DNA of 64,000 nucleotides from Flavobacteriaceae bacterium (GTDB lineage: Bacteria > Bacteroidota > Bacteroidia > Flavobacteriales > Flavobacteriaceae): the NCBI GenBank assembly GCA_018699935.1, contig JABISF010000079.1, forward strand, positions 1 through 64,000, given 5' to 3'. The position numbers and the translations under genes were made by a program. The notes under the pieces were generated by a model. That model was not told the DNA's origin, did no database searches, and worked only from the letters and a program-made list of their open reading frames with translations. Positions 1 to 64,000 of the stretch are shown in pieces. Position 1 is the stretch's first letter. Each line of letters starts with the position of its first letter.

Positions 1-390
1 GCCCGATTTACAAACATAGAGATCGAGTAAACCATCGCCGTTTACATCGGCAAAGGTAGCTCCCGTGGACCAAACATTTTTACAGGCTACACCGGCTTTT
101 TCTGTAATGTCTTCAAATTCCCAATTTCCCTTGTTTAAAAACAATTTGTTATCCACCAAATTGCCTGTAAAATAAACATCTATCAAGCCATCATTGTTGA
201 TGTCTCCCAAGGCTACTCCGGCACCGTTGTAAAAATTGCGATAGGTATATGGGTTGAAATCGGGGGTATAACTTAGGGAATTATCAAAACGCAGCGCGGT
301 TTGCTCGAGTAAGACAAATCGTGTTTGTTTCTTAGGGGAACAGCTCAGAAATAGCAAAGAAGAAAGTAAACTTAAAACAGCTGTTTTCAT
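1..390 (-). CDS. VCBS/FG-GAP repeat lipoprotein, N-terminal part (runs off the left edge)
   Basis: The first 130 codons of a minus-strand gene are present; the C-terminal part lies outside the window. It begins MKTAVLSLLSSLLFLSCS, a lipoprotein signal peptide with the lipidated Cys after LFLS. Then come calcium-binding-like blades with the pattern GDINNDGLIDVYF and ADVNGDGLLDLYV, typical of VCBS/FG-GAP (integrin-like propeller) repeats; families with a C-terminal ASPIC/UnbV domain start this way. It lies downstream of a susCD pair in the same direction but behind a hairpin terminator. Such lipoproteins often accompany SusCD systems as surface proteins. The substrate cannot be inferred. Confidence 0.8.
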   Translation of the reverse strand, partial: MKTAVLSLLSSLLFLSCSPKKQTRFVLLEQTALRFDNSLSYTPDFNPYTYRNFYNGAGVALGDINNDGLIDVYFTGNLVDNKLFLNKGNWEFEDITEKAGVACKNVWSTGATFADVNGDGLLDLYVCKSG

Positions 391-402
391 CGCTGTAAAG
401 TT

Positions 403-434
403 AAAAAAAAAGGGCAACGAATAGTTGCCCTTTT
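403..434 (-). terminator. Rho-independent terminator after susD
   Basis: An 11-bp perfect stem, AAAAGGGCAAC and GTTGCCCTTTT, with a 5-base loop occupies 408-434. The A-run from 403 reads as a U-tract on the minus strand. It lies just past the susD stop codon and before the VCBS lipoprotein, so it should end or attenuate the susCD transcript. Confidence 0.85.
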
Positions 435-457
435 AGAGATATTAGTTGGGTTACAAA

Positions 458-2092
458 TTAGTACCCAGGATTCTGTTTTAATGATCCACTACTCGATGTA
501 ATTGCTTCGGTAGGAATCGGCATTAAAGTTCTGAAAGATTCTGAAGCTCCTTTTTCAAACCAAGATTCTCCAAATTTTCCAAAACGAATCAAATCCGTAC
601 GTCTTTTTGACTCTTGATAGAACTCACGTCCACGCTCTGCCAAAAACTCAGCAGCATCAATCGAGCTGTAAGCCGATACTTTGGCACGCGTACGAATCAC
701 GTTCACATCATTCAATGCCAAGGACCAATCCCCTGCTGCACGAGCGGTTGCTTCTGCACGGTTCATATACATCTCTGTCAATCGGAAAATTGGGAAGTCA
801 TTACTCTTCTCATTTCTCTCAAACTGTGCATGACTGAATTTGTACATACGCGCTCCACTCTGACGAATTGAGTTCGGTGCCAATTCGTTGATCTCTGGCG
901 AATAGCTCAACAATAAGTTCTTTGTACCATCTGCGTTGAAATCATCCGCTGCCCAGTCACTCAATGGTGTTCCTGCATAAGAATACTGCTGTCCTACTAG
1001 GAAGTTTGATTTCTTACGAATATCTCCATCTTCATAAGACTCATAAAACGCTTGAAGGGTTTGATACCCATTCCATGGCTGTGAGTCAAAGTTGAATGAA
1101 AACTGTGAAGGCTGGTGAAGTCCCATCATGTGGAAGTTCATCCCACCTCCTGTTTCACCGTCAAAAGGCACAGTGAAGATTGTCTCTGGGTTGTCTTGGT
1201 TGTTGGGTGCAAACATCGCAGGATAGCCTAACAATTCGTCCGGATCTGTTGCCACACCAGGACGCTTGGCCAAGTTCTTCACTTTTACTGATTCATCTGT
1301 CAAAACATAAGGACCGTTGTCGATCACCCATGAGGCAGCATCCGCTGATTCTTGCCAACGTGCTGTTCCTGTGTATACCTCAGCATTCAAATACAGTCTA
1401 GACAATAAAGCCACAGCTGCATATTGATTGATACGGTATTTCTTTGGACTGGTTGTCAAATCACTGTTGGTTAAATCCATAGAAGCAGAAACTGCTGACA
1501 CTCCAAGTGCCGCCAATACTTCGCTTTCTATAAAGTTAAACACCTCTTGACGAGAAGCCTGTGGTGCATCTTGTCCAGGAGAAGTTACAATCTTAACGTT
1601 TCCGAAAAGATCGATCAATCTCCAATAGAAAAATGCACGCAACACTCGCAACTGAGCTGTCTCATTAGCTGTTATGCCTGATTTTGCTAGGGTGTTGTTC
1701 ACCTCTGTAATGGAATTATAAGCAGTATTCCAAGTGTTTGTCAATGGACCACTCGCAGCAGTATAGGTGTGACGGTGCATCTCTAACCAGATCCCTCCAT
1801 CATACCAGTCTCCTCCTTTTTGTCCTACTTGCATCTCATCGGAAGAAACGGTTTGAACGGACCAATAATCATTGTGTCCTGCTGTTCCTCCTCTTAGTTT
1901 TTCAAAGGCAGCACCAATTTGATCCTGCACGGCTTGGTTGGAACCATCCGTTTGACTCAAGTCCACGGATACCCCGGGAACAGTCAAGTCACCTGTAAAA
2001 TCTCCTACTAATTCCTCTTCTAAATCTGTACAGGAAATAACGACTGCACAAGTCGATAGAATAGCAAAAAATGATCTTTTAATATTCTTCAT
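458..2092 (-). CDS. SusD/RagB family surface glycan- or nutrient-binding lipoprotein
   Basis: This is the outer-membrane lipoprotein that caps a SusC transporter and captures its substrate outside the cell. The start is placed at the Met followed by KNIKRSFF because this gives a compact lipoprotein signal peptide ending VVIS-C; the frame stays open to a pair of Met codons at 2113. At about 544 residues the length is normal for SusD. The TPR-like helical region (RVLRAFFYWRLIDLFGNV) and the C-terminal RagB/SusD motif (FRLTEMYMNRAEA, then RGREFYQESKRRTDLIRFG) are clear. It follows susC almost directly. No glycoside hydrolase neighbours it in the window, so the substrate is unknown. Confidence 0.95.
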   Translation of the reverse strand: MKNIKRSFFAILSTCAVVISCTDLEEELVGDFTGDLTVPGVSVDLSQTDGSNQAVQDQIGAAFEKLRGGTAGHNDYWSVQTVSSDEMQVGQKGGDWYDGGIWLEMHRHTYTAASGPLTNTWNTAYNSITEVNNTLAKSGITANETAQLRVLRAFFYWRLIDLFGNVKIVTSPGQDAPQASRQEVFNFIESEVLAALGVSAVSASMDLTNSDLTTSPKKYRINQYAAVALLSRLYLNAEVYTGTARWQESADAASWVIDNGPYVLTDESVKVKNLAKRPGVATDPDELLGYPAMFAPNNQDNPETIFTVPFDGETGGGMNFHMMGLHQPSQFSFNFDSQPWNGYQTLQAFYESYEDGDIRKKSNFLVGQQYSYAGTPLSDWAADDFNADGTKNLLLSYSPEINELAPNSIRQSGARMYKFSHAQFERNEKSNDFPIFRLTEMYMNRAEATARAAGDWSLALNDVNVIRTRAKVSAYSSIDAAEFLAERGREFYQESKRRTDLIRFGKFGESWFEKGASESFRTLMPIPTEAITSSSGSLKQNPGY

Positions 2093-2115
2093 AGTATTTG
2101 TTGATTTCATCATTA

Positions 2116-5076
2116 TTAAAAGTTTATGTTTAATCCTAAAGTAACTGTTCTAGAAGAAAAATAGTTGATTCTTCTGTCGATACCAGGAGCCAAAACATCC
2201 CCTTGTCCGGGAACAAAATTCCCGCCGCTGTAGGATCCTGGATCTACTAAAGCAGGTTCGGGATCCGTACCCGTATAGTTTGTAATTACAAAAGCATTCT
2301 GAACGTTGGCAGAAAGCTGCGCTCCTGTAATAAATGAACCTTCTGCAATGTTAAAGTTGTAGGCTACCGTAAGGTTATCCAACTTAAAGAAGTCGGCTTT
2401 CTCTACATACAATGAACTAAACTGAGCTGCTGTCAATTCTGGAATTGCTAAACTCGTATTTACAAAGTTGTAAGACGACTGACTCGCAATTCTTGGCTCG
2501 TAAAACGCTCTGAAAGTGTTTACCAAACTGTGTCCGAAAGCACCTCTAAAGAAAGCGTTTACTGACCAGTTGCCAAAGCTTAGGTTGTTTGACCATCCCA
2601 TTTCCAAAGTAGGAACACCGTTTCCAGCAGCTTCGAAATCTGCATCCGCATCGTTCCACTTGTCTTGTGCAGCAACCACTTGTCCGTCGCCGTTGATGTC
2701 AGCAAAAACGGGTGATCCGTCTGCTCCCGCCGATTGAAAACGAGGCGCCCAAATTTGTCCAATCACTTCGCCAGGACGTACAAGCACCATGTTGGTACTG
2801 TTCTGTCCAGGAGCACCGAGGTTGGCACGAATATCTCCATTTTCTAATACATACTCTTCCAAGATGGTTTTGTATGAAGAAAGGTTGATACTGGTTTGGT
2901 AGTTGTCGTTTACTTCATAGCCTAGGTTCAATTCAATCCCTTGGGTATTGATCTTTCCTGAGTTTTCAAATCGTCTGTCAAAACCATAAGTAGCAATATC
3001 TACTCTGGTTTCTAAAATAAAGTCAGAGATGTCACGGGTGTACAAATCAAGCGTCGCATTGAATTTGCCTTGTGCAAACTCAACTCCTAAGTTGGTTTCT
3101 GCTTTTGACTCCCATTTCAAATCGGGGTTAGCAGCACGTGCTTGAGAAGTGTTTCCTGTACCTCCTGAATCATATCCAAAGTTGTAGATTACTTGAGAAA
3201 GTCCTGTAGGACCGGGTAAAGACCCTGTTTCTCCGTATCCTAAACGGATTTTGAAGGTGTCAAAGTCTGTACCAGCATATTTGTTGATGTCAGCACCCAC
3301 ACCAAAGGCTGGGAAGAATCCCCATTTGTTTCCGTCTCCTAGTTTGGTGGAACCTTCTTGACGAACAGAAGCGTTTACATAAATCGCATCGTCAATCACC
3401 ATATTCAAACGACCAAAGAAGGCGATGATTTTGTTATCAGGACCTTTGTAACTGTTGGCCGTGATAAATCCAGCATTTTGTAAATCCTGAGATGCATCGA
3501 TATTGTCGCTAAAATCTAGTACATCACTTGGAAAATCTCCTAAACCAAAGTTTCTGTTTTTGAAGTTATCTTGTTGAAAAGAGTAACCACCCGTAAGGTT
3601 TAGGTTAAATCCTGTAAAACTTTTGTTATAGGTTCCGTAGATTTCATACAACTTGAATGAGTAACGTGTATTCTCGAAAGAAGCAGATCCTCTTCGAGTT
3701 GGACTTAATGCGTTACCATCCAAAAGCGCAGTAACAGGAACATATTTTCTGTTGTCGTTTTTAGACGTTTGATTCGCTGCTCTAAAATAGACACTTAAAT
3801 CATCGGTTAATGAATAATCCAATGCCATGTTGTAGTTTAACTCGATACGCTCACCATCCCAAATGTGTTGCTCTGCGATGGATACAGGGTTGAAACTATC
3901 AAAAAGACCAAAGGTTTCAAAGTAACCTCCAATAACATCTCCAGAATTACCGGGGAAAAATTCAGATCCGGCAGTGTAAATAGGAGCGGTTGGGTTAAAT
4001 AAAGTAGCATACTTCATGACCAAAGGATTCCCAAACTGAGATTGTCTTTGTGTGAAAGACGCATTGAAACTGATTTTCAATTTATCGTTGAGTGCTTTCG
4101 TTGTGATGTTGGCTCTTGAGTTAAATTGCTCAAATCCGGTATTGTTGACAATCCCTTCTTTTGTTCTGCTGTTGGCTGAAATACGATAAGTGGTATTTCC
4201 AAAACCTCCAGAGGCAGAAATGTTGTGAATTTGAGATAATGCATTTCTTGTTACAGCATCTGTCCAGTCGGTGTCACCACCCAAGTCAGAACCACCTGCA
4301 GCTTTAAATTCATCAGCAGTCATCACATCAATACGGTTTAAAATGCTTGAACTGGCCAATTGACCGTTGTAGTTCAATGTCATTTTTCCAGATTGACCGG
4401 ATTTGGTAGTAACAATGATTACCCCACTCGATCCTCGTGAACCGTAGATCGCAGCGGCAGAACCATCTTTCAATACGTTGATGGAATCAATATCATTGGG
4501 GTCAACGTTGTCTAACGAAGCACCAATAACACCATCCACAACCACTAAAGGAGAAACGTTGGCACCTACAGTAGAAAGTCCTCTTAAACGAATCGTTCCG
4601 GCTGAGTTTGGATTACCTCCTTTGTTATAAACACTAAGACCAGCTACTTTACCTTGCAGTAATTGCGCAGCATCATTGATGGGTCCTTTGTTAAATTCTT
4701 CTGCGGTGATTTTGACAACTGCAGAAGTAATCTCTTTTTCGTTCTGAGTACCATAACCTGTTACAATTACTTCATCAAGTTCATTACTAGCCTCCAAAGA
4801 AACAGTGATGTTTTGATCTGCACTTGAAATGGTTACTTCCTGAGATGAAAACCCTACAAACGAAATTTCAAGGACATCACCTACATTGGCATTGATGGTG
4901 AAATTACCATCAAAATCTGTACTTGTTCCTTGACTCGTTCCCTTTACAACAACTGCTGCCCCAGGTAGTGGTCCGTCTTCACTAGTGACAAGTCCACTTA
5001 CACTCTGAGCAAAACCCGCCGTTGCAAGAAGCAAAAAAATAATGCTAAACATTAACTTAGAAAAAGTTTTTTTCAT
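2116..5076 (-). CDS. SusC/RagA family TonB-linked outer-membrane transporter
   Basis: This is a TonB-dependent beta-barrel that imports a ligand delivered by the SusD protein encoded next to it. The start is set at the Met of MKKTFSKLMFSI, about 14 codons into the open frame, because it begins a proper signal peptide ending GFAQ. In order it has a carboxypeptidase-regulatory-like beta domain (VSGLVTSEDGPLPGAAVVVKG), the SusC signature around DEVIVTGYGTQ, a plug domain (IRLRGLSTVG, VVVDGV, LKDGSAAAIYGSRGSSGVI) and a long barrel ending in an aromatic residue (LGLNINF). About 986 residues is normal. It is the first gene of the susCD pair; no anti-sigma/sigma pair is adjacent. Confidence 0.96.
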   Translation of the reverse strand: MKKTFSKLMFSIIFLLLATAGFAQSVSGLVTSEDGPLPGAAVVVKGTSQGTSTDFDGNFTINANVGDVLEISFVGFSSQEVTISSADQNITVSLEASNELDEVIVTGYGTQNEKEITSAVVKITAEEFNKGPINDAAQLLQGKVAGLSVYNKGGNPNSAGTIRLRGLSTVGANVSPLVVVDGVIGASLDNVDPNDIDSINVLKDGSAAAIYGSRGSSGVIIVTTKSGQSGKMTLNYNGQLASSSILNRIDVMTADEFKAAGGSDLGGDTDWTDAVTRNALSQIHNISASGGFGNTTYRISANSRTKEGIVNNTGFEQFNSRANITTKALNDKLKISFNASFTQRQSQFGNPLVMKYATLFNPTAPIYTAGSEFFPGNSGDVIGGYFETFGLFDSFNPVSIAEQHIWDGERIELNYNMALDYSLTDDLSVYFRAANQTSKNDNRKYVPVTALLDGNALSPTRRGSASFENTRYSFKLYEIYGTYNKSFTGFNLNLTGGYSFQQDNFKNRNFGLGDFPSDVLDFSDNIDASQDLQNAGFITANSYKGPDNKIIAFFGRLNMVIDDAIYVNASVRQEGSTKLGDGNKWGFFPAFGVGADINKYAGTDFDTFKIRLGYGETGSLPGPTGLSQVIYNFGYDSGGTGNTSQARAANPDLKWESKAETNLGVEFAQGKFNATLDLYTRDISDFILETRVDIATYGFDRRFENSGKINTQGIELNLGYEVNDNYQTSINLSSYKTILEEYVLENGDIRANLGAPGQNSTNMVLVRPGEVIGQIWAPRFQSAGADGSPVFADINGDGQVVAAQDKWNDADADFEAAGNGVPTLEMGWSNNLSFGNWSVNAFFRGAFGHSLVNTFRAFYEPRIASQSSYNFVNTSLAIPELTAAQFSSLYVEKADFFKLDNLTVAYNFNIAEGSFITGAQLSANVQNAFVITNYTGTDPEPALVDPGSYSGGNFVPGQGDVLAPGIDRRINYFSSRTVTLGLNINF

Positions 5077-5141
5077 TTTTTGTTTGTTTATAATTAAAGT
5101 TAATAATAAATAGTTCATTCCATGAAGAACTACTTGAAGGG

Positions 5142-5149
5142 CAAAAATA
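5142..5149 (-). promoter_or_regulatory. Candidate -7 box for susCD
   Basis: On the minus strand this reads TATTTTTG, matching the Bacteroidota -7 element TAnnTTTG, 65 bases upstream of the chosen susC start. A matching -33 TTG at the usual distance is not evident, so this is tentative. The gap 5077-5376 is AT-rich and holds no gene that I can see. Confidence 0.35.
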
Positions 5150-5376
5150 TTAATATTTTCTTAACATATGAAATTTGTTAAAAGAATTTAATTTATGTAC
5201 ATGAAAAAGTTCTTAAAAAAACAACTCCCTTTTAGCTGCGTTAAAACCCGAAAAGACTGAATCGGTAAAACTTTTAAGCCATTCCAAAACATCCTTTCCA
5301 TAGAGAAAAAGAATTTGTCATTTTATTAAAAAAATTAAACAAAAGCTTTGAAATATTTTGTAGGCAATAGTTTGTA

Positions 5377-7797
5377 CTACTGGAATTTAAAATTGTAGGT
5401 CAAGGAAACCAAAGTTCCTTTAAGCACATTAATCTCATATGCACCTAAAGGACTGCCTCCAAAAACATCTCCATTCAGACTCCCTTCGCGTTGGGTAAAA
5501 TAGATGTTATACGGATTTTTTCTACTGTATACATTATATAAGGTAAACACCCAATCGCTTTTGAAGCGTTTGCTTGGGTCTTTACTGTAGGCAATCTTCC
5601 ATGAAAAATCTAAGCGATGATAGGTGGGAAGTCGGGAATTGTTGCGTTCCAAGAAAATAGGTATGGTCTGATTGTCTTGCTCAAAAATTCCATTCGCAAT
5701 AGAATAGGGTCTTCCCGTTTGGGCAGTAAAGGTAAAATTAAAAGAATTGTAGGCATCCCCCTCAAAGTTGATATTTGCATTGACCGTGTGGGGTCGATCA
5801 AAATCGGAAGTAAACCAATTGTTGTTGTTGATTCGATTTTGAAGTTCCGCTTCATTGGTTTTAAGCAAACTTCTGGAATAGGTATAATTGAAGAAGCCAT
5901 TGATTTTTCCTAACGATTTTCGGGCACTCACTTCTACACCGTAGGTTTTCCCATCTGCTTGGGTTATTTCACGTTCTAGAAAATCTGCTAAAAAGAAATT
6001 GGCTCCGGGTTTATAAGTCAAATTATTTTCCGTGTCTCGGTAGTAGCCCTCCACACCAAATTCATAATTGTCGTTGTCAAAATCTATATAATACCCCAAT
6101 CCATAAGTATCATTTTTCTGAGGCAGGATATAGCGATCCGACATTTTCCAGCGGGAAGTGGGCAAAGGCGTAGCCGTATTGTAGATGTTTTGTACATATT
6201 GGTGCAAACGCGCGTAACTCATCTTGAGCGAGCTGTTTTCGCCCAACAGATAGCGAGCACCCAAGCGAGGTTCCAAATTATTATATGACACCACTTCGGC
6301 TCCATCGGCAAAATCAACGACATCCGTGCGGTTTCCATTGGTGTCGTATGTTGCTTGTTGATAGGGCCCTTGTAACTGATAAAAGGTTTGCCGCAAACCC
6401 GCAGAAACAGAAAGGCTTTCAAAAGGATTCCAATTCAGGTTGGTGAAGGCAGAAATTTCAAGACTTTTTTCGATCCCCAAGCTGACCGGGTTGATACTGT
6501 TGCCTACTCCCGGGTCTAAACTTCCGGGATTGATGGTGTTTGCATTCCATTGCGCACCGACATAAAAATCCAATTTTTCGGAGCGTTGATCGGCAAATTC
6601 CAATTGGTTGCTCCAGTTTTGAATCCGCGAATCAAAAGTAATGACATTGTCACTGTCTGCTTCGGGAAAAAGATTTTTGGGTCGATAGCTACTAGAAATT
6701 ACTTTGGCCGTTAAACTGGTGGTGTTTTCGAAGGTATGCAACCATCTGAACGTATGATTGGAGGTTACAAAGTCATATTGATTGGCAGCCGCATTGATGT
6801 TTTCAATATTGGTGATTAAATCCAATTGATAAAAATCGTTGGTATTAAAATACGTATAAGAGACTTGATTATTGGCATTGGGCAAAAACATCAATTTGGT
6901 TGTACTGTCTATAAAATTTGCCTTAGTGTTTTTTAGTCGAGGAATTAAAAGGGGAAAAAGAAAATCGGTGAAGCCAGCACGACCTCCGGTCAATAAAAAG
7001 AGTTTGTCTTTTATCAAAGGAGTGGTGAGCGTCAAGCGACTGGAAATCAACCCAATACCTCCTTCAACCGTAGTTTTATCGGTAAGGGGTGATTTTACTT
7101 TTACATCCACCACCGAAGCAATTCGACCTCCATAACGCGCGGGAATATTGGCTTGATATACATTTACTCCCGAAATCACATCGGGGGTAAAAACTGAAAT
7201 TAATCCGAAAAGATGGGTGGGGTTAAAAACCGGGGCAGATTCAAACAACATCAAATTTTGATCTAAAGAACCCCCTCGGATCGATATCCCGTTACTCACA
7301 TCACCCGAACTGTTCACTCCGGCCATCATCGTCATACTTCGCAAAACATCAAATTCTCCCAACGGAGTGGGCAATTTTATTAAGTCCCGAGCGGAGACTT
7401 CCAAAACTCCCATTTGAGGGGTTTCTACATTTTTGTTACGCCTTCTTGCTAAAACAATAATTTCTGACAGCGTTTCCTCCGCCGGACTTAGAGAAATATT
7501 CAGCTCCGTGTTCTTAGTCAAAACAACTTCTTGTGCTTGATTCCCATAACCCAAGTACTGTATGCTGATTTGATAGGTGTCGGGTTTTAATTTTTTACTA
7601 AAAACCCCATTCATATTCGTTATCCCTCCGCAGGCGCAGGGATTTATTAAAATATTGACGTCTTGTAACGGCAATTGGGTTTCTGTGTCCGTCACGATGA
7701 TGGTCAATACTTGATCTTGTGCCTGTATATAGGACATACTTACAAAAAGGATGAAGACAGTGAACGCTAGACGAGACCGTATTTTTGTTTTATTCAT
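5377..7797 (-). CDS. TonB-dependent receptor with N-terminal carboxypeptidase-like domain
   Basis: The protein is an 806-residue outer-membrane receptor. It has a signal peptide (cleavage near YIQAQ), a carboxypeptidase-regulatory-like domain (about residues 27-110, including LPLQDVNILI), a plug domain (GISIRGGSLDQNLML, VYQANIPARYGGRIASVVDVKVK) and a barrel ending YNFKFQ. It differs from SusC in lacking the GYGT signature and in being shorter. The start codon overlaps the 3' end of the upstream DUF4249 gene by 8 bases, so the two are translationally coupled. This receptor/DUF4249 pairing is common in Bacteroidota. The ligand is unknown. Confidence 0.92.
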   Translation of the reverse strand: MNKTKIRSRLAFTVFILFVSMSYIQAQDQVLTIIVTDTETQLPLQDVNILINPCACGGITNMNGVFSKKLKPDTYQISIQYLGYGNQAQEVVLTKNTELNISLSPAEETLSEIIVLARRRNKNVETPQMGVLEVSARDLIKLPTPLGEFDVLRSMTMMAGVNSSGDVSNGISIRGGSLDQNLMLFESAPVFNPTHLFGLISVFTPDVISGVNVYQANIPARYGGRIASVVDVKVKSPLTDKTTVEGGIGLISSRLTLTTPLIKDKLFLLTGGRAGFTDFLFPLLIPRLKNTKANFIDSTTKLMFLPNANNQVSYTYFNTNDFYQLDLITNIENINAAANQYDFVTSNHTFRWLHTFENTTSLTAKVISSSYRPKNLFPEADSDNVITFDSRIQNWSNQLEFADQRSEKLDFYVGAQWNANTINPGSLDPGVGNSINPVSLGIEKSLEISAFTNLNWNPFESLSVSAGLRQTFYQLQGPYQQATYDTNGNRTDVVDFADGAEVVSYNNLEPRLGARYLLGENSSLKMSYARLHQYVQNIYNTATPLPTSRWKMSDRYILPQKNDTYGLGYYIDFDNDNYEFGVEGYYRDTENNLTYKPGANFFLADFLEREITQADGKTYGVEVSARKSLGKINGFFNYTYSRSLLKTNEAELQNRINNNNWFTSDFDRPHTVNANINFEGDAYNSFNFTFTAQTGRPYSIANGIFEQDNQTIPIFLERNNSRLPTYHRLDFSWKIAYSKDPSKRFKSDWVFTLYNVYSRKNPYNIYFTQREGSLNGDVFGGSPLGAYEINVLKGTLVSLTYNFKFQ

Positions 7798-8917
7798 TTT
7801 CCCAGTTTAAGGGTTGTACAGCGGTTCTGTATCTGCTTTCCTCACAGGGAGCGTCGTAGGTGAGCGGTGCCGGAAGCGGTGCGCCATACAATTCAGGCTG
7901 CAATAAATTTGTAGTTCGAATGATGTTCTCAAAAATTTGATCTCTAGCAATTGAAACCGACCGCGTACTGCCCGAAGCGACCGTAAAACGACCCAACACA
8001 GCCTCTTCTGAATCATCGGCATTGTATAGGTTTCCAATCAAAGCCGAGGGTAAAGGTGCATTTAAACTGCTGTTGTTATTCACAACATCTTTGACGGTTT
8101 TGTAATATTTATGAGCACTTTCCGTAATGTTCAACTGCAGCACTTCGACCAAAACTTTGGACTTTCCATATAAAGGAACATTGGCCACTACAAGATTTTT
8201 AACATCCTTGCCATTGGTGAAGGTATCATCAAAAATAGAGATGCCTTCATTATAGCGAATCTTCCAACAGGGCACGGAGCAGCTGTAGGTGTAATAATCT
8301 AAAGCTCGGCGATTGTTGGCCACCGAAACACATTCTCCAAAGCGCAAAACCCCATCAAAACAAATGGCACAATAGGCCTCAGGTTCAAAGGTCCTGTATT
8401 GATAGTAATAATAATTTTCGATTTCTTGGGGATCTTGAAAGTCTATCCGCACCTCGTGTCCGGGTATGTACACATTTTTGATTTCGTCGTATTCCAATTC
8501 TTTTTTATAGGTGTAATCAATGGATTGAATACTGACAGAAATGGGCGCTTTCTCGGGTGTAGATTTAAAGGTTTTTCCCCCGGGAAGGGTTGCCTCTATA
8601 TACCATTCGGAAGCTTCTTGAATAACAAAATCAAAAGGAGCGACATACTGACTTTCCGATTCCTCTAGTGACAAGCGGGTTCCACTTGCCTCATTGATCA
8701 ATGCTACCCTACTGCCCGAAACAAAGCGTGATTTGTACACCCCATAATCCAAATAGCTGGTTCGTATCGATACAAAAGTATTCCCTGGAATGGTGGAGGC
8801 AATCCCGTCAATAATTACCAAATCTTCGATATAATCAAACTCTGGTGCCACCGGATCGATACACGAGCCAAACATTACTATAAATACCCCTAACAAGGTT
8901 GAATTTTTGAGCCGCAT
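7790..8917 (-). CDS. DUF4249 family lipoprotein
   Basis: This is a predicted outer-membrane lipoprotein of about 375 residues. The start is placed at MRLKNSTLLGVFIVMFGSC, which gives a lipobox (FGS-C) followed by the family-typical IDPVAPEF and a beta-rich N-terminal region (LVIIDGIAS, VSIRTSYLDYG). The central part is rich in Tyr and Cys (ENYYYYQYRTFEPEAYCAIC, later CSVPCW), probably disulfide-bonded. The tail CEESRYRTAVQPLNWENE is typical of DUF4249. It is coupled by overlap to the following TonB receptor and probably acts as its surface partner. The family function is not established. Confidence 0.85.
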   Translation of the reverse strand: MRLKNSTLLGVFIVMFGSCIDPVAPEFDYIEDLVIIDGIASTIPGNTFVSIRTSYLDYGVYKSRFVSGSRVALINEASGTRLSLEESESQYVAPFDFVIQEASEWYIEATLPGGKTFKSTPEKAPISVSIQSIDYTYKKELEYDEIKNVYIPGHEVRIDFQDPQEIENYYYYQYRTFEPEAYCAICFDGVLRFGECVSVANNRRALDYYTYSCSVPCWKIRYNEGISIFDDTFTNGKDVKNLVVANVPLYGKSKVLVEVLQLNITESAHKYYKTVKDVVNNNSSLNAPLPSALIGNLYNADDSEEAVLGRFTVASGSTRSVSIARDQIFENIIRTTNLLQPELYGAPLPAPLTYDAPCEESRYRTAVQPLNWENE

Positions 8918-9110
8918 TAAAAAAGTTGAAGATAAAGTCAGTGTACGCTTATGTTTTAAAGGAGTATGAAATTGATATAGTTTCAATTAGTGAAGGTAGT
9001 ATTAATTCCAATGAACCGACTTAAAAATTTAAATTAAATTATCGGGAAGGGTTTTTTGAGGATCTTATTGGGAATTGGGAAATAAAAAAGGGGCGTGATT
9101 TTCTAAAAGA

Positions 9111-9275
9111 TTAATTTTTTACATTAAAATACGTTTGAGATTTCCATTTTTTATCATCTCCTCCAGAAAAAGGGCTATCATAAAAAACTTCAACGAGTGG
9201 ATATTTTAAGTTTTTTTCGTTCAAATCAAATTCTCTAAACATTTGAAACCATCCATGATGAGTTTTATATAATTG
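9111..9275 (-). pseudogene. 3' remnant of an unidentified minus-strand gene
   Basis: An open minus-strand frame of 54 codons reads with clearly protein-like composition, including HHGWFQMFREFDLNEKNLKY, then PLVEVFYDSPFSGGDDKKWK and SQTYFNVKN, ending in TAA. It is closed upstream by an in-frame TAG at 9276-9278, exactly where the divergent LacI-type gene begins. It looks like the C-terminal end of a longer protein whose 5' part was removed. An internal ATG at 9240-9242 could give a 43-residue peptide. I do not recognise the family. The rest of the gap between 8918 and 9272 shows no gene. Confidence 0.5.
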
Positions 9276-10283
9276 CTAAGTGCATCACAATCAATAATTG
9301 CAACGGTTTCCAAAGCTCTAAAAAACTATTCCGATGTGAGTCCAAAAACCAAAGCCCGTGTGTTGGAATATGTGGCGCAGGTCAATTTTAAACCCAACTT
9401 TCAAGCCTCCTATTTAAGAACTCAAAAAACGAAATTGGTCGGGGTAATTTTACCCGATATCAATCATGATTTTTTTAATAAAATTTTAAAAGGAATCATC
9501 ACCGCTGCCGAGACACAAGACTACAACGTTTTGGTTTTATGCTCCAATGAATCTTTTGAAAAGGAAGTGGAACAAATTCATGACTTGCTCCAACGAAAGG
9601 TTGACGGGATTTTTCTTTCCATTGCCAAAAACACCTATCGTTATGAACACCTGGAGGCCATCAAAGCAGCAAACGTTCCGTTGGTTTTATTCGATCGAAT
9701 TGCCAAGGTGGTGAATTCCATTCGTGTAGCCATTGACGATCAACAAGCAGCATTTATGGCAACGGAACATTTGATCCAACAGGGCTGTAAAAATATTGCG
9801 CATTTCAGAGGCGATTTAATCCCTCAAATGTCAATTGATCGCTTTTTGGGTTACAAAAGGGCGTTGGAACATTACGGGCTTCCCTTTCACAAAGAGTGGA
9901 CCTTTATCTGTGCAGAAAACAGTATAGAAAACGGTAAAATGAATGCTGAAATCCTATTGAAATCGGCACCTGAAATTGATGGCTTATTTACCATTACAGA
10001 CCTTGCTGCCGTGGGAGCCATCAGTTATTTTAAAGAACAAGGACGGCGGATCCCCAAAGATATCGCCGTGATTGGATTTAGCAATTGGGCCATTGCACCC
10101 CTAGTTACTCCCACCCTAAGCAGTGTGGAACAAAACGGCTATCTGATGGGGCTGAAAGTTGTTGAATTATTTTTTAAAGCTCTAGAAAAAAGTAATGAAA
10201 ATGAAGAACCCCCAATTTATGAATCGGCAATCATCCCTTCTCAATTGATTATTCGGGACTCTTCTTTGCGGATAAAAAACTGA
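9273..10283 (+). CDS. LacI-family transcriptional regulator lacking the first helix of its DNA-binding domain
   Basis: The protein has a nearly complete LacI/GalR architecture. The second HTH helix and hinge are present ([18 protein letters not shown], then [12 protein letters not shown]), followed by a periplasmic-binding-protein-like effector domain ([33 protein letters not shown]). The expected N-terminus (a stretch like xLKDIAKxLxIS) is absent: the frame opens with TTG directly after an in-frame TAA at 9270-9272. A different frame over 9272-9292 reads IIAKCITI, reminiscent of the missing helix but without a start codon. The 3' end overlaps queG, which runs the other way, by 35 bases. DNA binding is probably lost or altered. 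Confidence 0.8.
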
Positions 10284-11190
10284 TGTTGCGTTGGAGTCCT
10301 TCGTATTTGGCGCGTTTTACAGCACTTTTTTGAAATAATTTTCCGAACACCTCCTCGGTCATTTCTTCCCAATCCTTTTGGGTTAAATCGAGCAGATCGG
10401 GATGGGGATCCAACTTGGGCTCTGTGTGTGGGGTGGCAAAACGATTCCAAGGACAGACGCTTTGACAGACGTCACAACCAAAGACCCATTGCTCCATCTT
10501 TGTTTGAAATTCTTCCGGAATCGCCTCTTTTAATTCTATGGTTAAATAGGAAATACATTTGCTTCCATCTATTTGGTAGGGTGCTATAAGAGCTTCTGTA
10601 GGGCAGGCGTCAATGCAAGCCGTACAACTGCCACAATGATCGGCTACCGGGAGGTCGTATTCCAATTCCAAATCAATGATGAGTTCGGCAATAAAGAAAA
10701 AAGAGCCTGCTTTTTTGGAGATCAGATTGGTGTTTTTTCCCATCCAACCCAAACCACTTTTGGCTGCCCAAGCCTTGTCCATCACCGGTGCCGAATCCAC
10801 AAAAACACGCCCCCCTACTTCCCCAATCTCTTGGTGAATAAAGGTCATCAACTGTTTGAGTTTGTCCTTAATAACCAAATGATAGTCCTGCCCATAAGCA
10901 TAGGTTGAAATTTTAGGAGCGGTTTGATCCGTCTGTACTTTATCCGTATGGTAATTCAACAAGAGCGAAACGACGCTTTTGGCACCGGGCACCAAAACTC
11001 TAGGATCCAATCGTTTGTCAAAATGATTGGCCATATAGCCCATTTTCCCGTGGTGATTTTGATTGAGCCATTGTTCCAAACGCGGTGCTTCAGCCTCTAA
11101 AAAATCGGCTTTAGAAATCCCACAGGACATAAAGCCCAAGGTTTTTGCTTGTGCTTTGATTTTTGAACTGTATTCGCTGGATTTTAACAC
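10249..11190 (-). CDS. queG: Epoxyqueuosine reductase QueG
   Basis: QueG catalyses the last step of queuosine tRNA modification, reducing epoxyqueuosine with cobalamin and two [4Fe-4S] clusters. The protein is 313 residues. It has the N-terminal domain [14 protein letters not shown] and [12 protein letters not shown], the signature [18 protein letters not shown], and two ferredoxin motifs, [15 protein letters not shown] and [11 protein letters not shown]. The start is GTG at 11190, chosen because residues 1-22 match the family N-terminus and no earlier ATG exists. ruvB ends 24 bases upstream in the same direction, suggesting co-transcription. It lacks the C-terminal HEAT-like extension of some homologues. 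Confidence 0.94.
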
Positions 11191-11214
11191 CTTAGGTGGT
11201 TTCGTATCAAAGGG

Positions 11215-12234
11215 TTAAAATAAGCCCTCTTGATTATTTTTAATCCTCCCTAAATGTTGATACGCTCGGGCAGTAACTTCTCTTCCTCTGGGCGTTCGCA
11301 TGATAAATCCCTGCTGAATTAAAAAAGGTTCATAGACCTCTTCTATGGTTTCGGCGTTTTCGGAAACGGCAGTAGCGAGGGTGGTTATCCCCACGGGACC
11401 GCCTTTAAATTTATCAATGAGGGTTGTTAGAATTTTGTTGTCCATTTCATCCAATCCATGGGCATCTACCTGTAGGGCTTTTAGCGCATATTGAGTAATT
11501 TTCATGTCGATGGAACCATTGCCTTTAATCTGCGCAAAATCTCTTACTCTGCGTAAAAGGGCATTGGAAATACGTGGCGTCCCACGACTTCTTCCCGCAA
11601 TCTCAATGGCGGCATCCAAATCGATGGGAACGTTGAGAATTTCCGAACTCCGCTCAACTATAGTTGCCAAAAGTTCCGTTGAATAATATTCTAGCCGATT
11701 GCTGATACCAAAACGGGCCCGCATGGGTGCCGTGAGCAATCCGGAACGTGTGGTTGCCCCCACCAAGGTAAAGGGCTCTAGGTTGATTTGAACCGATCGT
11801 GCGTTGGGCCCCGATTCAATCATGATATCTATTTTATAATCCTCCATGGCAGAATAGAGATATTCCTCTACGATGGGGCTTAAACGATGAATTTCATCAA
11901 TAAACAATATGTCTCTGGCTTGTAAATTGGTCAACAAACCCGCCAAATCTCCGGGTTTGTCCAAAACGGGTCCCGAAGTGAGTTTTATTCCTACCTGAAG
12001 TTCGTTGGCCAAAATATGCGCAAGGGTGGTTTTTCCCAAACCGGGAGGACCGTGAAAAAGGGTGTGATCCAATGCTTCATCACGTTGCTTGGCCGCTGCT
12101 ACAAAAACCTTTAAATTTTCTAAGATTGCATCCTGCCCGGCAAAATCGTCAAAATTCAGCGGTCGCAAGGCGCGATCGATGTCTTGTTCTTCGGGAGAAA
12201 AACGCTCTTTTTCAGGATCTAAATGCTCATTCAT
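11215..12234 (-). CDS. ruvB: Holliday junction branch migration ATPase RuvB
   Basis: RuvB is the hexameric AAA+ motor that drives Holliday junction migration with RuvA. The 339-residue protein has the RuvB N-terminus ([12 protein letters not shown]), Walker A GPPGLGKT at residues 62-69, Walker B/DEIH near 114-118 (LFIDEIHRL), the sensor and arginine-finger region [19 protein letters not shown], and the C-terminal winged helix ending [20 protein letters not shown]. Length and motifs are complete. It precedes queG in the same direction. Confidence 0.97.
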
Positions 12235-12269
12235 CCTTTCAAAGATACTTCATTCTAAACAAAAAATGC

Positions 12270-12701
12270 TTACTTAAGAATATGTCCGTCGGAAAATTGT
12301 TTCAATTTATTGGGAGCCTCAATGCGCAGTTGTTTTCCTTTTAATTGAATCCAATTTTTTTCTTGAAAATAGGAAAAGGCACGGATTAAAGATTCCGTGG
12401 CTACGCCCACTAGATTGGCCAAATCTTCTCTTCTTAATTTCACGTCAATAAATCCAGAGGAAAGAGTTTCAAAATGCATTGGGAGTTCCATGATTATCTC
12501 TGCTACTCTTTGATGCATGTTTTTTTGTCCCATAGCAACAATCTTATCATCCGAACGTTTTCGGAATACCGTTTTGGTCTCCCAAACCCGAAATGATGAA
12601 TGTTCAAACAGAAATGCATCAGCATTAAATATTTTTAAATCAAATAAATGGCTCCAAAAAATTAGGATAACGTATGCCCATAAAAAAAACCTTATTCTCA
12701 A
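12270..12701 (-). pseudogene. Truncated Crp/Fnr family regulator (C-terminal HTH only)
   Basis: The last ~90 residues form a clear Crp-type winged helix: KNMHQRVAEIIMELP, VKLRREDLANLVGVATESLI, RAFSYFQEKNWIQLKGKQL. The preceding cyclic-nucleotide-binding domain of a normal ~220-residue Crp/Fnr protein is missing. Upstream codons run into the hairpin terminator of the oxidase operon, where the frame opens with TTG. The first in-frame ATG is at 12530 and would give an 86-residue HTH-only protein. I infer a 5'-deleted gene. A standalone HTH protein is possible but lacks an obvious promoter. Confidence 0.6.
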
Positions 12702-12720
12702 AAAGTGAATAAGGCTTTTT
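12682..12720 (-). terminator. Rho-independent terminator of the act-cta respiratory operon
   Basis: An 8-bp stem GAATAAGG/CCTTATTC (12690-12697 pairing with 12707-12714) with a 9-base loop is followed on the minus strand by a run of eight U residues (A-run 12682-12689). It lies 20 bases past the ctaD stop codon. Confidence 0.85.
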
Positions 12721-12740
12721 CGTTTATAAATAAAACTGTT

Positions 12741-14531
12741 TTAATGCTGCAGCTCCTCTTCTCCTTCTTTTAGGGGAATATGCTGTGGAATAAAATCTTC
12801 ATCATGACCTAGTTTGGAATAGTCATAGGCCCAACGGTGTACATGAGGAATTGCTCCTTCCCAGTTTCCGTGAATGTGCTTGATGGGAGCTGTCCACTCC
12901 AAAGTGTTTGATCTCCATGGATTTTGTTCGGTTTTCTTACCGTAGAACATACTGTGGATAAAGTTGTAAAGGAAAACCAATTGCGCCGCTCCAGCAATAA
13001 GTGCGAAAATCGTAATCAACACATTGATGTCCGCTAAATCGTCAAAGTAAGGGAAAGCCGTGTTGGTATAGTAACGACGGGGTAAACCGGCCATTCCAAT
13101 AAAGTGCATCGGGAAGAAAACCCCATAGGCACATACGGCGGTCACCCAAAAGTGAACATAGCCTAAGTTTTTATTCAACATACGTCCAAACATTTTGGGG
13201 AACCAGTGATAAACTCCTGCAAAGAGGCCATATAGGGCAGAAATACCCATAACCAAGTGGAAGTGTGCCACAACAAAATAGGTGTCGTGAACGTTGATGT
13301 CCAACGTACTGTCTCCTAAAATAATTCCGGTCAATCCTCCTGTAATGAATGTAGAAACCAAACCGATGGAAAACAACATGGCAGGGTTGAGTTGCAAATT
13401 CCCTTTCCACAGGGTGGTGATGTAGTTAAAAGCTTTTACTGCCGAAGGAATCGCAATCAAAAGGGTGGTAAAAGTAAATACAGAACCTAAGAAAGGATTC
13501 ATTCCAGAGATAAACATATGGTGTCCCCATACAATGGTGGACAAAAATGCAATCGCCAGAATTGAGGCAACCATGGCTCGATATCCAAAAATGGGTTTCC
13601 GCGCATGGGTTGCAATAACTTCAGAAGTAATTCCTAAAGCCGGTAAAAGTACGATGTACACCTCTGGGTGCCCGAGGAACCAAAACAAGTGTTCGTAGAG
13701 TACGGGAGATCCACCTTGGTAGTGCAATACTTCACCTTGAATGAAAATATCGGACAAGAAGAAAGAAGTACCAAAACTACGATCCATGATCAACAACAAG
13801 GCTGCGGATAATAGCACGGGGAAAGAAACCACCCCAATAATAGCCGTTACAAAAAACGCCCAAATGGTTAATGGCAAACGAGTCATACTCATCCCTTTGG
13901 TTCTGAGGTTGATGACCGTAACGATATAATTCAATGATCCCAAAAGTGAAGAAGCAATGAAAATAGCCATAGAAACCAACCACAAGGTCATTCCGGTTCC
14001 AGAACCGGGTTGTGCTTGCGGTAATGCACTCAAAGGGGGATAGATGGTCCAACCTGCCGCTGCGGGTCCTGCCTCTACAAAAAGAGAAATCACCATGATG
14101 ACACTGGAAAGGAAAAACAACCAAAAAGAGATCATGTTCAATAGTCCAGAAGCCATATCACGAGCACCAATCTGCAATGGAATCAAGAGGTTACTAAAGG
14201 TTCCACTCAATCCGGCGGTGAGTACAAAAAAGACCATAATGGTACCGTGAATGGTTACCAATGCCAAATAAACATTGGGATCCATGACACCGTTGGGTGC
14301 CCATTTTCCCAGAAGGACTTCGAAAATCCCAAAAGGTTGCTCCGGCCAAGCCAGTTGTAAACGGAATAAAAGCGACATCGCAATTCCGATAATTCCCATG
14401 AAAAGACCTGTAATTAAATACTGTTTAGAGATCATTTTATGATCCTGACTAAAAATGTATTTCGTTACAAAGGTTTCTTTGTGATGATGTCCGTGATCCT
14501 CCTCGTGTTCGTGCGCTACTGCTGTTGACAT
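12741..14531 (-). CDS. ctaD: Cytochrome c oxidase subunit I
   Basis: This is the catalytic haem-copper subunit that reduces O2 to water and pumps protons. The 596-residue polytopic protein carries the family landmarks: FWFLGHPEVYIVLLPALG (Cu-B His and the cross-linked Tyr), WGHHMF (Cu-B His pair), and NVHDTYFVVAHFHLVMG (haem ligands). The N-terminus is His-rich, with six His in the first 17 residues (AHEHEEDHGHHHKE), facing the cytoplasm. It is the last gene of the ACIII-oxidase cluster, 23 bases after ctaC, and is followed by a strong terminator. Confidence 0.97.
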   Translation of the reverse strand: MSTAVAHEHEEDHGHHHKETFVTKYIFSQDHKMISKQYLITGLFMGIIGIAMSLLFRLQLAWPEQPFGIFEVLLGKWAPNGVMDPNVYLALVTIHGTIMVFFVLTAGLSGTFSNLLIPLQIGARDMASGLLNMISFWLFFLSSVIMVISLFVEAGPAAAGWTIYPPLSALPQAQPGSGTGMTLWLVSMAIFIASSLLGSLNYIVTVINLRTKGMSMTRLPLTIWAFFVTAIIGVVSFPVLLSAALLLIMDRSFGTSFFLSDIFIQGEVLHYQGGSPVLYEHLFWFLGHPEVYIVLLPALGITSEVIATHARKPIFGYRAMVASILAIAFLSTIVWGHHMFISGMNPFLGSVFTFTTLLIAIPSAVKAFNYITTLWKGNLQLNPAMLFSIGLVSTFITGGLTGIILGDSTLDINVHDTYFVVAHFHLVMGISALYGLFAGVYHWFPKMFGRMLNKNLGYVHFWVTAVCAYGVFFPMHFIGMAGLPRRYYTNTAFPYFDDLADINVLITIFALIAGAAQLVFLYNFIHSMFYGKKTEQNPWRSNTLEWTAPIKHIHGNWEGAIPHVHRWAYDYSKLGHDEDFIPQHIPLKEGEEELQH

Positions 14532-14554
14532 ATCTTAAATTTAATAATTATTAG

Positions 14555-15619
14555 TTATTGAATAACCTCAACAAAGGTTTGTTGTTCTGCCATCCATTTT
14601 TCAAATGCTTCGGGTTCTTCTACAATAATCTTCATCTGCATATTGTAATGCGATGCACCACATATTTTATTGCAAAGTAATAAATAATCAAAAGAATAAG
14701 GTTCGAGTGCTTCTTCGCCATTGGCAACAAGTGCTTTACTATTTTCTACTCGAATAGCATTAATCTTCTTGACCTTTGCAATCATATCCGGAGTTTGACG
14801 CATTTGCGCTGTTGTCAAATTAGGCGTAAAGGCAAATTCCGTAATCATTCCGGGCACACAATTCATTTGTGCTCTAAAATGGGGCATATAGGCCGAGTGC
14901 AATACATCTTGCGAACGCATTTTAAAAATGACTTCTCGCCCTACAGGCAAATGCAGCTCCTGAACGACCACATCATCCAAACCATTTGGATCAGTCGCAT
15001 CGATACCTACTAAATTTTTTCCTTCAAAATCTTGTAAAAAACGGACATTGGCATCTCCCAAAACACCATCTTCTCCGGCATATCTGGCTTTCCAATTGAA
15101 CTGCTGTGCGTATAGCTCAACTACGAGGGCATCTTCATTTTCCTCAACGGTCATGATGTCCGTCCAAGTGTATAAACCATAGAGAATTAATCCCGCAAGC
15201 ACGATGACAGGAATTACAGTCCACAGCATCTCCAGCTTGTCGTTATCGGCATAGAAAAGTGCTTTTTTCCCTTTTTCGCCACGGTATTTATAGGAGAAAT
15301 AATGTAATAACGCTTGGGTAATGGTTTGTACAAAAAAGATAATAGCAAAGGATATCCACATCAAATTGTCATAATCACCACCGTGCTCTGAAGCTGCGTC
15401 CGGAAGCAATACATCGCTATATGCCCAAAAGGAAAAAATGGTAATGCCATAAATAAAAATCAAAAAGGCAAACATCAGTTTTCCATTCAAGTTGTTATCC
15501 TTGTCGGTAGCCACTTGGGTATTGGGAGTCTTAGCCTGAGAAAGTTCAAAAATCTTTGAAATCTGCCAAATTGCAATGGCCACTAAAACTAAAACCGTAA
15601 ATATCAATAAGGTCGTCAT
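14555..15619 (-). CDS. ctaC: Cytochrome c oxidase subunit II
   Basis: Subunit II accepts electrons at the Cu-A centre and passes them to subunit I. The 354-residue protein has an N-terminal membrane segment, two further hairpin helices (about residues 48-72 and 90-108, then a helix at WTVIPVIVLAGLILYGLY) and a periplasmic cupredoxin domain. Cu-A ligands are visible: His in SQDVLHSAYMPHF and the set in LLLCNKICGASHYNMQM. There is no C-terminal haem c domain, so cytochrome c function must come from another protein, possibly ActE or ActA of the adjoining complex. Confidence 0.95.
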   Translation of the reverse strand: MTTLLIFTVLVLVAIAIWQISKIFELSQAKTPNTQVATDKDNNLNGKLMFAFLIFIYGITIFSFWAYSDVLLPDAASEHGGDYDNLMWISFAIIFFVQTITQALLHYFSYKYRGEKGKKALFYADNDKLEMLWTVIPVIVLAGLILYGLYTWTDIMTVEENEDALVVELYAQQFNWKARYAGEDGVLGDANVRFLQDFEGKNLVGIDATDPNGLDDVVVQELHLPVGREVIFKMRSQDVLHSAYMPHFRAQMNCVPGMITEFAFTPNLTTAQMRQTPDMIAKVKKINAIRVENSKALVANGEEALEPYSFDYLLLCNKICGASHYNMQMKIIVEEPEAFEKWMAEQQTFVEVIQ

Positions 15620-15641
15620 CTATTGCTTCTGTTATATATTA

Positions 15642-17000
15642 TTAATAATGAAAACGTTCACTTTCACCCATATAAGGATCTCCTTTTGCCAATAACGGTG
15701 CTTTGGTTAGTTCCGTAAATACAATGAATAAGAACAACCCAAGGAAGAATAAAAAGCCTCCAATTTCAGCCACACCGATAAACCATTGGTCTCCAACGGC
15801 TGAGGGCATAATCATGTTAAACACATCCATATAATGTCCCAAAACGATAACAATACCGGCCATCACTATAAAATAGTTGATGCGTTTGTAATCACTGTTC
15901 ATCAAAACTAATATTGGGAAAATAAAATTCATCACAAGCATCCCAAAGAAGGGAAGGTTGTAATCTTCAATTCGCGTGATAAAATAAGTTACTTCTTCCG
16001 GTATGTTGGAATACCAAATCAACATAAACTGTGAGAACCACAAATAGGTCCAAAAAATGCTGATCCCAAACATAAACTTACCCAAATCATGAATATGGCT
16101 GTCGTTGACAAATTCCAAATAACCTTTGGATTTGAGGTAAATGGTGACCAACGCAATAACGGTAATTCCGGTAACGAACATGCTGGCAAATACATACCAT
16201 CCAAAAAGCGTGCTGAACCAATGGGGGTCGATAGACATCACCCAATCCCAAGACATGATTGATTCCGTAACAATATAAAATACTAAAAACGCAGCCGAAA
16301 TTCGAAAGTTTTTTTTGTGATTCGAGATGTCAGTAGCCTCGTCTTGAGCCAGGGAGAATTTTCTTGAAAAATAACGGTACAAGCTCCAACCTGTGAGGAA
16401 AATGAACGCGCGTATCATGAAAAAAGGGAGGTTTAAAAAGCCTGTTTTTCCGGCAATCAAAGGATCGTGCGCCACAACTTCGGGATCCATCCAAATAAAG
16501 AGGTGGTTAAAATGAAATCCTGACAGAGCCAAAATAACAATAACAATCAATCCACCAGGAAGTAGATAGGCCGTAATACCTTCCATGACCCGGTAGAGTA
16601 CGGGCGACCAACCGGCTTGGGCTGCTCGCTGAATGGCGTAAAAAGCCAAAACTCCAAGGGAGATCATAAAAAAGAAAAATGCTGCTACATACAAGGCTGC
16701 CCAAGGTTTGTTGCTAAGCTGATGATACAAGTGCTCATCGTGGCTGGCATCGTCGTGGGCGCTTTCCTGTGAGGCTGCTGCATGATCTTCAGTGGCATGC
16801 GCATCGGTGGTCGCATGAGCTTCTGCCGGTGCAGCACTGTGTTCGTTACCATGACCGTCGCCATGAGCATCCGCCACCATGGCTTTTGCTTCTTCAACAG
16901 AGTGGGGGGCGGTTAAAAAACCGTAAGTAAGCCCTAGGAAACCTACCACCATAAGGGTGATTGCGAAAATTCTGAGTTTATTTGGAAAGGTATACATCAT
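15642..17000 (-). CDS. actF: Alternative complex III subunit ActF (quinol:cytochrome c oxidoreductase membrane subunit)
   Basis: ActF is one of the two large membrane subunits of alternative complex III, related to NrfD/PsrC. The 452-residue protein has a first helix at about residues 10-30, then an unusual hydrophilic linker (residues 34-95) rich in His, Ala, Glu and Asp with ten His between 46 and 93, then about nine more helices. The start is the first or second Met of MMYTFPNK. The gene sits between actE and ctaC. The linker could bind metal or simply be a flexible insert; its function is not known. Confidence 0.9.
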   Translation of the reverse strand: MMYTFPNKLRIFAITLMVVGFLGLTYGFLTAPHSVEEAKAMVADAHGDGHGNEHSAAPAEAHATTDAHATEDHAAASQESAHDDASHDEHLYHQLSNKPWAALYVAAFFFFMISLGVLAFYAIQRAAQAGWSPVLYRVMEGITAYLLPGGLIVIVILALSGFHFNHLFIWMDPEVVAHDPLIAGKTGFLNLPFFMIRAFIFLTGWSLYRYFSRKFSLAQDEATDISNHKKNFRISAAFLVFYIVTESIMSWDWVMSIDPHWFSTLFGWYVFASMFVTGITVIALVTIYLKSKGYLEFVNDSHIHDLGKFMFGISIFWTYLWFSQFMLIWYSNIPEEVTYFITRIEDYNLPFFGMLVMNFIFPILVLMNSDYKRINYFIVMAGIVIVLGHYMDVFNMIMPSAVGDQWFIGVAEIGGFLFFLGLFLFIVFTELTKAPLLAKGDPYMGESERFHY

Positions 17001-17015
17001 TCGATTTCCTTAATA

Positions 17016-17564
17016 TTATTTAACTAGATTACTTCTCAACGCCATGACGTGTTGTGCAATTTGCCAACGTTCTTCGGCATTCACTTGTCCGGCATGAGAG
17101 CCCATTGCATTTTTACCGTACATCAAAACATGATAAATGCTTCCGGGAGTAATTTCTCTATCTGCATAGCTGGGAACTCCCAAGAATTTTTCACGTGTCA
17201 TTAAAATCCCTTGACCATCGCCTTTAGCGCCATGACAAACGGTACAGTAGATATCGTACAATACTTTTCCGTTAGCTTTATGCGCTGCTGTTTCCGCTAT
17301 AGGGGATACCGCATTGGCTTTGGCCGCTTCATAGCCTTCATTAGTGTCGGGATAATCATATGGTTGCCATCCTCGAGCAATACTTCCTACAGCAGGAATT
17401 TGAGCTTCTATACCATTGGCAAAAGCATCGGAATCCGCATAAGTTTCATAGCCTATAGGCTCATACATATTAGGGAAATATTGATAGTTGGGTGCCGAAG
17501 GATTAAAGCATGACTGCATGGCGAGTACCAATAACATTCCCAATAAAAAGGTAACTTTTTTCAT
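17016..17564 (-). CDS. actE: Alternative complex III subunit ActE (mono-haem cytochrome c lipoprotein)
   Basis: A 182-residue lipoprotein with signal peptide MKKVTFLLGMLLVLAMQS-C. One haem-binding motif, CTVCH, lies in VLYDIYCTVCHGAKGDGQG, and a distal Met ligand is probably in HVLMYGKNAMGSHA. It is the periplasmic electron carrier of ACIII that hands electrons toward the oxidase. It lies directly after actD, whose stop codon adjoins its start, and 15 bases before actF. Confidence 0.93.
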   Translation of the reverse strand: MKKVTFLLGMLLVLAMQSCFNPSAPNYQYFPNMYEPIGYETYADSDAFANGIEAQIPAVGSIARGWQPYDYPDTNEGYEAAKANAVSPIAETAAHKANGKVLYDIYCTVCHGAKGDGQGILMTREKFLGVPSYADREITPGSIYHVLMYGKNAMGSHAGQVNAEERWQIAQHVMALRSNLVK

Positions 17565-18092
17565 TTATTCTGACTTTTCAACAACGGTTATATCAATCGC
17601 TCCCGATTTTTTTAAAAGACTGGTCAACGCTTTTTCATTGTCATGAACCGTAATGGCTACTAAAAATTTATCATCCGTAGTTAAGGGATTTGGATTTTCG
17701 GCTTTCTTAAACGGCCATAGTTTACTGCGCATATAAAAGGTAATCACCATTAGGTGGGCTGCAAAAAATACAGTCATTTCAAACATGATTGGAACAAAAG
17801 CGGGCATGTTTTCCAAATAAGAAAAACTGGGCTTTCCTCCAATGTTTTGCGGCCAATCTTCGATCATGATGAAATTCATCATGGTGATGGCAACCGCCAA
17901 ACCAATACAACCGTAGATAAAAGCCATAATGGCGATTCGGGTATCGGCAAGACCCAGAGCCTTGTCCAGTCCGTGGACAGGAAAAGGGGTATAGACTTCA
18001 TCAATTTCATGCTTTTCGGCACGAATTGTTTTGACTGCGCTCAAAAGCACGTCGTCATCGTCGTAAAGTGCGTGGACTACTTGATCACTCAT
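17565..18092 (-). CDS. actD: Alternative complex III subunit ActD (DUF3341)
   Basis: A 175-residue protein with two hydrophobic helices (about residues 51-75, IAIMAFIYGCIGLAVAITMM, and 98-122) and cytoplasmic N- and C-terminal regions. The hydrophilic N-terminus (HALYDDDDVLLSAVKTIRA, EVYTPFPVHGLD) is characteristic of DUF3341. The start overlaps the actC stop by 4 bases (ATGA), giving translational coupling. The catalytic role is structural or unknown. Confidence 0.92.
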   Translation of the reverse strand: MSDQVVHALYDDDDVLLSAVKTIRAEKHEIDEVYTPFPVHGLDKALGLADTRIAIMAFIYGCIGLAVAITMMNFIMIEDWPQNIGGKPSFSYLENMPAFVPIMFEMTVFFAAHLMVITFYMRSKLWPFKKAENPNPLTTDDKFLVAITVHDNEKALTSLLKKSGAIDITVVEKSE

Positions 18093-19474
18093 TTGGCGTC
18101 TCTTAATTTTTTATACTTTTCTCCTGATGCTTTCAAAATTGTTTTTACTTCTGCTTGGGCAATAACCGGGAAGGTTCTTGCGTATAATAGGAACAACACA
18201 AAGAAGAATCCAATAGTTCCGATGAAAATCCCAATATCGACAAAACTAGGAGAGAACATCGTCCAAGAAGAAGGTAAATAATCTCGGTGTAAGGAGGTTA
18301 CAATAATTACAAATCGTTCAAACCACATTCCAATGTTTACCACTATGGAAATAATAAAGGAGAACATGATGCTGGTTCGTAATTTTTTAAACCACATAAA
18401 TTGTGGCGAAAACACATTACAGGTCATCATTGACCAATACGCCCACCAGTAAGGACCAGTAGCTCGGTTTAAGAATGCGTATTGTTCGTATTCCACTCCT
18501 GAATACCAAGCGATAAACAACTCGGTAATGTAGGCCACCCCGACAATAGAACCGGTAATCATGATGACAATGTTCATCAATTCAATATGTTGTACCGTAA
18601 TATAGTTTTCCAAGCGGGATACCTTTCGCATGATAATCAACAAGGTGTTTACCATGGCAAAACCAGAGAAGATCGCTCCTGCGACAAAATAGGGGGGGAA
18701 AATTGTAGTGTGCCAACCGGGAATTACGGAAGTGGCAAAGTCAAACGATACAATGGTGTGTACAGAAAGTACCAAAGGAGTGGCCAAACCGGCCAAAACC
18801 AATGAAACTTCTTCAAAACGCTGCCAATCTTTGGCACGTCCACTCCATCCAAAGCTCAATAAACTGTATATTTTTTTCTGAAAAGGTAAAACCGCACGAT
18901 CGCGAATCATCGCAAAATCGGGGAGTAAGCCAGTCCACCAGAAAACTAAGGAAACGGAGAGGTAGGTAGAGATCGCAAAAACGTCCCATAAAAGTGGTGA
19001 ATTAAAATTTACCCATAGGGAGCCAAATGCATTGGGAATGGGAAGTACCCAATACGCCAACCAAGGACGTCCCATGTGAATAATGGGGAACAATCCAGCT
19101 TGGATTACCGAGAAAATGGTCATGGCTTCCGCAGAGCGGTTGATGGCCATTCTCCATTTTTGACGGAAAAGAAGAAGAACCGCAGAAATCAATGTTCCGG
19201 CATGTCCAATTCCAACCCACCAAACGAAGTTGGTAATATCCCACGCCCAACCCACGGTTTTGTTAAGTCCCCAGGTTCCAATCCCGGTAGAAATCGTGTA
19301 AATAATACAACCTATACCCCAAAGCAAAGCTGTCAAAGCGATGCTGAATACAATCCACCATTGCTTGTTGGCATTTCCTTCAACAGGAGCGGCAACATCA
19401 ACAGTAACATCGTGATAGGATTTATCTCCGGTTACTAAGGGTTTTCTGATAGGTGCTTCGTAATGCGAGGCCAT
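18089..19474 (-). CDS. actC: Alternative complex III subunit ActC (NrfD-like quinol-binding membrane protein)
   Basis: A 461-residue polytopic protein of the NrfD/PsrC family with about ten helices. It is the quinol-oxidising membrane subunit that contacts the iron-sulfur subunit ActB. Visible landmarks are VWWVGIGHAGTLISAVLLLF in the first helices and YSGVEYEQYAFLNRATGPYW later. It lies 24 bases after actB and is coupled to actD. Confidence 0.94.
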   Translation of the reverse strand: MASHYEAPIRKPLVTGDKSYHDVTVDVAAPVEGNANKQWWIVFSIALTALLWGIGCIIYTISTGIGTWGLNKTVGWAWDITNFVWWVGIGHAGTLISAVLLLFRQKWRMAINRSAEAMTIFSVIQAGLFPIIHMGRPWLAYWVLPIPNAFGSLWVNFNSPLLWDVFAISTYLSVSLVFWWTGLLPDFAMIRDRAVLPFQKKIYSLLSFGWSGRAKDWQRFEEVSLVLAGLATPLVLSVHTIVSFDFATSVIPGWHTTIFPPYFVAGAIFSGFAMVNTLLIIMRKVSRLENYITVQHIELMNIVIMITGSIVGVAYITELFIAWYSGVEYEQYAFLNRATGPYWWAYWSMMTCNVFSPQFMWFKKLRTSIMFSFIISIVVNIGMWFERFVIIVTSLHRDYLPSSWTMFSPSFVDIGIFIGTIGFFFVLFLLYARTFPVIAQAEVKTILKASGEKYKKLRDAK

Positions 19475-19498
19475 ACGCTACTTTATTATATAATTATT

Positions 19499-22400
19499 TT
19501 AAACGTTTCTCACTTTGGTTTGATACATCACATTGGGTTTTGTTCCAACGCTTTCCAAAAGGTGATACATCCGATCATTCTCTTTTAAAGCAGCAACTTT
19601 GCTGTCTTTGTCATTAATGTCGCCAAAGGTCATCGCTCCGTTGCTACATGCTGCAGAACAAGCGGTTTGGAAAGCTCCATCGGTGATGGTTGCTCCTTTT
19701 AACTTGGCATCCAAAATGGTTTTTTGAGTTTTTTGGATACACATAGAACATTTCTCCATGACACCACGAGAACGAACAACTACATCTGGATTTAAAACCA
19801 TACGACCTAGATCGTTGTTCATATGATAATCAAACTCATCATTTTTGTTGTACAAGAACCAGTTGAAACGACGTACTTTATAGGGACAGTTATTGGCACA
19901 ATAACGGGTTCCAACACATCTGTTGTATGCCATGTGATTTTGTCCTTGTCTTCCGTGGGAAGTTGCCGCTACGGGACATACCGTCTCACAGGGAGCGTGG
20001 TTACAATGCTGACACATGACCGGCTGGAAAGTCACTTGAGGATTTTCGGAGGCTTGCTCCATTTGTCCAAAAGTAGAAAGAGAATCTCCAATACCTGATA
20101 TACCGTCTTTGGTGGCTACATCGGCTTCAAAGGTCGATTCTGAAGAATAATAGCGATCGATGCGTAACCAGTGCATATCTCTAGACTTGCGTACTTCTGC
20201 TTTTCCTACTACAGGTACATTGTTTTCGGAATGGCAAGCAATCACACAGGCGCCACAACCGGTACAGGCATTCAAATCGATGGAAAGATTGAAATGATGC
20301 CCAATAGAGCGATCAAATTCTTGCCACATATCCACTTCGGGAGAGGTGACATCTACTTCCATGTGGTTCTTAGAAACCTGTGGAATAGCATTCCAATATT
20401 TTTTGTCTTTTGTGTTGAATACTTCTAAGGTGGTTTCCTTCACAATATCCCCTCGTCCCATAAGGGTGTTGTGCAACTGTACACAAGCAAATTCGTGGAA
20501 GCCATCCGCCAAGGCAACCGTTACAGGCTGCACATCACGTCCTTCTTGGTAGAATAAATAGGCATTAACACCAACTTGCATTTCTTCTTGCAGACCTAAA
20601 GTTTTTCCATAACCCAAAGCCAAACCAACAGATCCAGGTGCTTGACCCGGTTGAATGACGACGGGAACTTTTAATGTATGTTCGCCCACCGTAACATTGG
20701 CATAGCTACCATTTAGAGCACCGTTGGCAACATTTACGTTTTTCAAGCCCAAAGCCTTAGCATCGGCAGCAGAAACGGTAAGATAGTTGTCCCAAGCCAC
20801 TCGAGTGATAGGATCAGGGAATTCTTGTAACCAAGGGTTGTTGGCTTGAGTTCCGTCTCCCATACCGGTTTTGGTATATAGGGTTAATTCTAAACCAGAA
20901 GCCGAAGCCTGTGCCAAAGCTGTGGTTGCGGCACTCAAATCATTTTCTATATACGCAGTTGATGCAACACTGTTCGTGCTGAAGTATCCATCGTGAAGAA
21001 CCGCATTCCAAGAGTTTCCTCCCAAGATGTTTTCTGTCCAATGCGATTTTATCGCTTCGTAATAGTTGGCGTTACTGCCGGACCACATCAACAATGCATC
21101 TTGAAATTGCAAGGTGTCAAATAAGGGTCGAATGGTGGGCTGCGCCAAAGCGAAGTGTCCTTGTTTAAATTCAAAGTCACCCCAAGCTTCCAAATAATGG
21201 GGCACGGCCGCAATGTATTGACTGGCTAATGCCGTCTCGTCTTCTTTCAAAGCGAATGCCACAGTAAGGTCTAATTTTTTGATTCCCTCGGCAAAGGCTG
21301 CTCCTTCAGGAATTTGAAATACAGGGTTCAAGCCTACAGTGATCAATCCGCCTAAAGTTCCCGCTGCAACAGCATCGATAATCTCCCCAAATTCTGATCC
21401 TCTCTCTTGACGAATCAAGCGGGGTTGAGCAACATCCATGACTTGGCTTCCCAAGTGATGATTGATGGCCAAAACCAATTGTTGGGCACCTTTATCCTGT
21501 ATCCCTGAAACTACTACTCCTCCACTGCCTGCTGCTTTCAATGCCGCAACAGCTGCTTCAAGATGTTGTTGGTGATTATCGGAAAGATTCCCACTCACGG
21601 CATTACCGGTGAGTGCCGCATACAAATGCGCTAAAATATTTTTTTGAGCCGCTGGAGTGGCAGGAACGCGCACATCCGCAGCGGCACCACTCAAAGTCAT
21701 GTTAGCCTCAAACTGATAGTGTTTGGACATGGTGGCTTTTCCGTGATGTTTGTGAGGTACACGAGTGGCTGAATAGCCAGAATCATAACCTCCCCCTTGC
21801 CAATCGCCTAGGAAATCAGCACCCACAGCAACAATGACTTTTGCTTTGCTGAAATCGTAATCGGCCAAGGCGCGTTGTCCATAAGTCGCTTCAAAAGCAT
21901 CGACCGCATCGTAGGCAGCAACAGAGTCAAAATATACGTGTCGCACATTGGGATATTGTGCAATAAATCCTTCAATAATTTTTGAGGTGGTGGGACTTGC
22001 AAACGTCTGAGTAACCAAAGCTACGGGTTTTCCGGTAGCAGCTAAGGCTTTTAATTTCGCCCCAACTTGAAGGTGAAAATCCGACCAGGTTACGTCTTGA
22101 CCATTGGCTCTTGGTCCTTGGATGCGTTTGGTATCGTACAAAGAAAGTAAAGAAGCATGAACGCGTGCATTGGCGCCTCCCAATGCAGGAGCGTCAGGAT
22201 TGTTTTCTACTTTGACAGGTCTTCCTTCACGTGTTTTGATTAAAACACTTCCAAAGTCAAAACCATCTCCAATCGCCGTTGCGTAATAGTTGGCAACACC
22301 CGGACGAATTTGCTCGGGTTGTACCACATAAGGCACCGATTTAATCACGGGACCTTCACAGGCCGCTAGGGTTGCTGCAGCAGTACTAAATCCAACGTAT

Positions 22401-22567
22401 TTCAAAAAGTCCCTTCTAGAAGTACTACTCTCTTCTAAGGTTTTTTCATCACTGAGGAAGTCCACAGGAAGCTTGGAAGCAAATTCATTGTCCTCCAATT
22501 TTTTAACTTCCACATTATTCGGATCTATTTGATCAATGTTCTTCCAGTATGTTTTGTTTGATGCCAT
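19499..22567 (-). CDS. actB: Alternative complex III subunit ActB (molybdopterin-like and iron-sulfur protein)
   Basis: A 1022-residue periplasmic subunit of ACIII. After about 50 residues comes a twin-arginine type segment, TSRRDFLKYVGFSTAAATLA, followed by AAC, suggesting Tat export and possible lipidation. Residues ~90-700 resemble a molybdopterin oxidoreductase domain that in this family carries no cofactor. The C-terminal third holds four ferredoxin-type clusters: CTGCGACVIACH, CQHCNHAPCETVCPV, CVGTRYCANNCPYK, and CSMCIQK with the later CSAACSNGA. It lies between actA and actC. Confidence 0.95.
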   Translation of the reverse strand: MASNKTYWKNIDQIDPNNVEVKKLEDNEFASKLPVDFLSDEKTLEESSTSRRDFLKYVGFSTAAATLAACEGPVIKSVPYVVQPEQIRPGVANYYATAIGDGFDFGSVLIKTREGRPVKVENNPDAPALGGANARVHASLLSLYDTKRIQGPRANGQDVTWSDFHLQVGAKLKALAATGKPVALVTQTFASPTTSKIIEGFIAQYPNVRHVYFDSVAAYDAVDAFEATYGQRALADYDFSKAKVIVAVGADFLGDWQGGGYDSGYSATRVPHKHHGKATMSKHYQFEANMTLSGAAADVRVPATPAAQKNILAHLYAALTGNAVSGNLSDNHQQHLEAAVAALKAAGSGGVVVSGIQDKGAQQLVLAINHHLGSQVMDVAQPRLIRQERGSEFGEIIDAVAAGTLGGLITVGLNPVFQIPEGAAFAEGIKKLDLTVAFALKEDETALASQYIAAVPHYLEAWGDFEFKQGHFALAQPTIRPLFDTLQFQDALLMWSGSNANYYEAIKSHWTENILGGNSWNAVLHDGYFSTNSVASTAYIENDLSAATTALAQASASGLELTLYTKTGMGDGTQANNPWLQEFPDPITRVAWDNYLTVSAADAKALGLKNVNVANGALNGSYANVTVGEHTLKVPVVIQPGQAPGSVGLALGYGKTLGLQEEMQVGVNAYLFYQEGRDVQPVTVALADGFHEFACVQLHNTLMGRGDIVKETTLEVFNTKDKKYWNAIPQVSKNHMEVDVTSPEVDMWQEFDRSIGHHFNLSIDLNACTGCGACVIACHSENNVPVVGKAEVRKSRDMHWLRIDRYYSSESTFEADVATKDGISGIGDSLSTFGQMEQASENPQVTFQPVMCQHCNHAPCETVCPVAATSHGRQGQNHMAYNRCVGTRYCANNCPYKVRRFNWFLYNKNDEFDYHMNNDLGRMVLNPDVVVRSRGVMEKCSMCIQKTQKTILDAKLKGATITDGAFQTACSAACSNGAMTFGDINDKDSKVAALKENDRMYHLLESVGTKPNVMYQTKVRNV

Positions 22568-22589
22568 GAGCTTCTCTTAATCGCTTTTT

Positions 22590-23870
22590 TTAATAGTGAC
22601 ATTTACCACATTCCAGTCCACCCATTTGGGCAACTGTTAATTTTTCTACGCCGTATTTTTTGGAAAGTGCCTCGTGAATTTTGGCATAATAGGCATTGTT
22701 TTCCACCTTGACATTGGTTTCTCGGTGACAGTTGATACACCAGCCCATGGTCAAAGGAGAATATTGATACATCACTTCCATTTCTTCAACCGGTCCGTGA
22801 CATTTTTGACATTCGATTTCTCCCACCTGCACGTGTTGCGCATGATTGAAATAGACGAAATCGGGCAAGTTGTGAATACGCACCCATTTGACGGGTTGTG
22901 TTTCCCCTGTGTATTGTTGATTTTCTTCATCCCAACCCACAGCTGCATAGAGCTTTTTGATCTCTTGGGTATAAAAATCTTTGGTGTAACCATTGGCCAC
23001 ATCTTCCTCTCCGTTGTATTCTGCAATATTTCTATGACAGTTCATACAAACATTTAAAGAAGGAATTCCGGAATGCTTGGAAACTCTTGCCGAAGAGTGA
23101 CAATACTTACATTCAATTTGATTGGCACCTGCGTGAATTTTGTGGGAATAGTGGATGGGTTGAACCGGCATATAGCCTTGATCAATTCCCACTTGCATAA
23201 AGAATCCATAGATATAATAGGCACTCCCCAAAAGGAGCAACACTACGGTCACAAAGACCAAAAATTGATTTTGTACAAAAGCGATCCAAATGGGGGTACG
23301 TTTTACTTTTTCTTCGGGTTGAATGTCTACCCCACTAGCCGCAGCAATACGCAAGAGTGTGCGTTGCACGAGGATTAACATAACCACCAAAATGCCAAAC
23401 ACCAACGCCAATGCCGCCAGTATCAAATTATTGGAAACACTGTTTCCTGCGGGAGCCGCAGCTGCACCTCCTGCTGCCGCCGTAGCTGCTGCAGCTGGTG
23501 GAGTGTAATCCGTATAGGCAATGATATTATCAATGTCAGCGTTAGACAATTGAGGAAAAGACGTCATTACAGAACCGTTGTACTCCTCATAAATAGCAAC
23601 TGCCTGTGCGTCTCCCGACTTCACCATTGCTGTACTATTGCTAATCCATTGATACAACCACTCCTTGTCATATTTTGCAGAAACTCCTTTTAATGCGGGT
23701 CCTACTGCACGCTTATTGATCTTGTGACAAGCCGCACAATTCGCATTGAACAACTTCTTTCCGGCCTGGACAGCTTCGTCTTCTTGAGCAGAAACCGCTG
23801 TGGGGAACGAGAATGCAATGAATAATAGGAAAAGGATAAAGGGAGTAGCAGCTTTTTTAAGCGTTACCAT
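22590..23870 (-). CDS. actA: Alternative complex III subunit ActA (multi-haem cytochrome c with extra N-terminal mono-haem domain)
   Basis: The first gene of the respiratory operon. The start is set at MVTLKKAATPF, which gives a signal peptide ending AVSAQ; the frame stays open 22 codons further up. The protein has an N-terminal cytochrome c domain with CAACH at residues 45-49, an Ala/Gly/Pro-rich linker, two membrane segments (about 145-167 and 195-220), then a penta-haem region with CKYCH, CMNCH, CQKCH, CINCH and CGKCH at the very C-terminus. Six CXXCH motifs are therefore present, one more than the five of the penta-haem ActA form. Confidence 0.93.
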   Translation of the reverse strand: MVTLKKAATPFILFLLFIAFSFPTAVSAQEDEAVQAGKKLFNANCAACHKINKRAVGPALKGVSAKYDKEWLYQWISNSTAMVKSGDAQAVAIYEEYNGSVMTSFPQLSNADIDNIIAYTDYTPPAAAATAAAGGAAAAPAGNSVSNNLILAALALVFGILVVMLILVQRTLLRIAAASGVDIQPEEKVKRTPIWIAFVQNQFLVFVTVVLLLLGSAYYIYGFFMQVGIDQGYMPVQPIHYSHKIHAGANQIECKYCHSSARVSKHSGIPSLNVCMNCHRNIAEYNGEEDVANGYTKDFYTQEIKKLYAAVGWDEENQQYTGETQPVKWVRIHNLPDFVYFNHAQHVQVGEIECQKCHGPVEEMEVMYQYSPLTMGWCINCHRETNVKVENNAYYAKIHEALSKKYGVEKLTVAQMGGLECGKCHY

Positions 23871-23922
23871 ACCGTGTGATGAATATAAAAATTTTTGCAA
23901 AATTGTAATTCTAAAATCCTGA

Positions 23923-23930
23923 CAAAAATA
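23923..23930 (-). promoter_or_regulatory. Candidate -7 box for the act-cta operon
   Basis: On the minus strand this reads TATTTTTG, matching TAnnTTTG, 52 bases upstream of the actA start. A TTTG lies 25 bases further upstream, longer than the usual spacing, so only the -7 element is convincing. Confidence 0.35.
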
Positions 23931-24053
23931 CGCCATCCACTCGGTTTGGAAAACTCAAATATTTACAATTTTGTAATTTATATTCGTTCTAAATAATATT
24001 TTAAAATTGTTAATTTTTGATTTTAATAATTCAAAAAATTGTTTTTTTGCACT

Positions 24054-24434
24054 ATGAAAAAAATCTCTATCAACGCACTTTTTTTGATTGCATTTCTAGG
24101 CTTTACCATGAATTGTTTGGCGCAAGAGGCTGCCATCGTCATTCGTCAAGATCCAAAAATTGACAGCGTTATGAAAGTAAAAAGTCAATTGGACGCGCAG
24201 CGGTATGAAAGTGAATATTTCACCGTACAATTGTTTTACGGAGATTTTACAACGGCAGAACAGACCTTGAGCATTTGCAAGGAAAACTTCCCCAATATGG
24301 ATGTTGCTTTAAGCTTTGAAACACCCAATTACAAAGTACAGGCAGGTCGATTTAGAAATAAGATACTCGGTCTAAAAACCCTAGATACACTCAAAGGTGT
24401 TTTCCCGGGAGCCTTTTTGCTGGCTCGAAAATAA
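24054..24434 (+). CDS. Small secreted SPOR-like domain protein
   Basis: A 126-residue protein starting MKKISINALFLIAFLGF with a signal peptide ending near CLAQ. The mature part matches the shape of a SPOR peptidoglycan-binding domain: FTVQLFYGDFTTAEQTL, then YKVQAGRFRNKILGLKTLDT, and an aliphatic end PGAFLLARK. It stands alone, divergent from the respiratory operon and convergent with infB, whose stop lies 9 bases away. A role at the cell envelope is inferred. Confidence 0.75.
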   Translation: MKKISINALFLIAFLGFTMNCLAQEAAIVIRQDPKIDSVMKVKSQLDAQRYESEYFTVQLFYGDFTTAEQTLSICKENFPNMDVALSFETPNYKVQAGRFRNKILGLKTLDTLKGVFPGAFLLARK

Positions 24435-24458
24435 AAAAACTATTTATAATGTTTTTTT
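24433..24458. terminator. Possible bidirectional terminator between the SPOR-like gene and infB
   Basis: An 8-bp A/T-rich stem AAAAAAAC/GTTTTTTT encloses a 10-base loop in the convergent gap and overlaps the last infB codons. The stem is thermodynamically weak. Confidence 0.3.
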
Positions 24459-27164
24459 GACCGCCACTTCTTGGAAGCATTCCACTACATCACCTTCTTT
24501 AATATCGTTGTAGTTTTTGATTTGTAAACCACAATCATATCCTTTGGCAACTTCTTTAACGTCGTCTTTAAAGCGTTTTAAAGAGGCCAATGTTCCTGTA
24601 TACTGAACCACCCCTTCGCGGATGATTCGAATACCGGAGTTTCTAAAGATTTTTCCGGTGGTTACCATACAACCCGCAATCGTTCCGATTTTAGATATTT
24701 TAAAGGTCTCCCGAATTTCAGCGGTTCCTGTGATTTCTTCCTTCATTACTGGAGAAAGCATTCCTTCCATGGCGTCTTTGACGTCATTAATAGCGTCGTA
24801 GATAATGGAATAGGAACGGATATCAATTTCTTCTTTTTCAGCAACCATACGGGCATTCCCCATGGGGCGTACATTAAACCCAATCACGATGGCATCAGAT
24901 GCCGAAGCCAAAAGCACATCGGATTCTGTGATGGCTCCTACTCCTTTGTGAATAATGTTGACCTGAATTTCTTCGGTAGATAATTTTTGGAAAGAGTCCG
25001 TCAATGCTTCCACCGATCCATCCACATCTCCTTTAAGAATAAGGTTTAATTCTTGGAAATCTCCCAAAGCAATTCGACGCCCAATTTCATCCAAGGTGAT
25101 ATGTCGTTGGGTTCGAACATTTTGCTCACGGAGCAATTGCGTTCTTTTGGCAGCAATTTGTTTGGCTTCGCGTTCGTCTTCCAACACTATAAAATTGTCT
25201 CCCGCTTGCGTGGCGCCATCCAAACCGAGGATGGACACAGGCGTAGAAGGAGGTGCTTCGTTCAAGGGTTTACCACGCTCATTAAACATGGCCTTTACTT
25301 TTCCACTTTGTTTTCCAGCGAGGATATAATCTCCAATTTTCAGGGTACCGGTTTGCACCAACAGTGTAGATACATATCCACGACCTTTATCCAGATAGGC
25401 TTCTACAACGGTTCCTTTTGGATTTCTTTTTGGATTGGCCTTAAGTTCAAGGAGTTCTGCCTCGAGCAGCACTTTCTCTAGCAACTCTTTCACACCGGTA
25501 CCTTTCAGTGCAGAAATATCTTGTGATTGCACTTTTCCACCCCAATCTTCCACCATCAAATTCATTCCGGCAAGGGCTTCTTTGATTTTTTCTGGATTTG
25601 AGGTTTCTTTATCCACTTTGTTGATCGCAAAGACGATGGGCACACCGGCTGCTTGCGCATGGCTGATGGCCTCTTTGGTTTGCGGCATGATGTTGTCATC
25701 TGCGGCAATAACAATTATAGCAATATCGGTCACCTGTGCACCTCTTGCCCGCATGGCGGTAAAAGCCTCGTGACCAGGAGTGTCCAAAAAGGTGATTTTT
25801 TGTCCATTGTCCAAACTCACAGAATAGGCTCCAATATGTTGAGTGATACCTCCCGACTCACCGGCAATAACGTTTTCTGAACGTATAAAATCCAGTAGTG
25901 ACGTTTTTCCGTGGTCCACATGTCCCATAACCGTTACGATGGGAGCTCTTGGCATCAAGTCGGCTTCGTTCTCTTGAACTTCATCATCGAAGGTTTGTTC
26001 CAAATCACTTTTCACAAAATCCACTTCGAATCCAAACTCATCGGCAACTATGGTTAAGGTTTCAGCATCCAATCGTTGATTCATGGTCACCATGATTCCC
26101 AAACTCATACAGGTGGAAATGATTTCTGTAGATGAAATTTCCATCATCGTAGCTACTTCGCCCACCGTAATAAATTCAGTCACTTTTAGAACTTTACTCT
26201 CCGCTTCCAATTGCGCCATTTCTTCTTCCGTTTTCTGACGGTGCTGAACGCGTTTGTCCTTGCGGTATTTTGCTCCTTTGGATTTATTGGATTTCCCTTG
26301 AAGTTTTTCTAGGGTCTCACGAATTTGTTTTTGTACTTCTTCGTCGGTTGGGTCTTCCTTCTTAGGAGCATCGACCTTAGGTCTTTGACGTCCGGTGTTT
26401 TTACGATTGTTTGGAGCAGCATTGCCTCCCGGAGCTCCGGGTCTTGCTCCTGTATCTTTACTGATTCTTTTGCGTTTTCGTTTACGAGCATCCTCAACGG
26501 TTTGCTCTTTTTGCTTCATCGCATCCAAATTGATGGTTTGTCCTGTTTTTTTAGGACCCGTTAGTTTTTGATACTGAGTCACATGCGTTTCAGAAACCGC
26601 CGGCTCTTCCGCAGCTGGCTGTTCGGCTTCCTTTGTTGGTGCTTCTGTTTTGGTTTCTACGGGAGCTGCTACTTCTGGAGCAATTGCCACAGGAGCTTCT
26701 TGAGGCTGTTCTTCAACAACTTCCTCCACCACTGGAGCAGGGGCAACAACGGGTGGAACTTCCTCTTTGGGAGCTTCCTCTTTTGCTTTTGGAGGCGCAA
26801 CACTGGGCTTGTCCAAATCAATTTTCCCAAACATTTTGGGTTTTTCCAAAGCCACCCGATTGGATTTCATCTCCTCGCGTTTGGCGATTTGATCCAGACG
26901 CTCTTGTTCCTTCTTTTCTTGAATCAATCGAAGGGACTCTTTCTCCTTACGTTTTTCCTCACTGACTTCGTGAGAAGCTACTTTTTTGGATTTATCTGTT
27001 TCAAATTCTTCCAACAAGACATTGTAAACCTCATCTGTGATTTTAGTTGTAGGTCGTGCTTCAATTTCGACACCTTCTTGTGCGAGATATTCAACTGCAC
27101 GATCTAGGGAAATATTTAATTCCCGTAAGACTTTGTTCAATCGAATGCTAGGTTGGTTGGCCAT
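24444..27164 (-). CDS. infB: Translation initiation factor IF-2
   Basis: The GTPase that brings initiator tRNA to the ribosome. The 906-residue protein has an N-terminal IF2 domain ([21 protein letters not shown]), a long low-complexity Glu/Pro/Ala/Val- and Lys-rich linker (about residues 60-300), then the G domain with [18 protein letters not shown] (G1), [15 protein letters not shown] (G3) and NKVD (G4). The beta-barrel domains and the C-terminal fMet-tRNA-binding domain end near [16 protein letters not shown]. It is the last gene of rimP-nusA-infB, 46 bases after nusA. Confidence 0.97.
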
Positions 27165-27210
27165 ATATAATTTAATCTATGCTTCAAAAATAGGAATTAA
27201 TTTTTGAGCT

Positions 27211-28443
27211 CTATTCTTCAAATTCTTCTTTTAGGATACGAACGACCACTTTTACGGTCTCTTCTTCCAAGTCAGTACGCTTTACAAGGTCGGCAATATC
27301 GAGTTCTAATATACTTTTGGCAGTATCTAATCCTACCTTTTGGAACTCGCCGATGACCCAGTCTTCGATTTCATCGCCAAACTCTTTCAATTCCACATCT
27401 TCTTCCACGCCTTCGCGATAGACATCGATTTCGTAACCGGTCAATTTCCCGGCCAAACGAATGTTGGTTCCACCTTTACCAATGGCTTTTGAAACTTCTT
27501 CTGGGTTTAAAAAGACCTCCACGCGTTTGGTTTCTTCATTGATTTTCAGAGAATTGACCTTTGCAGGGCTCAATGCACGAGAAATAAACAATTGTAAATT
27601 ATTGGTGTAGTTGATGACGTCTATGTTTTCATTGCCCAATTCACGAACAATCCCGTGAATCCGTGAGCCTTTCATACCCACACAAGCACCCACAGGATCG
27701 ATACGATCGTCGTATGAATCTACCGCTACTTTGGCTTTTTCTCCGGGAATACGCACCGCTTTCTTAATGGTGATTAAACCGTCAAATACTTCTGGAATTT
27801 CTTGTTCAAATAATTTTTCTAAAAAGATGGGTGAGGTGCGAGACAAAATAATTCTCGGTTTGTTTCCTCTCAGCTCAACGGATTCAATGATCCCTCGGAC
27901 ATTATCGCCTTTTCTAAAAAAGTCACTGGGAATTTGTCGGTCTTTAGGCAAAATAATCTCGTTTCCATCGTCATCCAGCAGGATGATTTCGCGATTTCGA
28001 ATATGGTGCACTTCGGCAGAATAGATTTCTCCTTCGCGATCCTTAAATTGTTTGAAAATATTGGTACTGTCGTGTTCAAATATTTTGGCGACCAAGTTTT
28101 GACGCAAATACTGAATCGAACGACGCCCCAAGTCTACCAATTTAACTTCTTCGGAAACATCCTCGCCCACTTCAAAATCAGGCTCAATTTTTCGAGCCAT
28201 CGACAATTCAATTTCTTGGTTGGGGTCTTCCACTTCACCGTCCTCAACAACAATACGGTTTCTCCAAATTTCTAAATCGCCCTTGTCCGGATTAATGATG
28301 ATATCAAAATTGTCATCGGAACCGAATTTGCGCTTAAGCGTGTTTCTAAAAACATCCTCAAGGATTACCATAAGGGTCACACGATCTATCAGTTTGTCGT
28401 CCTTAAACTCTGAAAAAGAATCGATTAATGCTAAATTTTCCAT
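27211..28443 (-). CDS. nusA: Transcription elongation/termination factor NusA
   Basis: The 410-residue protein binds RNA polymerase and nascent RNA. It has the N-terminal polymerase-binding domain (LIDSFSEFKDDKLIDR), an S1 domain (about residues 135-200, GEIYSAEVHHIRNREIIL), KH domains (DPVGACVGMKGSRIHGIVRE and PEEVSKAIGKGGTNIRLAG) and a short acidic C-terminus. It lacks the two acidic repeats of E. coli NusA, as is usual outside gamma-proteobacteria. rimP ends 16 bases upstream. Confidence 0.96.
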   Translation of the reverse strand: MENLALIDSFSEFKDDKLIDRVTLMVILEDVFRNTLKRKFGSDDNFDIIINPDKGDLEIWRNRIVVEDGEVEDPNQEIELSMARKIEPDFEVGEDVSEEVKLVDLGRRSIQYLRQNLVAKIFEHDSTNIFKQFKDREGEIYSAEVHHIRNREIILLDDDGNEIILPKDRQIPSDFFRKGDNVRGIIESVELRGNKPRIILSRTSPIFLEKLFEQEIPEVFDGLITIKKAVRIPGEKAKVAVDSYDDRIDPVGACVGMKGSRIHGIVRELGNENIDVINYTNNLQLFISRALSPAKVNSLKINEETKRVEVFLNPEEVSKAIGKGGTNIRLAGKLTGYEIDVYREGVEEDVELKEFGDEIEDWVIGEFQKVGLDTAKSILELDIADLVKRTDLEEETVKVVVRILKEEFEE

Positions 28444-28459
28444 ACGTTTATTTTTTCAA

Positions 28460-28921
28460 TTAGAGTACCACTTTCGCTCGTATGATTTCAGAATACGAAA
28501 AGGTTTTATTTTTAATTACTGTTATTTTTCCTTTGCCCACGGGCTTGTTTTCTCTTTGTTTCCAGGTGATGGAAAATCCATCGTTGTCGGCGGCGGTCAC
28601 CGCCCCTTCATAATGGGTGTGATCGATCCCTTCTACTTCTAATTTTCGACCCCTATTTTTTATATATTGTCGAGGCAAACTTAAGGCTGTTCCCACGCCA
28701 ATGGAGCCCACCTCCAAAGAAAAATCGTGTTCCTCGCGATCTAGATTGTGTTCAATCGCGCGACTGACAAACATACAGTCTTTTAGGGTCACTCCCTCAT
28801 CCCCGTCTAAGGTGATGCGAATGCTGTTGTCGGCTCCAATTTTGAGATCGATCAAAAACAAATCGGATCGCTCTTCCAAGGCAATCGACAATAAGGACTC
28901 AACTTCACTACGAAAATTCAT
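28460..28921 (-). CDS. rimP: Ribosome maturation factor RimP
   Basis: A 153-residue protein needed for 30S subunit maturation. The N-terminal domain includes FLIDLKIGADNSIRITLDGD and EGVTLKDCMFVSRAIEHNLD, and the middle motif FSLEVGSIGVGTALSLPRQY corresponds to the family SPGxxRPL segment. The C-terminal SH3-like domain follows. It heads the conserved rimP-nusA-infB operon. Confidence 0.94.
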   Translation of the reverse strand: MNFRSEVESLLSIALEERSDLFLIDLKIGADNSIRITLDGDEGVTLKDCMFVSRAIEHNLDREEHDFSLEVGSIGVGTALSLPRQYIKNRGRKLEVEGIDHTHYEGAVTAADNDGFSITWKQRENKPVGKGKITVIKNKTFSYSEIIRAKVVL

Positions 28922-28980
28922 ATCAAAAAAAAGAGGGACGTTATAGTCTCCTCTTATCTATTTAGTTCGATAATTCTGTG

Positions 28981-28988
28981 CAAATATA
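28981..28988 (-). promoter_or_regulatory. Candidate -7 box for rimP-nusA-infB
   Basis: On the minus strand this reads TATATTTG, matching TAnnTTTG, 59 bases upstream of the rimP start codon in the divergent gap. No well-spaced -33 TTG was found. Confidence 0.35.
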
Positions 28989-29058
28989 AGCATAATCTAC
29001 AAAAAATTTGCGAGCCAACGCTATTTTTTCTAATTTAATTATTCTAAATCTTAACTCC

Positions 29059-31830
29059 ATGAAAAAAATCTACTTTGCGCTGACGTTTTTCACCGCTCTT
29101 TTCATTGCTCAAATCAGTTTTGGTCAAAACAACATTCAAGGATCTGTAACGGATACGAATGGAAATCCGCTGTTGGGTGCGAATATTCTTATAAAAGGAA
29201 GCACCCAAGGGACAACAACCGATGATGATGGTGCTTTTCGCCTGAATTCTTCAGCAACATATCCTGTAGAAATTGAAGTTTCATTTATTGGTTTTGAAAC
29301 TCGGACTTATCGCATCACCAGTTCGGATGCGGTGAAAATAGCACTGAGCCCCGGAGGTCAGTTTGATGAGATAATCGTATCAGCCTCCCGACGCGCAGAA
29401 AAATTGCAAGAGGCGCCTGCAGCCGTAACTGTGCTCACAGCAGCACAGATGAACCAATCCGGCGGGAGTGTTTCCCCGCTCAGAGGCTTAATCAACATTC
29501 CTGGTGTAGAATTGCAACAACAAACCGGACAACGGATCAATATCGCCCTGAGAGGGAGTAGTGGTGTTTTTGCCACCAATGTTTTCCCGCTATTGGACTA
29601 TCGTTCGCTAATTTCTCCTGGTTTGGAATATTTTGATTCTCAAAACTCGCCGTTGAATACCATCGACCTAGAACGGGTAGAAGTTGTTTTGGGTCCCGGC
29701 TCTGCCCTCTATGGTCCCGACGTCACCACGGGGGTCATTCACTTTATTTCCAAAGATCCTTTCCGTCATCCCGGAACTACCACCGAGTTTATTTACGGAG
29801 AACGCAATACCTTCAAGGTTGCCCTTCGTCATGCTGGACACAACAAAAATGAAACCTTTGGTTATAAAATCAATGCGCGCTCTGGCAGCGGAAGAGATTT
29901 TGCTTTAGACCCCAATGACCCCGTTGATCAAAGTATTTTGAGTCAATTTAAAACCTCCATCAATCGTTCACAAATTGGTGCCGAAGGCTATGTCAACACC
30001 GATCTTGATGGAACCAAACTTTTTGATGTCCCCCAAACTCAAAAAGAAAAATATTGGGCCAGTGCGGCCAATGCGTCGCTTTATTTTCGTCCTAAAAATG
30101 GTATGGAAATCGTTACTGCCGGAGGTTGGAATGCCGGAGATGCCATCTTTTATAACGACCTGGGGGAAGGACAAGCCCACAGCAATGAATATTGGGCGCA
30201 AACACGATTCAACTACAAAGGTTGGTTTGCTCAAACCTATTATATTGTTAACGATGGAGGAAATGATCAACACCCTACTTATTTGAATCGCACCGGGATC
30301 ATCGTCCCCTTCAAAAGAAGTCACTACGAAGCCCAACTTCAGTACAATTTTGATTTTGAAAAATTCCTAAACTCTGAATGGACCGTAGGGATGGACTATC
30401 GTACCGCCATTGCAGATACGCAAAATCATGTGTATGGACGCCATGAAAATGATGATGACTACAACATTTTGGGAGGCTATGCCCAAGGGAAATTTAAACT
30501 TGACCCCAAGCTAGACCTCTTCCTCGCCGGGCGCTATGACGGGTATAACTTTACCGATGAAAAAACATTTTCCCCGCGGGCGGCTTTTGTTTACAAACCT
30601 GATCCTGATCACAATTTTAGACTTACCTACAACCGCGCGGCCAACCCCATTCCAGCTTCCGACATCTATTTTGACCTTCCCACGCAAACCACCCGCGGGA
30701 TTTTGGACGTATGGGTGTTGGGCACCAAAAATCCATACACCTATCCCTCCAACCTCAGTATTGATTGGTTGATTCCCGGCTTACCAAACACCCCGTATAA
30801 TGCCGGATTCCCCCTTGCCGCTGCCTTTGGTGCCGTCACCGAAGGAGTGTTGGCGCAATTGCAAGCTTATGCCCAAGATCCTCAAATCGGCCCCTTACTC
30901 CCCCTCCTCGAGAATGTGATTAAAAATTCTGTCCCCGAGGGTTTTGCTCCGGTGGTAAGTAAGGATGTGGAAGGCAAACCCCTGCTGCCCAAAGGCGGAA
31001 AGGGTAATTTAATTTCAAAGCTCACGTCTTACGAAGTGGGATACAATGGTCGCTTTGGGGATCGCTTTACCGCTGGAGTGAATGTCTATTATTTGAGAAA
31101 TTCTGCGGGTGCTGGCTTTCAACAAATCAATCCCGTTGTGAGCATTGCGAGCCTCGGTCCTGAATTGGGGAATGCAGTGCAAGACAAAAGTGTTCCCCAG
31201 CTGATTGCTGGACTGCAAGGTTTGGGCTTGGATCAAGCCACAGCGACAGTATTGGCAGGTGCCATTGGCCCCATGCTTAATGAGGCATATCAACAGGCGG
31301 GAGATGTTTTTTTAGAAGAGCTTAAGAAAGCCGGCCTTCCTTTTCATGGAGTGATTCCCATTGACCAAAGCCCCAGTGGATCGGCGGCGAAACTGATCTT
31401 TGGCTATATCACTCGAGATCAAAATCGAATTACAACGAATTGGGGTACAGAAATCCATGGAAAATTTTTAGTAACCAATGAACTCATTGCCAGTGCCAAT
31501 TATACCTGGTTTAATCTTCCAGAAGGGATGCCCGGCGACTTAAATTTTCCGCAAAACAAAATTCGTTTCGGCTTGCAATATCAACCGGTATCAAAATTTA
31601 GCGGTGCCGTCAACTACCAATGGGATCAAGCCTACACCTCAAACAACGCCAATTATCCAGGAAAAATTGACGCCAAATCTTTGTTGGATTTAAATCTTGG
31701 ATATCAAATTAATACCGCTATTAAATTTGAAATTAATGCCACCAATTTATTGAATAATGAATTTAGAGCCCTTCCTGGATTTCCAAAAATTGGAAGAACG
31801 CTCACCGGTCGATTAGTTTTTGATTTTTAG
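29059..31830 (+). CDS. TonB-dependent receptor of the beta-helix/di-haem module
   Basis: A 923-residue outer-membrane receptor. The start is set at MKKIYFALTFFTALF, giving a signal peptide ending SFGQ. It has a carboxypeptidase-like N-terminal domain (GSVTDTNGNPLLGANILIKG), a plug (DEIIVSASRRAEKLQEAPAA, VEVVLGPGSALYGPD, TGVIHFISKDPF) and a barrel ending TGRLVFDF. A hydrophobic extracellular insertion (about residues 560-780) has Ala/Leu-rich helices such as QATATVLAGAIGPMLNEAYQ, unusual for a barrel loop. It is followed 38 bases later by the beta-helix gene in the same direction and probably serves the same system. Ligand unknown. Confidence 0.9.
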   Translation: MKKIYFALTFFTALFIAQISFGQNNIQGSVTDTNGNPLLGANILIKGSTQGTTTDDDGAFRLNSSATYPVEIEVSFIGFETRTYRITSSDAVKIALSPGGQFDEIIVSASRRAEKLQEAPAAVTVLTAAQMNQSGGSVSPLRGLINIPGVELQQQTGQRINIALRGSSGVFATNVFPLLDYRSLISPGLEYFDSQNSPLNTIDLERVEVVLGPGSALYGPDVTTGVIHFISKDPFRHPGTTTEFIYGERNTFKVALRHAGHNKNETFGYKINARSGSGRDFALDPNDPVDQSILSQFKTSINRSQIGAEGYVNTDLDGTKLFDVPQTQKEKYWASAANASLYFRPKNGMEIVTAGGWNAGDAIFYNDLGEGQAHSNEYWAQTRFNYKGWFAQTYYIVNDGGNDQHPTYLNRTGIIVPFKRSHYEAQLQYNFDFEKFLNSEWTVGMDYRTAIADTQNHVYGRHENDDDYNILGGYAQGKFKLDPKLDLFLAGRYDGYNFTDEKTFSPRAAFVYKPDPDHNFRLTYNRAANPIPASDIYFDLPTQTTRGILDVWVLGTKNPYTYPSNLSIDWLIPGLPNTPYNAGFPLAAAFGAVTEGVLAQLQAYAQDPQIGPLLPLLENVIKNSVPEGFAPVVSKDVEGKPLLPKGGKGNLISKLTSYEVGYNGRFGDRFTAGVNVYYLRNSAGAGFQQINPVVSIASLGPELGNAVQDKSVPQLIAGLQGLGLDQATATVLAGAIGPMLNEAYQQAGDVFLEELKKAGLPFHGVIPIDQSPSGSAAKLIFGYITRDQNRITTNWGTEIHGKFLVTNELIASANYTWFNLPEGMPGDLNFPQNKIRFGLQYQPVSKFSGAVNYQWDQAYTSNNANYPGKIDAKSLLDLNLGYQINTAIKFEINATNLLNNEFRALPGFPKIGRTLTGRLVFDF

Positions 31831-31868
31831 TACATTAGTAACATCAAATGCAGATAATGCCGAAGTCC

Positions 31869-33143
31869 ATGAAAAAATTTCTTTACTTAATTGGGGGTAT
31901 ACTTTTACTCCTGTGTGTCCTCATTTTTTATCCCACGTCCATGCCGGAATACAATGTCACTCGAGATTATATTGATATGGAGGCAGAAATATTGGAGTCC
32001 TTTATTTTAGCCAAAGACAGCAGCGTCATTCAGCTTCCGGAAGGGCATTTTTTGTTTTCTCAGGCGTTGAGTTTGGATGCCAAAAAACACCTCACCATAC
32101 GGGGCATGGGAATGGACAAAACCATCCTTTCTTTTAAAGGACAAACCAAAGGAGCCGAGGGAATTAAAATTACCCAATGCAGCAACCTAATCATAGAAGA
32201 TTTAAGTATCGAAGATGCGGTGGGTGACAATTTGAAAATCAGCGATTCGGATTCCATCATCCTCCGAAAAATCAGATCGGCATGGACCGGAAAAGTTTCC
32301 AGCAAAAATGGTGCGTATGGTTTATACCCTGTACTATGTACCAATTTGTTGATTGAAAATTGTGAGGCTATTGGAGCTTCCGATGCCGGAATATATGTGG
32401 GGCAATCTCAAAATGTGGTGATTCGCAACAACAAAGCTTTTTTCAATGTGGCCGGTATTGAAAGTGAAAACAGTACGCAGGTTGAGATTTATGGTAACGA
32501 AGCCTATGAAAACACCAGCGGACTCTTGATTTTCAATTTGCCACAACTGACCGTTTATGGAGCGCATGTAAACGCGCATCACAACACCATCTACAACAAC
32601 AATGTGCGCAACTTTGGCGTTAAAGGTTCCATTGTGAGTGCTGTTCCCAAGGGGACCGGTGTGGTGATTATGGCGACCGAAGATGTGGATTTTCACGACA
32701 ATACCGTCCGCGACCATAAAACCGCCAACCTTTCTGTGGTGAGTTATGCCCTTTTTGCAGCCGATGAAGATCCAGAAAGCAGCACTCAAAACCAAGCTGC
32801 AGAAGCCCGAGGATTACGCAGTATTCAAGGAGATTATGAAAAAGATATTGCCTATAACGCCTACCCCAAAGCCGTGGCCATTCGCAGCAATACGTTTGAA
32901 AACAAGTTTCGGTTTCCAACCCTCAGCAACGATTATGGTAAATTGATGCTCTTTAAAAATAATACGCGCATTCCCGACGTGGTTTACGATGGAATCCTTC
33001 CTGACAACACTCCCGTTCAAAGCCCCGATTTTCAAATATGCGTCACGGATAATGGGAGCATCAATTTTGCTTTTTTGGATGCCGACAACGATTTTGAAAA
33101 ATTCTCCAACGACCTCAGCCCTTTTGATTGTCAATTGAATTAG
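31869..33143 (+). CDS. Parallel beta-helix repeat protein (resembles the TIGR03805 family)
   Basis: About 424 residues, starting MKKFLYLIGGILLLLCVL, a signal peptide or membrane anchor. The body is a right-handed parallel beta-helix of the NosD/pectate-lyase fold, with repeated rungs such as ITQCSNLIIEDLSIEDA, DSDSIILRKIRSAW, CTNLLIENCEAIGASDAGIY and SQNVVIRNNKAFFNVAGIE. I recall this family as the usual neighbour of a di-haem cytochrome family (TIGR03806), as seen here. No catalytic assignment is safe; the fold suits a polysaccharide- or metal-site-processing protein. Earlier in-frame Met codons at 31848 and 31857 are less likely starts. Confidence 0.82.
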   Translation: MKKFLYLIGGILLLLCVLIFYPTSMPEYNVTRDYIDMEAEILESFILAKDSSVIQLPEGHFLFSQALSLDAKKHLTIRGMGMDKTILSFKGQTKGAEGIKITQCSNLIIEDLSIEDAVGDNLKISDSDSIILRKIRSAWTGKVSSKNGAYGLYPVLCTNLLIENCEAIGASDAGIYVGQSQNVVIRNNKAFFNVAGIESENSTQVEIYGNEAYENTSGLLIFNLPQLTVYGAHVNAHHNTIYNNNVRNFGVKGSIVSAVPKGTGVVIMATEDVDFHDNTVRDHKTANLSVVSYALFAADEDPESSTQNQAAEARGLRSIQGDYEKDIAYNAYPKAVAIRSNTFENKFRFPTLSNDYGKLMLFKNNTRIPDVVYDGILPDNTPVQSPDFQICVTDNGSINFAFLDADNDFEKFSNDLSPFDCQLN

Positions 33144-33151
33144 TACCTTTG
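33124..33151 (+). promoter_or_regulatory. Promoter with perfect Bacteroidota consensus for the di-haem cytochrome gene
   Basis: TTG at 33124-33126, a 17-base spacer and TACCTTTG at 33144-33151 match TTG-N17-TAnnTTTG exactly. The expected transcription start is within a few bases of the ATG codons at 33155 and 33158, so the transcript would be leaderless or nearly so. Chance occurrence cannot be excluded because the -33 box lies inside the preceding gene. Confidence 0.45.
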
Positions 33152-33154
33152 AAG

Positions 33155-34240
33155 ATGATGCGGATTTTAGGGTGTGTTTTTGTTCTATTATTGATGCTTT
33201 GCTGTGGTCCTTCCAACACCACAGAAAAAGCTCCTGTTGCCAAGCGAGTCAACCCCGCTCAGCCCCTCATTCAAAACAAAACAAATGAGAAACAACAACT
33301 GTCCGACTACGGTTTTTTCAAAACGCCTTTGGCGCAATTAATTCCCGAAAAAAACGTCTATGCTTATGACGTCAATACGCCTCTGTTTTCAGATTATGCC
33401 TCCAAAAAAAGATTTGTATTCCTCCCCGAAGGAAGTAGTATGCAATATGCAGAAGATCAAAAAACGTTGCTTTTTGAAGAGGGAAGTGTATTGATCAAAA
33501 ACTTTTTTTATCCAATGGCCGATGGAAAAGAACGAATTATCGAAACTCGGTTGTTGGTGAAAGAAAAAGGGGAATGGAAACCTTTAAATTATGTTTGGAA
33601 TGACACCCAAACGGATGCGCAACTCAATTATATCGGAGCAGAAACCGAAGTGGTCTGGAAACCTGAAAACGGTGCTGCCAAGACCCTCCACTATACGGTG
33701 CCCAATTGGAATCAATGTAAAAATTGTCATATCTCCGAAAATCGGATTGTTCCCTTAGGACTGACGGTTGCCCAACTCAATCGCAGCAACCCTATGTTGG
33801 CTGCCGATAAAAATCAATTGGTCTTTTTTGAACAAGCGATGCTTCTTAAAAACATGCCCGAACACGCATCATGGGCTAAAATGCCCGTTTGGAACGATCC
33901 CTCCAGCGGTTCATTAAACGACCGTGCAAAAGCGTATTTGGATGCCAATTGCGCTCACTGCCATCAACCTAAAGGAAGTGCCAAAAATTCGGGTTTACAT
34001 CTCAATTTTGAGGAAATCAATTCTAGAAGTCGCGGTATTTTTAAACCCCCGGTGGCCGCAGGAAAAGGTTCCGGCGAATTACAATACAGCATTGTTCCCG
34101 GCGATCCGGAACACTCCATTTTGCTCTATCGTATGCAAAGTACAGACCCTTCCATTCAAATGCCTGAAATTGGTCGATCTTTGGCACATTCGGAAGGAAT
34201 TGAATTGATTTCTGCCTATATCAAAGCGCTTCGGCCGTAA
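33155..34240 (+). CDS. Di-haem c-type cytochrome lipoprotein (resembles the SO_2930/HNE_0200 family)
   Basis: About 361 residues beginning MMRILGCVFVLLLMLC-C, a lipoprotein signal. The N-terminal half is a unique domain (SDYGFFKTPLAQLIPEKNVY, then VNTPLFSDYASKKRFVFLPEG) shared by the uncharacterised family TIGR03806. Two haem motifs follow: CKNCH at residues 188-192 and CAHCH at 266-270. A late Met in MPEIGRSLAHSEGIELI is a likely axial ligand. It begins 11 bases after the beta-helix gene. It is probably an envelope redox partner of that protein; the reaction is unknown. Confidence 0.83.
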   Translation: MMRILGCVFVLLLMLCCGPSNTTEKAPVAKRVNPAQPLIQNKTNEKQQLSDYGFFKTPLAQLIPEKNVYAYDVNTPLFSDYASKKRFVFLPEGSSMQYAEDQKTLLFEEGSVLIKNFFYPMADGKERIIETRLLVKEKGEWKPLNYVWNDTQTDAQLNYIGAETEVVWKPENGAAKTLHYTVPNWNQCKNCHISENRIVPLGLTVAQLNRSNPMLAADKNQLVFFEQAMLLKNMPEHASWAKMPVWNDPSSGSLNDRAKAYLDANCAHCHQPKGSAKNSGLHLNFEEINSRSRGIFKPPVAAGKGSGELQYSIVPGDPEHSILLYRMQSTDPSIQMPEIGRSLAHSEGIELISAYIKALRP

Positions 34241-34284
34241 AAATTATTACCCTTTTCACCTCCCCAATTTATTAGGATTTCCGT

Positions 34285-34292
34285 TATCTTTG
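34285..34292 (+). promoter_or_regulatory. Candidate -7 box for the VWA/AAA+ pair
   Basis: TATCTTTG fits TAnnTTTG and lies 27 bases upstream of the chosen VWA start. The -33 region has no clear TTG. The preceding gene ends 44 bases before it. Confidence 0.4.
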
Positions 34293-34319
34293 GAAAAACG
34301 ATATTTAAAGAAAAGCTGC

Positions 34320-35447
34320 ATGCTGCCTAAAAACACAAGGTCGGGACTCTTATTCTCCAAACACCAAAAGAAAAAGCAGACGCCTTTTGAACGACTCTTT
34401 GAAATTTTCAAAGAACTCATCACGCACACCTCGGGCGATTTTGACGAAGCCATTGAATGGTTGCGCGAATTGGACAAGGAATACAAACTCTCCGAACCCG
34501 ATTATACCATCGACGATTTTATTGAAGATTTGCTTCAAAAAGGATTTATAAAACAAGAAATAAAACCCGATGGAAGTGGCGAAGGAATGGGCATCACCGC
34601 AAAAACCGAAAAATTGTTGAGAGAATATGCGCTCAAACAAATTTTTGGAAAACTAAAAAAATCGGGGCAAGGAAATCACAAAACCCAGCATGTGGGTCAG
34701 GGGGCAGACCAAACGGGTGAATTAAAAGCCTATCAATATGGCGATCCCATTGAAAGTATTGCTTTGACCGAAAGTTTAAAAAACGCTCAAATCCACTCGG
34801 GCATGGATCAATTCAGCCTCCGCCAAGAAGATTTGGTGGTTCAAGACACCCATCACAATGCGCAAATGAGTACGGTGTTGATGATAGACATCAGTCACAG
34901 CATGATCCTATATGGTGAAGATCGCATCACCCCGGCAAAAAAAGTGGCCATGGCTTTGGCAGAATTGATTACGACGCGATATCCCAAAGACACTTTGGAC
35001 ATCTTGGTCTTTGGAAATGACGCTCGAACCATCCCCCTTAAAGAACTTCCTTATTTGCAAGTGGGACCCTATCACACCAACACCGTTGCGGGTTTGGAAT
35101 TGGCCATGGACATGCTCCGCCGAAAAAAAAATACGAACAAACAAATCTTTATGATTACGGATGGCAAACCCAGTTGTTTAAAAATGCCCGACGGCAGCTA
35201 CTACAAAAACAGTGTGGGTTTGGATGAATTCATCGTTGAAAAATGCTATACCAAAGCCCGACAAGCCCAGCGACTACACATCCCCATCACCACTTTTATG
35301 ATTGCCAAAGATGCCTATCTGCAACGTTTTATTCAAACCTTTACTGCAGCCAATAAAGGAAAAGCGTTTTTTACAGGCTTGGATAATTTGGGCGAAATGA
35401 TTTTTGAAGATTACGAAGTAAACCGTAAAAAAAGACTGGGAAATTGA
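34320..35447 (+). CDS. VWA domain protein, partner of an AAA+ ATPase
   Basis: A 375-residue cytoplasmic protein without signal peptide. The first 170 residues are helical and charged (ERLFEIFKELITHTSGDFDE). The C-terminal von Willebrand factor A domain has the metal-dependent adhesion motif DISHS at residues 190-194 (VLMIDISHSM) and a later TDG (FMITDGKPS). The start is the ATG of MLPKNTRSG; an upstream TTG at 34290 in the same frame is less likely. It is followed 43 bases later by an AAA+ ATPase, the classic VWA/MoxR-type chaperone pairing. The client is unknown. Confidence 0.85.
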   Translation: MLPKNTRSGLLFSKHQKKKQTPFERLFEIFKELITHTSGDFDEAIEWLRELDKEYKLSEPDYTIDDFIEDLLQKGFIKQEIKPDGSGEGMGITAKTEKLLREYALKQIFGKLKKSGQGNHKTQHVGQGADQTGELKAYQYGDPIESIALTESLKNAQIHSGMDQFSLRQEDLVVQDTHHNAQMSTVLMIDISHSMILYGEDRITPAKKVAMALAELITTRYPKDTLDILVFGNDARTIPLKELPYLQVGPYHTNTVAGLELAMDMLRRKKNTNKQIFMITDGKPSCLKMPDGSYYKNSVGLDEFIVEKCYTKARQAQRLHIPITTFMIAKDAYLQRFIQTFTAANKGKAFFTGLDNLGEMIFEDYEVNRKKRLGN

Positions 35448-35490
35448 TCCCGAAACACCCCCTATTGATATTGAATCTGATACAAACATT

Positions 35491-36957
35491 ATGACAAAAA
35501 AACCAACGATAACTACCCTTAAAGCACTGAAAGCCTCAGGCTATCTCCCCAAAAATATTCAACAAGAATTGGGGGACAACCTGAAAGTAAAACTTCAAAA
35601 CGGTCTTTCCACCTTTCAAGGAATTGTAGGATATGAACACACCGTGATTCCAGATTTGGAACGCGCCATCCTATCGGGTCATAACATCAATTTATTAGGG
35701 CTCCGCGGACAAGCCAAAACCCGTTTGGCGCGTTTGATGGTGCAACTGTTGGACGAATGGATACCTGTAGTTGAAGGAAGTGAAATTAATGACGATCCCC
35801 TGCAGCCCATCTCTAGATTTGCCCAAGAATTGATCGCCGAAAAAGGAGATGAAACTCCTGTGGACTGGTTGCATCGAGAGGAACGCTTTTTTGAAAAACT
35901 GGCCACTCCGGATGTAACTGTTGCCGATTTGATTGGAGATGTGGACCCCATCAAAGCGGCCAGTATGAAACTTTCCTATGCCGACGAGCGCGTGATTCAT
36001 TTTGGGATGATTCCGCGGGCGCATCGTTGTATTTTTGTTTTGAACGAACTGCCCGACCTACAGGCACGGATTCAGGTTGCACTATTTTCAATTTTACAGG
36101 AAAAAGAAATTCAAATTCGAGGATTTAAATTGCGGTTGCCATTGGAAATCCAATTTGTATTTACCGCCAATCCGGAAGACTACACCAATCGAGGGAGTAT
36201 CGTAACCCCGTTAAAAGACCGTATCGGATCACAAATTTTAACCCATTACCCACACAACCGCGACTTGGCCAAAGCCATCACCGCTCAGGAATCGCATATT
36301 GATTCCGAACGTTTGGCCAAAATTCAAGTTCCCGAATTGGCAAAAGATATTTTAGAACAAATTGGGTTTGAAGCCCGCAAAAGTGAATTCGTAGATGCCA
36401 AAAGTGGGGTGAGTGCCCGAATGAGTATTACGGCCTTCCAAAACTTAATCAGTACCGCCGAACGTCGGATGTTGATCAACAAAGAAACACACACCAGCCT
36501 GCGCCTTGCCGATTTTCTTGGCGTGATTCCTGCCATCAACGGGAAAATCGAATTGGTCTATGAAGGAGAGCAAGAAGGGGCGGAACAAATTTCCTACCAT
36601 CTTCTTTCTCAGGCTATTAAAACTTTATTTCCCTCCTATTTCCCGAAAATTAAAAAACTAGAAAAGCCGGATGAAGAAGGTCCTTACGACACCCTTTTAG
36701 CTTGGTTTTTTAAAGACAATGAACTCTTTGTTGGAGATCAAACCACGGATGAAGAATACCAAAACAAACTCGACGAAATTCCAGGGGTGGATTCAATTTT
36801 TAGCCAACAACTTCCAAAACTCCAACCAGAAGATCGCTATTTTATGATAGAATTTTTGCTATGGGGCTTGGAGGCACACAAAAAATTAAACAAATACAGA
36901 ACCGTGGAAGGTTTTCAGTTTAAAGATAGTTTGGGAAGCTATATCAGTCGTCTCTAA
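35491..36957 (+). CDS. AAA+ ATPase (Mg-chelatase/MoxR-like)
   Basis: A 488-residue ATPase. The P-loop is GLRGQAKTR at residues 70-78, an unusual form with Ala-Lys-Thr where GKT/S is normal but retaining the invariant Lys-Thr. The Walker B region reads CIFVLNELPDL, with Asn-Glu in place of Asp-Glu. The sensor 1 region VFTANPEDYTNRG and the phrase TPLKDRIGSQI follow, as in ChlI-like ATPases. The C-terminal ~120 residues are specific to this subfamily. It likely remodels a protein complex with the VWA partner. Its stop is 2 bases from the end of the convergent rrf2 frame. Confidence 0.86.
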   Translation: MTKKPTITTLKALKASGYLPKNIQQELGDNLKVKLQNGLSTFQGIVGYEHTVIPDLERAILSGHNINLLGLRGQAKTRLARLMVQLLDEWIPVVEGSEINDDPLQPISRFAQELIAEKGDETPVDWLHREERFFEKLATPDVTVADLIGDVDPIKAASMKLSYADERVIHFGMIPRAHRCIFVLNELPDLQARIQVALFSILQEKEIQIRGFKLRLPLEIQFVFTANPEDYTNRGSIVTPLKDRIGSQILTHYPHNRDLAKAITAQESHIDSERLAKIQVPELAKDILEQIGFEARKSEFVDAKSGVSARMSITAFQNLISTAERRMLINKETHTSLRLADFLGVIPAINGKIELVYEGEQEGAEQISYHLLSQAIKTLFPSYFPKIKKLEKPDEEGPYDTLLAWFFKDNELFVGDQTTDEEYQNKLDEIPGVDSIFSQQLPKLQPEDRYFMIEFLLWGLEAHKKLNKYRTVEGFQFKDSLGSYISRL

Positions 36958-36959
36958 GT

Positions 36960-37376
36960 TCAAAGTTTATTGCGCATACTGGCAATGGTGGAGGAATTTA
37001 AAATTTCAAGAGTCCGGTCGCGCACTTGTTCAAAAACGCCTTTGATGGAGCAAGAAGCTTCGTCGCATTCGTCGCAAGAAGCATAATAATTTTAAGAAAC
37101 GCAGGGCAACAAGGCAATCGGGCCGTCCATCAAACGCATCAATTCTGAAAGATGAATTTCTTCCGGACGTTTTAAAAGACGGTAGCCCCCGGTTTTCCCA
37201 CGGCTGCTTTGTAAAATCTGAAAGTTGCGAAGTTCGCGTAAAATGGTCTCTAAAAATTTTTTGGGAATGCGTTCTTGTTCTGCAATTTCTGAGGAAAATA
37301 TGGGCTTTCCGTCCCGCTCATGATCCGACAAATAAAGCAAAGCCTTGATTGCATATTTACATTTTTTAGAGATCAT
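36960..37376 (-). pseudogene. Rrf2-family regulator interrupted by an in-frame TAA
   Basis: The N-terminal winged helix is complete (MISKKCKYAIKALLYLS, IPKKFLETILRELR, SSRGKTGGYRLLKRPEEI). The frame stops at a TAA at 37092-37094 after LLPCVS, but continues in the same frame for 43 codons to a TGA at 36960-36962: NYYASCDECDEASCSIKGVF, then EQVRDRTLEILNSSTIASM. That continuation is the normal Rrf2/IscR C-terminus with its cysteines (C92, then C101, C104, C109). One base (TTA to TAA) would explain the stop. It is divergent from the sulfate assimilation operon, which it probably controls. A 94-residue truncated protein may still be made. Confidence 0.85.
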
Positions 37377-37390
37377 TGATTTGTTTTTTT

Positions 37391-37398
37391 CAAAGGTA
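37391..37398 (-). promoter_or_regulatory. Candidate -7 box of the rrf2 gene
   Basis: On the minus strand this reads TACCTTTG (TAnnTTTG), 14 bases before the rrf2 start. The palindrome at 37422-37438 falls where the upstream promoter region would be, suggesting autoregulation. Confidence 0.45.
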
Positions 37399-37421
37399 TT
37401 AAAAATTAAATTTATTTAATT

Positions 37422-37438
37422 CCTATAAACTATATAGG
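37422..37438. promoter_or_regulatory. Palindromic operator between rrf2 and the sulfate assimilation operon
   Basis: CCTATA-N5-TATAGG is a perfect 6+6 inverted repeat in the divergent gap. It lies just upstream of the -33 box of the cys operon and upstream of the rrf2 -7 box, the expected place for a dimeric Rrf2-type regulator. Binding by the adjacent Rrf2 protein is inferred. Confidence 0.6.
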
Positions 37439-37444
37439 GTTTAT

Positions 37445-37475
37445 TTGTTTAATTGGAATAAGTGCTTTAGATTTG
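37445..37475 (+). promoter_or_regulatory. Promoter of the sulfate assimilation operon
   Basis: TTG at 37445-37447 and TAGATTTG at 37468-37475 (TAnnTTTG) are separated by 20 bases. The -7 box ends 22 bases before the DUF2061 start codon. Confidence 0.6.
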
Positions 37476-37497
37476 CCCCAGCTAAAAACAAAAAAGT

Positions 37498-37776
37498 ATG
37501 TTATTAGACATTTTTATCCCAAAGAAAAAAATACAATTTACCGTTGCAAAAGACAAAAAGAAGCTGACAGACAGTGTTTCAAGAAGTGTCCTCAAGGCCA
37601 TCAGTTGGCGCATTGTTGGAACCATGGACACCATGTTGATTGCTTATCTCATAACGGGCACCTTATCCCAAGCCCTATCCATTGGATTTATCGAATGGGG
37701 TACAAAAATGATTCTTTACTTTTTTCACGAACGCGCTTGGAACACACTTCACTGGGGCAGAAAACACAATTCATGA
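37498..37776 (+). CDS. DUF2061 small membrane protein
   Basis: A 92-residue protein with two hydrophobic stretches (about residues 40-58, TMDTMLIAYLITGTLSQAL, and 60-76). The DUF2061 signature is clear: SVLKAISWRIVGTMDT and EWGTKMILYFFHERAWN. Its stop codon overlaps the cysH start by 4 bases. DUF2061 genes are recurrently linked to sulfate assimilation, so a role in that pathway is likely; the molecular function is unknown. Confidence 0.88.
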   Translation: MLLDIFIPKKKIQFTVAKDKKKLTDSVSRSVLKAISWRIVGTMDTMLIAYLITGTLSQALSIGFIEWGTKMILYFFHERAWNTLHWGRKHNS

Positions 37777-38483
37777 AAGCATATATTACCGAACTCAACG
37801 AAAAATTTGAACACAAAAATTTAGCAGAGAGCTTTGCAGCACTCCAAAACGAATCTTTTCAATCCATGTCTTTTTCCACTTCCTTTGGGCAGGAGGATCA
37901 GGTCATCACCGATTTCATTTTGAGAAATGCACTGCCTGTGAATATTTTCACCCTCGACACCGGACGCCTATTCAATGCCACCCATCAAGTGCAAGAGGCC
38001 ACAGAAAAAAAATACAATACCTATATCGACACCTATTTTCCAGAGTCCAACGCAGTGGAAGCATATGTAGCAAAAAATGGAATCAACGGTTTTTATCAAA
38101 GTGTTGAACAGCGGAAATCCTGCTGTACGGTTAGAAAAATAAAACCCTTGCAACGCGCCCTAAAAGACGTTGATTTGTGGATCACCGGGCTGCGTAGTGG
38201 ACAAAGCAGTAACCGCCAACAACTGTCACTTTTTCAATACGACGATGCTTTTGGATTAATCAAATTTAATCCCTTGATTCATTGGAGTCTGGAAGAGGTT
38301 GTCGCCTATCTCGAAAATTTTGAGGTTCCTCAAAATGCCCTTCACAAAGAGGGATTTGTCAGCATAGGCTGCGAACCTTGTACCCGTGCCATTCAACCCG
38401 GAGAGGAAATCCGTGCCGGACGGTGGTGGTGGGAAAACTCCAAAAAAGAATGTGGTCTTCACTTAAACACTACTGCCCAATAA
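37773..38483 (+). CDS. cysH: Phosphoadenylyl/adenylyl-sulfate reductase CysH (APS type)
   Basis: Reduces activated sulfate to sulfite. The start is the ATG overlapping the DUF2061 stop; the frame is open further upstream but runs through the DUF2061 gene. The 236-residue protein has the PP-loop-like region SFSTSFGQEDQ, a Cys pair at 117-118 (KSCCTVRK), a CEPC motif at 200-203 and the catalytic Cys in KKECGLH (227). The CC...CxxC set binds a [4Fe-4S] cluster and indicates that APS, not PAPS, is the substrate. No cysC was seen, in agreement. Confidence 0.93.
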   Translation: MKAYITELNEKFEHKNLAESFAALQNESFQSMSFSTSFGQEDQVITDFILRNALPVNIFTLDTGRLFNATHQVQEATEKKYNTYIDTYFPESNAVEAYVAKNGINGFYQSVEQRKSCCTVRKIKPLQRALKDVDLWITGLRSGQSSNRQQLSLFQYDDAFGLIKFNPLIHWSLEEVVAYLENFEVPQNALHKEGFVSIGCEPCTRAIQPGEEIRAGRWWWENSKKECGLHLNTTAQ

Positions 38484-38487
38484 GCTC

Positions 38488-39375
38488 ATGAATACATTAC
38501 AACAACTCGAAAACGAGGCCATCTACATTATTCGTGAGGTTGCCGGACAATTCAACAAACCTGCCCTTCTTTTTTCGGGAGGAAAAGATTCCATTGTGCT
38601 GTTGCACCTTTGTCATAAAGCCTTTGCTCCTGCCAAAATTCCGTTTCCCTTGGTGCATATCGACACCGGGCATAACTTTCCAGAAACGCTCAGCTTACGA
38701 GACACCTTGGTAGATCGTTATGACGTAAAATTGCATATTGGTTATGTTCAGGACAGCATCAACCGGGGAACTGCTTTGGAAGAAACAGGCAAAAATGCCA
38801 GTAGAAACAGCCTGCAAACCGTCACCCTATTAGAAACCATAGAAACCCTTGAATTGGACGCTTGTATGGGAGGAGCTCGACGCGATGAAGAAAAAGCACG
38901 GGCCAAAGAACGCATCTTTTCCGTACGTGACGATTTCGGACAATGGAATGAAAAATTACAACGTCCCGAAGTGTTCGATATGCTGAATGGAAAAATTCAC
39001 CCCGGTGAAAATGTCCGGGTTTTCCCCATCAGCAATTGGACAGAGTTAGACGTTTGGGAATATATTCGTCAAGAAAAACTGGAAATCCCCTCACTCTATT
39101 TTGCGCATTCGCGCCCCGTATATCAACGTCAAGGGCAATGGATGCCGGTCAATGCCTTTCATCCGGTTGCTTCCAACCAAATCGAAGTGAAAATGGTTCG
39201 GTTTCGCACCGTAGGCGATATGAGTTGTACCGCTGCCGTACTATCAGAAGCCACCGACTTGGATATTATTATTGATGAAATTCGTGATTCAGCCCTGTCA
39301 GAGCGCGGTGCCCGTATGGACGACAAACGCTCCGAGGGTGCCATGGAAGAACGTAAGAAAGTAGGCTATTTTTAA
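38488..39375 (+). CDS. cysD: Sulfate adenylyltransferase subunit 2 (CysD)
   Basis: The catalytic subunit of ATP sulfurylase, making APS from ATP and sulfate. The 295-residue protein has the PP-loop SGGKDS at residues 30-35 and family motifs VHIDTGHNFPE, MGGARRDEEKARAKERIFSV and FPISNWTELDVWEYI, ending RKKVGYF. It starts 4 bases after cysH. Confidence 0.96.
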   Translation: MNTLQQLENEAIYIIREVAGQFNKPALLFSGGKDSIVLLHLCHKAFAPAKIPFPLVHIDTGHNFPETLSLRDTLVDRYDVKLHIGYVQDSINRGTALEETGKNASRNSLQTVTLLETIETLELDACMGGARRDEEKARAKERIFSVRDDFGQWNEKLQRPEVFDMLNGKIHPGENVRVFPISNWTELDVWEYIRQEKLEIPSLYFAHSRPVYQRQGQWMPVNAFHPVASNQIEVKMVRFRTVGDMSCTAAVLSEATDLDIIIDEIRDSALSERGARMDDKRSEGAMEERKKVGYF

Positions 39376-39384
39376 TTTACAGTA

Positions 39385-40617
39385 ATGGATTTATTTAGAA
39401 TTGCAACGGCAGGAAGTGTCGATGATGGGAAAAGTACGTTGATTGGTCGTTTATTGTACGAAACAAATTCCCTAAAAGAAGACCAACTGCAGTATATTGA
39501 GCAAAAAAGCCATTCCAAAGGTTTGTCGTATCGCGACTTTTCTTTGGCAACCGATGGGTTGCTCACAGAACGGGAACAAGGGATTACCATCGATGTTTCT
39601 CATATCTATTTCAAAACTCAAAAGCGCCGTTTTATCATCGCGGACAGTCCGGGACATATCGAATATACACGAAATATGGTGACCGGAGCCTCCAACGCCA
39701 ATGCTGCCATCATTCTTTTGGACGCCCGTAAAGGTGTGGTCGAGCAAACCCGTCGTCATTTGTATATCACTCAATTATTGGGAATCCAACAACTTATTTT
39801 TGCGATCAATAAAATGGATTTGGTGGACTACGATCAAAAAGTTTTTAATCAAATAAAATCGGAGATTGAACCTTTACTCAATAAACCAAAAGACCAAGCA
39901 CACTATCTCCCCATTTCAGCACTTAAAGGAGATAACTTGATTACGCCAAGCAAAACCATGGACTGGTATTCCGGCAAGAGTTTAATCGAAATAATTGAAA
40001 CGCTCCCCTTGGAAGTAAACACCAATGCTTTGGGAATTATGCAAGTGCAATATGTGATTCGCCCCCAATTGGAAAATCTCCACGACTACCGAGGATTTGC
40101 CGGGAAAATAAAAAGTGGGACGTTCAAGCCAGGGGATCAAATCACTGTTTTTCCTTCCGGACAAAAAACGCATATTAAAGCGATTGAACGCTATGGGGAA
40201 CCCTTGGAGGAAGTACTTGAAAACGATAATGCTGCTTTTCTCCTCGCCGACGAAGTTGACGCTTCTCGAGGGTCGGTATTCGTTCGTCAGTCCGAAGCAC
40301 TGCTCCCCCAAAAAAAGATTAACGCTACTGTCTGCTGGATGCAAAACGAACAATTGGAAGCCGGAAAAAAATATTGGTTGCAACAAGGAGTGCAAACCGT
40401 TTTGACAAAAGTAGATGCCATCCATTCCAAAGTAGATTTGGGCAATGGCGCACAGTTGTCCGGTCAGGCACTTCATTTGAATGATATTGGCGAAACTGCT
40501 TTGACCTTGGCACAACCCATCCTTGCGGAGGCCTATCACCATAACAAAGCTTTGGGCGCATTTATCCTCATCGATCAAAAAACGTTCAATACAGCCGGCG
40601 TTGGATTTATACATTAA
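39385..40617 (+). CDS. cysN: Sulfate adenylyltransferase subunit 1 (CysN GTPase)
   Basis: The GTPase subunit that drives APS synthesis. The 410-residue EF-Tu-like protein has G1 GSVDDGKST at residues 10-18, the switch region EREQGITIDVSHIYF, G3 DSPGHIEYTRNM and G4 NKMD. Beta-barrel domains follow. It is shorter than the enterobacterial CysN and has no fused APS kinase domain. It starts 9 bases after cysD. Confidence 0.96.
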   Translation: MDLFRIATAGSVDDGKSTLIGRLLYETNSLKEDQLQYIEQKSHSKGLSYRDFSLATDGLLTEREQGITIDVSHIYFKTQKRRFIIADSPGHIEYTRNMVTGASNANAAIILLDARKGVVEQTRRHLYITQLLGIQQLIFAINKMDLVDYDQKVFNQIKSEIEPLLNKPKDQAHYLPISALKGDNLITPSKTMDWYSGKSLIEIIETLPLEVNTNALGIMQVQYVIRPQLENLHDYRGFAGKIKSGTFKPGDQITVFPSGQKTHIKAIERYGEPLEEVLENDNAAFLLADEVDASRGSVFVRQSEALLPQKKINATVCWMQNEQLEAGKKYWLQQGVQTVLTKVDAIHSKVDLGNGAQLSGQALHLNDIGETALTLAQPILAEAYHHNKALGAFILIDQKTFNTAGVGFIH

Positions 40618-40676
40618 AACCGAAAAGGAATATTATTACGAACAATAAAATTAGCACAACAAAATAGCATATTTGG

Positions 40677-42752
40677 ATGAAGAGTTTTCGAACAGAAATA
40701 GAGGATCCCATAGTGGCAAAAGACATTATCGATTTGGAGAAAAAAATACATGCCTTCCAAAACAATACCCTCGATAGTGAAAAATTCCGAAGTCTCCGAT
40801 TGGCTAGAGGCGTCTATGGTCAACGCCAAACTGGGGTGCAAATGATCCGTATTAAATTACCCATGGGACGTTTTACCGCCAAACAATTACGCCGTATGGC
40901 GAAAGTATCGGACACCTATTCCAACGGAAATTTGCACATCACCACCCGTCAAGACATACAGTTGCACCATGTTTCTTTAGACCATACTCCGCAGCTGTGG
41001 GCAGCCCTTGAAAAAGACAAAATCACCTTGAGAGAAGCCTGCGGAAATACAATCCGCAATGTCACCGCTTCCATTTGGTCCGGGATTGACCCACAAGAAG
41101 CTTTTGATCCCACCCCCTATGCCCATGCTTTTTTTGAATATTTTTTGAGAAATCCGTTGTGTCAAGATTTAGGTCGTAAAATAAAAGTAGCCTTTTCATC
41201 CAGTGCCCAGGACGAGACCATGACCTTTATCCACGATCTCGGATTTATTCCAGTAATTGAAAATAATAAAAAAGGGTTTCGAGTAGTTTTGGGCGGTGGA
41301 ATTGGTGCTCAACCCGAGGCGGCTCATGAAGTTTATTCGTTTTTACCCACCCACCAACTCCTACCCTTTAGCGAGGCTGTAATTCGCGTTTTTGAGAATT
41401 ATGGAGAACGCAATCGTCGCAACAAAGCCCGAATGAAATTTTTGGTCAAAGAAATGGGAATTGACCTTTTTTTGGAAAAGGTGAAAATCGCTCAAAAAGG
41501 ATTACCGAGTAGCCTGCCTATTTTGGAAAAAAAGCGAACCCTGCAATTTTCAAACAACCTCCCTACGAGTCTTGAAGTTCAAACCGACGAAGCTTATAAA
41601 AACTGGATGATTACCAATACTTTCCCCCAAAAACAAGAGGGATTTGTAGCCGTAGGAATAGCCGTACCAAGAGGGGATCTCAGCAGTCAAGACGCGCGTC
41701 AACTGGCCACCCTTATCGAAACCTTCACCGGAGATGACAATCGTTTTACCATTGGTCAAAGCATCCTCCTTCGCGATGTAAAAAAAGAAGGGTTACCCGC
41801 TTTATACGCCGCCTTGAAAGCATTGAATTTTCACCGAATCGGTTTTCACAAACTCAACGATATAGTGGCTTGTCCCGGAACAGACACCTGTAATTTGGGA
41901 ATTGCCAGCAGCATGGGCTTAGCCAAAGTACTGCAAGAAGTGATTGAAACCGAATACCAAGCACTGATTCTCCAACACCACATCAACATCAAAATCAGTG
42001 GTTGTATGAATGCCTGCGGACAACACACCATCGCCCACATTGGATTTCAAGGGATGACCTTGAAAAAAGACAATTTAATTGCACCCGCCACCCAGGTGCT
42101 TTTGGGAGGTGGAGAAATGAAAGATGGGAAAGGGCGTTTTGCCGATAAAGTTTTAAAAGTTCCCGCCAAAAGAACGCCGGCGGTATTGCGTTGGTTGCTG
42201 GATGATTTTCAAAATACGCGCCTCGAACATGAAGATTTTTTGAGGTATTACGACCGAAAAACGTCAGCTTATTTTTATCAAAATTTAAAGCATTTTTCCA
42301 GCGTCGACGACCTCCAAGCGGATGACTATATCGATTGGGGCAATTCCGAAAAATATGAAAAAGCGATTGGAATTGGAGAATGTGCCGGAGTCACCATCGA
42401 TTTGATTCAGACTTTGTTGTTTGACGCCAAAGAATCTTTGGAATGGTCGCATTCTTCGCACCAGCACGGTGCTTGTAAGGACGCTTTTTATCACGCCTAC
42501 AATTCTTTAATCCGAACCGCAAAAGCCCTATTGACCACCAAAGCCGCCAAAACCAACAGTCATGCGTCTATAGTAGCGCACTTTGATGAATATTTTCCTG
42601 AATTTGAAGAGGTTTTTGGAAATAGCTTTCAGCGTGCCATAGAAAAATACAAAGAAGCCGATCCTACCTCAGTCAATGTGCTTCAATTCATTCACTGGAC
42701 CCAAACGGTTCTCAATTGGGCGGAACAAGCCACCACTGCACATGCACAATAA
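40677..42752 (+). CDS. Sirohaem sulfite reductase (nitrite/sulfite reductase family) with C-terminal helical extension
   Basis: Six-electron reduction of sulfite to sulfide. The 691-residue protein has two ferredoxin-like repeats (RGVYGQRQTGVQMIRIKLPM, NLHITTRQDIQLHHV) and the cluster/sirohaem motif CPGTDTCNLG (Cys near 399 and 405) with CMNACG (Cys near 443 and 447). After about residue 555 comes an extra ~135-residue helical region (GACKDAFYHAYNSLIRTAKA) of HEPN-like appearance, absent from typical SiR/NiR. Context favours sulfite over nitrite as substrate. Its stop overlaps the cobA start by 11 bases. Confidence 0.9.
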   Translation: MKSFRTEIEDPIVAKDIIDLEKKIHAFQNNTLDSEKFRSLRLARGVYGQRQTGVQMIRIKLPMGRFTAKQLRRMAKVSDTYSNGNLHITTRQDIQLHHVSLDHTPQLWAALEKDKITLREACGNTIRNVTASIWSGIDPQEAFDPTPYAHAFFEYFLRNPLCQDLGRKIKVAFSSSAQDETMTFIHDLGFIPVIENNKKGFRVVLGGGIGAQPEAAHEVYSFLPTHQLLPFSEAVIRVFENYGERNRRNKARMKFLVKEMGIDLFLEKVKIAQKGLPSSLPILEKKRTLQFSNNLPTSLEVQTDEAYKNWMITNTFPQKQEGFVAVGIAVPRGDLSSQDARQLATLIETFTGDDNRFTIGQSILLRDVKKEGLPALYAALKALNFHRIGFHKLNDIVACPGTDTCNLGIASSMGLAKVLQEVIETEYQALILQHHINIKISGCMNACGQHTIAHIGFQGMTLKKDNLIAPATQVLLGGGEMKDGKGRFADKVLKVPAKRTPAVLRWLLDDFQNTRLEHEDFLRYYDRKTSAYFYQNLKHFSSVDDLQADDYIDWGNSEKYEKAIGIGECAGVTIDLIQTLLFDAKESLEWSHSSHQHGACKDAFYHAYNSLIRTAKALLTTKAAKTNSHASIVAHFDEYFPEFEEVFGNSFQRAIEKYKEADPTSVNVLQFIHWTQTVLNWAEQATTAHAQ

Positions 42753-43503
42753 AGGTCAAATCACATTAGTGGGTGCCGGTCCGGGCGACCCCGAATTAAT
42801 CACCCTAAAAGGAGTGAATGCGTTGCAAAAAGCAGATGTTATTTTTTACGACGCATTGATTTCACCTTTGCTTTTGGAACATAATAGAACCGCTGAAAAA
42901 ATCTTTGTTGGAAAACGCAGCGGGCAACATCAAACCTCGCAGGAGGACATCAATCGATGGATCGTTTCCTATGCCCTGCAGGATAAAAATGTGGTACGTC
43001 TTAAAGGTGGAGATCCCCTAGTTTTTGGTCGTGCTTGTGAAGAATTAAACAGCGCAAAAGAAAACGGAATTCCGACTTTCATTGTGCCGGGAATTTCTTC
43101 CTTTTCGGGGATTGCTGCGCAACATCAAATCCCGATAACCAAACGCCAAGAACACCAAAGTTTTTGGGTCGTAACAGGACATACCGCAGCGGGTAAATTT
43201 TCCGAAGATTTGTATTGGGCAGCGCAATCCAGTGCCACGGTCATTGTTTTGATGGGGGTGCGTCATTTGGCAAAAATTGTCGCTCTTTTTCAAGTGACCA
43301 AAACAGGCGATTATCCGGTTGCCATTGTCCAAAACGGCACCACCAAAGCCGAACGCAGTTTGGTTGCCACGCTGGACACCATAGAAGAAGAAGTGACCCT
43401 TCATGTAATTGAAAACCCGGCAGTGCTCTTTTTTGGTCCTGCTGTGACCGACGCTGTAACCCACTTCCGCAATCCTGTAAACGCTTTGAAATGCCTGATT
43501 TAA
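42742..43503 (+). CDS. cobA: Uroporphyrinogen-III C-methyltransferase
   Basis: Makes precorrin-2 for sirohaem. The 253-residue protein starts at MHNKGQITLVG, overlapping the sulfite reductase gene. SAM-methyltransferase motifs are clear: LVGAGPGDPELITLKG, VIFYDALIS, VGKRSGQH, VVRLKGGDPLVFGR and VPGISSFSGIAA. It overlaps the next sirohaem gene by 13 bases. In some bacteria it is fused to that activity as CysG; here the two are separate. Confidence 0.95.
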   Translation: MHNKGQITLVGAGPGDPELITLKGVNALQKADVIFYDALISPLLLEHNRTAEKIFVGKRSGQHQTSQEDINRWIVSYALQDKNVVRLKGGDPLVFGRACEELNSAKENGIPTFIVPGISSFSGIAAQHQIPITKRQEHQSFWVVTGHTAAGKFSEDLYWAAQSSATVIVLMGVRHLAKIVALFQVTKTGDYPVAIVQNGTTKAERSLVATLDTIEEEVTLHVIENPAVLFFGPAVTDAVTHFRNPVNALKCLI

Positions 43504-44066
43504 ATCCCTTATATCCCGTTTTCTTAAAAACTTCTGAGCTGCAAATTTTGATTGTTGGCGGAGGAAATGTTGCCTTGGAAAAATTGACCTTTTTGTTTAA
43601 ATCCAGTCCCGAATCGCGAGTGCATTTGGTGACCCCTTGGCTGCGAAAAGAAACTCGCGAATTTATTCAAGACAAAAATGTCACCATAGCACTGAAGCCC
43701 TACGAACCCTCCGATTTGTCGGGTAAACACTTGATCATTGCCACCACAGATGATCCAGAAGTAAACCTACAAGTACAACGAGACTGCCGCCAAAAAGGGG
43801 TTTTGATCAATGTTGCCGATTGTCCTGATTTATGTGATTTTTATATGGGGGGAATCGTGACCAAAGGGAATTTAAAAATTGCTATTTCAACCAATGGCAA
43901 GTCCCCCACCCTTGCCAAACGAATGCGTCAATGGCTGGAAGCTTTACTCCCCGATGAAATGGATGATTTATTAACGACCCTACGCGACTACAGAACAACT
44001 TTAAAGGGTGATTTTGCGTACAAAGTGAAGACCATGAACGCGGTCACTAAATCTTTACTCTCTTAA
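43491..44066 (+). CDS. Precorrin-2 dehydrogenase / sirohydrochlorin ferrochelatase (CysG N-terminal type)
   Basis: A 191-residue protein starting MPDLNPLYPVFL. It has the NAD-binding motif LIVGGGNVALEKLTFL and family motifs IIATTDDPEVNLQVQRDC, INVADCPDLCDFYMGGIV and ISTNGKSPTLAKRMRQWLE. With CobA it completes sirohaem synthesis for the sulfite reductase two genes upstream. Whether it performs both oxidation and iron insertion cannot be told from the sequence. Confidence 0.93.
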   Translation: MPDLNPLYPVFLKTSELQILIVGGGNVALEKLTFLFKSSPESRVHLVTPWLRKETREFIQDKNVTIALKPYEPSDLSGKHLIIATTDDPEVNLQVQRDCRQKGVLINVADCPDLCDFYMGGIVTKGNLKIAISTNGKSPTLAKRMRQWLEALLPDEMDDLLTTLRDYRTTLKGDFAYKVKTMNAVTKSLLS

Positions 44067-44073
44067 TAACACT

Positions 44074-45105
44074 ATGATACAAACTGACATTCTGGTCATT
44101 GGTGCGGGTCCTGTGGGGCTCTTCACTATTTTTGAAGCCGGATTGATGCAATTGCATTGCCACGTGATTGACGCCATCCCTCAAGTGGGCGGACAACTCA
44201 AAGAAATTTATCCCAAAAAACCCATTTACGACATTCCCGGATTTCCAAGTGTCTTGGCGGGTGATTTAATCGATAATTTGGAAGCACAAGCCGCACCTTT
44301 CAAACCCGGATACACCCTCGGAGAACGTGCCGAAACCATTGAAAAAGAGGCCGATGGCAGCTTTTTGGTAACCACCAACGAAGGGACACTTCACCGCGCT
44401 CCGGTGGTGATAATCGCCGGTGGCTTGGGGAGTTTTGAGCCGCGCAAACCCCAATTGGCGGAACTGGAATTTTTCGAGAAAAAAGGCGTCGATTTTATGG
44501 TCAAAGACCCCTCGCTTTACCTCAACAAAAAGGTAGTGATTTCTGGTGGCGGGGATTCTGCCTTGGACTGGGCGCTCTATTTTGCAGCTCACAGCTCCAA
44601 AAAAATTCATGTCGTTCATCGTTCCGATAGTTTTAGAGCGCACAAAGATTCCGTTCAAAAACTATTTGAATTGCAAGAAACAGGACAGCTCGAAATACAT
44701 ACCCACGCCGAAGTAAGCCGACTGCAAGGGGGTGAAAAATTGGAAGCCTTGGAAATCAAAACCAAAGAGGACTCCATCACGCTGCCCGTAGATTATTGGC
44801 TTCCCCTTTTTGGGCTTTCCCCCAAACTCGGCCCCATAGGAAATTGGGGATTGGAAATTGACAAAAACGCCATAGTGGTTGACAACACCCTCGACTATCA
44901 GACATGTATTCCCGGAATTTTTGCCGTTGGAGATGTCAATACCTATCCCGGCAAGCTCAAATTAATACTCTGCGGTTTTCACGAAGCGACCATGGCGGTC
45001 CAAACCGCTTATAAAATCATTCATCCTGAAAAACGCTATACCATGAAATATACCACTGTTCAGGGCGTAAAAGGCTTTGAAACACTGGAAACCACAGCCG
45101 TATAA
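44074..45105 (+). CDS. Ferredoxin-NADP+ reductase, thioredoxin-reductase-like
   Basis: A 343-residue FAD/NAD(P)H flavoprotein. The FAD motif is GAGPVG at residues 10-15 and the NADPH motif ISGGGDSALDWAL lies near 155. The second FAD motif is GIFAVGDVNTYPG. The redox-active CxxC of true thioredoxin reductase is absent, as in YumC-type ferredoxin-NADP reductases. As the last gene of the sulfur operon, 7 bases downstream, it probably supplies reduced ferredoxin to the sulfite reductase. Confidence 0.9.
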   Translation: MIQTDILVIGAGPVGLFTIFEAGLMQLHCHVIDAIPQVGGQLKEIYPKKPIYDIPGFPSVLAGDLIDNLEAQAAPFKPGYTLGERAETIEKEADGSFLVTTNEGTLHRAPVVIIAGGLGSFEPRKPQLAELEFFEKKGVDFMVKDPSLYLNKKVVISGGGDSALDWALYFAAHSSKKIHVVHRSDSFRAHKDSVQKLFELQETGQLEIHTHAEVSRLQGGEKLEALEIKTKEDSITLPVDYWLPLFGLSPKLGPIGNWGLEIDKNAIVVDNTLDYQTCIPGIFAVGDVNTYPGKLKLILCGFHEATMAVQTAYKIIHPEKRYTMKYTTVQGVKGFETLETTAV

Positions 45106-45191
45106 TCGGGTGATTCGTTGAGAACGCAAGGGTTTTTTTAGTTTCTTCAAATTTTTTGGTTTAGTTTTATTTTTAAAATAAAATTGAAACC

Positions 45192-47864
45192 ATGCGCACG
45201 TTACTATTTACTCTTTGCCTATTCCTACAATTCAGTTTTGGCTATGGAATTCCTACGGAAGTGCATCAACTCACCTTGGAAGGAAAAACAAATCCACTTG
45301 GCGTCGGAACTCCAACACCCGCTTTTTCATGGAAAATAAAATCGGATAAAGAAGGGTTAACACAAACCCATTACCGCATTATTGTTGGAACCAACGAAGA
45401 TTTGTCAAGCGATGCATGGGTGTGGGACTCGGGCAAAAGAGCCACGGATCAGAGCCTTTATATCCCCTATGCTGGGAAAGCACTCCAAGCCAATGCTACT
45501 TATTTTTGGAAAGTGGAAGTATGGGATAATCTTTCAAAAAAATCGAGTGTGAGCAAAACAGCGCATTGGTCGGTGGGTCTACTTCAAGCCGAAGACTGGA
45601 AAGCGCAGTGGATTACTCAAACAAAAGTGGATAATGAAAGCCGAAAAAGTCCTTACTTCAAAACAGACTTTAGCAGCTCAAAAAAAATTAAACGCGCCTA
45701 TCTGCACATCAGTGCGCAAGGAATGTACGAAGCCTATTTGAATGGAGAAAAAGTAGGGAATGCCTTCCTCACCCCCGGTTGGACGGCCTATAACGAACGG
45801 ATTCAATACCAAACCTTTGAGGTGAGTCAACAATTAAAAAGTCAAAATGCTTTGGGAGTGGTTCTAGGCAGTGGATGGCATCGAGGCTATTTGGCGTGGT
45901 CCAATAATAAAAATTCATACGGAGATGATGTGTCCTTTATTGCGCAATTAATGATTGAATATGAAGATGGCACCAGCCAATCAATTCTTTCGGATGAAAA
46001 TTGGGAATATACCCATGGAGCAATTGTTGATTCTGAATTATATGACGGTGAATTTTATAATGCCTTAGTGGAGCAAAATTGGTGTGTCTATGGCAGTAGT
46101 AGTCCCAACGCAAAAAAAGCGATTCCAGCTGCCGATCTAAAAAGTCGTTTGGTGGCCACCGACAATGGTTTAGTCACCGCACATGAAGTATTTAAACCCA
46201 AAGCCTTCATCACCACCCCTTCCGGTGCCAAGGTGCTGGATTTCGGACAAAATTTAGTGGGCTGGGTGCGCTTTTCTAATGTGGGTCAAAAAGGCGATAC
46301 GCTCCGAATTTTTCATGCCGAAATTTTGGATAAATCGGGTGAATTTTACACCGAAAACCTCCGCGAAGCTGCACAATTAAACACCTTTATCCTCAACGAA
46401 GATAAAGACAAAGTATATCATCCCCACTTTACTTTTCAAGGGTTTCGCTACATTAAAATTGAGGGTTTGGAGGATATTCCTCTAGATCAATTTGAGGCGG
46501 TGGCCTTGTATTCCGATATGGAGGTTTCGGGAACCTTCTCCTCCTCGGATCCGCTCATCAATCAATTGCAGCACAATATCCAATGGGGTCAAAAAGGAAA
46601 CTTTTTGGACATCCCCACCGATTGTCCCCAACGGGATGAACGTTTGGGATGGACCGGAGATGCGCAGGCTTTCTACAATACCGCTGCGTTCAACATGAAC
46701 GTAAAAACTTTTTTTGAAAAATGGTTGATCGACCTAAGCCTCGATCAACGCGAAGACGGTTCGGTTCCCTTTGTCATTCCCAATGTTTTGGGTGAAAATG
46801 CCAGTGGATCCGCAGGTTGGGCCGATGCAGCAACCATTATTCCCTACAACAATTATCTCCAATACGGCGATTTGCGCAGTTTGGAAGCGCAATATCCCAG
46901 TATGCAAAAATGGGTCAACTATATGTACCAAAAAAGTGAAGCAGGCAAATATGCCGGTGACTTCCATTTTGGTGACTGGTTGTTCTATCGACCCAATGAT
47001 GACAACGATGGTCGTGCGGCTGTAACCAGCAAAGAACTCATCGCGCAATGTTTTTATGCACGCTCAACAGAAATTTTAAGAAACACCGCCACTTTGTTAG
47101 GAAAGCAAGAGGAAGCCGCCGAATACAATCAACGGCTGGAACAAATTAAAAAAGTTTTTTTAGAAGAATTTGCTACTGCCAACGGTCGCCTGATTTCGGA
47201 TACACAAACCGCCTATGTGTTAGCCTTGGCCTTTGATATGTTTCCCGCTTCCCTTCGTCAACAAGCTGCGGATCGGCTGGTAAAAAACATCAAAAGTTAT
47301 GGAACACACCTCACCACTGGCTTTTTGGGAACCCCCTATTTGTGTCATGTCCTTTCGGAAAATGGGTATAATGATGTCGCGGTGGAATTGTTGTTGCAAA
47401 AAACCTACCCCTCTTGGCTCTATCCCATCACCCAAGGGGCAACCACCATTTGGGAACGTTGGGACGGCATCAAACAAGACGGAAGCACCCAAACTCCTTC
47501 GATGAATTCCTACAACCATTATGCCTATGGAGCCATCGGGGAATGGATGTACCGTCAACTCCTGGGGATTCAAGTCGATCCAGAATTTCCGGGCTACAAG
47601 CACTTCAAGATTCAACCGCTTTTTGACCCCGCCTTTGATTATATCAACGGTACTTTGGAATCGCCCTATGGAAACATCGCCGTGGATTGGAAACAAGATG
47701 ACAACAGTATTACCCTCGCTTTGAACATTCCCGGAAATTCGAGTGCAAGCCTAGCCTTGCCTGACAACTATCGCTGGGAGCGCAAACAAAAAAATAAATG
47801 GGTCGCCATTGAACCGAAAGCGACACTGCTGGCCGGGAGCTATGATTTACGCGCCTTAAAATAG
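45192..47864 (+). CDS. GH78 alpha-L-rhamnosidase
   Basis: Hydrolyses terminal alpha-L-rhamnose from glycans. The 890-residue secreted protein (signal peptide MRTLLFTLCLFLQFSFG) has N-terminal beta domains (TPAFSWKIKSDKEGLTQTHY, KAQWIT), the rhamnosidase N domain (GMYEAYLNGEKVGNAFLTPGW) and the (alpha/alpha)6 catalytic domain. The GH78 catalytic region DCPQRDERLGWTGD lies near residue 477, and the second acid is in ATTIWERWDG (Glu near 754). No lipobox is seen, so it is likely periplasmic. Its 3' end overlaps rhaM on the other strand by 9 bases. Confidence 0.95.
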   Translation: MRTLLFTLCLFLQFSFGYGIPTEVHQLTLEGKTNPLGVGTPTPAFSWKIKSDKEGLTQTHYRIIVGTNEDLSSDAWVWDSGKRATDQSLYIPYAGKALQANATYFWKVEVWDNLSKKSSVSKTAHWSVGLLQAEDWKAQWITQTKVDNESRKSPYFKTDFSSSKKIKRAYLHISAQGMYEAYLNGEKVGNAFLTPGWTAYNERIQYQTFEVSQQLKSQNALGVVLGSGWHRGYLAWSNNKNSYGDDVSFIAQLMIEYEDGTSQSILSDENWEYTHGAIVDSELYDGEFYNALVEQNWCVYGSSSPNAKKAIPAADLKSRLVATDNGLVTAHEVFKPKAFITTPSGAKVLDFGQNLVGWVRFSNVGQKGDTLRIFHAEILDKSGEFYTENLREAAQLNTFILNEDKDKVYHPHFTFQGFRYIKIEGLEDIPLDQFEAVALYSDMEVSGTFSSSDPLINQLQHNIQWGQKGNFLDIPTDCPQRDERLGWTGDAQAFYNTAAFNMNVKTFFEKWLIDLSLDQREDGSVPFVIPNVLGENASGSAGWADAATIIPYNNYLQYGDLRSLEAQYPSMQKWVNYMYQKSEAGKYAGDFHFGDWLFYRPNDDNDGRAAVTSKELIAQCFYARSTEILRNTATLLGKQEEAAEYNQRLEQIKKVFLEEFATANGRLISDTQTAYVLALAFDMFPASLRQQAADRLVKNIKSYGTHLTTGFLGTPYLCHVLSENGYNDVAVELLLQKTYPSWLYPITQGATTIWERWDGIKQDGSTQTPSMNSYNHYAYGAIGEWMYRQLLGIQVDPEFPGYKHFKIQPLFDPAFDYINGTLESPYGNIAVDWKQDDNSITLALNIPGNSSASLALPDNYRWERKQKNKWVAIEPKATLLAGSYDLRALK

Positions 47865-48182
47865 GTCTTTAGGGAAGGTAAAAACTTCCTTCAAAGGCTC
47901 AACGATGGGCTCGTTGTTGGGATGGGTTTCCATCAAATCTGCCATGGCTGCCCACCAACGCTGCATGATTTCGGTGTTTTTCAGTTGATCGCTGGTGTGG
48001 TCGGGAAGCAACTCCTGGAAGGCAAATAGCTTCCCCGTGGCGGCATCTAAAAAGATACTGTAATTCAGAATTCCATGGGCATGAAGCAAGGCTTTCAATT
48101 CAGGCCAAAGGGCATCGTGCCGCTCTTGGTAAACTTGTTCCTTTCCTTTTTTCAGTTGCATGGTAAAAGCGTTTCGAATCAT
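47856..48182 (-). CDS. rhaM: L-rhamnose mutarotase RhaM
   Basis: Interconverts alpha- and beta-L-rhamnopyranose. The 108-residue dimeric ferredoxin-like protein has the family pattern MQLKKGKEQVYQERHDALWP, GILNYSIFLD, and MQRWWAAMADLME with the active-site region. It is the only leftward gene in this part of the cluster and is divergent from the GH88 gene, sharing the operator-bearing gap. Its presence supports free rhamnose as a product of the cluster. Confidence 0.93.
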   Translation of the reverse strand: MIRNAFTMQLKKGKEQVYQERHDALWPELKALLHAHGILNYSIFLDAATGKLFAFQELLPDHTSDQLKNTEIMQRWWAAMADLMETHPNNEPIVEPLKEVFTFPKDLF

Positions 48183-48320
48183 CTTTTTTTTTCTAAATTG
48201 TTTTTTCGTCTTTTTTCTTGCATCGATTTACTTAAAAATGAGTGGTGCAAGGATCAAATTGGGTTAAAATCTACTAAAAAACCAAATCTGACTTGGGTAT
48301 AAAAATAAAATAATTAAATT

Positions 48321-48334
48321 CGTTAACGTTAACG
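48321..48334. promoter_or_regulatory. LacI-type palindromic operator between rhaM and the GH88 gene
   Basis: CGTTAACGTTAACG is a perfect 14-bp palindrome with the central CG typical of LacI/GalR operators. It lies 26 bases upstream of the GH88 start codon in a divergent gap (48183-48359), otherwise AT-rich. No other full copy was noticed in the window. The cognate regulator is not adjacent. Confidence 0.65.
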
Positions 48335-48359
48335 GAATTTAAAAAACACACTTCATTTC

Positions 48360-49748
48360 ATGATTAAAATTAATGAAACCCTCACGCCTAATGATCTCCA
48401 AACTGCTTTGCAACGCTTTTGGGAATTGTCGGGTGAAAAAATAAAAGACATCGCCGAAAACTACGATTCCAATCAAGGGGCACCGGTTTTTACGGTAAAC
48501 GGAAAATATTCTACGCGGGGTTGGACCGAATGGACCCACGGTTTCCAATTTGGATCGGCGGTGCTGCAATTCGACGCTACGGGAGATGATTTTTTCCTCC
48601 AGATGGGACGTCAACAAACCTTAGACTTTATGGCACCCCATGTGAGTCATAATGGTGTCCACGATCATGGATTTAATAATTTTAGCACCTATGGCAATTT
48701 GCTCCGCCTGATGCATGAAGGAAAAATTCCGCATAATTCTTGGGAACAATCCTTTTATGAATTGGCCATAAAAATATCCGGAGCTGTTCAAGCTTCCCGA
48801 TGGACATCGCTCCCTGAAGGGGGATTCATCCATTCATTCAACGGTCCGCACTCGCTTTTTGTAGACACCATTCGCTCCTGTCGCATCTTGGTTGCCAGTC
48901 ATTTATTGGGACATCAATTTCATTCGGAGGGCGATAAAAAAATATCACTTTTAGAACGTGCCGTCCAACACATAACGGCTACTGCAAAATACAGTGTCTA
49001 TTACGGAGAAGGAAGAGATCGTTACGACCTTTGGGGAAGAACGGCGCATGAAAGTATTTTCAACATCAACGATGGTCAATTCCGTTGTCCCAACTCCCAA
49101 CAAGGCTATACCGGCTTTTCTACGTGGACACGCGGCTTGGCTTGGGCGATGGTCGGTTTTCCGGAAGAGTTGGAGGCTTTTGATAGTATCCCAGAAGCAG
49201 CCTTTGAAAATTTTGGCGGTAAAACGGCAATTATGAATACGATGCTGAAAGCTGCAAAAGCGACTTGTGATTTTTACATCGAGCACACTCCCACTTGTGG
49301 CGTTCCTTATTGGGATACAGGAGCACCCAATCTGCACCGTCTAGAAGATTATTTGGATCGTCCCGCCGACCCCTACAACGACTGGGAACCGGTGGATGCT
49401 TCCGCTGCTGCCATTGGAGCCCAAGGCCTCCTAAGGCTAGGAAACTTTCTAGCCGCAAAGGGCGATGCCGAAGCAAAAAAATACCGGCAAGCCGGACTTA
49501 CTGTCATGAAAACCTTACTGGATACGCCCTATTTGAGCGAGGATAAAAACCATCAAGGAATTTTGCTTCACAGCATCTATCACCAACCCAATGGATGGGA
49601 CAATGTGCCCCAAGGACAAAAAATTGCTTGCGAAGAATCCTCCATGTGGGGAGATTATCACATGCGAGAATCGGCTCTTTATATTGAAAAATTAATCAAA
49701 GCGGAACCCTATTACAAATTTGATAACTGCATTGCAACCAAACACTAA
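48360..49748 (+). CDS. GH88-family unsaturated uronyl hydrolase
   Basis: GH88 enzymes release 4,5-unsaturated uronate from lyase-produced oligosaccharides by vinyl-ether hydration. The 462-residue protein lacks a signal peptide and should act in the cytoplasm. Catalytic-type aspartates are visible at D102 (HDHGFNNFSTYGNLL) and D169 (FVDTIRSCRIL), and the family tract TWTRGLAWAMVGF follows. It is somewhat longer than most GH88 proteins and divergent in detail, so a related activity is possible. It heads the rightward catabolic operon behind the palindromic operator. Confidence 0.85.
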   Translation: MIKINETLTPNDLQTALQRFWELSGEKIKDIAENYDSNQGAPVFTVNGKYSTRGWTEWTHGFQFGSAVLQFDATGDDFFLQMGRQQTLDFMAPHVSHNGVHDHGFNNFSTYGNLLRLMHEGKIPHNSWEQSFYELAIKISGAVQASRWTSLPEGGFIHSFNGPHSLFVDTIRSCRILVASHLLGHQFHSEGDKKISLLERAVQHITATAKYSVYYGEGRDRYDLWGRTAHESIFNINDGQFRCPNSQQGYTGFSTWTRGLAWAMVGFPEELEAFDSIPEAAFENFGGKTAIMNTMLKAAKATCDFYIEHTPTCGVPYWDTGAPNLHRLEDYLDRPADPYNDWEPVDASAAAIGAQGLLRLGNFLAAKGDAEAKKYRQAGLTVMKTLLDTPYLSEDKNHQGILLHSIYHQPNGWDNVPQGQKIACEESSMWGDYHMRESALYIEKLIKAEPYYKFDNCIATKH

Positions 49749-49749
49749 A

Positions 49750-50580
49750 ATGGCTACTCCCCTAGACAATCTCGACCGCCTTTGCGTGCACACCCAAACC
49801 AACAAACCTTGGGATTTAAAAAGCTGTATTGAGGCCTATGCCAAGGCAGGCATCCGAGGCATCTCCATCTGGAGGCATCTCCTCGAAGATCAAGATTTGG
49901 AGGCCGTTCGCCAACTTTTATCAGCGCGGAACATGCAGGTGGTTGCTCTGGTGCGCGGGGGTTTTTTTCCCAGCACCGATCCAGAAAAAAGACAGCACGC
50001 ACTGGAAGACAATCGATTAGCGATTGCACAAGCAGCGGCGATTGGGGCACCCCAAGTAGTGCTGGTATGTGGTGCCGATCCGGGGCAATCCTTAGAAACC
50101 TCACGGAAACAAATCCAAGAGGGAATCACTGCCCTGCTTTCCGAGGCAGCGACTGCCGGGGTCAAACTCGCCATAGAACCTTTGCATCCCATGTATGCCG
50201 GAGACAAGTCTGCTGTAACCACGCTGGCCGAAGCCAATACCATTGCCGAAAATATCAATTCCCCTTGGGTGGGTGTTGCGCTGGATGTCTATCATTTGTG
50301 GTGGGATCAGGATTTGGAAAGCGAAATCAAACGCTGCGGGAAAAACGGCAATATCTTTGCTTTTCACGTCTGCGACTGGAATGTCCCAACGGTGGACATG
50401 CTCACCGATCGGGGTCTGATGGGCGAGGGCTGTATTGATGTAAAACAAATTAGAGGATGGGTAGAAGGCTCCGGATTTGACGGATTTATAGAAGTGGAAG
50501 TCTTTTCAGAACGCCACTGGAATTCCGATCAAAATCAATATTTAGAAAAAATAAAAACTGCATATTTAAAACATACTTAA
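49750..50580 (+). CDS. Sugar phosphate isomerase/epimerase-like TIM barrel (cytoplasmic)
   Basis: A 276-residue protein of the AP endonuclease 2/xylose isomerase-like fold. The start is the ATG of MATPLDNLDRLCVHT, one base after the GH88 stop codon. Metal-site motifs are visible: LAIEPLHPMYAGDKSA (Glu), VGVALDVYHLWWDQDL (Asp-His), FAFHVCDWN (His) and FIEVEVFSE (Glu). The adjacent Gfo/Idh/MocA gene suggests that it acts on an oxidised or keto sugar. The substrate is not identifiable. Confidence 0.85.
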   Translation: MATPLDNLDRLCVHTQTNKPWDLKSCIEAYAKAGIRGISIWRHLLEDQDLEAVRQLLSARNMQVVALVRGGFFPSTDPEKRQHALEDNRLAIAQAAAIGAPQVVLVCGADPGQSLETSRKQIQEGITALLSEAATAGVKLAIEPLHPMYAGDKSAVTTLAEANTIAENINSPWVGVALDVYHLWWDQDLESEIKRCGKNGNIFAFHVCDWNVPTVDMLTDRGLMGEGCIDVKQIRGWVEGSGFDGFIEVEVFSERHWNSDQNQYLEKIKTAYLKHT

Positions 50581-50589
50581 ACCAAAAAA

Positions 50590-51747
50590 ATGAAAGTACA
50601 TCCTATTGGAATTATAATGAATGGTGTGACCGGACGCATGGGCACCAACCAACACTTGATTCGATCCATCGACGCCATCATCAAACAAGGAGGAGTAGCC
50701 ATCAATGACTCAGAGGTGATTATGCCCGAAGTGGTTTTGGTGGGAAGAAATGAAAATAAATTAAAGCAATTGATCGCCACCACTTCAGTGACCGAATGGA
50801 CTACGGACTTGGACAGTGTGCTGAAGGACGACAAATACGCCATCTATTTCGACGCCCAAACTACCGGTAGAAGATCCGATGCCATCAAAAAAGCCGTGGC
50901 TGCGGGCAAACATATTTATTGCGAAAAACCGGTCGCTACCTCTACCGATATCGCACTAGAGCTCTATCGGATCTGTAAAGATGCTGGCATCAAACACGGG
51001 GTGGTTCAGGACAAATTGTGGTTGCCGGGGATGTTAAAATTAAAACGTCTCATGGAAAACGATTTCTTTGGAGAGATTCTCTCCGTTCGGGGGGATTTTG
51101 GTTATTGGGTTTTTGAAGGACACAGTGTTCCTGCACAACGACCCAGTTGGAACTATCGCAAGGAAGACGATGGAGGGATCATCGTTGACATGCTCTGCCA
51201 TTGGCGCTATGTTTTGGATAATATTTTTGGCCCTGTAAAAGGTGTTTTCTGCTTGGGTGCTACCCATATTTCGGAACGTATTGATGAACAAGGCAAACCC
51301 TATAAATGCACGGCCGATGATGCTGCCTATGCCACCTTTGAGTTGGAAGGGGGGATTGTAGCCCAATTTAATTCTTCTTGGACGACACGTGTTCGTCGGG
51401 ACGATTTACTCACTTTGCATGTGGATGGCACCAAGGGTTCTGCCGTGGCTGGCTTGAGAGAATGTTGGACGCAATCCTATGGAAACACTCCCAAACCCGT
51501 TTGGAATCCCGACATTCCCAATCCCATCAATTTTCAGGAGGGTTGGTCTAAAATGCCCGAACAAGAGCATTTTGACAATGCTTTTAAAGTACAATGGGAA
51601 TTATTCCTCAAGCACGTGGTACTGGACACTCCCTTCCCTTGGGATATGTTGGCAGGTGCTCGGGGCGTTCAGCTTGCCGAAAAAGGACTGGAAAGCTGGG
51701 AGAAAAAAACATGGATTAACATCCCCGACCTAAACCCAAATCAATGA
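50590..51747 (+). CDS. Gfo/Idh/MocA family oxidoreductase
   Basis: A 385-residue NAD(P)-dependent sugar dehydrogenase-like protein. The N-terminal Rossmann motif is GVTGRMG instead of the usual GxGxxG, preceded by HPIGIIMN. The hallmark EKP is present in [18 protein letters not shown], and the C-terminal domain has [15 protein letters not shown]. No signal peptide is seen. It overlaps the SDR gene by 4 bases. Together with the preceding TIM-barrel gene it may oxidise a glycoside or sugar at one hydroxyl. Confidence 0.88.
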
Positions 51748-52514
51748 AATCCGTTGCACTCATAACAGGAGGAACTCGTGGAATCGGGTTGGGCGTAGCA
51801 AAAGCTTTGGCGCAAAACGATTTTCATCTTATAATTAATGGAATGCGCCCGGAAGCCGCCGTAGAAGATACCTTAGAGGAATTGCGCAGCTTTGGAGGTC
51901 AAGTGGTTTATTGCCCAGGAAATATTGCTGCACCCGAAACCCATGAAGCTCTAGTTGCCTGTGCACAACAAGAGTTTGGGGGGTTACATGTGTTGATCAA
52001 CAATGCTGGAATTGCTCCCCCTGCTCGCGAAGATATCCTAGAAGCCACAGCTGCCAATTTTGATATCGTTATAGAAACCAACCTCAAAGGACCCTATTTT
52101 TTAACCCAAAAAGTGGCCCGTTGGATGGTGGAACAAAAGGGCGCTCAACCGCAGTCTTTTTTTAGCATCATCAATATATCCTCCGTTTCCGCCACCGTAG
52201 CTTCGGTCAACCGTGGGGAATACTGTATTTCAAAAGCCGGAGTTGCCATGGCCACCAAATTATGGGCCGCTCGATTGGGCGAATTTGACATTCCTGTATA
52301 TGAAATTCAACCCGGGGTAATTCGTACCGACATGACTGCGGGGGTTGTAGAAAAGTACGACCAACTCTTTGAAGATGGACTTACCCTCCAAAAAAGATGG
52401 GGAACGCCCGAAGATGTAGGACGAGTAGCTGCCGCTATGGCGAGTCATCAATTGCCTTATGCCACCGGTCAAGTGGTGCAAGTGGATGGGGGACTTACGA
52501 TTCAAAAATTATAA
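51744..52514 (+). CDS. Short-chain dehydrogenase/reductase
   Basis: A 256-residue classical SDR. It has the cofactor motif [10 protein letters not shown] (residues 8-17), NNAG in [11 protein letters not shown], the catalytic Ser in INISSVSA, YxxxK as YCISKAG, and the end [12 protein letters not shown]. Family annotations of this type are often 3-ketoacyl-ACP reductase, but the context indicates a sugar or keto-deoxy-uronate substrate. Confidence 0.88.
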
Positions 52515-52523
52515 ATTATCCTT

Positions 52524-52775
52524 ATGAAAAACTGGTCTGAAAAAACGTTGAAAAGGATTTGGAAGGGCATCCTCGTGGCGGTCCTTCTTTTGATTGTATT
52601 CACTTTTTCTCCTTGGGTCTTGGTAAAAGGAAAAATTGACCCCATCCTATTCAGTATGCCCTATCATTTGTGGGTAAGTATATTGAGTACCATTTTGCTG
52701 GTAGTATTTACGGGCATCGGGGGTATGGTTTTTTACCATTTAAAATTAAAAACCGATCCAAACGCTAATTTATAG
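52524..52775 (+). CDS. Small two-helix membrane protein, transporter partner
   Basis: An 83-residue protein with two membrane segments (about residues 13-33, GILVAVLLLIVFTFSPWVLV, and 48-72). It sits 4 bases before a sodium:solute symporter gene. Such small DUF3311-like proteins commonly precede SSS transporters and may stabilise them. I cannot assign the family with certainty. Confidence 0.7.
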   Translation: MKNWSEKTLKRIWKGILVAVLLLIVFTFSPWVLVKGKIDPILFSMPYHLWVSILSTILLVVFTGIGGMVFYHLKLKTDPNANL

Positions 52776-52779
52776 ACCC

Positions 52780-54168
52780 ATGACACAGTATCTTCTTCTT
52801 ATCGGCGTCCTCTATGTGGGTGTTTTATTTTTTCTTTCATTGCGCAGCAGAAAAGAAATCAAAACTTCTTCCGACTTTATGTTGGGTGGAGCCAAGATTG
52901 GTTTGATACTGGGTTTTATGACCTTTGCCGCTACCCTATTCAGCACCTTCACCTTGATGGGAATGCCCGATTTTTCAAGAAATAATGGCGTTGGGGCTTG
53001 GATTTTTCTTGCCTTTTCGGATGCAGTAATGGTCTTTTTCATCCTTTGGTTTGGGTTCTATCTTCGCAAACGTGTCGGATCTGAATCGTTTGGAGGAATG
53101 TCGCGTCTGCTACAAAATTGTTATCAAAACAAAGGCGTAGGTTATCTCTATTTTATTGCTGTATTTTTATTTTTAGTGCCTTATGTCGCCATCCAAATTC
53201 GTGGGGTTGCCATTTTCTTGATCGAGGCCTTCCCCGACTTTATTCCGGTTTGGGCGTGGAGTGTGTTTATCGTTGTAGTGATGCTGTTATACTCTGAATT
53301 GGGCGGTCTAAAAGCGATCATTTATGCCGATTTCATGCAAGGAACGCTGCTGTTGATTGTAGTTTGGTTGGTGGCTATGAACTGTTTGGATAATGTCGGG
53401 GGTTGGTCGGCACTGTTTGAACAAACGGCAAACACCCAACCGGACTTACTCTCCCCTCCCGGCCCCAAGGGACTGCTCAGTCCCCAATTCCTCATCGCCT
53501 CTTGTATTGCCATTGCGATGATCCCGGTGACCCAACCACAACTTTCCACCCGTTTGGTCATCATGAAAGATTATGCTGCACTTCGTCGGATGGCAGTTGC
53601 TGTAGGTTTTTTCGCCATACTTATCATCATTCCTACCGTTATCATTGGACTGTATGGTGCACTTCAATACGCCGATGCCAGCACCTCCTCCTTTTTGGGA
53701 AGTGTTTTGCTGAGAGAACAACACCCTGCCATTGCTGCTGTTACCATTATCGGTTTATTTGCTGCGGCCATGTCCACCTCCGATTCTCAGCTTTTTGCCA
53801 TGGGTAATGAATTTCGAGGACTGATCGGTTCCAAAGGGGAAAACAATCTAACACCCATTCGTATTGCCATTTTTGTATTCGCTGCAGCAGCCTTATTATT
53901 TTCTCTAGTCAGTTCAAATGAATTGGTTTTATTGGCACGGCTAAGTTTTTCGGGAACAGGAATCATGGGCCCCATGATTATATTGGGAATTTTGGCAAAA
54001 AAGCCTCAGGGGAGTTTTATGATTGGACTATCGGCAGTGGCCTTGGTGATTTTTATTGTATCCCAATTGGGGTGGATTCCACAGCAAATTTTTAATATGC
54101 GCTTGGATCTATTGCTCATGATTTTACTCTCCTTGGGGGCATTGATTAATTATTATGTAAAAAAATAA
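52780..54168 (+). CDS. Sodium:solute symporter (SSS family)
   Basis: A 462-residue inner-membrane transporter with about 13 helices. SSS features include SSDFMLGGAKIGLILGFMTF near the N-terminus, YSELGGLKAIIYADFMQG, and FAAAMSTSDSQLFAMGNEF in the later core. It probably imports a sugar or oligosaccharide released by the periplasmic enzymes of the cluster, coupled to Na+. The GH106 gene starts 3 bases after its stop codon. Confidence 0.9.
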   Translation: MTQYLLLIGVLYVGVLFFLSLRSRKEIKTSSDFMLGGAKIGLILGFMTFAATLFSTFTLMGMPDFSRNNGVGAWIFLAFSDAVMVFFILWFGFYLRKRVGSESFGGMSRLLQNCYQNKGVGYLYFIAVFLFLVPYVAIQIRGVAIFLIEAFPDFIPVWAWSVFIVVVMLLYSELGGLKAIIYADFMQGTLLLIVVWLVAMNCLDNVGGWSALFEQTANTQPDLLSPPGPKGLLSPQFLIASCIAIAMIPVTQPQLSTRLVIMKDYAALRRMAVAVGFFAILIIIPTVIIGLYGALQYADASTSSFLGSVLLREQHPAIAAVTIIGLFAAAMSTSDSQLFAMGNEFRGLIGSKGENNLTPIRIAIFVFAAAALLFSLVSSNELVLLARLSFSGTGIMGPMIILGILAKKPQGSFMIGLSAVALVIFIVSQLGWIPQQIFNMRLDLLLMILLSLGALINYYVKK

Positions 54169-54171
54169 GTT

Positions 54172-56910
54172 TTGAAAAATAGTTCCTTTTTTCTTTTGCT
54201 TCCCCTCACTATTGTACTGCTCTTTTTTTCCCATTGTGAAAAGAAACCCACTCAAGAAATCTGGCCGACCCCCACAGCCGTAAACAAACCCTGGACCCGC
54301 TGGTGGTGGATGGGAAATGCCGTTAACAAATCGCAAATCCGAAAATCCATGGTGGCTTTTCAAAAAGCCGGTTTGGGAGGCGTAGAAATCGCTTCCATAT
54401 ATGGCGTTAAAGGGGCCGAGGCGGATTTTATCGATCACCTTTCGCCACAATGGATGGAGCAGTTGGCATTCACCCTAAAAATGGGGGATAGTTTATCCAT
54501 GGGAGTGGATCTTACGCTCGGCACCGGTTGGCCCTTTGGCGGACCCCAAGTGAGCGTTGAGCATGCTGCCACAAAATTATTTGTCAAGCAATCGAACATC
54601 AAAGCGGGGAATCCATTGAATGAAGATATCACCCATCGCAAAGAAGGTTTGTCGGAGCCACTGCGAAATGTTGCTGCGGTCGCCTTCAGTAAAAGTGGGA
54701 AATATACCGATTTGAGTCCCCAATTACAGCATCAAACATTGCGTTGGGAAGCTCAACAAGAGGATTATCAATTGATTTTGCTTTACGAAGACAAAACCCT
54801 ACAAAAAGTAAAACGCGCCTCCCCGGGGGGAGCAGGTTGGACCGTAGATCATTTTTCCTCCAAAGCCTTGGAGGAATATTTGATTCCCTACACTGCTGCC
54901 TTTGAAGTCAACCAAGCTTCTCCAAGAAGTATTTTTAACGACAGTTATGAAGTTTATAACACCAATTTTACAGCGGACTTTCTCAATGCGTTTGAAAGCC
55001 GAAGAGGCTATGATTTGAAACCCCATTTACAACAACTTTTACTCCAAGAAAGTGATCCCATAGGCAATCGCATCAAAGCCGATTATCGGGCGACCATCAG
55101 TGATTTACTTTTGGAAGAGTTTCAAAATCCATGGAATGATTGGGCGCACGAGCGCAATATGAAAACCCGTTTACAAGCCCACGGGTCACCCGGCAATTTG
55201 ATCGATCTCTACGCCTCGGCAGACATTCCCGAATGTGAAACCTTTGGATCCATGCCTTTTGACGTAAAAGGTTTACGACGGTTGGAGGCCAATATTCGTC
55301 CAGGGGATGCCGATCCCGCCATGCTCCGATTTTCTGCCTCGGCAGCACATATCAGCGGAAAACCTTTGGTCTCGTCGGAATCCTTTACGTGGCTGAGAGA
55401 ACATTTTAAAACAGCACTTTCTCAATGCAAACCAGAAGTAGAGGATTTATTTTTAAACGGTGTAAATCATGTTTTTTTGCACGGTTCTACCTTCAGTCCC
55501 GATACTGCTGCTTGGCCGGGATGGAAATTCTATGCCTCAGTAAATTTTAATCCCACCAATACCTTTTGGGCTGACGTACCCGAGCTTTTCGGATATATCA
55601 CTAGAATCCAATCGTTTTTACAAGCTGGAAGTTCCGACAATGATGTCCTTTTGTATTGGCCCATCCACGATGTTTGGGGCAATTTCCTCGATGGAAGACT
55701 CATGCAACAATTGGCCATCCACGATTTGGACACCTGGCTGAAAAACACCCCTTTTTATGAGGCCATCCAAACGCTCCTCGCCCAAGGGCACAGCTTTGAT
55801 TATCTTTCCGATCAATTTTTACTCAAAGCCACGGTGCAAGACGGACAAATACAACTTCCCGGAGGACGTTACAAAGCCTTGATTGTTCCGAATTCAACAC
55901 ATATGCCTTTGGGCAGTTTAGAACAACTTTTAGCCTTGAAAGCACAGGGAGCAAACATCCTCTTTGAAGGAACACCGGAAACCGTTCCGGGTTGGTTTGA
56001 ATATGAAAAACAAACCGCTGAACTTGAAGCACTGCTTTCCAAACAAAACATCCCGCTGAGTGCACGAACGGATTGGAACGAAATCCTAGCCTCAAAAGGC
56101 ATCATTGCAGAAGCTTTTCCGCAAAAAAATTTAAAATTTATTAGAAGAAATTATGGCTCGAGCAAGGTCTATTTTGTTGTCAATCATACGGCTGAAGCGG
56201 TGAAGGATTGGGTGCCTTTGAGAAGTAATGAAGATCATATTCTTCTGTTAGATCCATTAACAGGCGCATACGGCGTACCTGCGCAAAGAACCGTACAAGG
56301 AAATAAAGAAATTTTTCTCCAATTGGATTCCGGTCAATCGCTGCTGATCCAAACTGGAGGAGAATTAAATCCGCAACAATGGAATTACAGACAAGCCGGT
56401 GCCCCCACTATAAAACTCAATGGCAGTTGGGAATTGACCCCCCTCAGCGGTGGCCCCACACTTCCTCAAACCGTTCACATCGACCGTTTGTCGTCATGGA
56501 CCGATTTGGGCAAAACATACGAGGATTTTTCAGGGACTGTTTCCTATAAAACCACCTTTACCCTCCCCAATAATTCCAAAAAAGCGTGGCGGTTAACTTT
56601 AGGAGATGTACGGGAAAGTGCAGCCGTTTATATCGATGGGAAATATTATGGAACCGTTTGGGCAAATCCGATGTATTTAGACCTCCCGTTTTTGGAAGGC
56701 GGAGCGCATGATTTGGAATTGCGCGTGACCAACTTGGGAGCCAATCGTATCCGTGCCAAGGAAAAAAGAGGGGAAGACTGGACGATTTTCTATGAGATCA
56801 ACATGGTCAACAAAGATTATAAAGCTTGGGATGCTAGTGTCTGGGAGCTCACCCCGTCGGGCTTGATCCAAGCACCGGAACTGCAACCTCTGAATAACAT
56901 AATACCGTAA
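54172..56910 (+). CDS. GH106-family alpha-L-rhamnosidase
   Basis: A 912-residue secreted enzyme. It starts at a TTG three bases after the symporter stop codon, chosen because KNSSFFLLLPLTIVLLFFSHC is a lipoprotein-like signal. Family landmarks are PWTRWWWMGNAV, AGLGGVEI, the SYEVYNTNFTADFLNAFESR region, ADIPECETFGS, a lectin-like stretch and a C-terminal galactose-binding-like beta domain (SYKTTFTLPNNSKKAWRLTL, YIDGKYYGTVWANP). GH106 acts on rhamnose in rhamnogalacturonan-type and ulvan-type glycans. With GH78 it gives two rhamnosidases in one operon. Confidence 0.88.
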   Translation: MKNSSFFLLLPLTIVLLFFSHCEKKPTQEIWPTPTAVNKPWTRWWWMGNAVNKSQIRKSMVAFQKAGLGGVEIASIYGVKGAEADFIDHLSPQWMEQLAFTLKMGDSLSMGVDLTLGTGWPFGGPQVSVEHAATKLFVKQSNIKAGNPLNEDITHRKEGLSEPLRNVAAVAFSKSGKYTDLSPQLQHQTLRWEAQQEDYQLILLYEDKTLQKVKRASPGGAGWTVDHFSSKALEEYLIPYTAAFEVNQASPRSIFNDSYEVYNTNFTADFLNAFESRRGYDLKPHLQQLLLQESDPIGNRIKADYRATISDLLLEEFQNPWNDWAHERNMKTRLQAHGSPGNLIDLYASADIPECETFGSMPFDVKGLRRLEANIRPGDADPAMLRFSASAAHISGKPLVSSESFTWLREHFKTALSQCKPEVEDLFLNGVNHVFLHGSTFSPDTAAWPGWKFYASVNFNPTNTFWADVPELFGYITRIQSFLQAGSSDNDVLLYWPIHDVWGNFLDGRLMQQLAIHDLDTWLKNTPFYEAIQTLLAQGHSFDYLSDQFLLKATVQDGQIQLPGGRYKALIVPNSTHMPLGSLEQLLALKAQGANILFEGTPETVPGWFEYEKQTAELEALLSKQNIPLSARTDWNEILASKGIIAEAFPQKNLKFIRRNYGSSKVYFVVNHTAEAVKDWVPLRSNEDHILLLDPLTGAYGVPAQRTVQGNKEIFLQLDSGQSLLIQTGGELNPQQWNYRQAGAPTIKLNGSWELTPLSGGPTLPQTVHIDRLSSWTDLGKTYEDFSGTVSYKTTFTLPNNSKKAWRLTLGDVRESAAVYIDGKYYGTVWANPMYLDLPFLEGGAHDLELRVTNLGANRIRAKEKRGEDWTIFYEINMVNKDYKAWDASVWELTPSGLIQAPELQPLNNIIP

Positions 56911-56913
56911 ACA

Positions 56914-58710
56914 ATGAAAACACTACTATGGCTCTTTAGTTTCTTGCTGAGTGTTAGTCTTTGGGCGCAAGAAGTGCTCCCTTTATGGCTGGAGGGCGTA
57001 CCCAATGCCAAAATCGACGCACAATTTCTAGAGAACACCACCACTGATGTTTTGGGGGCTCCCCTTAGAGTCAGTCAGGTGAGTGTCCCTACCTTAACCG
57101 CTTTTGTTGCTGCTCCAGAAAAAGCAACAGGAGCTGCGGTACTGATTTGTCCCGGGGGTGGATATAAAATTTTAGCCATTAATAAAGAAGGCTATCGGAT
57201 TGCAAAATGGTTAAATACTTTGGGCATTAGTGCTTTTGTACTTAAAAATCGATTGCCTGATGATCGCATCATGGAAGATAAAAGCATCGGCCCTCTGCAA
57301 GATGCGCAACAGGGTTTGCGTATCATTCGTAAACATGCCGAAAAATGGAACATTGATCCTCAAAAAATTGGTGTCCTTGGCTTTTCTGCTGGGGGGCATC
57401 TTGCTGCCAGTCTTTCCACGCATTACGACCAAAAAGTTTATGAGGCTTCGGAAGCGATTAGTGCGCGCCCGGATTTTTCGATTTTGATTTACCCTGTGAT
57501 TTCCATGCAAGAGGGGCTCACCCATGGAGGTTCGCGCACCAATCTTTTGGGAGCAACTCCCAGCCCAGCCCAAGTCGATTGGTTTTCCAACGAAAAACAA
57601 ATCAACGCCCAAACCCCTCCGGCATTGCTTATCCATTCCGTGGATGATGGAGCCGTACCCATTGAAAATAGTATTTCCTATCTGCAAGCCATGAAAAAGC
57701 AGGGCGTTCCCGTCGAACTGCATGCCTATAGAAACGGGGGGCATGGCTTTGGTTTGGGACTGCGCGACACCCATAAATACTGGAGTGAAGCCTGTGAAAA
57801 TTGGTTGGTCGCTATGGGACTGGCAAAATCCAAAAAAATAATGCTGTTTTCTTATTTTATGGGGAATGGAGAGGATGGTTTGCATTTGGCATCCAGCGAA
57901 GATGGGTTGCATTTTGAACGTTTAAAAAACACTTCCTGGTTGACGCCACAAGTGGGTAAAGACAAATTAATGCGGGATCCCAACATCATTCAAGGTCCGG
58001 ATGGAAAATTTCATATGGTTTGGACGGTCAGTTGGACGGATCAAGGGATTGGGTATGCGCATTCCGAAGATTTGATCCATTGGTCGGAACAAAAATTTAT
58101 TCCAGTCATGCAACACCAGCCCAAAACCCGCAATACATGGGCGCCGGAAATCACTTATGATCCTCAAACCGAAAATTTTTATATCTACTGGTCTTCCACC
58201 ATAGCGGGAACATTTTTGGAGACCCAACCCAAAGGAGAAAACGGTTACAATCATCGTATCTATTATACCAAAACCAAAGACTTTTCCAATTTTGCTCCAA
58301 CGCAACTTTTGCTGGATCCCGGTTTTAATGTAATCGACGCCTCCATTCAATTTTTTCAGGATAAATACATCCTCTTTCTGAAAGATGAAACCCCCGAACC
58401 TCCAGCTAAAAACATCAAATGGGCCTATGCCGATACGTTTGAAGGCCCTTATTCCAAACCCTCAACCCCCATCAGTGGTAACTACTGGGCGGAAGGCCCT
58501 ACATCGCTCTATCACGAAGGGCAGTGGACGGTCTATTTTGACAAATACCGCAAACATGCGTTTGGGGCTGTCCAATCCAGCGATTTAAATCAATGGAAAG
58601 ATATTTCCGAGCAAATTTCTTTTCCGGAGGGAGCTCGTCATGGTTCTATTTTTTGGGTAGATCGAACGGTATACGAAGCCCTGCAAAATCATGCACAGCA
58701 ACATCCGTAA
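56914..58710 (+). CDS. Two-domain enzyme: alpha/beta hydrolase esterase fused to a GH43-like beta-propeller
   Basis: A 598-residue secreted protein (signal ending LWAQE). Residues ~25-300 form an alpha/beta hydrolase with an oxyanion-type stretch ICPGGGY, nucleophile GFSAGG (Ser near 158), Asp in HSVDDGAVP (near 243) and His in NGGHGFG (near 276), like acetylxylan esterases. From about residue 308 a GH43-type five-blade propeller follows: MRDPNIIQGPDGKFHMVWT (Asp), WAPEITYD, and EGPTSLYHEG (acid). The two halves probably deacylate a glycan and cleave a pentose or related side chain. Confidence 0.87.
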   Translation: MKTLLWLFSFLLSVSLWAQEVLPLWLEGVPNAKIDAQFLENTTTDVLGAPLRVSQVSVPTLTAFVAAPEKATGAAVLICPGGGYKILAINKEGYRIAKWLNTLGISAFVLKNRLPDDRIMEDKSIGPLQDAQQGLRIIRKHAEKWNIDPQKIGVLGFSAGGHLAASLSTHYDQKVYEASEAISARPDFSILIYPVISMQEGLTHGGSRTNLLGATPSPAQVDWFSNEKQINAQTPPALLIHSVDDGAVPIENSISYLQAMKKQGVPVELHAYRNGGHGFGLGLRDTHKYWSEACENWLVAMGLAKSKKIMLFSYFMGNGEDGLHLASSEDGLHFERLKNTSWLTPQVGKDKLMRDPNIIQGPDGKFHMVWTVSWTDQGIGYAHSEDLIHWSEQKFIPVMQHQPKTRNTWAPEITYDPQTENFYIYWSSTIAGTFLETQPKGENGYNHRIYYTKTKDFSNFAPTQLLLDPGFNVIDASIQFFQDKYILFLKDETPEPPAKNIKWAYADTFEGPYSKPSTPISGNYWAEGPTSLYHEGQWTVYFDKYRKHAFGAVQSSDLNQWKDISEQISFPEGARHGSIFWVDRTVYEALQNHAQQHP

Positions 58711-58786
58711 TTTTCATGTATTGACAGTTTTTCACTCAAAACTAAACTTTAGCGTATCTTAAACAGTTATTAAATCCGAATATTTT

Positions 58787-60181
58787 ATGAGCACGGAAAG
58801 CCTTAGCCCCCAAAAACCAAAAACTGAGTATGAACGGGAAGCCGTCCCAACCTCAGCACTAAAACGATGGACGCACTTTTTGGGAATGTATGCCGGAGAA
58901 CATGCTGCCGGAACCGAATTTGTAATCGGACCCCTGTTCCTAACAACTGGAGTAAGTGCTTTTGATTTGATTTTTGGATTAATTGTGGGAAATCTTTTGG
59001 CGGTACTGAGTTGGCGTTTTTTGACCTCAGCCATAGCCGTTCAATACCGTTATACGCTCTATTATCATTTGGAAAAAATTTGTGGCAAAAAGCTGGTCAT
59101 CGGCTATAATTTGGCCAATGGCATCCTCTTTTGTTTTTTGGCCGGAGCCATGATTACGGTTTCCGCCACAGCGGTGGGAATTCCCTTCAATATGGAAATG
59201 CCGCAATTGACGGACACTTTGCCCAATGGTCCCACTTGGATCATCATCGTAGTATTGATAGGACTGGCGATTTCAATCATTGCTGCCAAAGGATTCAATA
59301 CGGTGGCCAAAGCCGCCAATTGGATGTCCCCGGTCATTGTATTGGGCTTTGTTGCCAGTGCTTTTGTGGCTCTGCAACAATTGGGCGTGGGAAGCTTTTC
59401 TGACTTTTGGGATATTTGGGGAAGCGGAAGTGAACCTTTCCCCGGACAGATCAAATATACATTTTGGCATGTGTGTTTGTGGTCGTGGTTTGCCAATGCA
59501 GCCATGCATATCGGCATGTCTGACTTGACGGTATTTCGTTTTGCTGCACATCCAAAATCAGGTTGGACGACGGCTGCAGGGATGTACATTGGACACTTTG
59601 TCGCGTGGATCGCTGCAGCACTTCTATATGCTGTTTATATCCGAACTCCAGAAGCACAAAATCTACTCGCCAACGGGTTGGCTCCCACGGTTGCTCCCGG
59701 ACCTTTGGCCTATAATGCCATTGGAATAGCAGGAATTGTTGTAGTCATTTTGGCCGGGTGGACGACTGCCAATCCTACGATTTATCGCGCCGGACTCGCC
59801 TTTCAAGCTATTTTTCCAAAAATGAGTACCGCTTCAGTAACCCTTTTGGCGGGAGGTATTGCCACTTTGGCTGGGATCTTCCCAGCCTTTGCCATGCAAC
59901 TGTTGGATTTTGTAGCGCTGTATGGATTTATATTAGCTCCGGTGGGAGCCATTATTGTCTTTCAACATTTCTTTTCCAAGTCCTGGGGGGTACAAAATTA
60001 TCTGCAGCAACCCTTTCAGGGAAGTTTTAATTCAAATGTTTTGCTTGCTTGGGCGATTGGATTTGGTGTTTTTTATGGCATTTCAATCTATTTCGACATT
60101 TTCTTATCCTATTTAACCCTTCCCGCCTGGATAAGTTGTGGGGTGTTGTATCTTTTATTGAGTAAATCTAAAACACAATGA
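58787..60181 (+). CDS. NCS1-like permease (purine-cytosine permease family)
   Basis: A 464-residue protein with about 12 helices. The N-terminal region (TSALKRWTHFLGMYAGEHAAG) and the middle helices (AAKGFNTVAKAANWMSPVIV, GWTTANPTIYRAG) resemble the cytosine/uracil/allantoin NCS1 superfamily. It follows the esterase-GH43 gene after a 76-base gap that has a possible promoter (TTGACA at 58721-58726). Its place between carbohydrate genes suggests that the substrate is a sugar-derived compound rather than a nucleobase, which is unproven. Confidence 0.78.
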   Translation: MSTESLSPQKPKTEYEREAVPTSALKRWTHFLGMYAGEHAAGTEFVIGPLFLTTGVSAFDLIFGLIVGNLLAVLSWRFLTSAIAVQYRYTLYYHLEKICGKKLVIGYNLANGILFCFLAGAMITVSATAVGIPFNMEMPQLTDTLPNGPTWIIIVVLIGLAISIIAAKGFNTVAKAANWMSPVIVLGFVASAFVALQQLGVGSFSDFWDIWGSGSEPFPGQIKYTFWHVCLWSWFANAAMHIGMSDLTVFRFAAHPKSGWTTAAGMYIGHFVAWIAAALLYAVYIRTPEAQNLLANGLAPTVAPGPLAYNAIGIAGIVVVILAGWTTANPTIYRAGLAFQAIFPKMSTASVTLLAGGIATLAGIFPAFAMQLLDFVALYGFILAPVGAIIVFQHFFSKSWGVQNYLQQPFQGSFNSNVLLAWAIGFGVFYGISIYFDIFLSYLTLPAWISCGVLYLLLSKSKTQ

Positions 60182-60182
60182 T

Positions 60183-61343
60183 ATGAACGGGTATAAACTA
60201 ATTGTTGTTTTATTGCTTGGAAGTTTTTCCTCAGCAGCTTGGGGGCAACTGTGCCAAGGGCATTATTGGACGGAGGTCGAAGCAAAAGTCAAAATGCAAG
60301 AATTCAGTCAGTTGTGGAACGATCAAAACAGTTGGGAAAAAAGGGCGGATGCCATCAAATCCAACCTGAAGCGAGGACTTCAATGGGACAAAATTCCCTC
60401 TTTTGACCGACCCCAAACTCTTTTAATCAGCGCGCCCGTTTCCATGGATGGTTATCAGGTACAAAATATCGCACTAGAAACCTTTCCCGGATTTTATGTT
60501 ACCGGCAACCTTTATCTTCCGCTCAACGGAGCAAAAAAACATCCGGCGGTGCTCAGTCCTCATGGACATATGAAAGGAGGTCGTTTTTCTGAAGATGTGC
60601 AACTGCGTTGTGCCCTATTGGCCAAAATGGGAGCCGTTGTTTTTGCTTATGACATGGTTGGTTATGGAGAGAGCACCCAGCTGAATCACAAAATGCCGAT
60701 CAGTTTGCTGTTGCAAACCTGGAACAGCAAAGCAATTATTGATTATTTGGTCAACCGCGATGATGTAGATCCCCTTCGGATTGGCGTCACAGGGGCTTCG
60801 GGGGGTGGTACTCAAAGTTTTATGATCGCTGCCCTTGATCCGCGTGTGTCCGTCAGTGTGCCTGTGGTGCAAGTGTCTGCCCATTTTTTTGGCGGTTGTG
60901 CCTGTGAAAGCGGCATGCCCGTCCATAAAAACGGTGCTTTTCAAACCAATAATGTCGAAATCGCTGCTGCCTTTGCCCCGCGTCCCCAACTGATTATTTC
61001 CGATGGCGCGGATTGGACAAAAAATACACCCGAGGTAGAATTTCCTTACCTGCAATCGGTGTACAACGTATTTGGTAAAAACAAGCCCATAGAGAATGTG
61101 CATTTGGCTGAGGAACAACACAATTATGGTCCATCAAAACGCATCGCTGCCTATGATTTTTTGGCCAAACATCTCGGTCTTTCAAAAAATAAGGTTCAAG
61201 AAAACGGTCAATACAAAGAGGATGAAATTCAGCTTTTGGATCAAGAAATTTTGGAAATTTATAAAACCTATCCTCAGCCGGAAGGAATGCTTCAAGGCGA
61301 TCAAGCGATTATGAATTTTTTAAACATAAATAAAATATTATGA
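60183..61343 (+). CDS. Secreted alpha/beta hydrolase (acetyl esterase-like)
   Basis: A 386-residue protein with a signal peptide ending SSAAWGQ. The hydrolase core has PAVLSPHGHMKGG (oxyanion region), nucleophile GVTGASGGGTQ, Asp in LIISDGADWTKNTP and a His in AEEQHNYGPSKR. It resembles the peptidase S9/Abhydrolase_7 and carbohydrate esterase group. A paired Cys segment GGCACESG is near the middle. The start codon is one base after the permease stop, and the 3' end overlaps the aldo/keto reductase by 4 bases (ATGA), so it belongs to the operon. Confidence 0.82.
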   Translation: MNGYKLIVVLLLGSFSSAAWGQLCQGHYWTEVEAKVKMQEFSQLWNDQNSWEKRADAIKSNLKRGLQWDKIPSFDRPQTLLISAPVSMDGYQVQNIALETFPGFYVTGNLYLPLNGAKKHPAVLSPHGHMKGGRFSEDVQLRCALLAKMGAVVFAYDMVGYGESTQLNHKMPISLLLQTWNSKAIIDYLVNRDDVDPLRIGVTGASGGGTQSFMIAALDPRVSVSVPVVQVSAHFFGGCACESGMPVHKNGAFQTNNVEIAAAFAPRPQLIISDGADWTKNTPEVEFPYLQSVYNVFGKNKPIENVHLAEEQHNYGPSKRIAAYDFLAKHLGLSKNKVQENGQYKEDEIQLLDQEILEIYKTYPQPEGMLQGDQAIMNFLNINKIL

Positions 61344-62311
61344 AATACAGGAGATTTGGAAGGACCGATTGGCAAGTAAGTGAAATGGGCTATGGCATGT
61401 GGGGCATGGGCGGATGGAAAGAATCGGACGATGTGGAATCGGAACGCTCTTTGGATTTGGCGGTTGCCAATGGGGTTAATTTTTTTGACACGGCCTGGGG
61501 TTATGGCGAAGGGCACAGCGAACGCCTTTTGGGAAAATTACTACAAAGACATCCTAATAAAAAACTCTATACGGCCAGTAAAATTCCTCCCAAAAATTTT
61601 CGTTGGCCCGCTCAACCGCAATATCGTTTTGAAGACTCCTATCCCGCAGCACATATCCGGAACTATACGGAGAAAACGCTCAAAAACTTAAAACAAGAGC
61701 AAATTGATTTGATGCAATTTCACACTTGGGACGATGGCTGGACAGCAAAGGAGGAATGGCAAAGAGCTGTGGAAGATTTAAAAAAAGAAGGGAAGCTTGC
61801 CGCCATGGGCATCAGTATGAATCGCTGGGAACCCGAAAATGGAATACAAGCTCTGAAAACCGGAAGGATTGATGCCGTTCAGGTGATTTACAACATCTTT
61901 GATCAGGCTCCTGAAGATGTTCTTTTCCCTTATTGTGAAACGCATGACATTGCTGTGATTGCGCGTGTTCCTTTTGACGAAGGAACTTTGACAGGAAATA
62001 TCACGCGGGCAACGCAATTTCCAGAAGGCGATTGGAGGGGTACCTATTTTGTACCCGAAAACCTAAATGCCAGTGCCGATCGGGCAGACTTGTTGCGTCC
62101 TCTGGTTCCAGAAGGAATGACAATGGCTGAAATGGCATTGCGTTTTATTACCGCAAATCAAACAGTGAGTACCATCATTCCTGGAATGCGGAAAGCCAAA
62201 AATGTGCTTGCCAATACAGCGACGAGTGATGGACAAAGGCTCCCTGAAAATCTTTTAGAACAGCTCAAAAAACACCGATGGGATCGAACGCCTACCGAAT
62301 GGTCTCAATAA
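61340..62311 (+). CDS. Aldo/keto reductase
   Basis: A 323-residue (alpha/beta)8 reductase without signal peptide. It starts MKYRRFGRTDWQVSEMGYG, and has the catalytic-type elements NFFDTAWGYGEGHSERLLG (Asp, Tyr), TASKIPP (Lys) and LMQFHTWDD (His). The C-terminal NADPH-binding segment TIIPGMRKAKNV is present. It likely reduces an aldose or keto-sugar in the cytoplasm. It is translationally coupled to the upstream esterase. Confidence 0.88.
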   Translation: MKYRRFGRTDWQVSEMGYGMWGMGGWKESDDVESERSLDLAVANGVNFFDTAWGYGEGHSERLLGKLLQRHPNKKLYTASKIPPKNFRWPAQPQYRFEDSYPAAHIRNYTEKTLKNLKQEQIDLMQFHTWDDGWTAKEEWQRAVEDLKKEGKLAAMGISMNRWEPENGIQALKTGRIDAVQVIYNIFDQAPEDVLFPYCETHDIAVIARVPFDEGTLTGNITRATQFPEGDWRGTYFVPENLNASADRADLLRPLVPEGMTMAEMALRFITANQTVSTIIPGMRKAKNVLANTATSDGQRLPENLLEQLKKHRWDRTPTEWSQ

Positions 62312-62322
62312 ATTTAAATGAT

Positions 62323-63159
62323 ATGCAATACACTCGTAGAAAATTTTTGTCGACCACTGCTGTAGCAGGATCGGCTTTAGCCATAGGCTCAACACTCGCC
62401 TTTTCCAAAACCAAGGAACATGCATTAGGCTTGCAATTGTACACTTTTCGTGAAAAAATGCAATCCCAACCTTTGAAAACCTTGGAGGAAATTGCCGCTC
62501 TAGGAATCAAAAAAATTGAATCTGCCAAAAGTCAAAAAGGACATTATTACGGCTTACGACCCAAAGAGATGCAATCCGCCTGTACGGATTTGGGAATGCA
62601 ATTGGTGAGCGGTCATGTCCATTTGGACGCAGCCTTTGATCGTACTTTGGAGGAAGCCGTGGAAGCCCAACAAGCATATCTGATTTGTTCCTCTTTGCCC
62701 ACCCCAGGTCAAACCCTAGACAATTATAAAAGGGTGGCCGAAGCTTTCAACAAAGCAGGAGAAAAGTGTAGCGCTGCCGGAGTTCGCTTTGGCTACCACA
62801 ACCACGAATACGAATTTGAGTCCGAAAACGGAATCGTACTTTATGATGTGTTGATGGACGAAACAGAAGCCCAATGGGTGCACATGGAATTGGATTTGGG
62901 TTGGGTGATCGTCGCTGGAAAAAACCCATTAGATTATTTTAAAAAATATCCCGGTCGATTTCCTTTATGGCATTTAAAAGACATGGATTTGGAGAAAAAA
63001 CACAGCACTGAATTTGGCAAAGGCGGTTTAAACATACCCGAAATGCTTGCCCATCAAAACGAGTCAGGTCTCGAACATATTTTTATTGAGCAAGAGGAAT
63101 ACGCCTCAACTCCTTTTGAGAGCATACAGCACAATATGCAATTTATGAAAACCGTTTAG
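62323..63159 (+). CDS. Secreted sugar phosphate isomerase/epimerase-like TIM barrel with twin-arginine-type signal
   Basis: A 278-residue protein starting MQYTRRKFLSTTAVAGSALA, a Tat-type signal with RR. The mature domain is an AP endonuclease 2-like barrel: LGLQLYTFREKM, LVSGHVHLD, FGYHNHEYEFE (His/Glu), ELDLGWVIVAG (Asp), PLWHLKDMD (His) and HIFIEQEEY (Glu), a full metal site. Export means that it acts on an extracytoplasmic sugar rather than a sugar phosphate. It starts 11 bases after the aldo/keto reductase stop. Confidence 0.87.
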   Translation: MQYTRRKFLSTTAVAGSALAIGSTLAFSKTKEHALGLQLYTFREKMQSQPLKTLEEIAALGIKKIESAKSQKGHYYGLRPKEMQSACTDLGMQLVSGHVHLDAAFDRTLEEAVEAQQAYLICSSLPTPGQTLDNYKRVAEAFNKAGEKCSAAGVRFGYHNHEYEFESENGIVLYDVLMDETEAQWVHMELDLGWVIVAGKNPLDYFKKYPGRFPLWHLKDMDLEKKHSTEFGKGGLNIPEMLAHQNESGLEHIFIEQEEYASTPFESIQHNMQFMKTV

Positions 63160-63165
63160 GAGTGG

Positions 63166-63549
63166 TTATTTTTTAAACCGTTGATCTAAAGCATATTTCC
63201 CTGCGCCACAAAGGGCAATAGCAATAAATCCAAAGAGAAACAAGAGTGCCTTTTCTTTTTTTGCAAAAGGATCATCGGCATGGGCGATAAAGGCAGCCAC
63301 TGCCATGGTGACGATAGGAAAAAGTGTAACCAAACGCGTTTTATAACCAATCATTATCAAAATCGGGGCGATAAATTCCCCTAGAACGGCTAAAAACAAA
63401 GAGACGGTGGCCCCTAATCCCAAAAAATCCATGAACTTGATATCGGGTTCAAAGAGGCGTAAAAATTTTCCGTAACCGTGCGTGAGTAACATAGCAGAAA
63501 AAGAAAGACGCAATAGCAATAAACCGAGGTCGGAAAAGTTTCTTTTCAT
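63166..63549 (-). CDS. DoxX family membrane protein
   Basis: A 127-residue protein with about four helices and the DoxX pattern LLLLRLSFSAMLLTHGYGKF at the start, then FLAVLGEFIAPILIMIGYKT and FIAHADDPFAKKEKALLFLF. DoxX proteins are small membrane proteins of uncertain redox role. It runs against the catabolic operon, 6 bases from the end of the TIM-barrel gene. Confidence 0.9.
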   Translation of the reverse strand: MKRNFSDLGLLLLRLSFSAMLLTHGYGKFLRLFEPDIKFMDFLGLGATVSLFLAVLGEFIAPILIMIGYKTRLVTLFPIVTMAVAAFIAHADDPFAKKEKALLFLFGFIAIALCGAGKYALDQRFKK

Positions 63550-63698
63550 CGTGTTGAATTAAAAAGTTAAGATACAAAGTCGTTTCGAAAAGGGATGCTT
63601 TAAACCGTTTTTTTTCTATGATAAAACTGAAAAAAAGTAGGCTGAAAAAATGAACAGAAAATAAATCGAAATGCATTTAAGTTCTATTCAAGTTTTCT

Positions 63699-63706
63699 TA
63701 GCTTTG
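63699..63706 (+). promoter_or_regulatory. Candidate -7 box for the GH43 lipoprotein gene
   Basis: TAGCTTTG fits TAnnTTTG and lies 15 bases before the ATG at 63722. No exact TTG is found 17-20 bases upstream. The gap 63550-63721 shows nothing else. Confidence 0.45.
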
Positions 63707-63721
63707 GATTTTAACAGCAAA

Positions 63722-64000
63722 ATGATGAAAATTTTAAGAACTATATTACTACTTGCTTTGATGATAGGCTGTCAAAGCACTCCCCAACAAAAACAAGAGG
63801 TAACATACGATCCCCTAATTACATCAATGTATACCGCCGACCCTTCTGCGCATGTTTTTGATGGAGCTTTGTACATCTACCCTTCACACGACATAGACGG
63901 AGGTGTGCCTGAGGACGATTTGGGAAGTCACTTTGCCATGCGCGATTATCACGTACTGAAAATGAATGCCGATGAAACTGCGCAGGATATGGGAAAAGCA
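63722..64000 (+). CDS. GH43-family lipoprotein, N-terminal part (runs off the right edge)
   Basis: The first 93 codons are present. They start MMKILRTILLLALMIGC, a lipoprotein signal, and continue ITSMYTADPSAHVFDGALYI and YPSHDIDGGVPED, the N-terminal blade of GH43 beta-xylosidases/arabinofuranosidases with the catalytic-type Asp in ADPSAHVF. It follows the same orientation as the catabolic operon and would be a second GH43-type activity, on the cell surface or periplasmic side. Confidence 0.85.
   Translation, partial: MMKILRTILLLALMIGCQSTPQQKQEVTYDPLITSMYTADPSAHVFDGALYIYPSHDIDGGVPEDDLGSHFAMRDYHVLKMNADETAQDMGKA

Follow-up and report, generated by a model that had tools for sequence, protein, structure and literature searches.

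A single in-frame TAA in an Rrf2-family regulator gene facing the sulfate-assimilation operon of a Flavobacteriaceae bacterium

The regulator gene and its neighbourhood

The window, i.e. the whole stretch of 64,000 nucleotides that was analysed, belongs to a draft genome of a Flavobacteriaceae bacterium (85 contigs, 88% complete). It carries a minus-strand gene of the Rrf2 family, interrupted by a stop codon and placed between an AAA-type ATPase gene and a set of genes for sulfate assimilation. The features of the locus are as follows:

35491–36957, plus strand: AAA-type ATPase gene, the left flank
36960–37376, minus strand: interrupted gene for an Rrf2-family regulator, 139 codons including the two stops (Pfam PF02082 and 64 homologue rows)
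36963–37091, minus strand: tail past the stop, 43 codons with C101, C104, C109 and the long C-terminal helix (homologue alignment and model)
37092–37094, minus strand: in-frame TAA, codon 95 (frame reading; the column is stop-free in the 64 homologue rows, 62 of them distinct)
37095–37376, minus strand: N-terminal part, 94 codons with the first helix, the winged helix-turn-helix and C92 (ORF and model)
37391–37398, minus strand: TACCTTTG, candidate -7 box of the promoter of the regulator gene, pattern TAnnTTTG (position and consensus)
37422–37438, no strand: palindrome-like CCTATAAACTATATAGG in the gap between the divergent genes, predicted operator (17/20 of the relatives' consensus)
37444–37447, plus strand: TTTG, candidate -33 box for the promoter of the cys operon (position)
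37468–37475, plus strand: TAGATTTG, candidate -7 box for the promoter of the cys operon, pattern TAnnTTTG (consensus from a passage of PMC9723704)
37498–37776, plus strand: gene for a DUF2061 membrane protein, opening the cys operon (Pfam PF09834)
37773–38483, plus strand: cysH, PAPS/APS reductase (Pfam PF01507)
38488–39375, plus strand: cysD (NCBIfam CysD, 396.8 vs 396.6 bits)
39385–40617, plus strand: cysN (NCBIfam CysN, 462.7 vs 336.1 bits)
40677–42752, plus strand: sulfite/nitrite reductase-type hemoprotein, probable assimilatory sulfite reductase (NirA/CysI-type matches, all under the equivalog cut-offs)
42676–43503, plus strand: uroporphyrinogen-III C-methyltransferase, siroheme (NCBIfam cobA_cysG_Cterm); the ORF as listed overlaps the preceding gene, its true start being probably further in
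43491–44066, plus strand: siroheme synthase N-terminal type (NCBIfam cysG_Nterm)
44074–45105, plus strand: pyridine-nucleotide oxidoreductase, thioredoxin reductase-like (Pfam Pyr_redox_2)

The regulator gene starts with an ATG at 37376 and is closed by the TAA at 37094–37092, which leaves an N-terminal ORF of 94 aa ending in LLPCVS (the residues before the TAA are MDGPIALLPCVS). In the same frame a further 43 codons (NYYASCDECDEASCSIKGVFEQVRDRTLEILNSSTIASMRNKL) are open up to a TGA at 36962–36960. With an X at the stop, the whole frame matches the Pfam profile PF02082 (Rrf2) at 113 bits against a cut-off of 30 (E 1.1e-32), covering profile positions 1–129 of 132, and it is also above the cut-off of NCBIfam TIGR00738 (rrf2_super), with 101 bits. 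An earlier note, made from the sequence of the window, had described this gene as an Rrf2-type regulator split by a single TAA, with 43 codons and three cysteines between that stop and the TGA, beside a sulfate-assimilation operon; on all these points our analysis agrees with it.

At the local base composition, 43 open codons would occur by chance with a probability of about 8%. The open tail nevertheless goes beyond chance, because it aligns to the C-termini of Rrf2 homologues: identities run from 65 to 69% and E values from 1e-16 to 6e-15 (computed at nominal database size) for the 12 top matches shown. At E <= 1e-3 it is matched by 58 of the 64 homologue rows. Head and tail align to the homologues without a gap around the TAA, which points to a substitution and not a slip. 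The possibility that the tail is a separate C-terminal peptide was considered and rejected, as by eye it has no in-frame ATG, GTG or TTG ahead of its cysteines.

The regulator gene is divergent from the DUF2061, cysH, cysD, cysN, sulfite reductase and siroheme genes, all of which are open. Where compared, the neighbours (vWA, AAA, DUF2061, cysH, cysD, cysN, the cysG-type gene and the oxidoreductase) also have the length of their counterparts in relatives, and the reductase of the window has 691 aa vs 695 aa in locus L212 of another family genome. Directly after the sulfur module, at 45192–56910, inspection by eye gave ORFs that resemble rhamnosidase-type and other sugar-degradation genes, accompanied by oxidoreductases, a sodium symporter and a gene similar to sugar isomerases/epimerases, i.e. 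a possible polysaccharide-use cluster.

The arrangement recurs in relatives. Among the 20 closest homologue loci (L014–L033), 13 face the same DUF2061-cysH operon and six a gene similar to OAH/OAS sulfhydrylases (named by NCBIfam in L022, L029 and L031, and by likeness in the other three), and one begins at a contig edge. A search for a virus-borne copy of the regulator returned six stretches fitting a pattern, none of which encodes a relative.

Homologues and the age of the stop

The homologue set consisted of 64 rows, i.e. 38 of 39 homologue loci and 26 of 29 new family loci (L052 from the former, and L116, L122 and L124 from the latter, were left out of the count); 62 rows are distinct, since the pairs L015/L114 and L032/L115 are identical. 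The proteins have 134–153 residues, save for L019 and L023 (113 and 117 aa), which are cut by contig ends. When this comparison, proposed as a check in the earlier note, was carried out, the column of the stop was found to hold Leu in 58 of the 64 rows (56 of the 62 distinct ones), Gln in two, Tyr in two, Ile in one and His in one. None of the 64 rows has a stop at the codon-95 column, and none ends naturally at LLPCVS or is as short as 94 residues. All six Leu codons are used in this column by the relatives. As TTA is the sole Leu codon that lies one substitution away from TAA, a TTA to TAA change, which the note had also put forward, is the simplest route to the interrupted gene. If the stop is real, the gene would be a pseudogene by a single nonsense mutation: its homologues are open, its tail is preserved and an important part of the product is lost.

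The tail shows how old the stop may be. In pairwise comparisons with 18 intact close homologues, in which synonymous sites are near saturation, the window gene has a tail/head dN ratio of 1.60; among the 18 intact homologues themselves this ratio ranges from 1.38 to 1.95 (mean 1.62, SD 0.17). A ratio like that of intact homologues implies that the tail was normally constrained for almost all of its history. The stop would therefore be recent if it is real, or else an error in the draft assembly.

A tail conserved as well as in intact homologues is also what would be expected if the TAA were read through or suppressed, so that the full-length protein is still made. We consider this extremely improbable. 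A young mutation accounts for the tail equally well, a stop kept at the same place is absent from all 64 rows, and although the 88% complete draft gave 32 tRNA matches, none of the 30 loci scanned among them shows a TTA anticodon.

A more serious alternative, although a doubtful one, is that the stop is not present in the organism, being either an error of the draft consensus or a variant carried by a minority of a mixed population and taken up into that consensus. The draft state of the genome, with its many contigs, speaks for this, as do the undecayed tail, which is exactly what an error would leave, and the fact that a scan for odd spots is biased toward errors. On the other side, the change is a gap-free substitution in a neighbourhood where the genes compared are full length. 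We lean to a real mutation, because the compared neighbour genes are open and of normal length and because relatives lose the regulator gene altogether (see below), which makes a real loss plausible.

Predicted product and operator

The AlphaFold model of the intact homologue L014, built with 25 sequences, has a mean pLDDT of 84.8. Residues 4–83 form the first helix and the winged helix-turn-helix, all of it before residue 94. The cysteine loop, at about 91–110, is poorly predicted (pLDDT block means of 53 and 63), and a long C-terminal helix follows at 110–128, past the stop in the window gene. Among PDB structures CymR of B. subtilis is the top match (TM 0.81), and all matches at E <= 0.001 are Rrf2-type: CymR, RsrR, IscR, NsrR and others titled as putative regulators or DNA-binding proteins.

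Four cysteines, C92, C101, C104 and C109, are invariant in all 64 rows (62 distinct), with the spacing C-x8-C-x2-C-x4-C. The TAA comes right after C92, so that C101, C104, C109 and the long helix all lie beyond it. The IscR-like cysteine site that the earlier note had read in the tail thus has to be replaced by a four-cysteine pattern, the first member of which stands ahead of the stop.

The same note had suggested that the sensor was lost and the DNA-binding half kept. This is true in part: the winged helix is complete and three cysteines are gone, but the long C-terminal helix, which only the ancestral gene possesses and the window product does not, has been lost with them. The long C-terminal helix of Rrf2 proteins makes the dimer, and it is as dimers that these proteins bind palindromes. 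With this helix gone, the 94-residue piece is unlikely to hold a palindrome. In NsrR the dimer interface is described, in a passage of PMC5411485, as hydrophobic, with the cluster located at the interface.

It could still be argued that the 94-residue protein is kept and works as a DNA-binding half without a sensor, constitutive or dominant-negative. It has the complete winged-helix part, passes the NCBIfam rrf2_super cut-off on its own (80.8 vs 73.3 bits), and its predicted operator and promoter boxes are retained. We nevertheless regard such a protein as very unlikely, given the missing helix and the fact that none of the 64 homologue rows is naturally that short. Nor was an intact partner seen over which the product could be dominant: the search of the own genome (88% complete draft) gave one Rrf2 match at E <= 0.001, i.e. 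the interrupted gene itself, and no intact second copy. Since the tail takes the dimer helix with it, a working or dominant-negative DNA binder, as envisaged in the note, does not follow from the sequence, and judging from the model plain loss of function would be likelier than a constitutive or dominant-negative half-protein.

The predicted operator lies between the two divergent genes. The relatives' consensus of this palindrome is CCTATAAA-N-TTTATAGG, and none of 200 shuffles of the window's upstream stretch reached the score of the window site. In the whole 2.17 Mb draft the palindrome occurs once at <=1 mismatch, at 37422–37438, and the reversed control pattern does not occur. Scored at >=15/20, it stands upstream of the regulator gene in the window and in 25 homologue rows with 60–82% identity over the head, i.e. 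in 26 of the 65 stretches compared, of which L025 and L047 offered too little upstream sequence. As these loci also served to draw the consensus by eye, the count is descriptive. The palindrome lies upstream of the Rrf2 gene, between it and the sulfur genes, in 19 of the loci L014–L033. It is conserved in the nearest relatives and missing in the more distant homologues, among them L034–L037 (62–66% identity) and L038, L039 and L121 (about 60%). Because the regulator gene stands back to back with the cys operon across a palindrome found only once in the draft, its product is probably the local regulator of cysteine synthesis.

The TTTG at 37444–37447, a possible -33 box, stands just downstream of the predicted operator. 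Measured from the predicted boxes, the centre of the palindrome falls at about -50 for the cys operon and about -44 for the regulator gene. This position would serve an activator as well as a repressor, and the regulator's effect may have either sign. Constitutive regulation, which the earlier note had named as a possibility, hinges on exactly this choice. The TTTG and the TAGATTTG at 37468 fit the flavobacterial promoter, whose TAnnTTTG element is placed at -12 to -5 in a passage of PMC9723704.

Based on these observations, we think it probable that the cysteine-synthesis (sulfate-assimilation) operon has recently lost its local regulator to a nonsense mutation. The intact regulator, as suggested by its relatives, would sit as a dimer on the single palindrome that separates its gene from the divergent operon, and would read the cysteine, sulfur or redox state through the four conserved cysteines. 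The stop would take away three of these together with the long helix that joins the subunits, leaving a piece of 94 residues that most likely neither dimerises nor holds the operator. The cys operon, with its genes open and its predicted promoter boxes present, would then run at an unregulated level.

Loss of regulator and pathway in relatives, and comparison with known systems

Matches to Rrf2 at E <= 0.001 occur in 253 of 299 family genomes, weak paralogues included. Within the genus, 35 of 36 mates have none at this threshold, and in the remaining one the match is partial and lies where a contig ends. That match (L008 1501–1708, at the end of contig C50 of G033) comprises about 53 N-terminal residues and continues in frame into an oxidoreductase-like C-terminal part (GIFAIGDVNTYPEKLKLI, by eye), which resembles the oxidoreductase after the cys operon; it may be the scar of a deletion, or a join made in assembly where the contig ends.

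As for the pathway itself, a sulfite reductase match was obtained in one of 38 genus genomes (54 to 98% complete), namely the window genome, and in none of the seven that are at least 90% complete. For cysN, the matches listed for the 27 genus-mates searched are elongation-factor-like only. The flanks are shared: 21 of the 27 mates searched have the AAA gene, and the VWA gene occurs in 31 of 37. Six mates were read at this place. In G001 and G003 only about 60 bases separate the AAA gene from the oxidoreductase whose window counterpart lies at 44074, so that these shared neighbours have nothing of the regulator-cys-siroheme module between them. G012, G023, G026 and G033 have other genes after the AAA gene.

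The weight of this comparison depends on the placement of the contig. In the AAA-gene tree it forms a branch of its own outside the genus, which makes the genus comparison weaker than it appears. The IF-2 of the same contig scores highest with genus-mates (77–82% identity in 15 of them); its identity to two other genera is 81–82%, in one case over a partial match, so that the genus-mates are nearer by a small margin only. Contamination or mis-binning was rejected on the strength of the IF-2 scores, though the AAA-gene tree disagrees, and the contig likely belongs to the genus. Among the IF-2 sequences, that of G103 (L202) carries TAA three times within a short, charged stretch at its N-terminus, followed by 804 open residues, which may reflect a frame slip or a shorter natural start.

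Elsewhere in the family cys genes occur with no regulator beside them. The single-contig genomes G183 (L212) and G279 (L213), 99–100% complete, have a DUF2061-cysH-like-cysD-cysN order behind a PLP enzyme gene, whose product in L212 matches O-succinylhomoserine sulfhydrylase; L212 has a reductase gene and L213 none in the stretch read, and both genomes give only weak Rrf2 matches (2.4e-9 and 8.5e-9). L211 (G275) carries cysH-cysD-cysN with no regulator within the 13 kb read and lacks the usual order. L214 (G083) was not counted as a regulator-less operon, as cysH, cysN and a reductase were not seen around its cysD. No operator match at >=14/20 was found in L211 and L212, and L213 has one 14/20 site, seen on both strands; these three loci lie far from the clade with the palindrome, so this comparison proves little.

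Judging from these loci, the family seems to have seen both kinds of loss, that of the regulator as well as that of the module, and some other members with an unregulated operon seem to have lost the regulator before. Regulator decay of this kind is an ordinary form of gene loss. As the genus has mostly lost the module, the sulfate-assimilation pathway may itself be on its way out. Although this is a tentative suggestion, the window could show a pathway being dismantled from its regulator onwards, the operon still kept, its dedicated regulator just lost and most others in the genus without the operon, and at the same time reveal a four-cysteine Rrf2 subfamily which, with its predicted operator, would control cysteine synthesis. 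Taken alone, the case is a single broken regulator in a single draft genome. If real, it represents a lineage with probably unregulated sulfate assimilation, in keeping with the loss of the pathway in its small-genome genus. Its lasting by-product is a conserved four-cysteine Rrf2 protein and a palindrome facing cysteine genes, a pair that can be tested.

Sulfur-gene loss is known from other reduced aquatic genomes, e.g. the streamlined Methylophilaceae, for which a passage of PMC6794327 reports reduced sulfur metabolism. The present genus resembles them, with drafts of 1.0–2.2 Mb and the reductase unmatched in 37 of 38 genomes. The difference is that in the window the operon is still open and the regulator alone is broken.

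The regulator shares with the Rrf2 superfamily the profile match over its length and, for the intact homologue, a predicted fold as in solved members; it differs in that the window gene stops at codon 95 of about 138. It is best called, from its sequence, an uncharacterised Rrf2 subfamily of Bacteroidota, and no study of a four-cysteine Rrf2 subfamily was found among titles and abstract openings of the open literature, curated regulon databases being outside the scope of the search. With IscR and NsrR it shares the position of the cysteines in the loop ahead of the long helix. However, the cluster cysteines given in a passage of PMC5411485 (C93, C99 and C105 in NsrR; C92, C98 and C104 in IscR) follow a three-cysteine C-x5-C-x5-C spacing that C92, C101, C104 and C109 do not have, and the window frame is far below the equivalog cut-offs of IscR and NsrR (58.4 vs 207.55 and 39 vs 182 bits, respectively). 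CymR, the regulator of cysteine metabolism in Firmicutes, is the best fold match (2y75), and the position of the window gene beside sulfur amino-acid genes means that its job may be similar. Here, too, the frame is below the equivalog cut-off (NF047409, 64.7 vs 195 bits), and CymR, which according to a passage of PMC9338935 binds no iron-sulfur cluster, contrasts with the four invariant cysteines of the subfamily described here.
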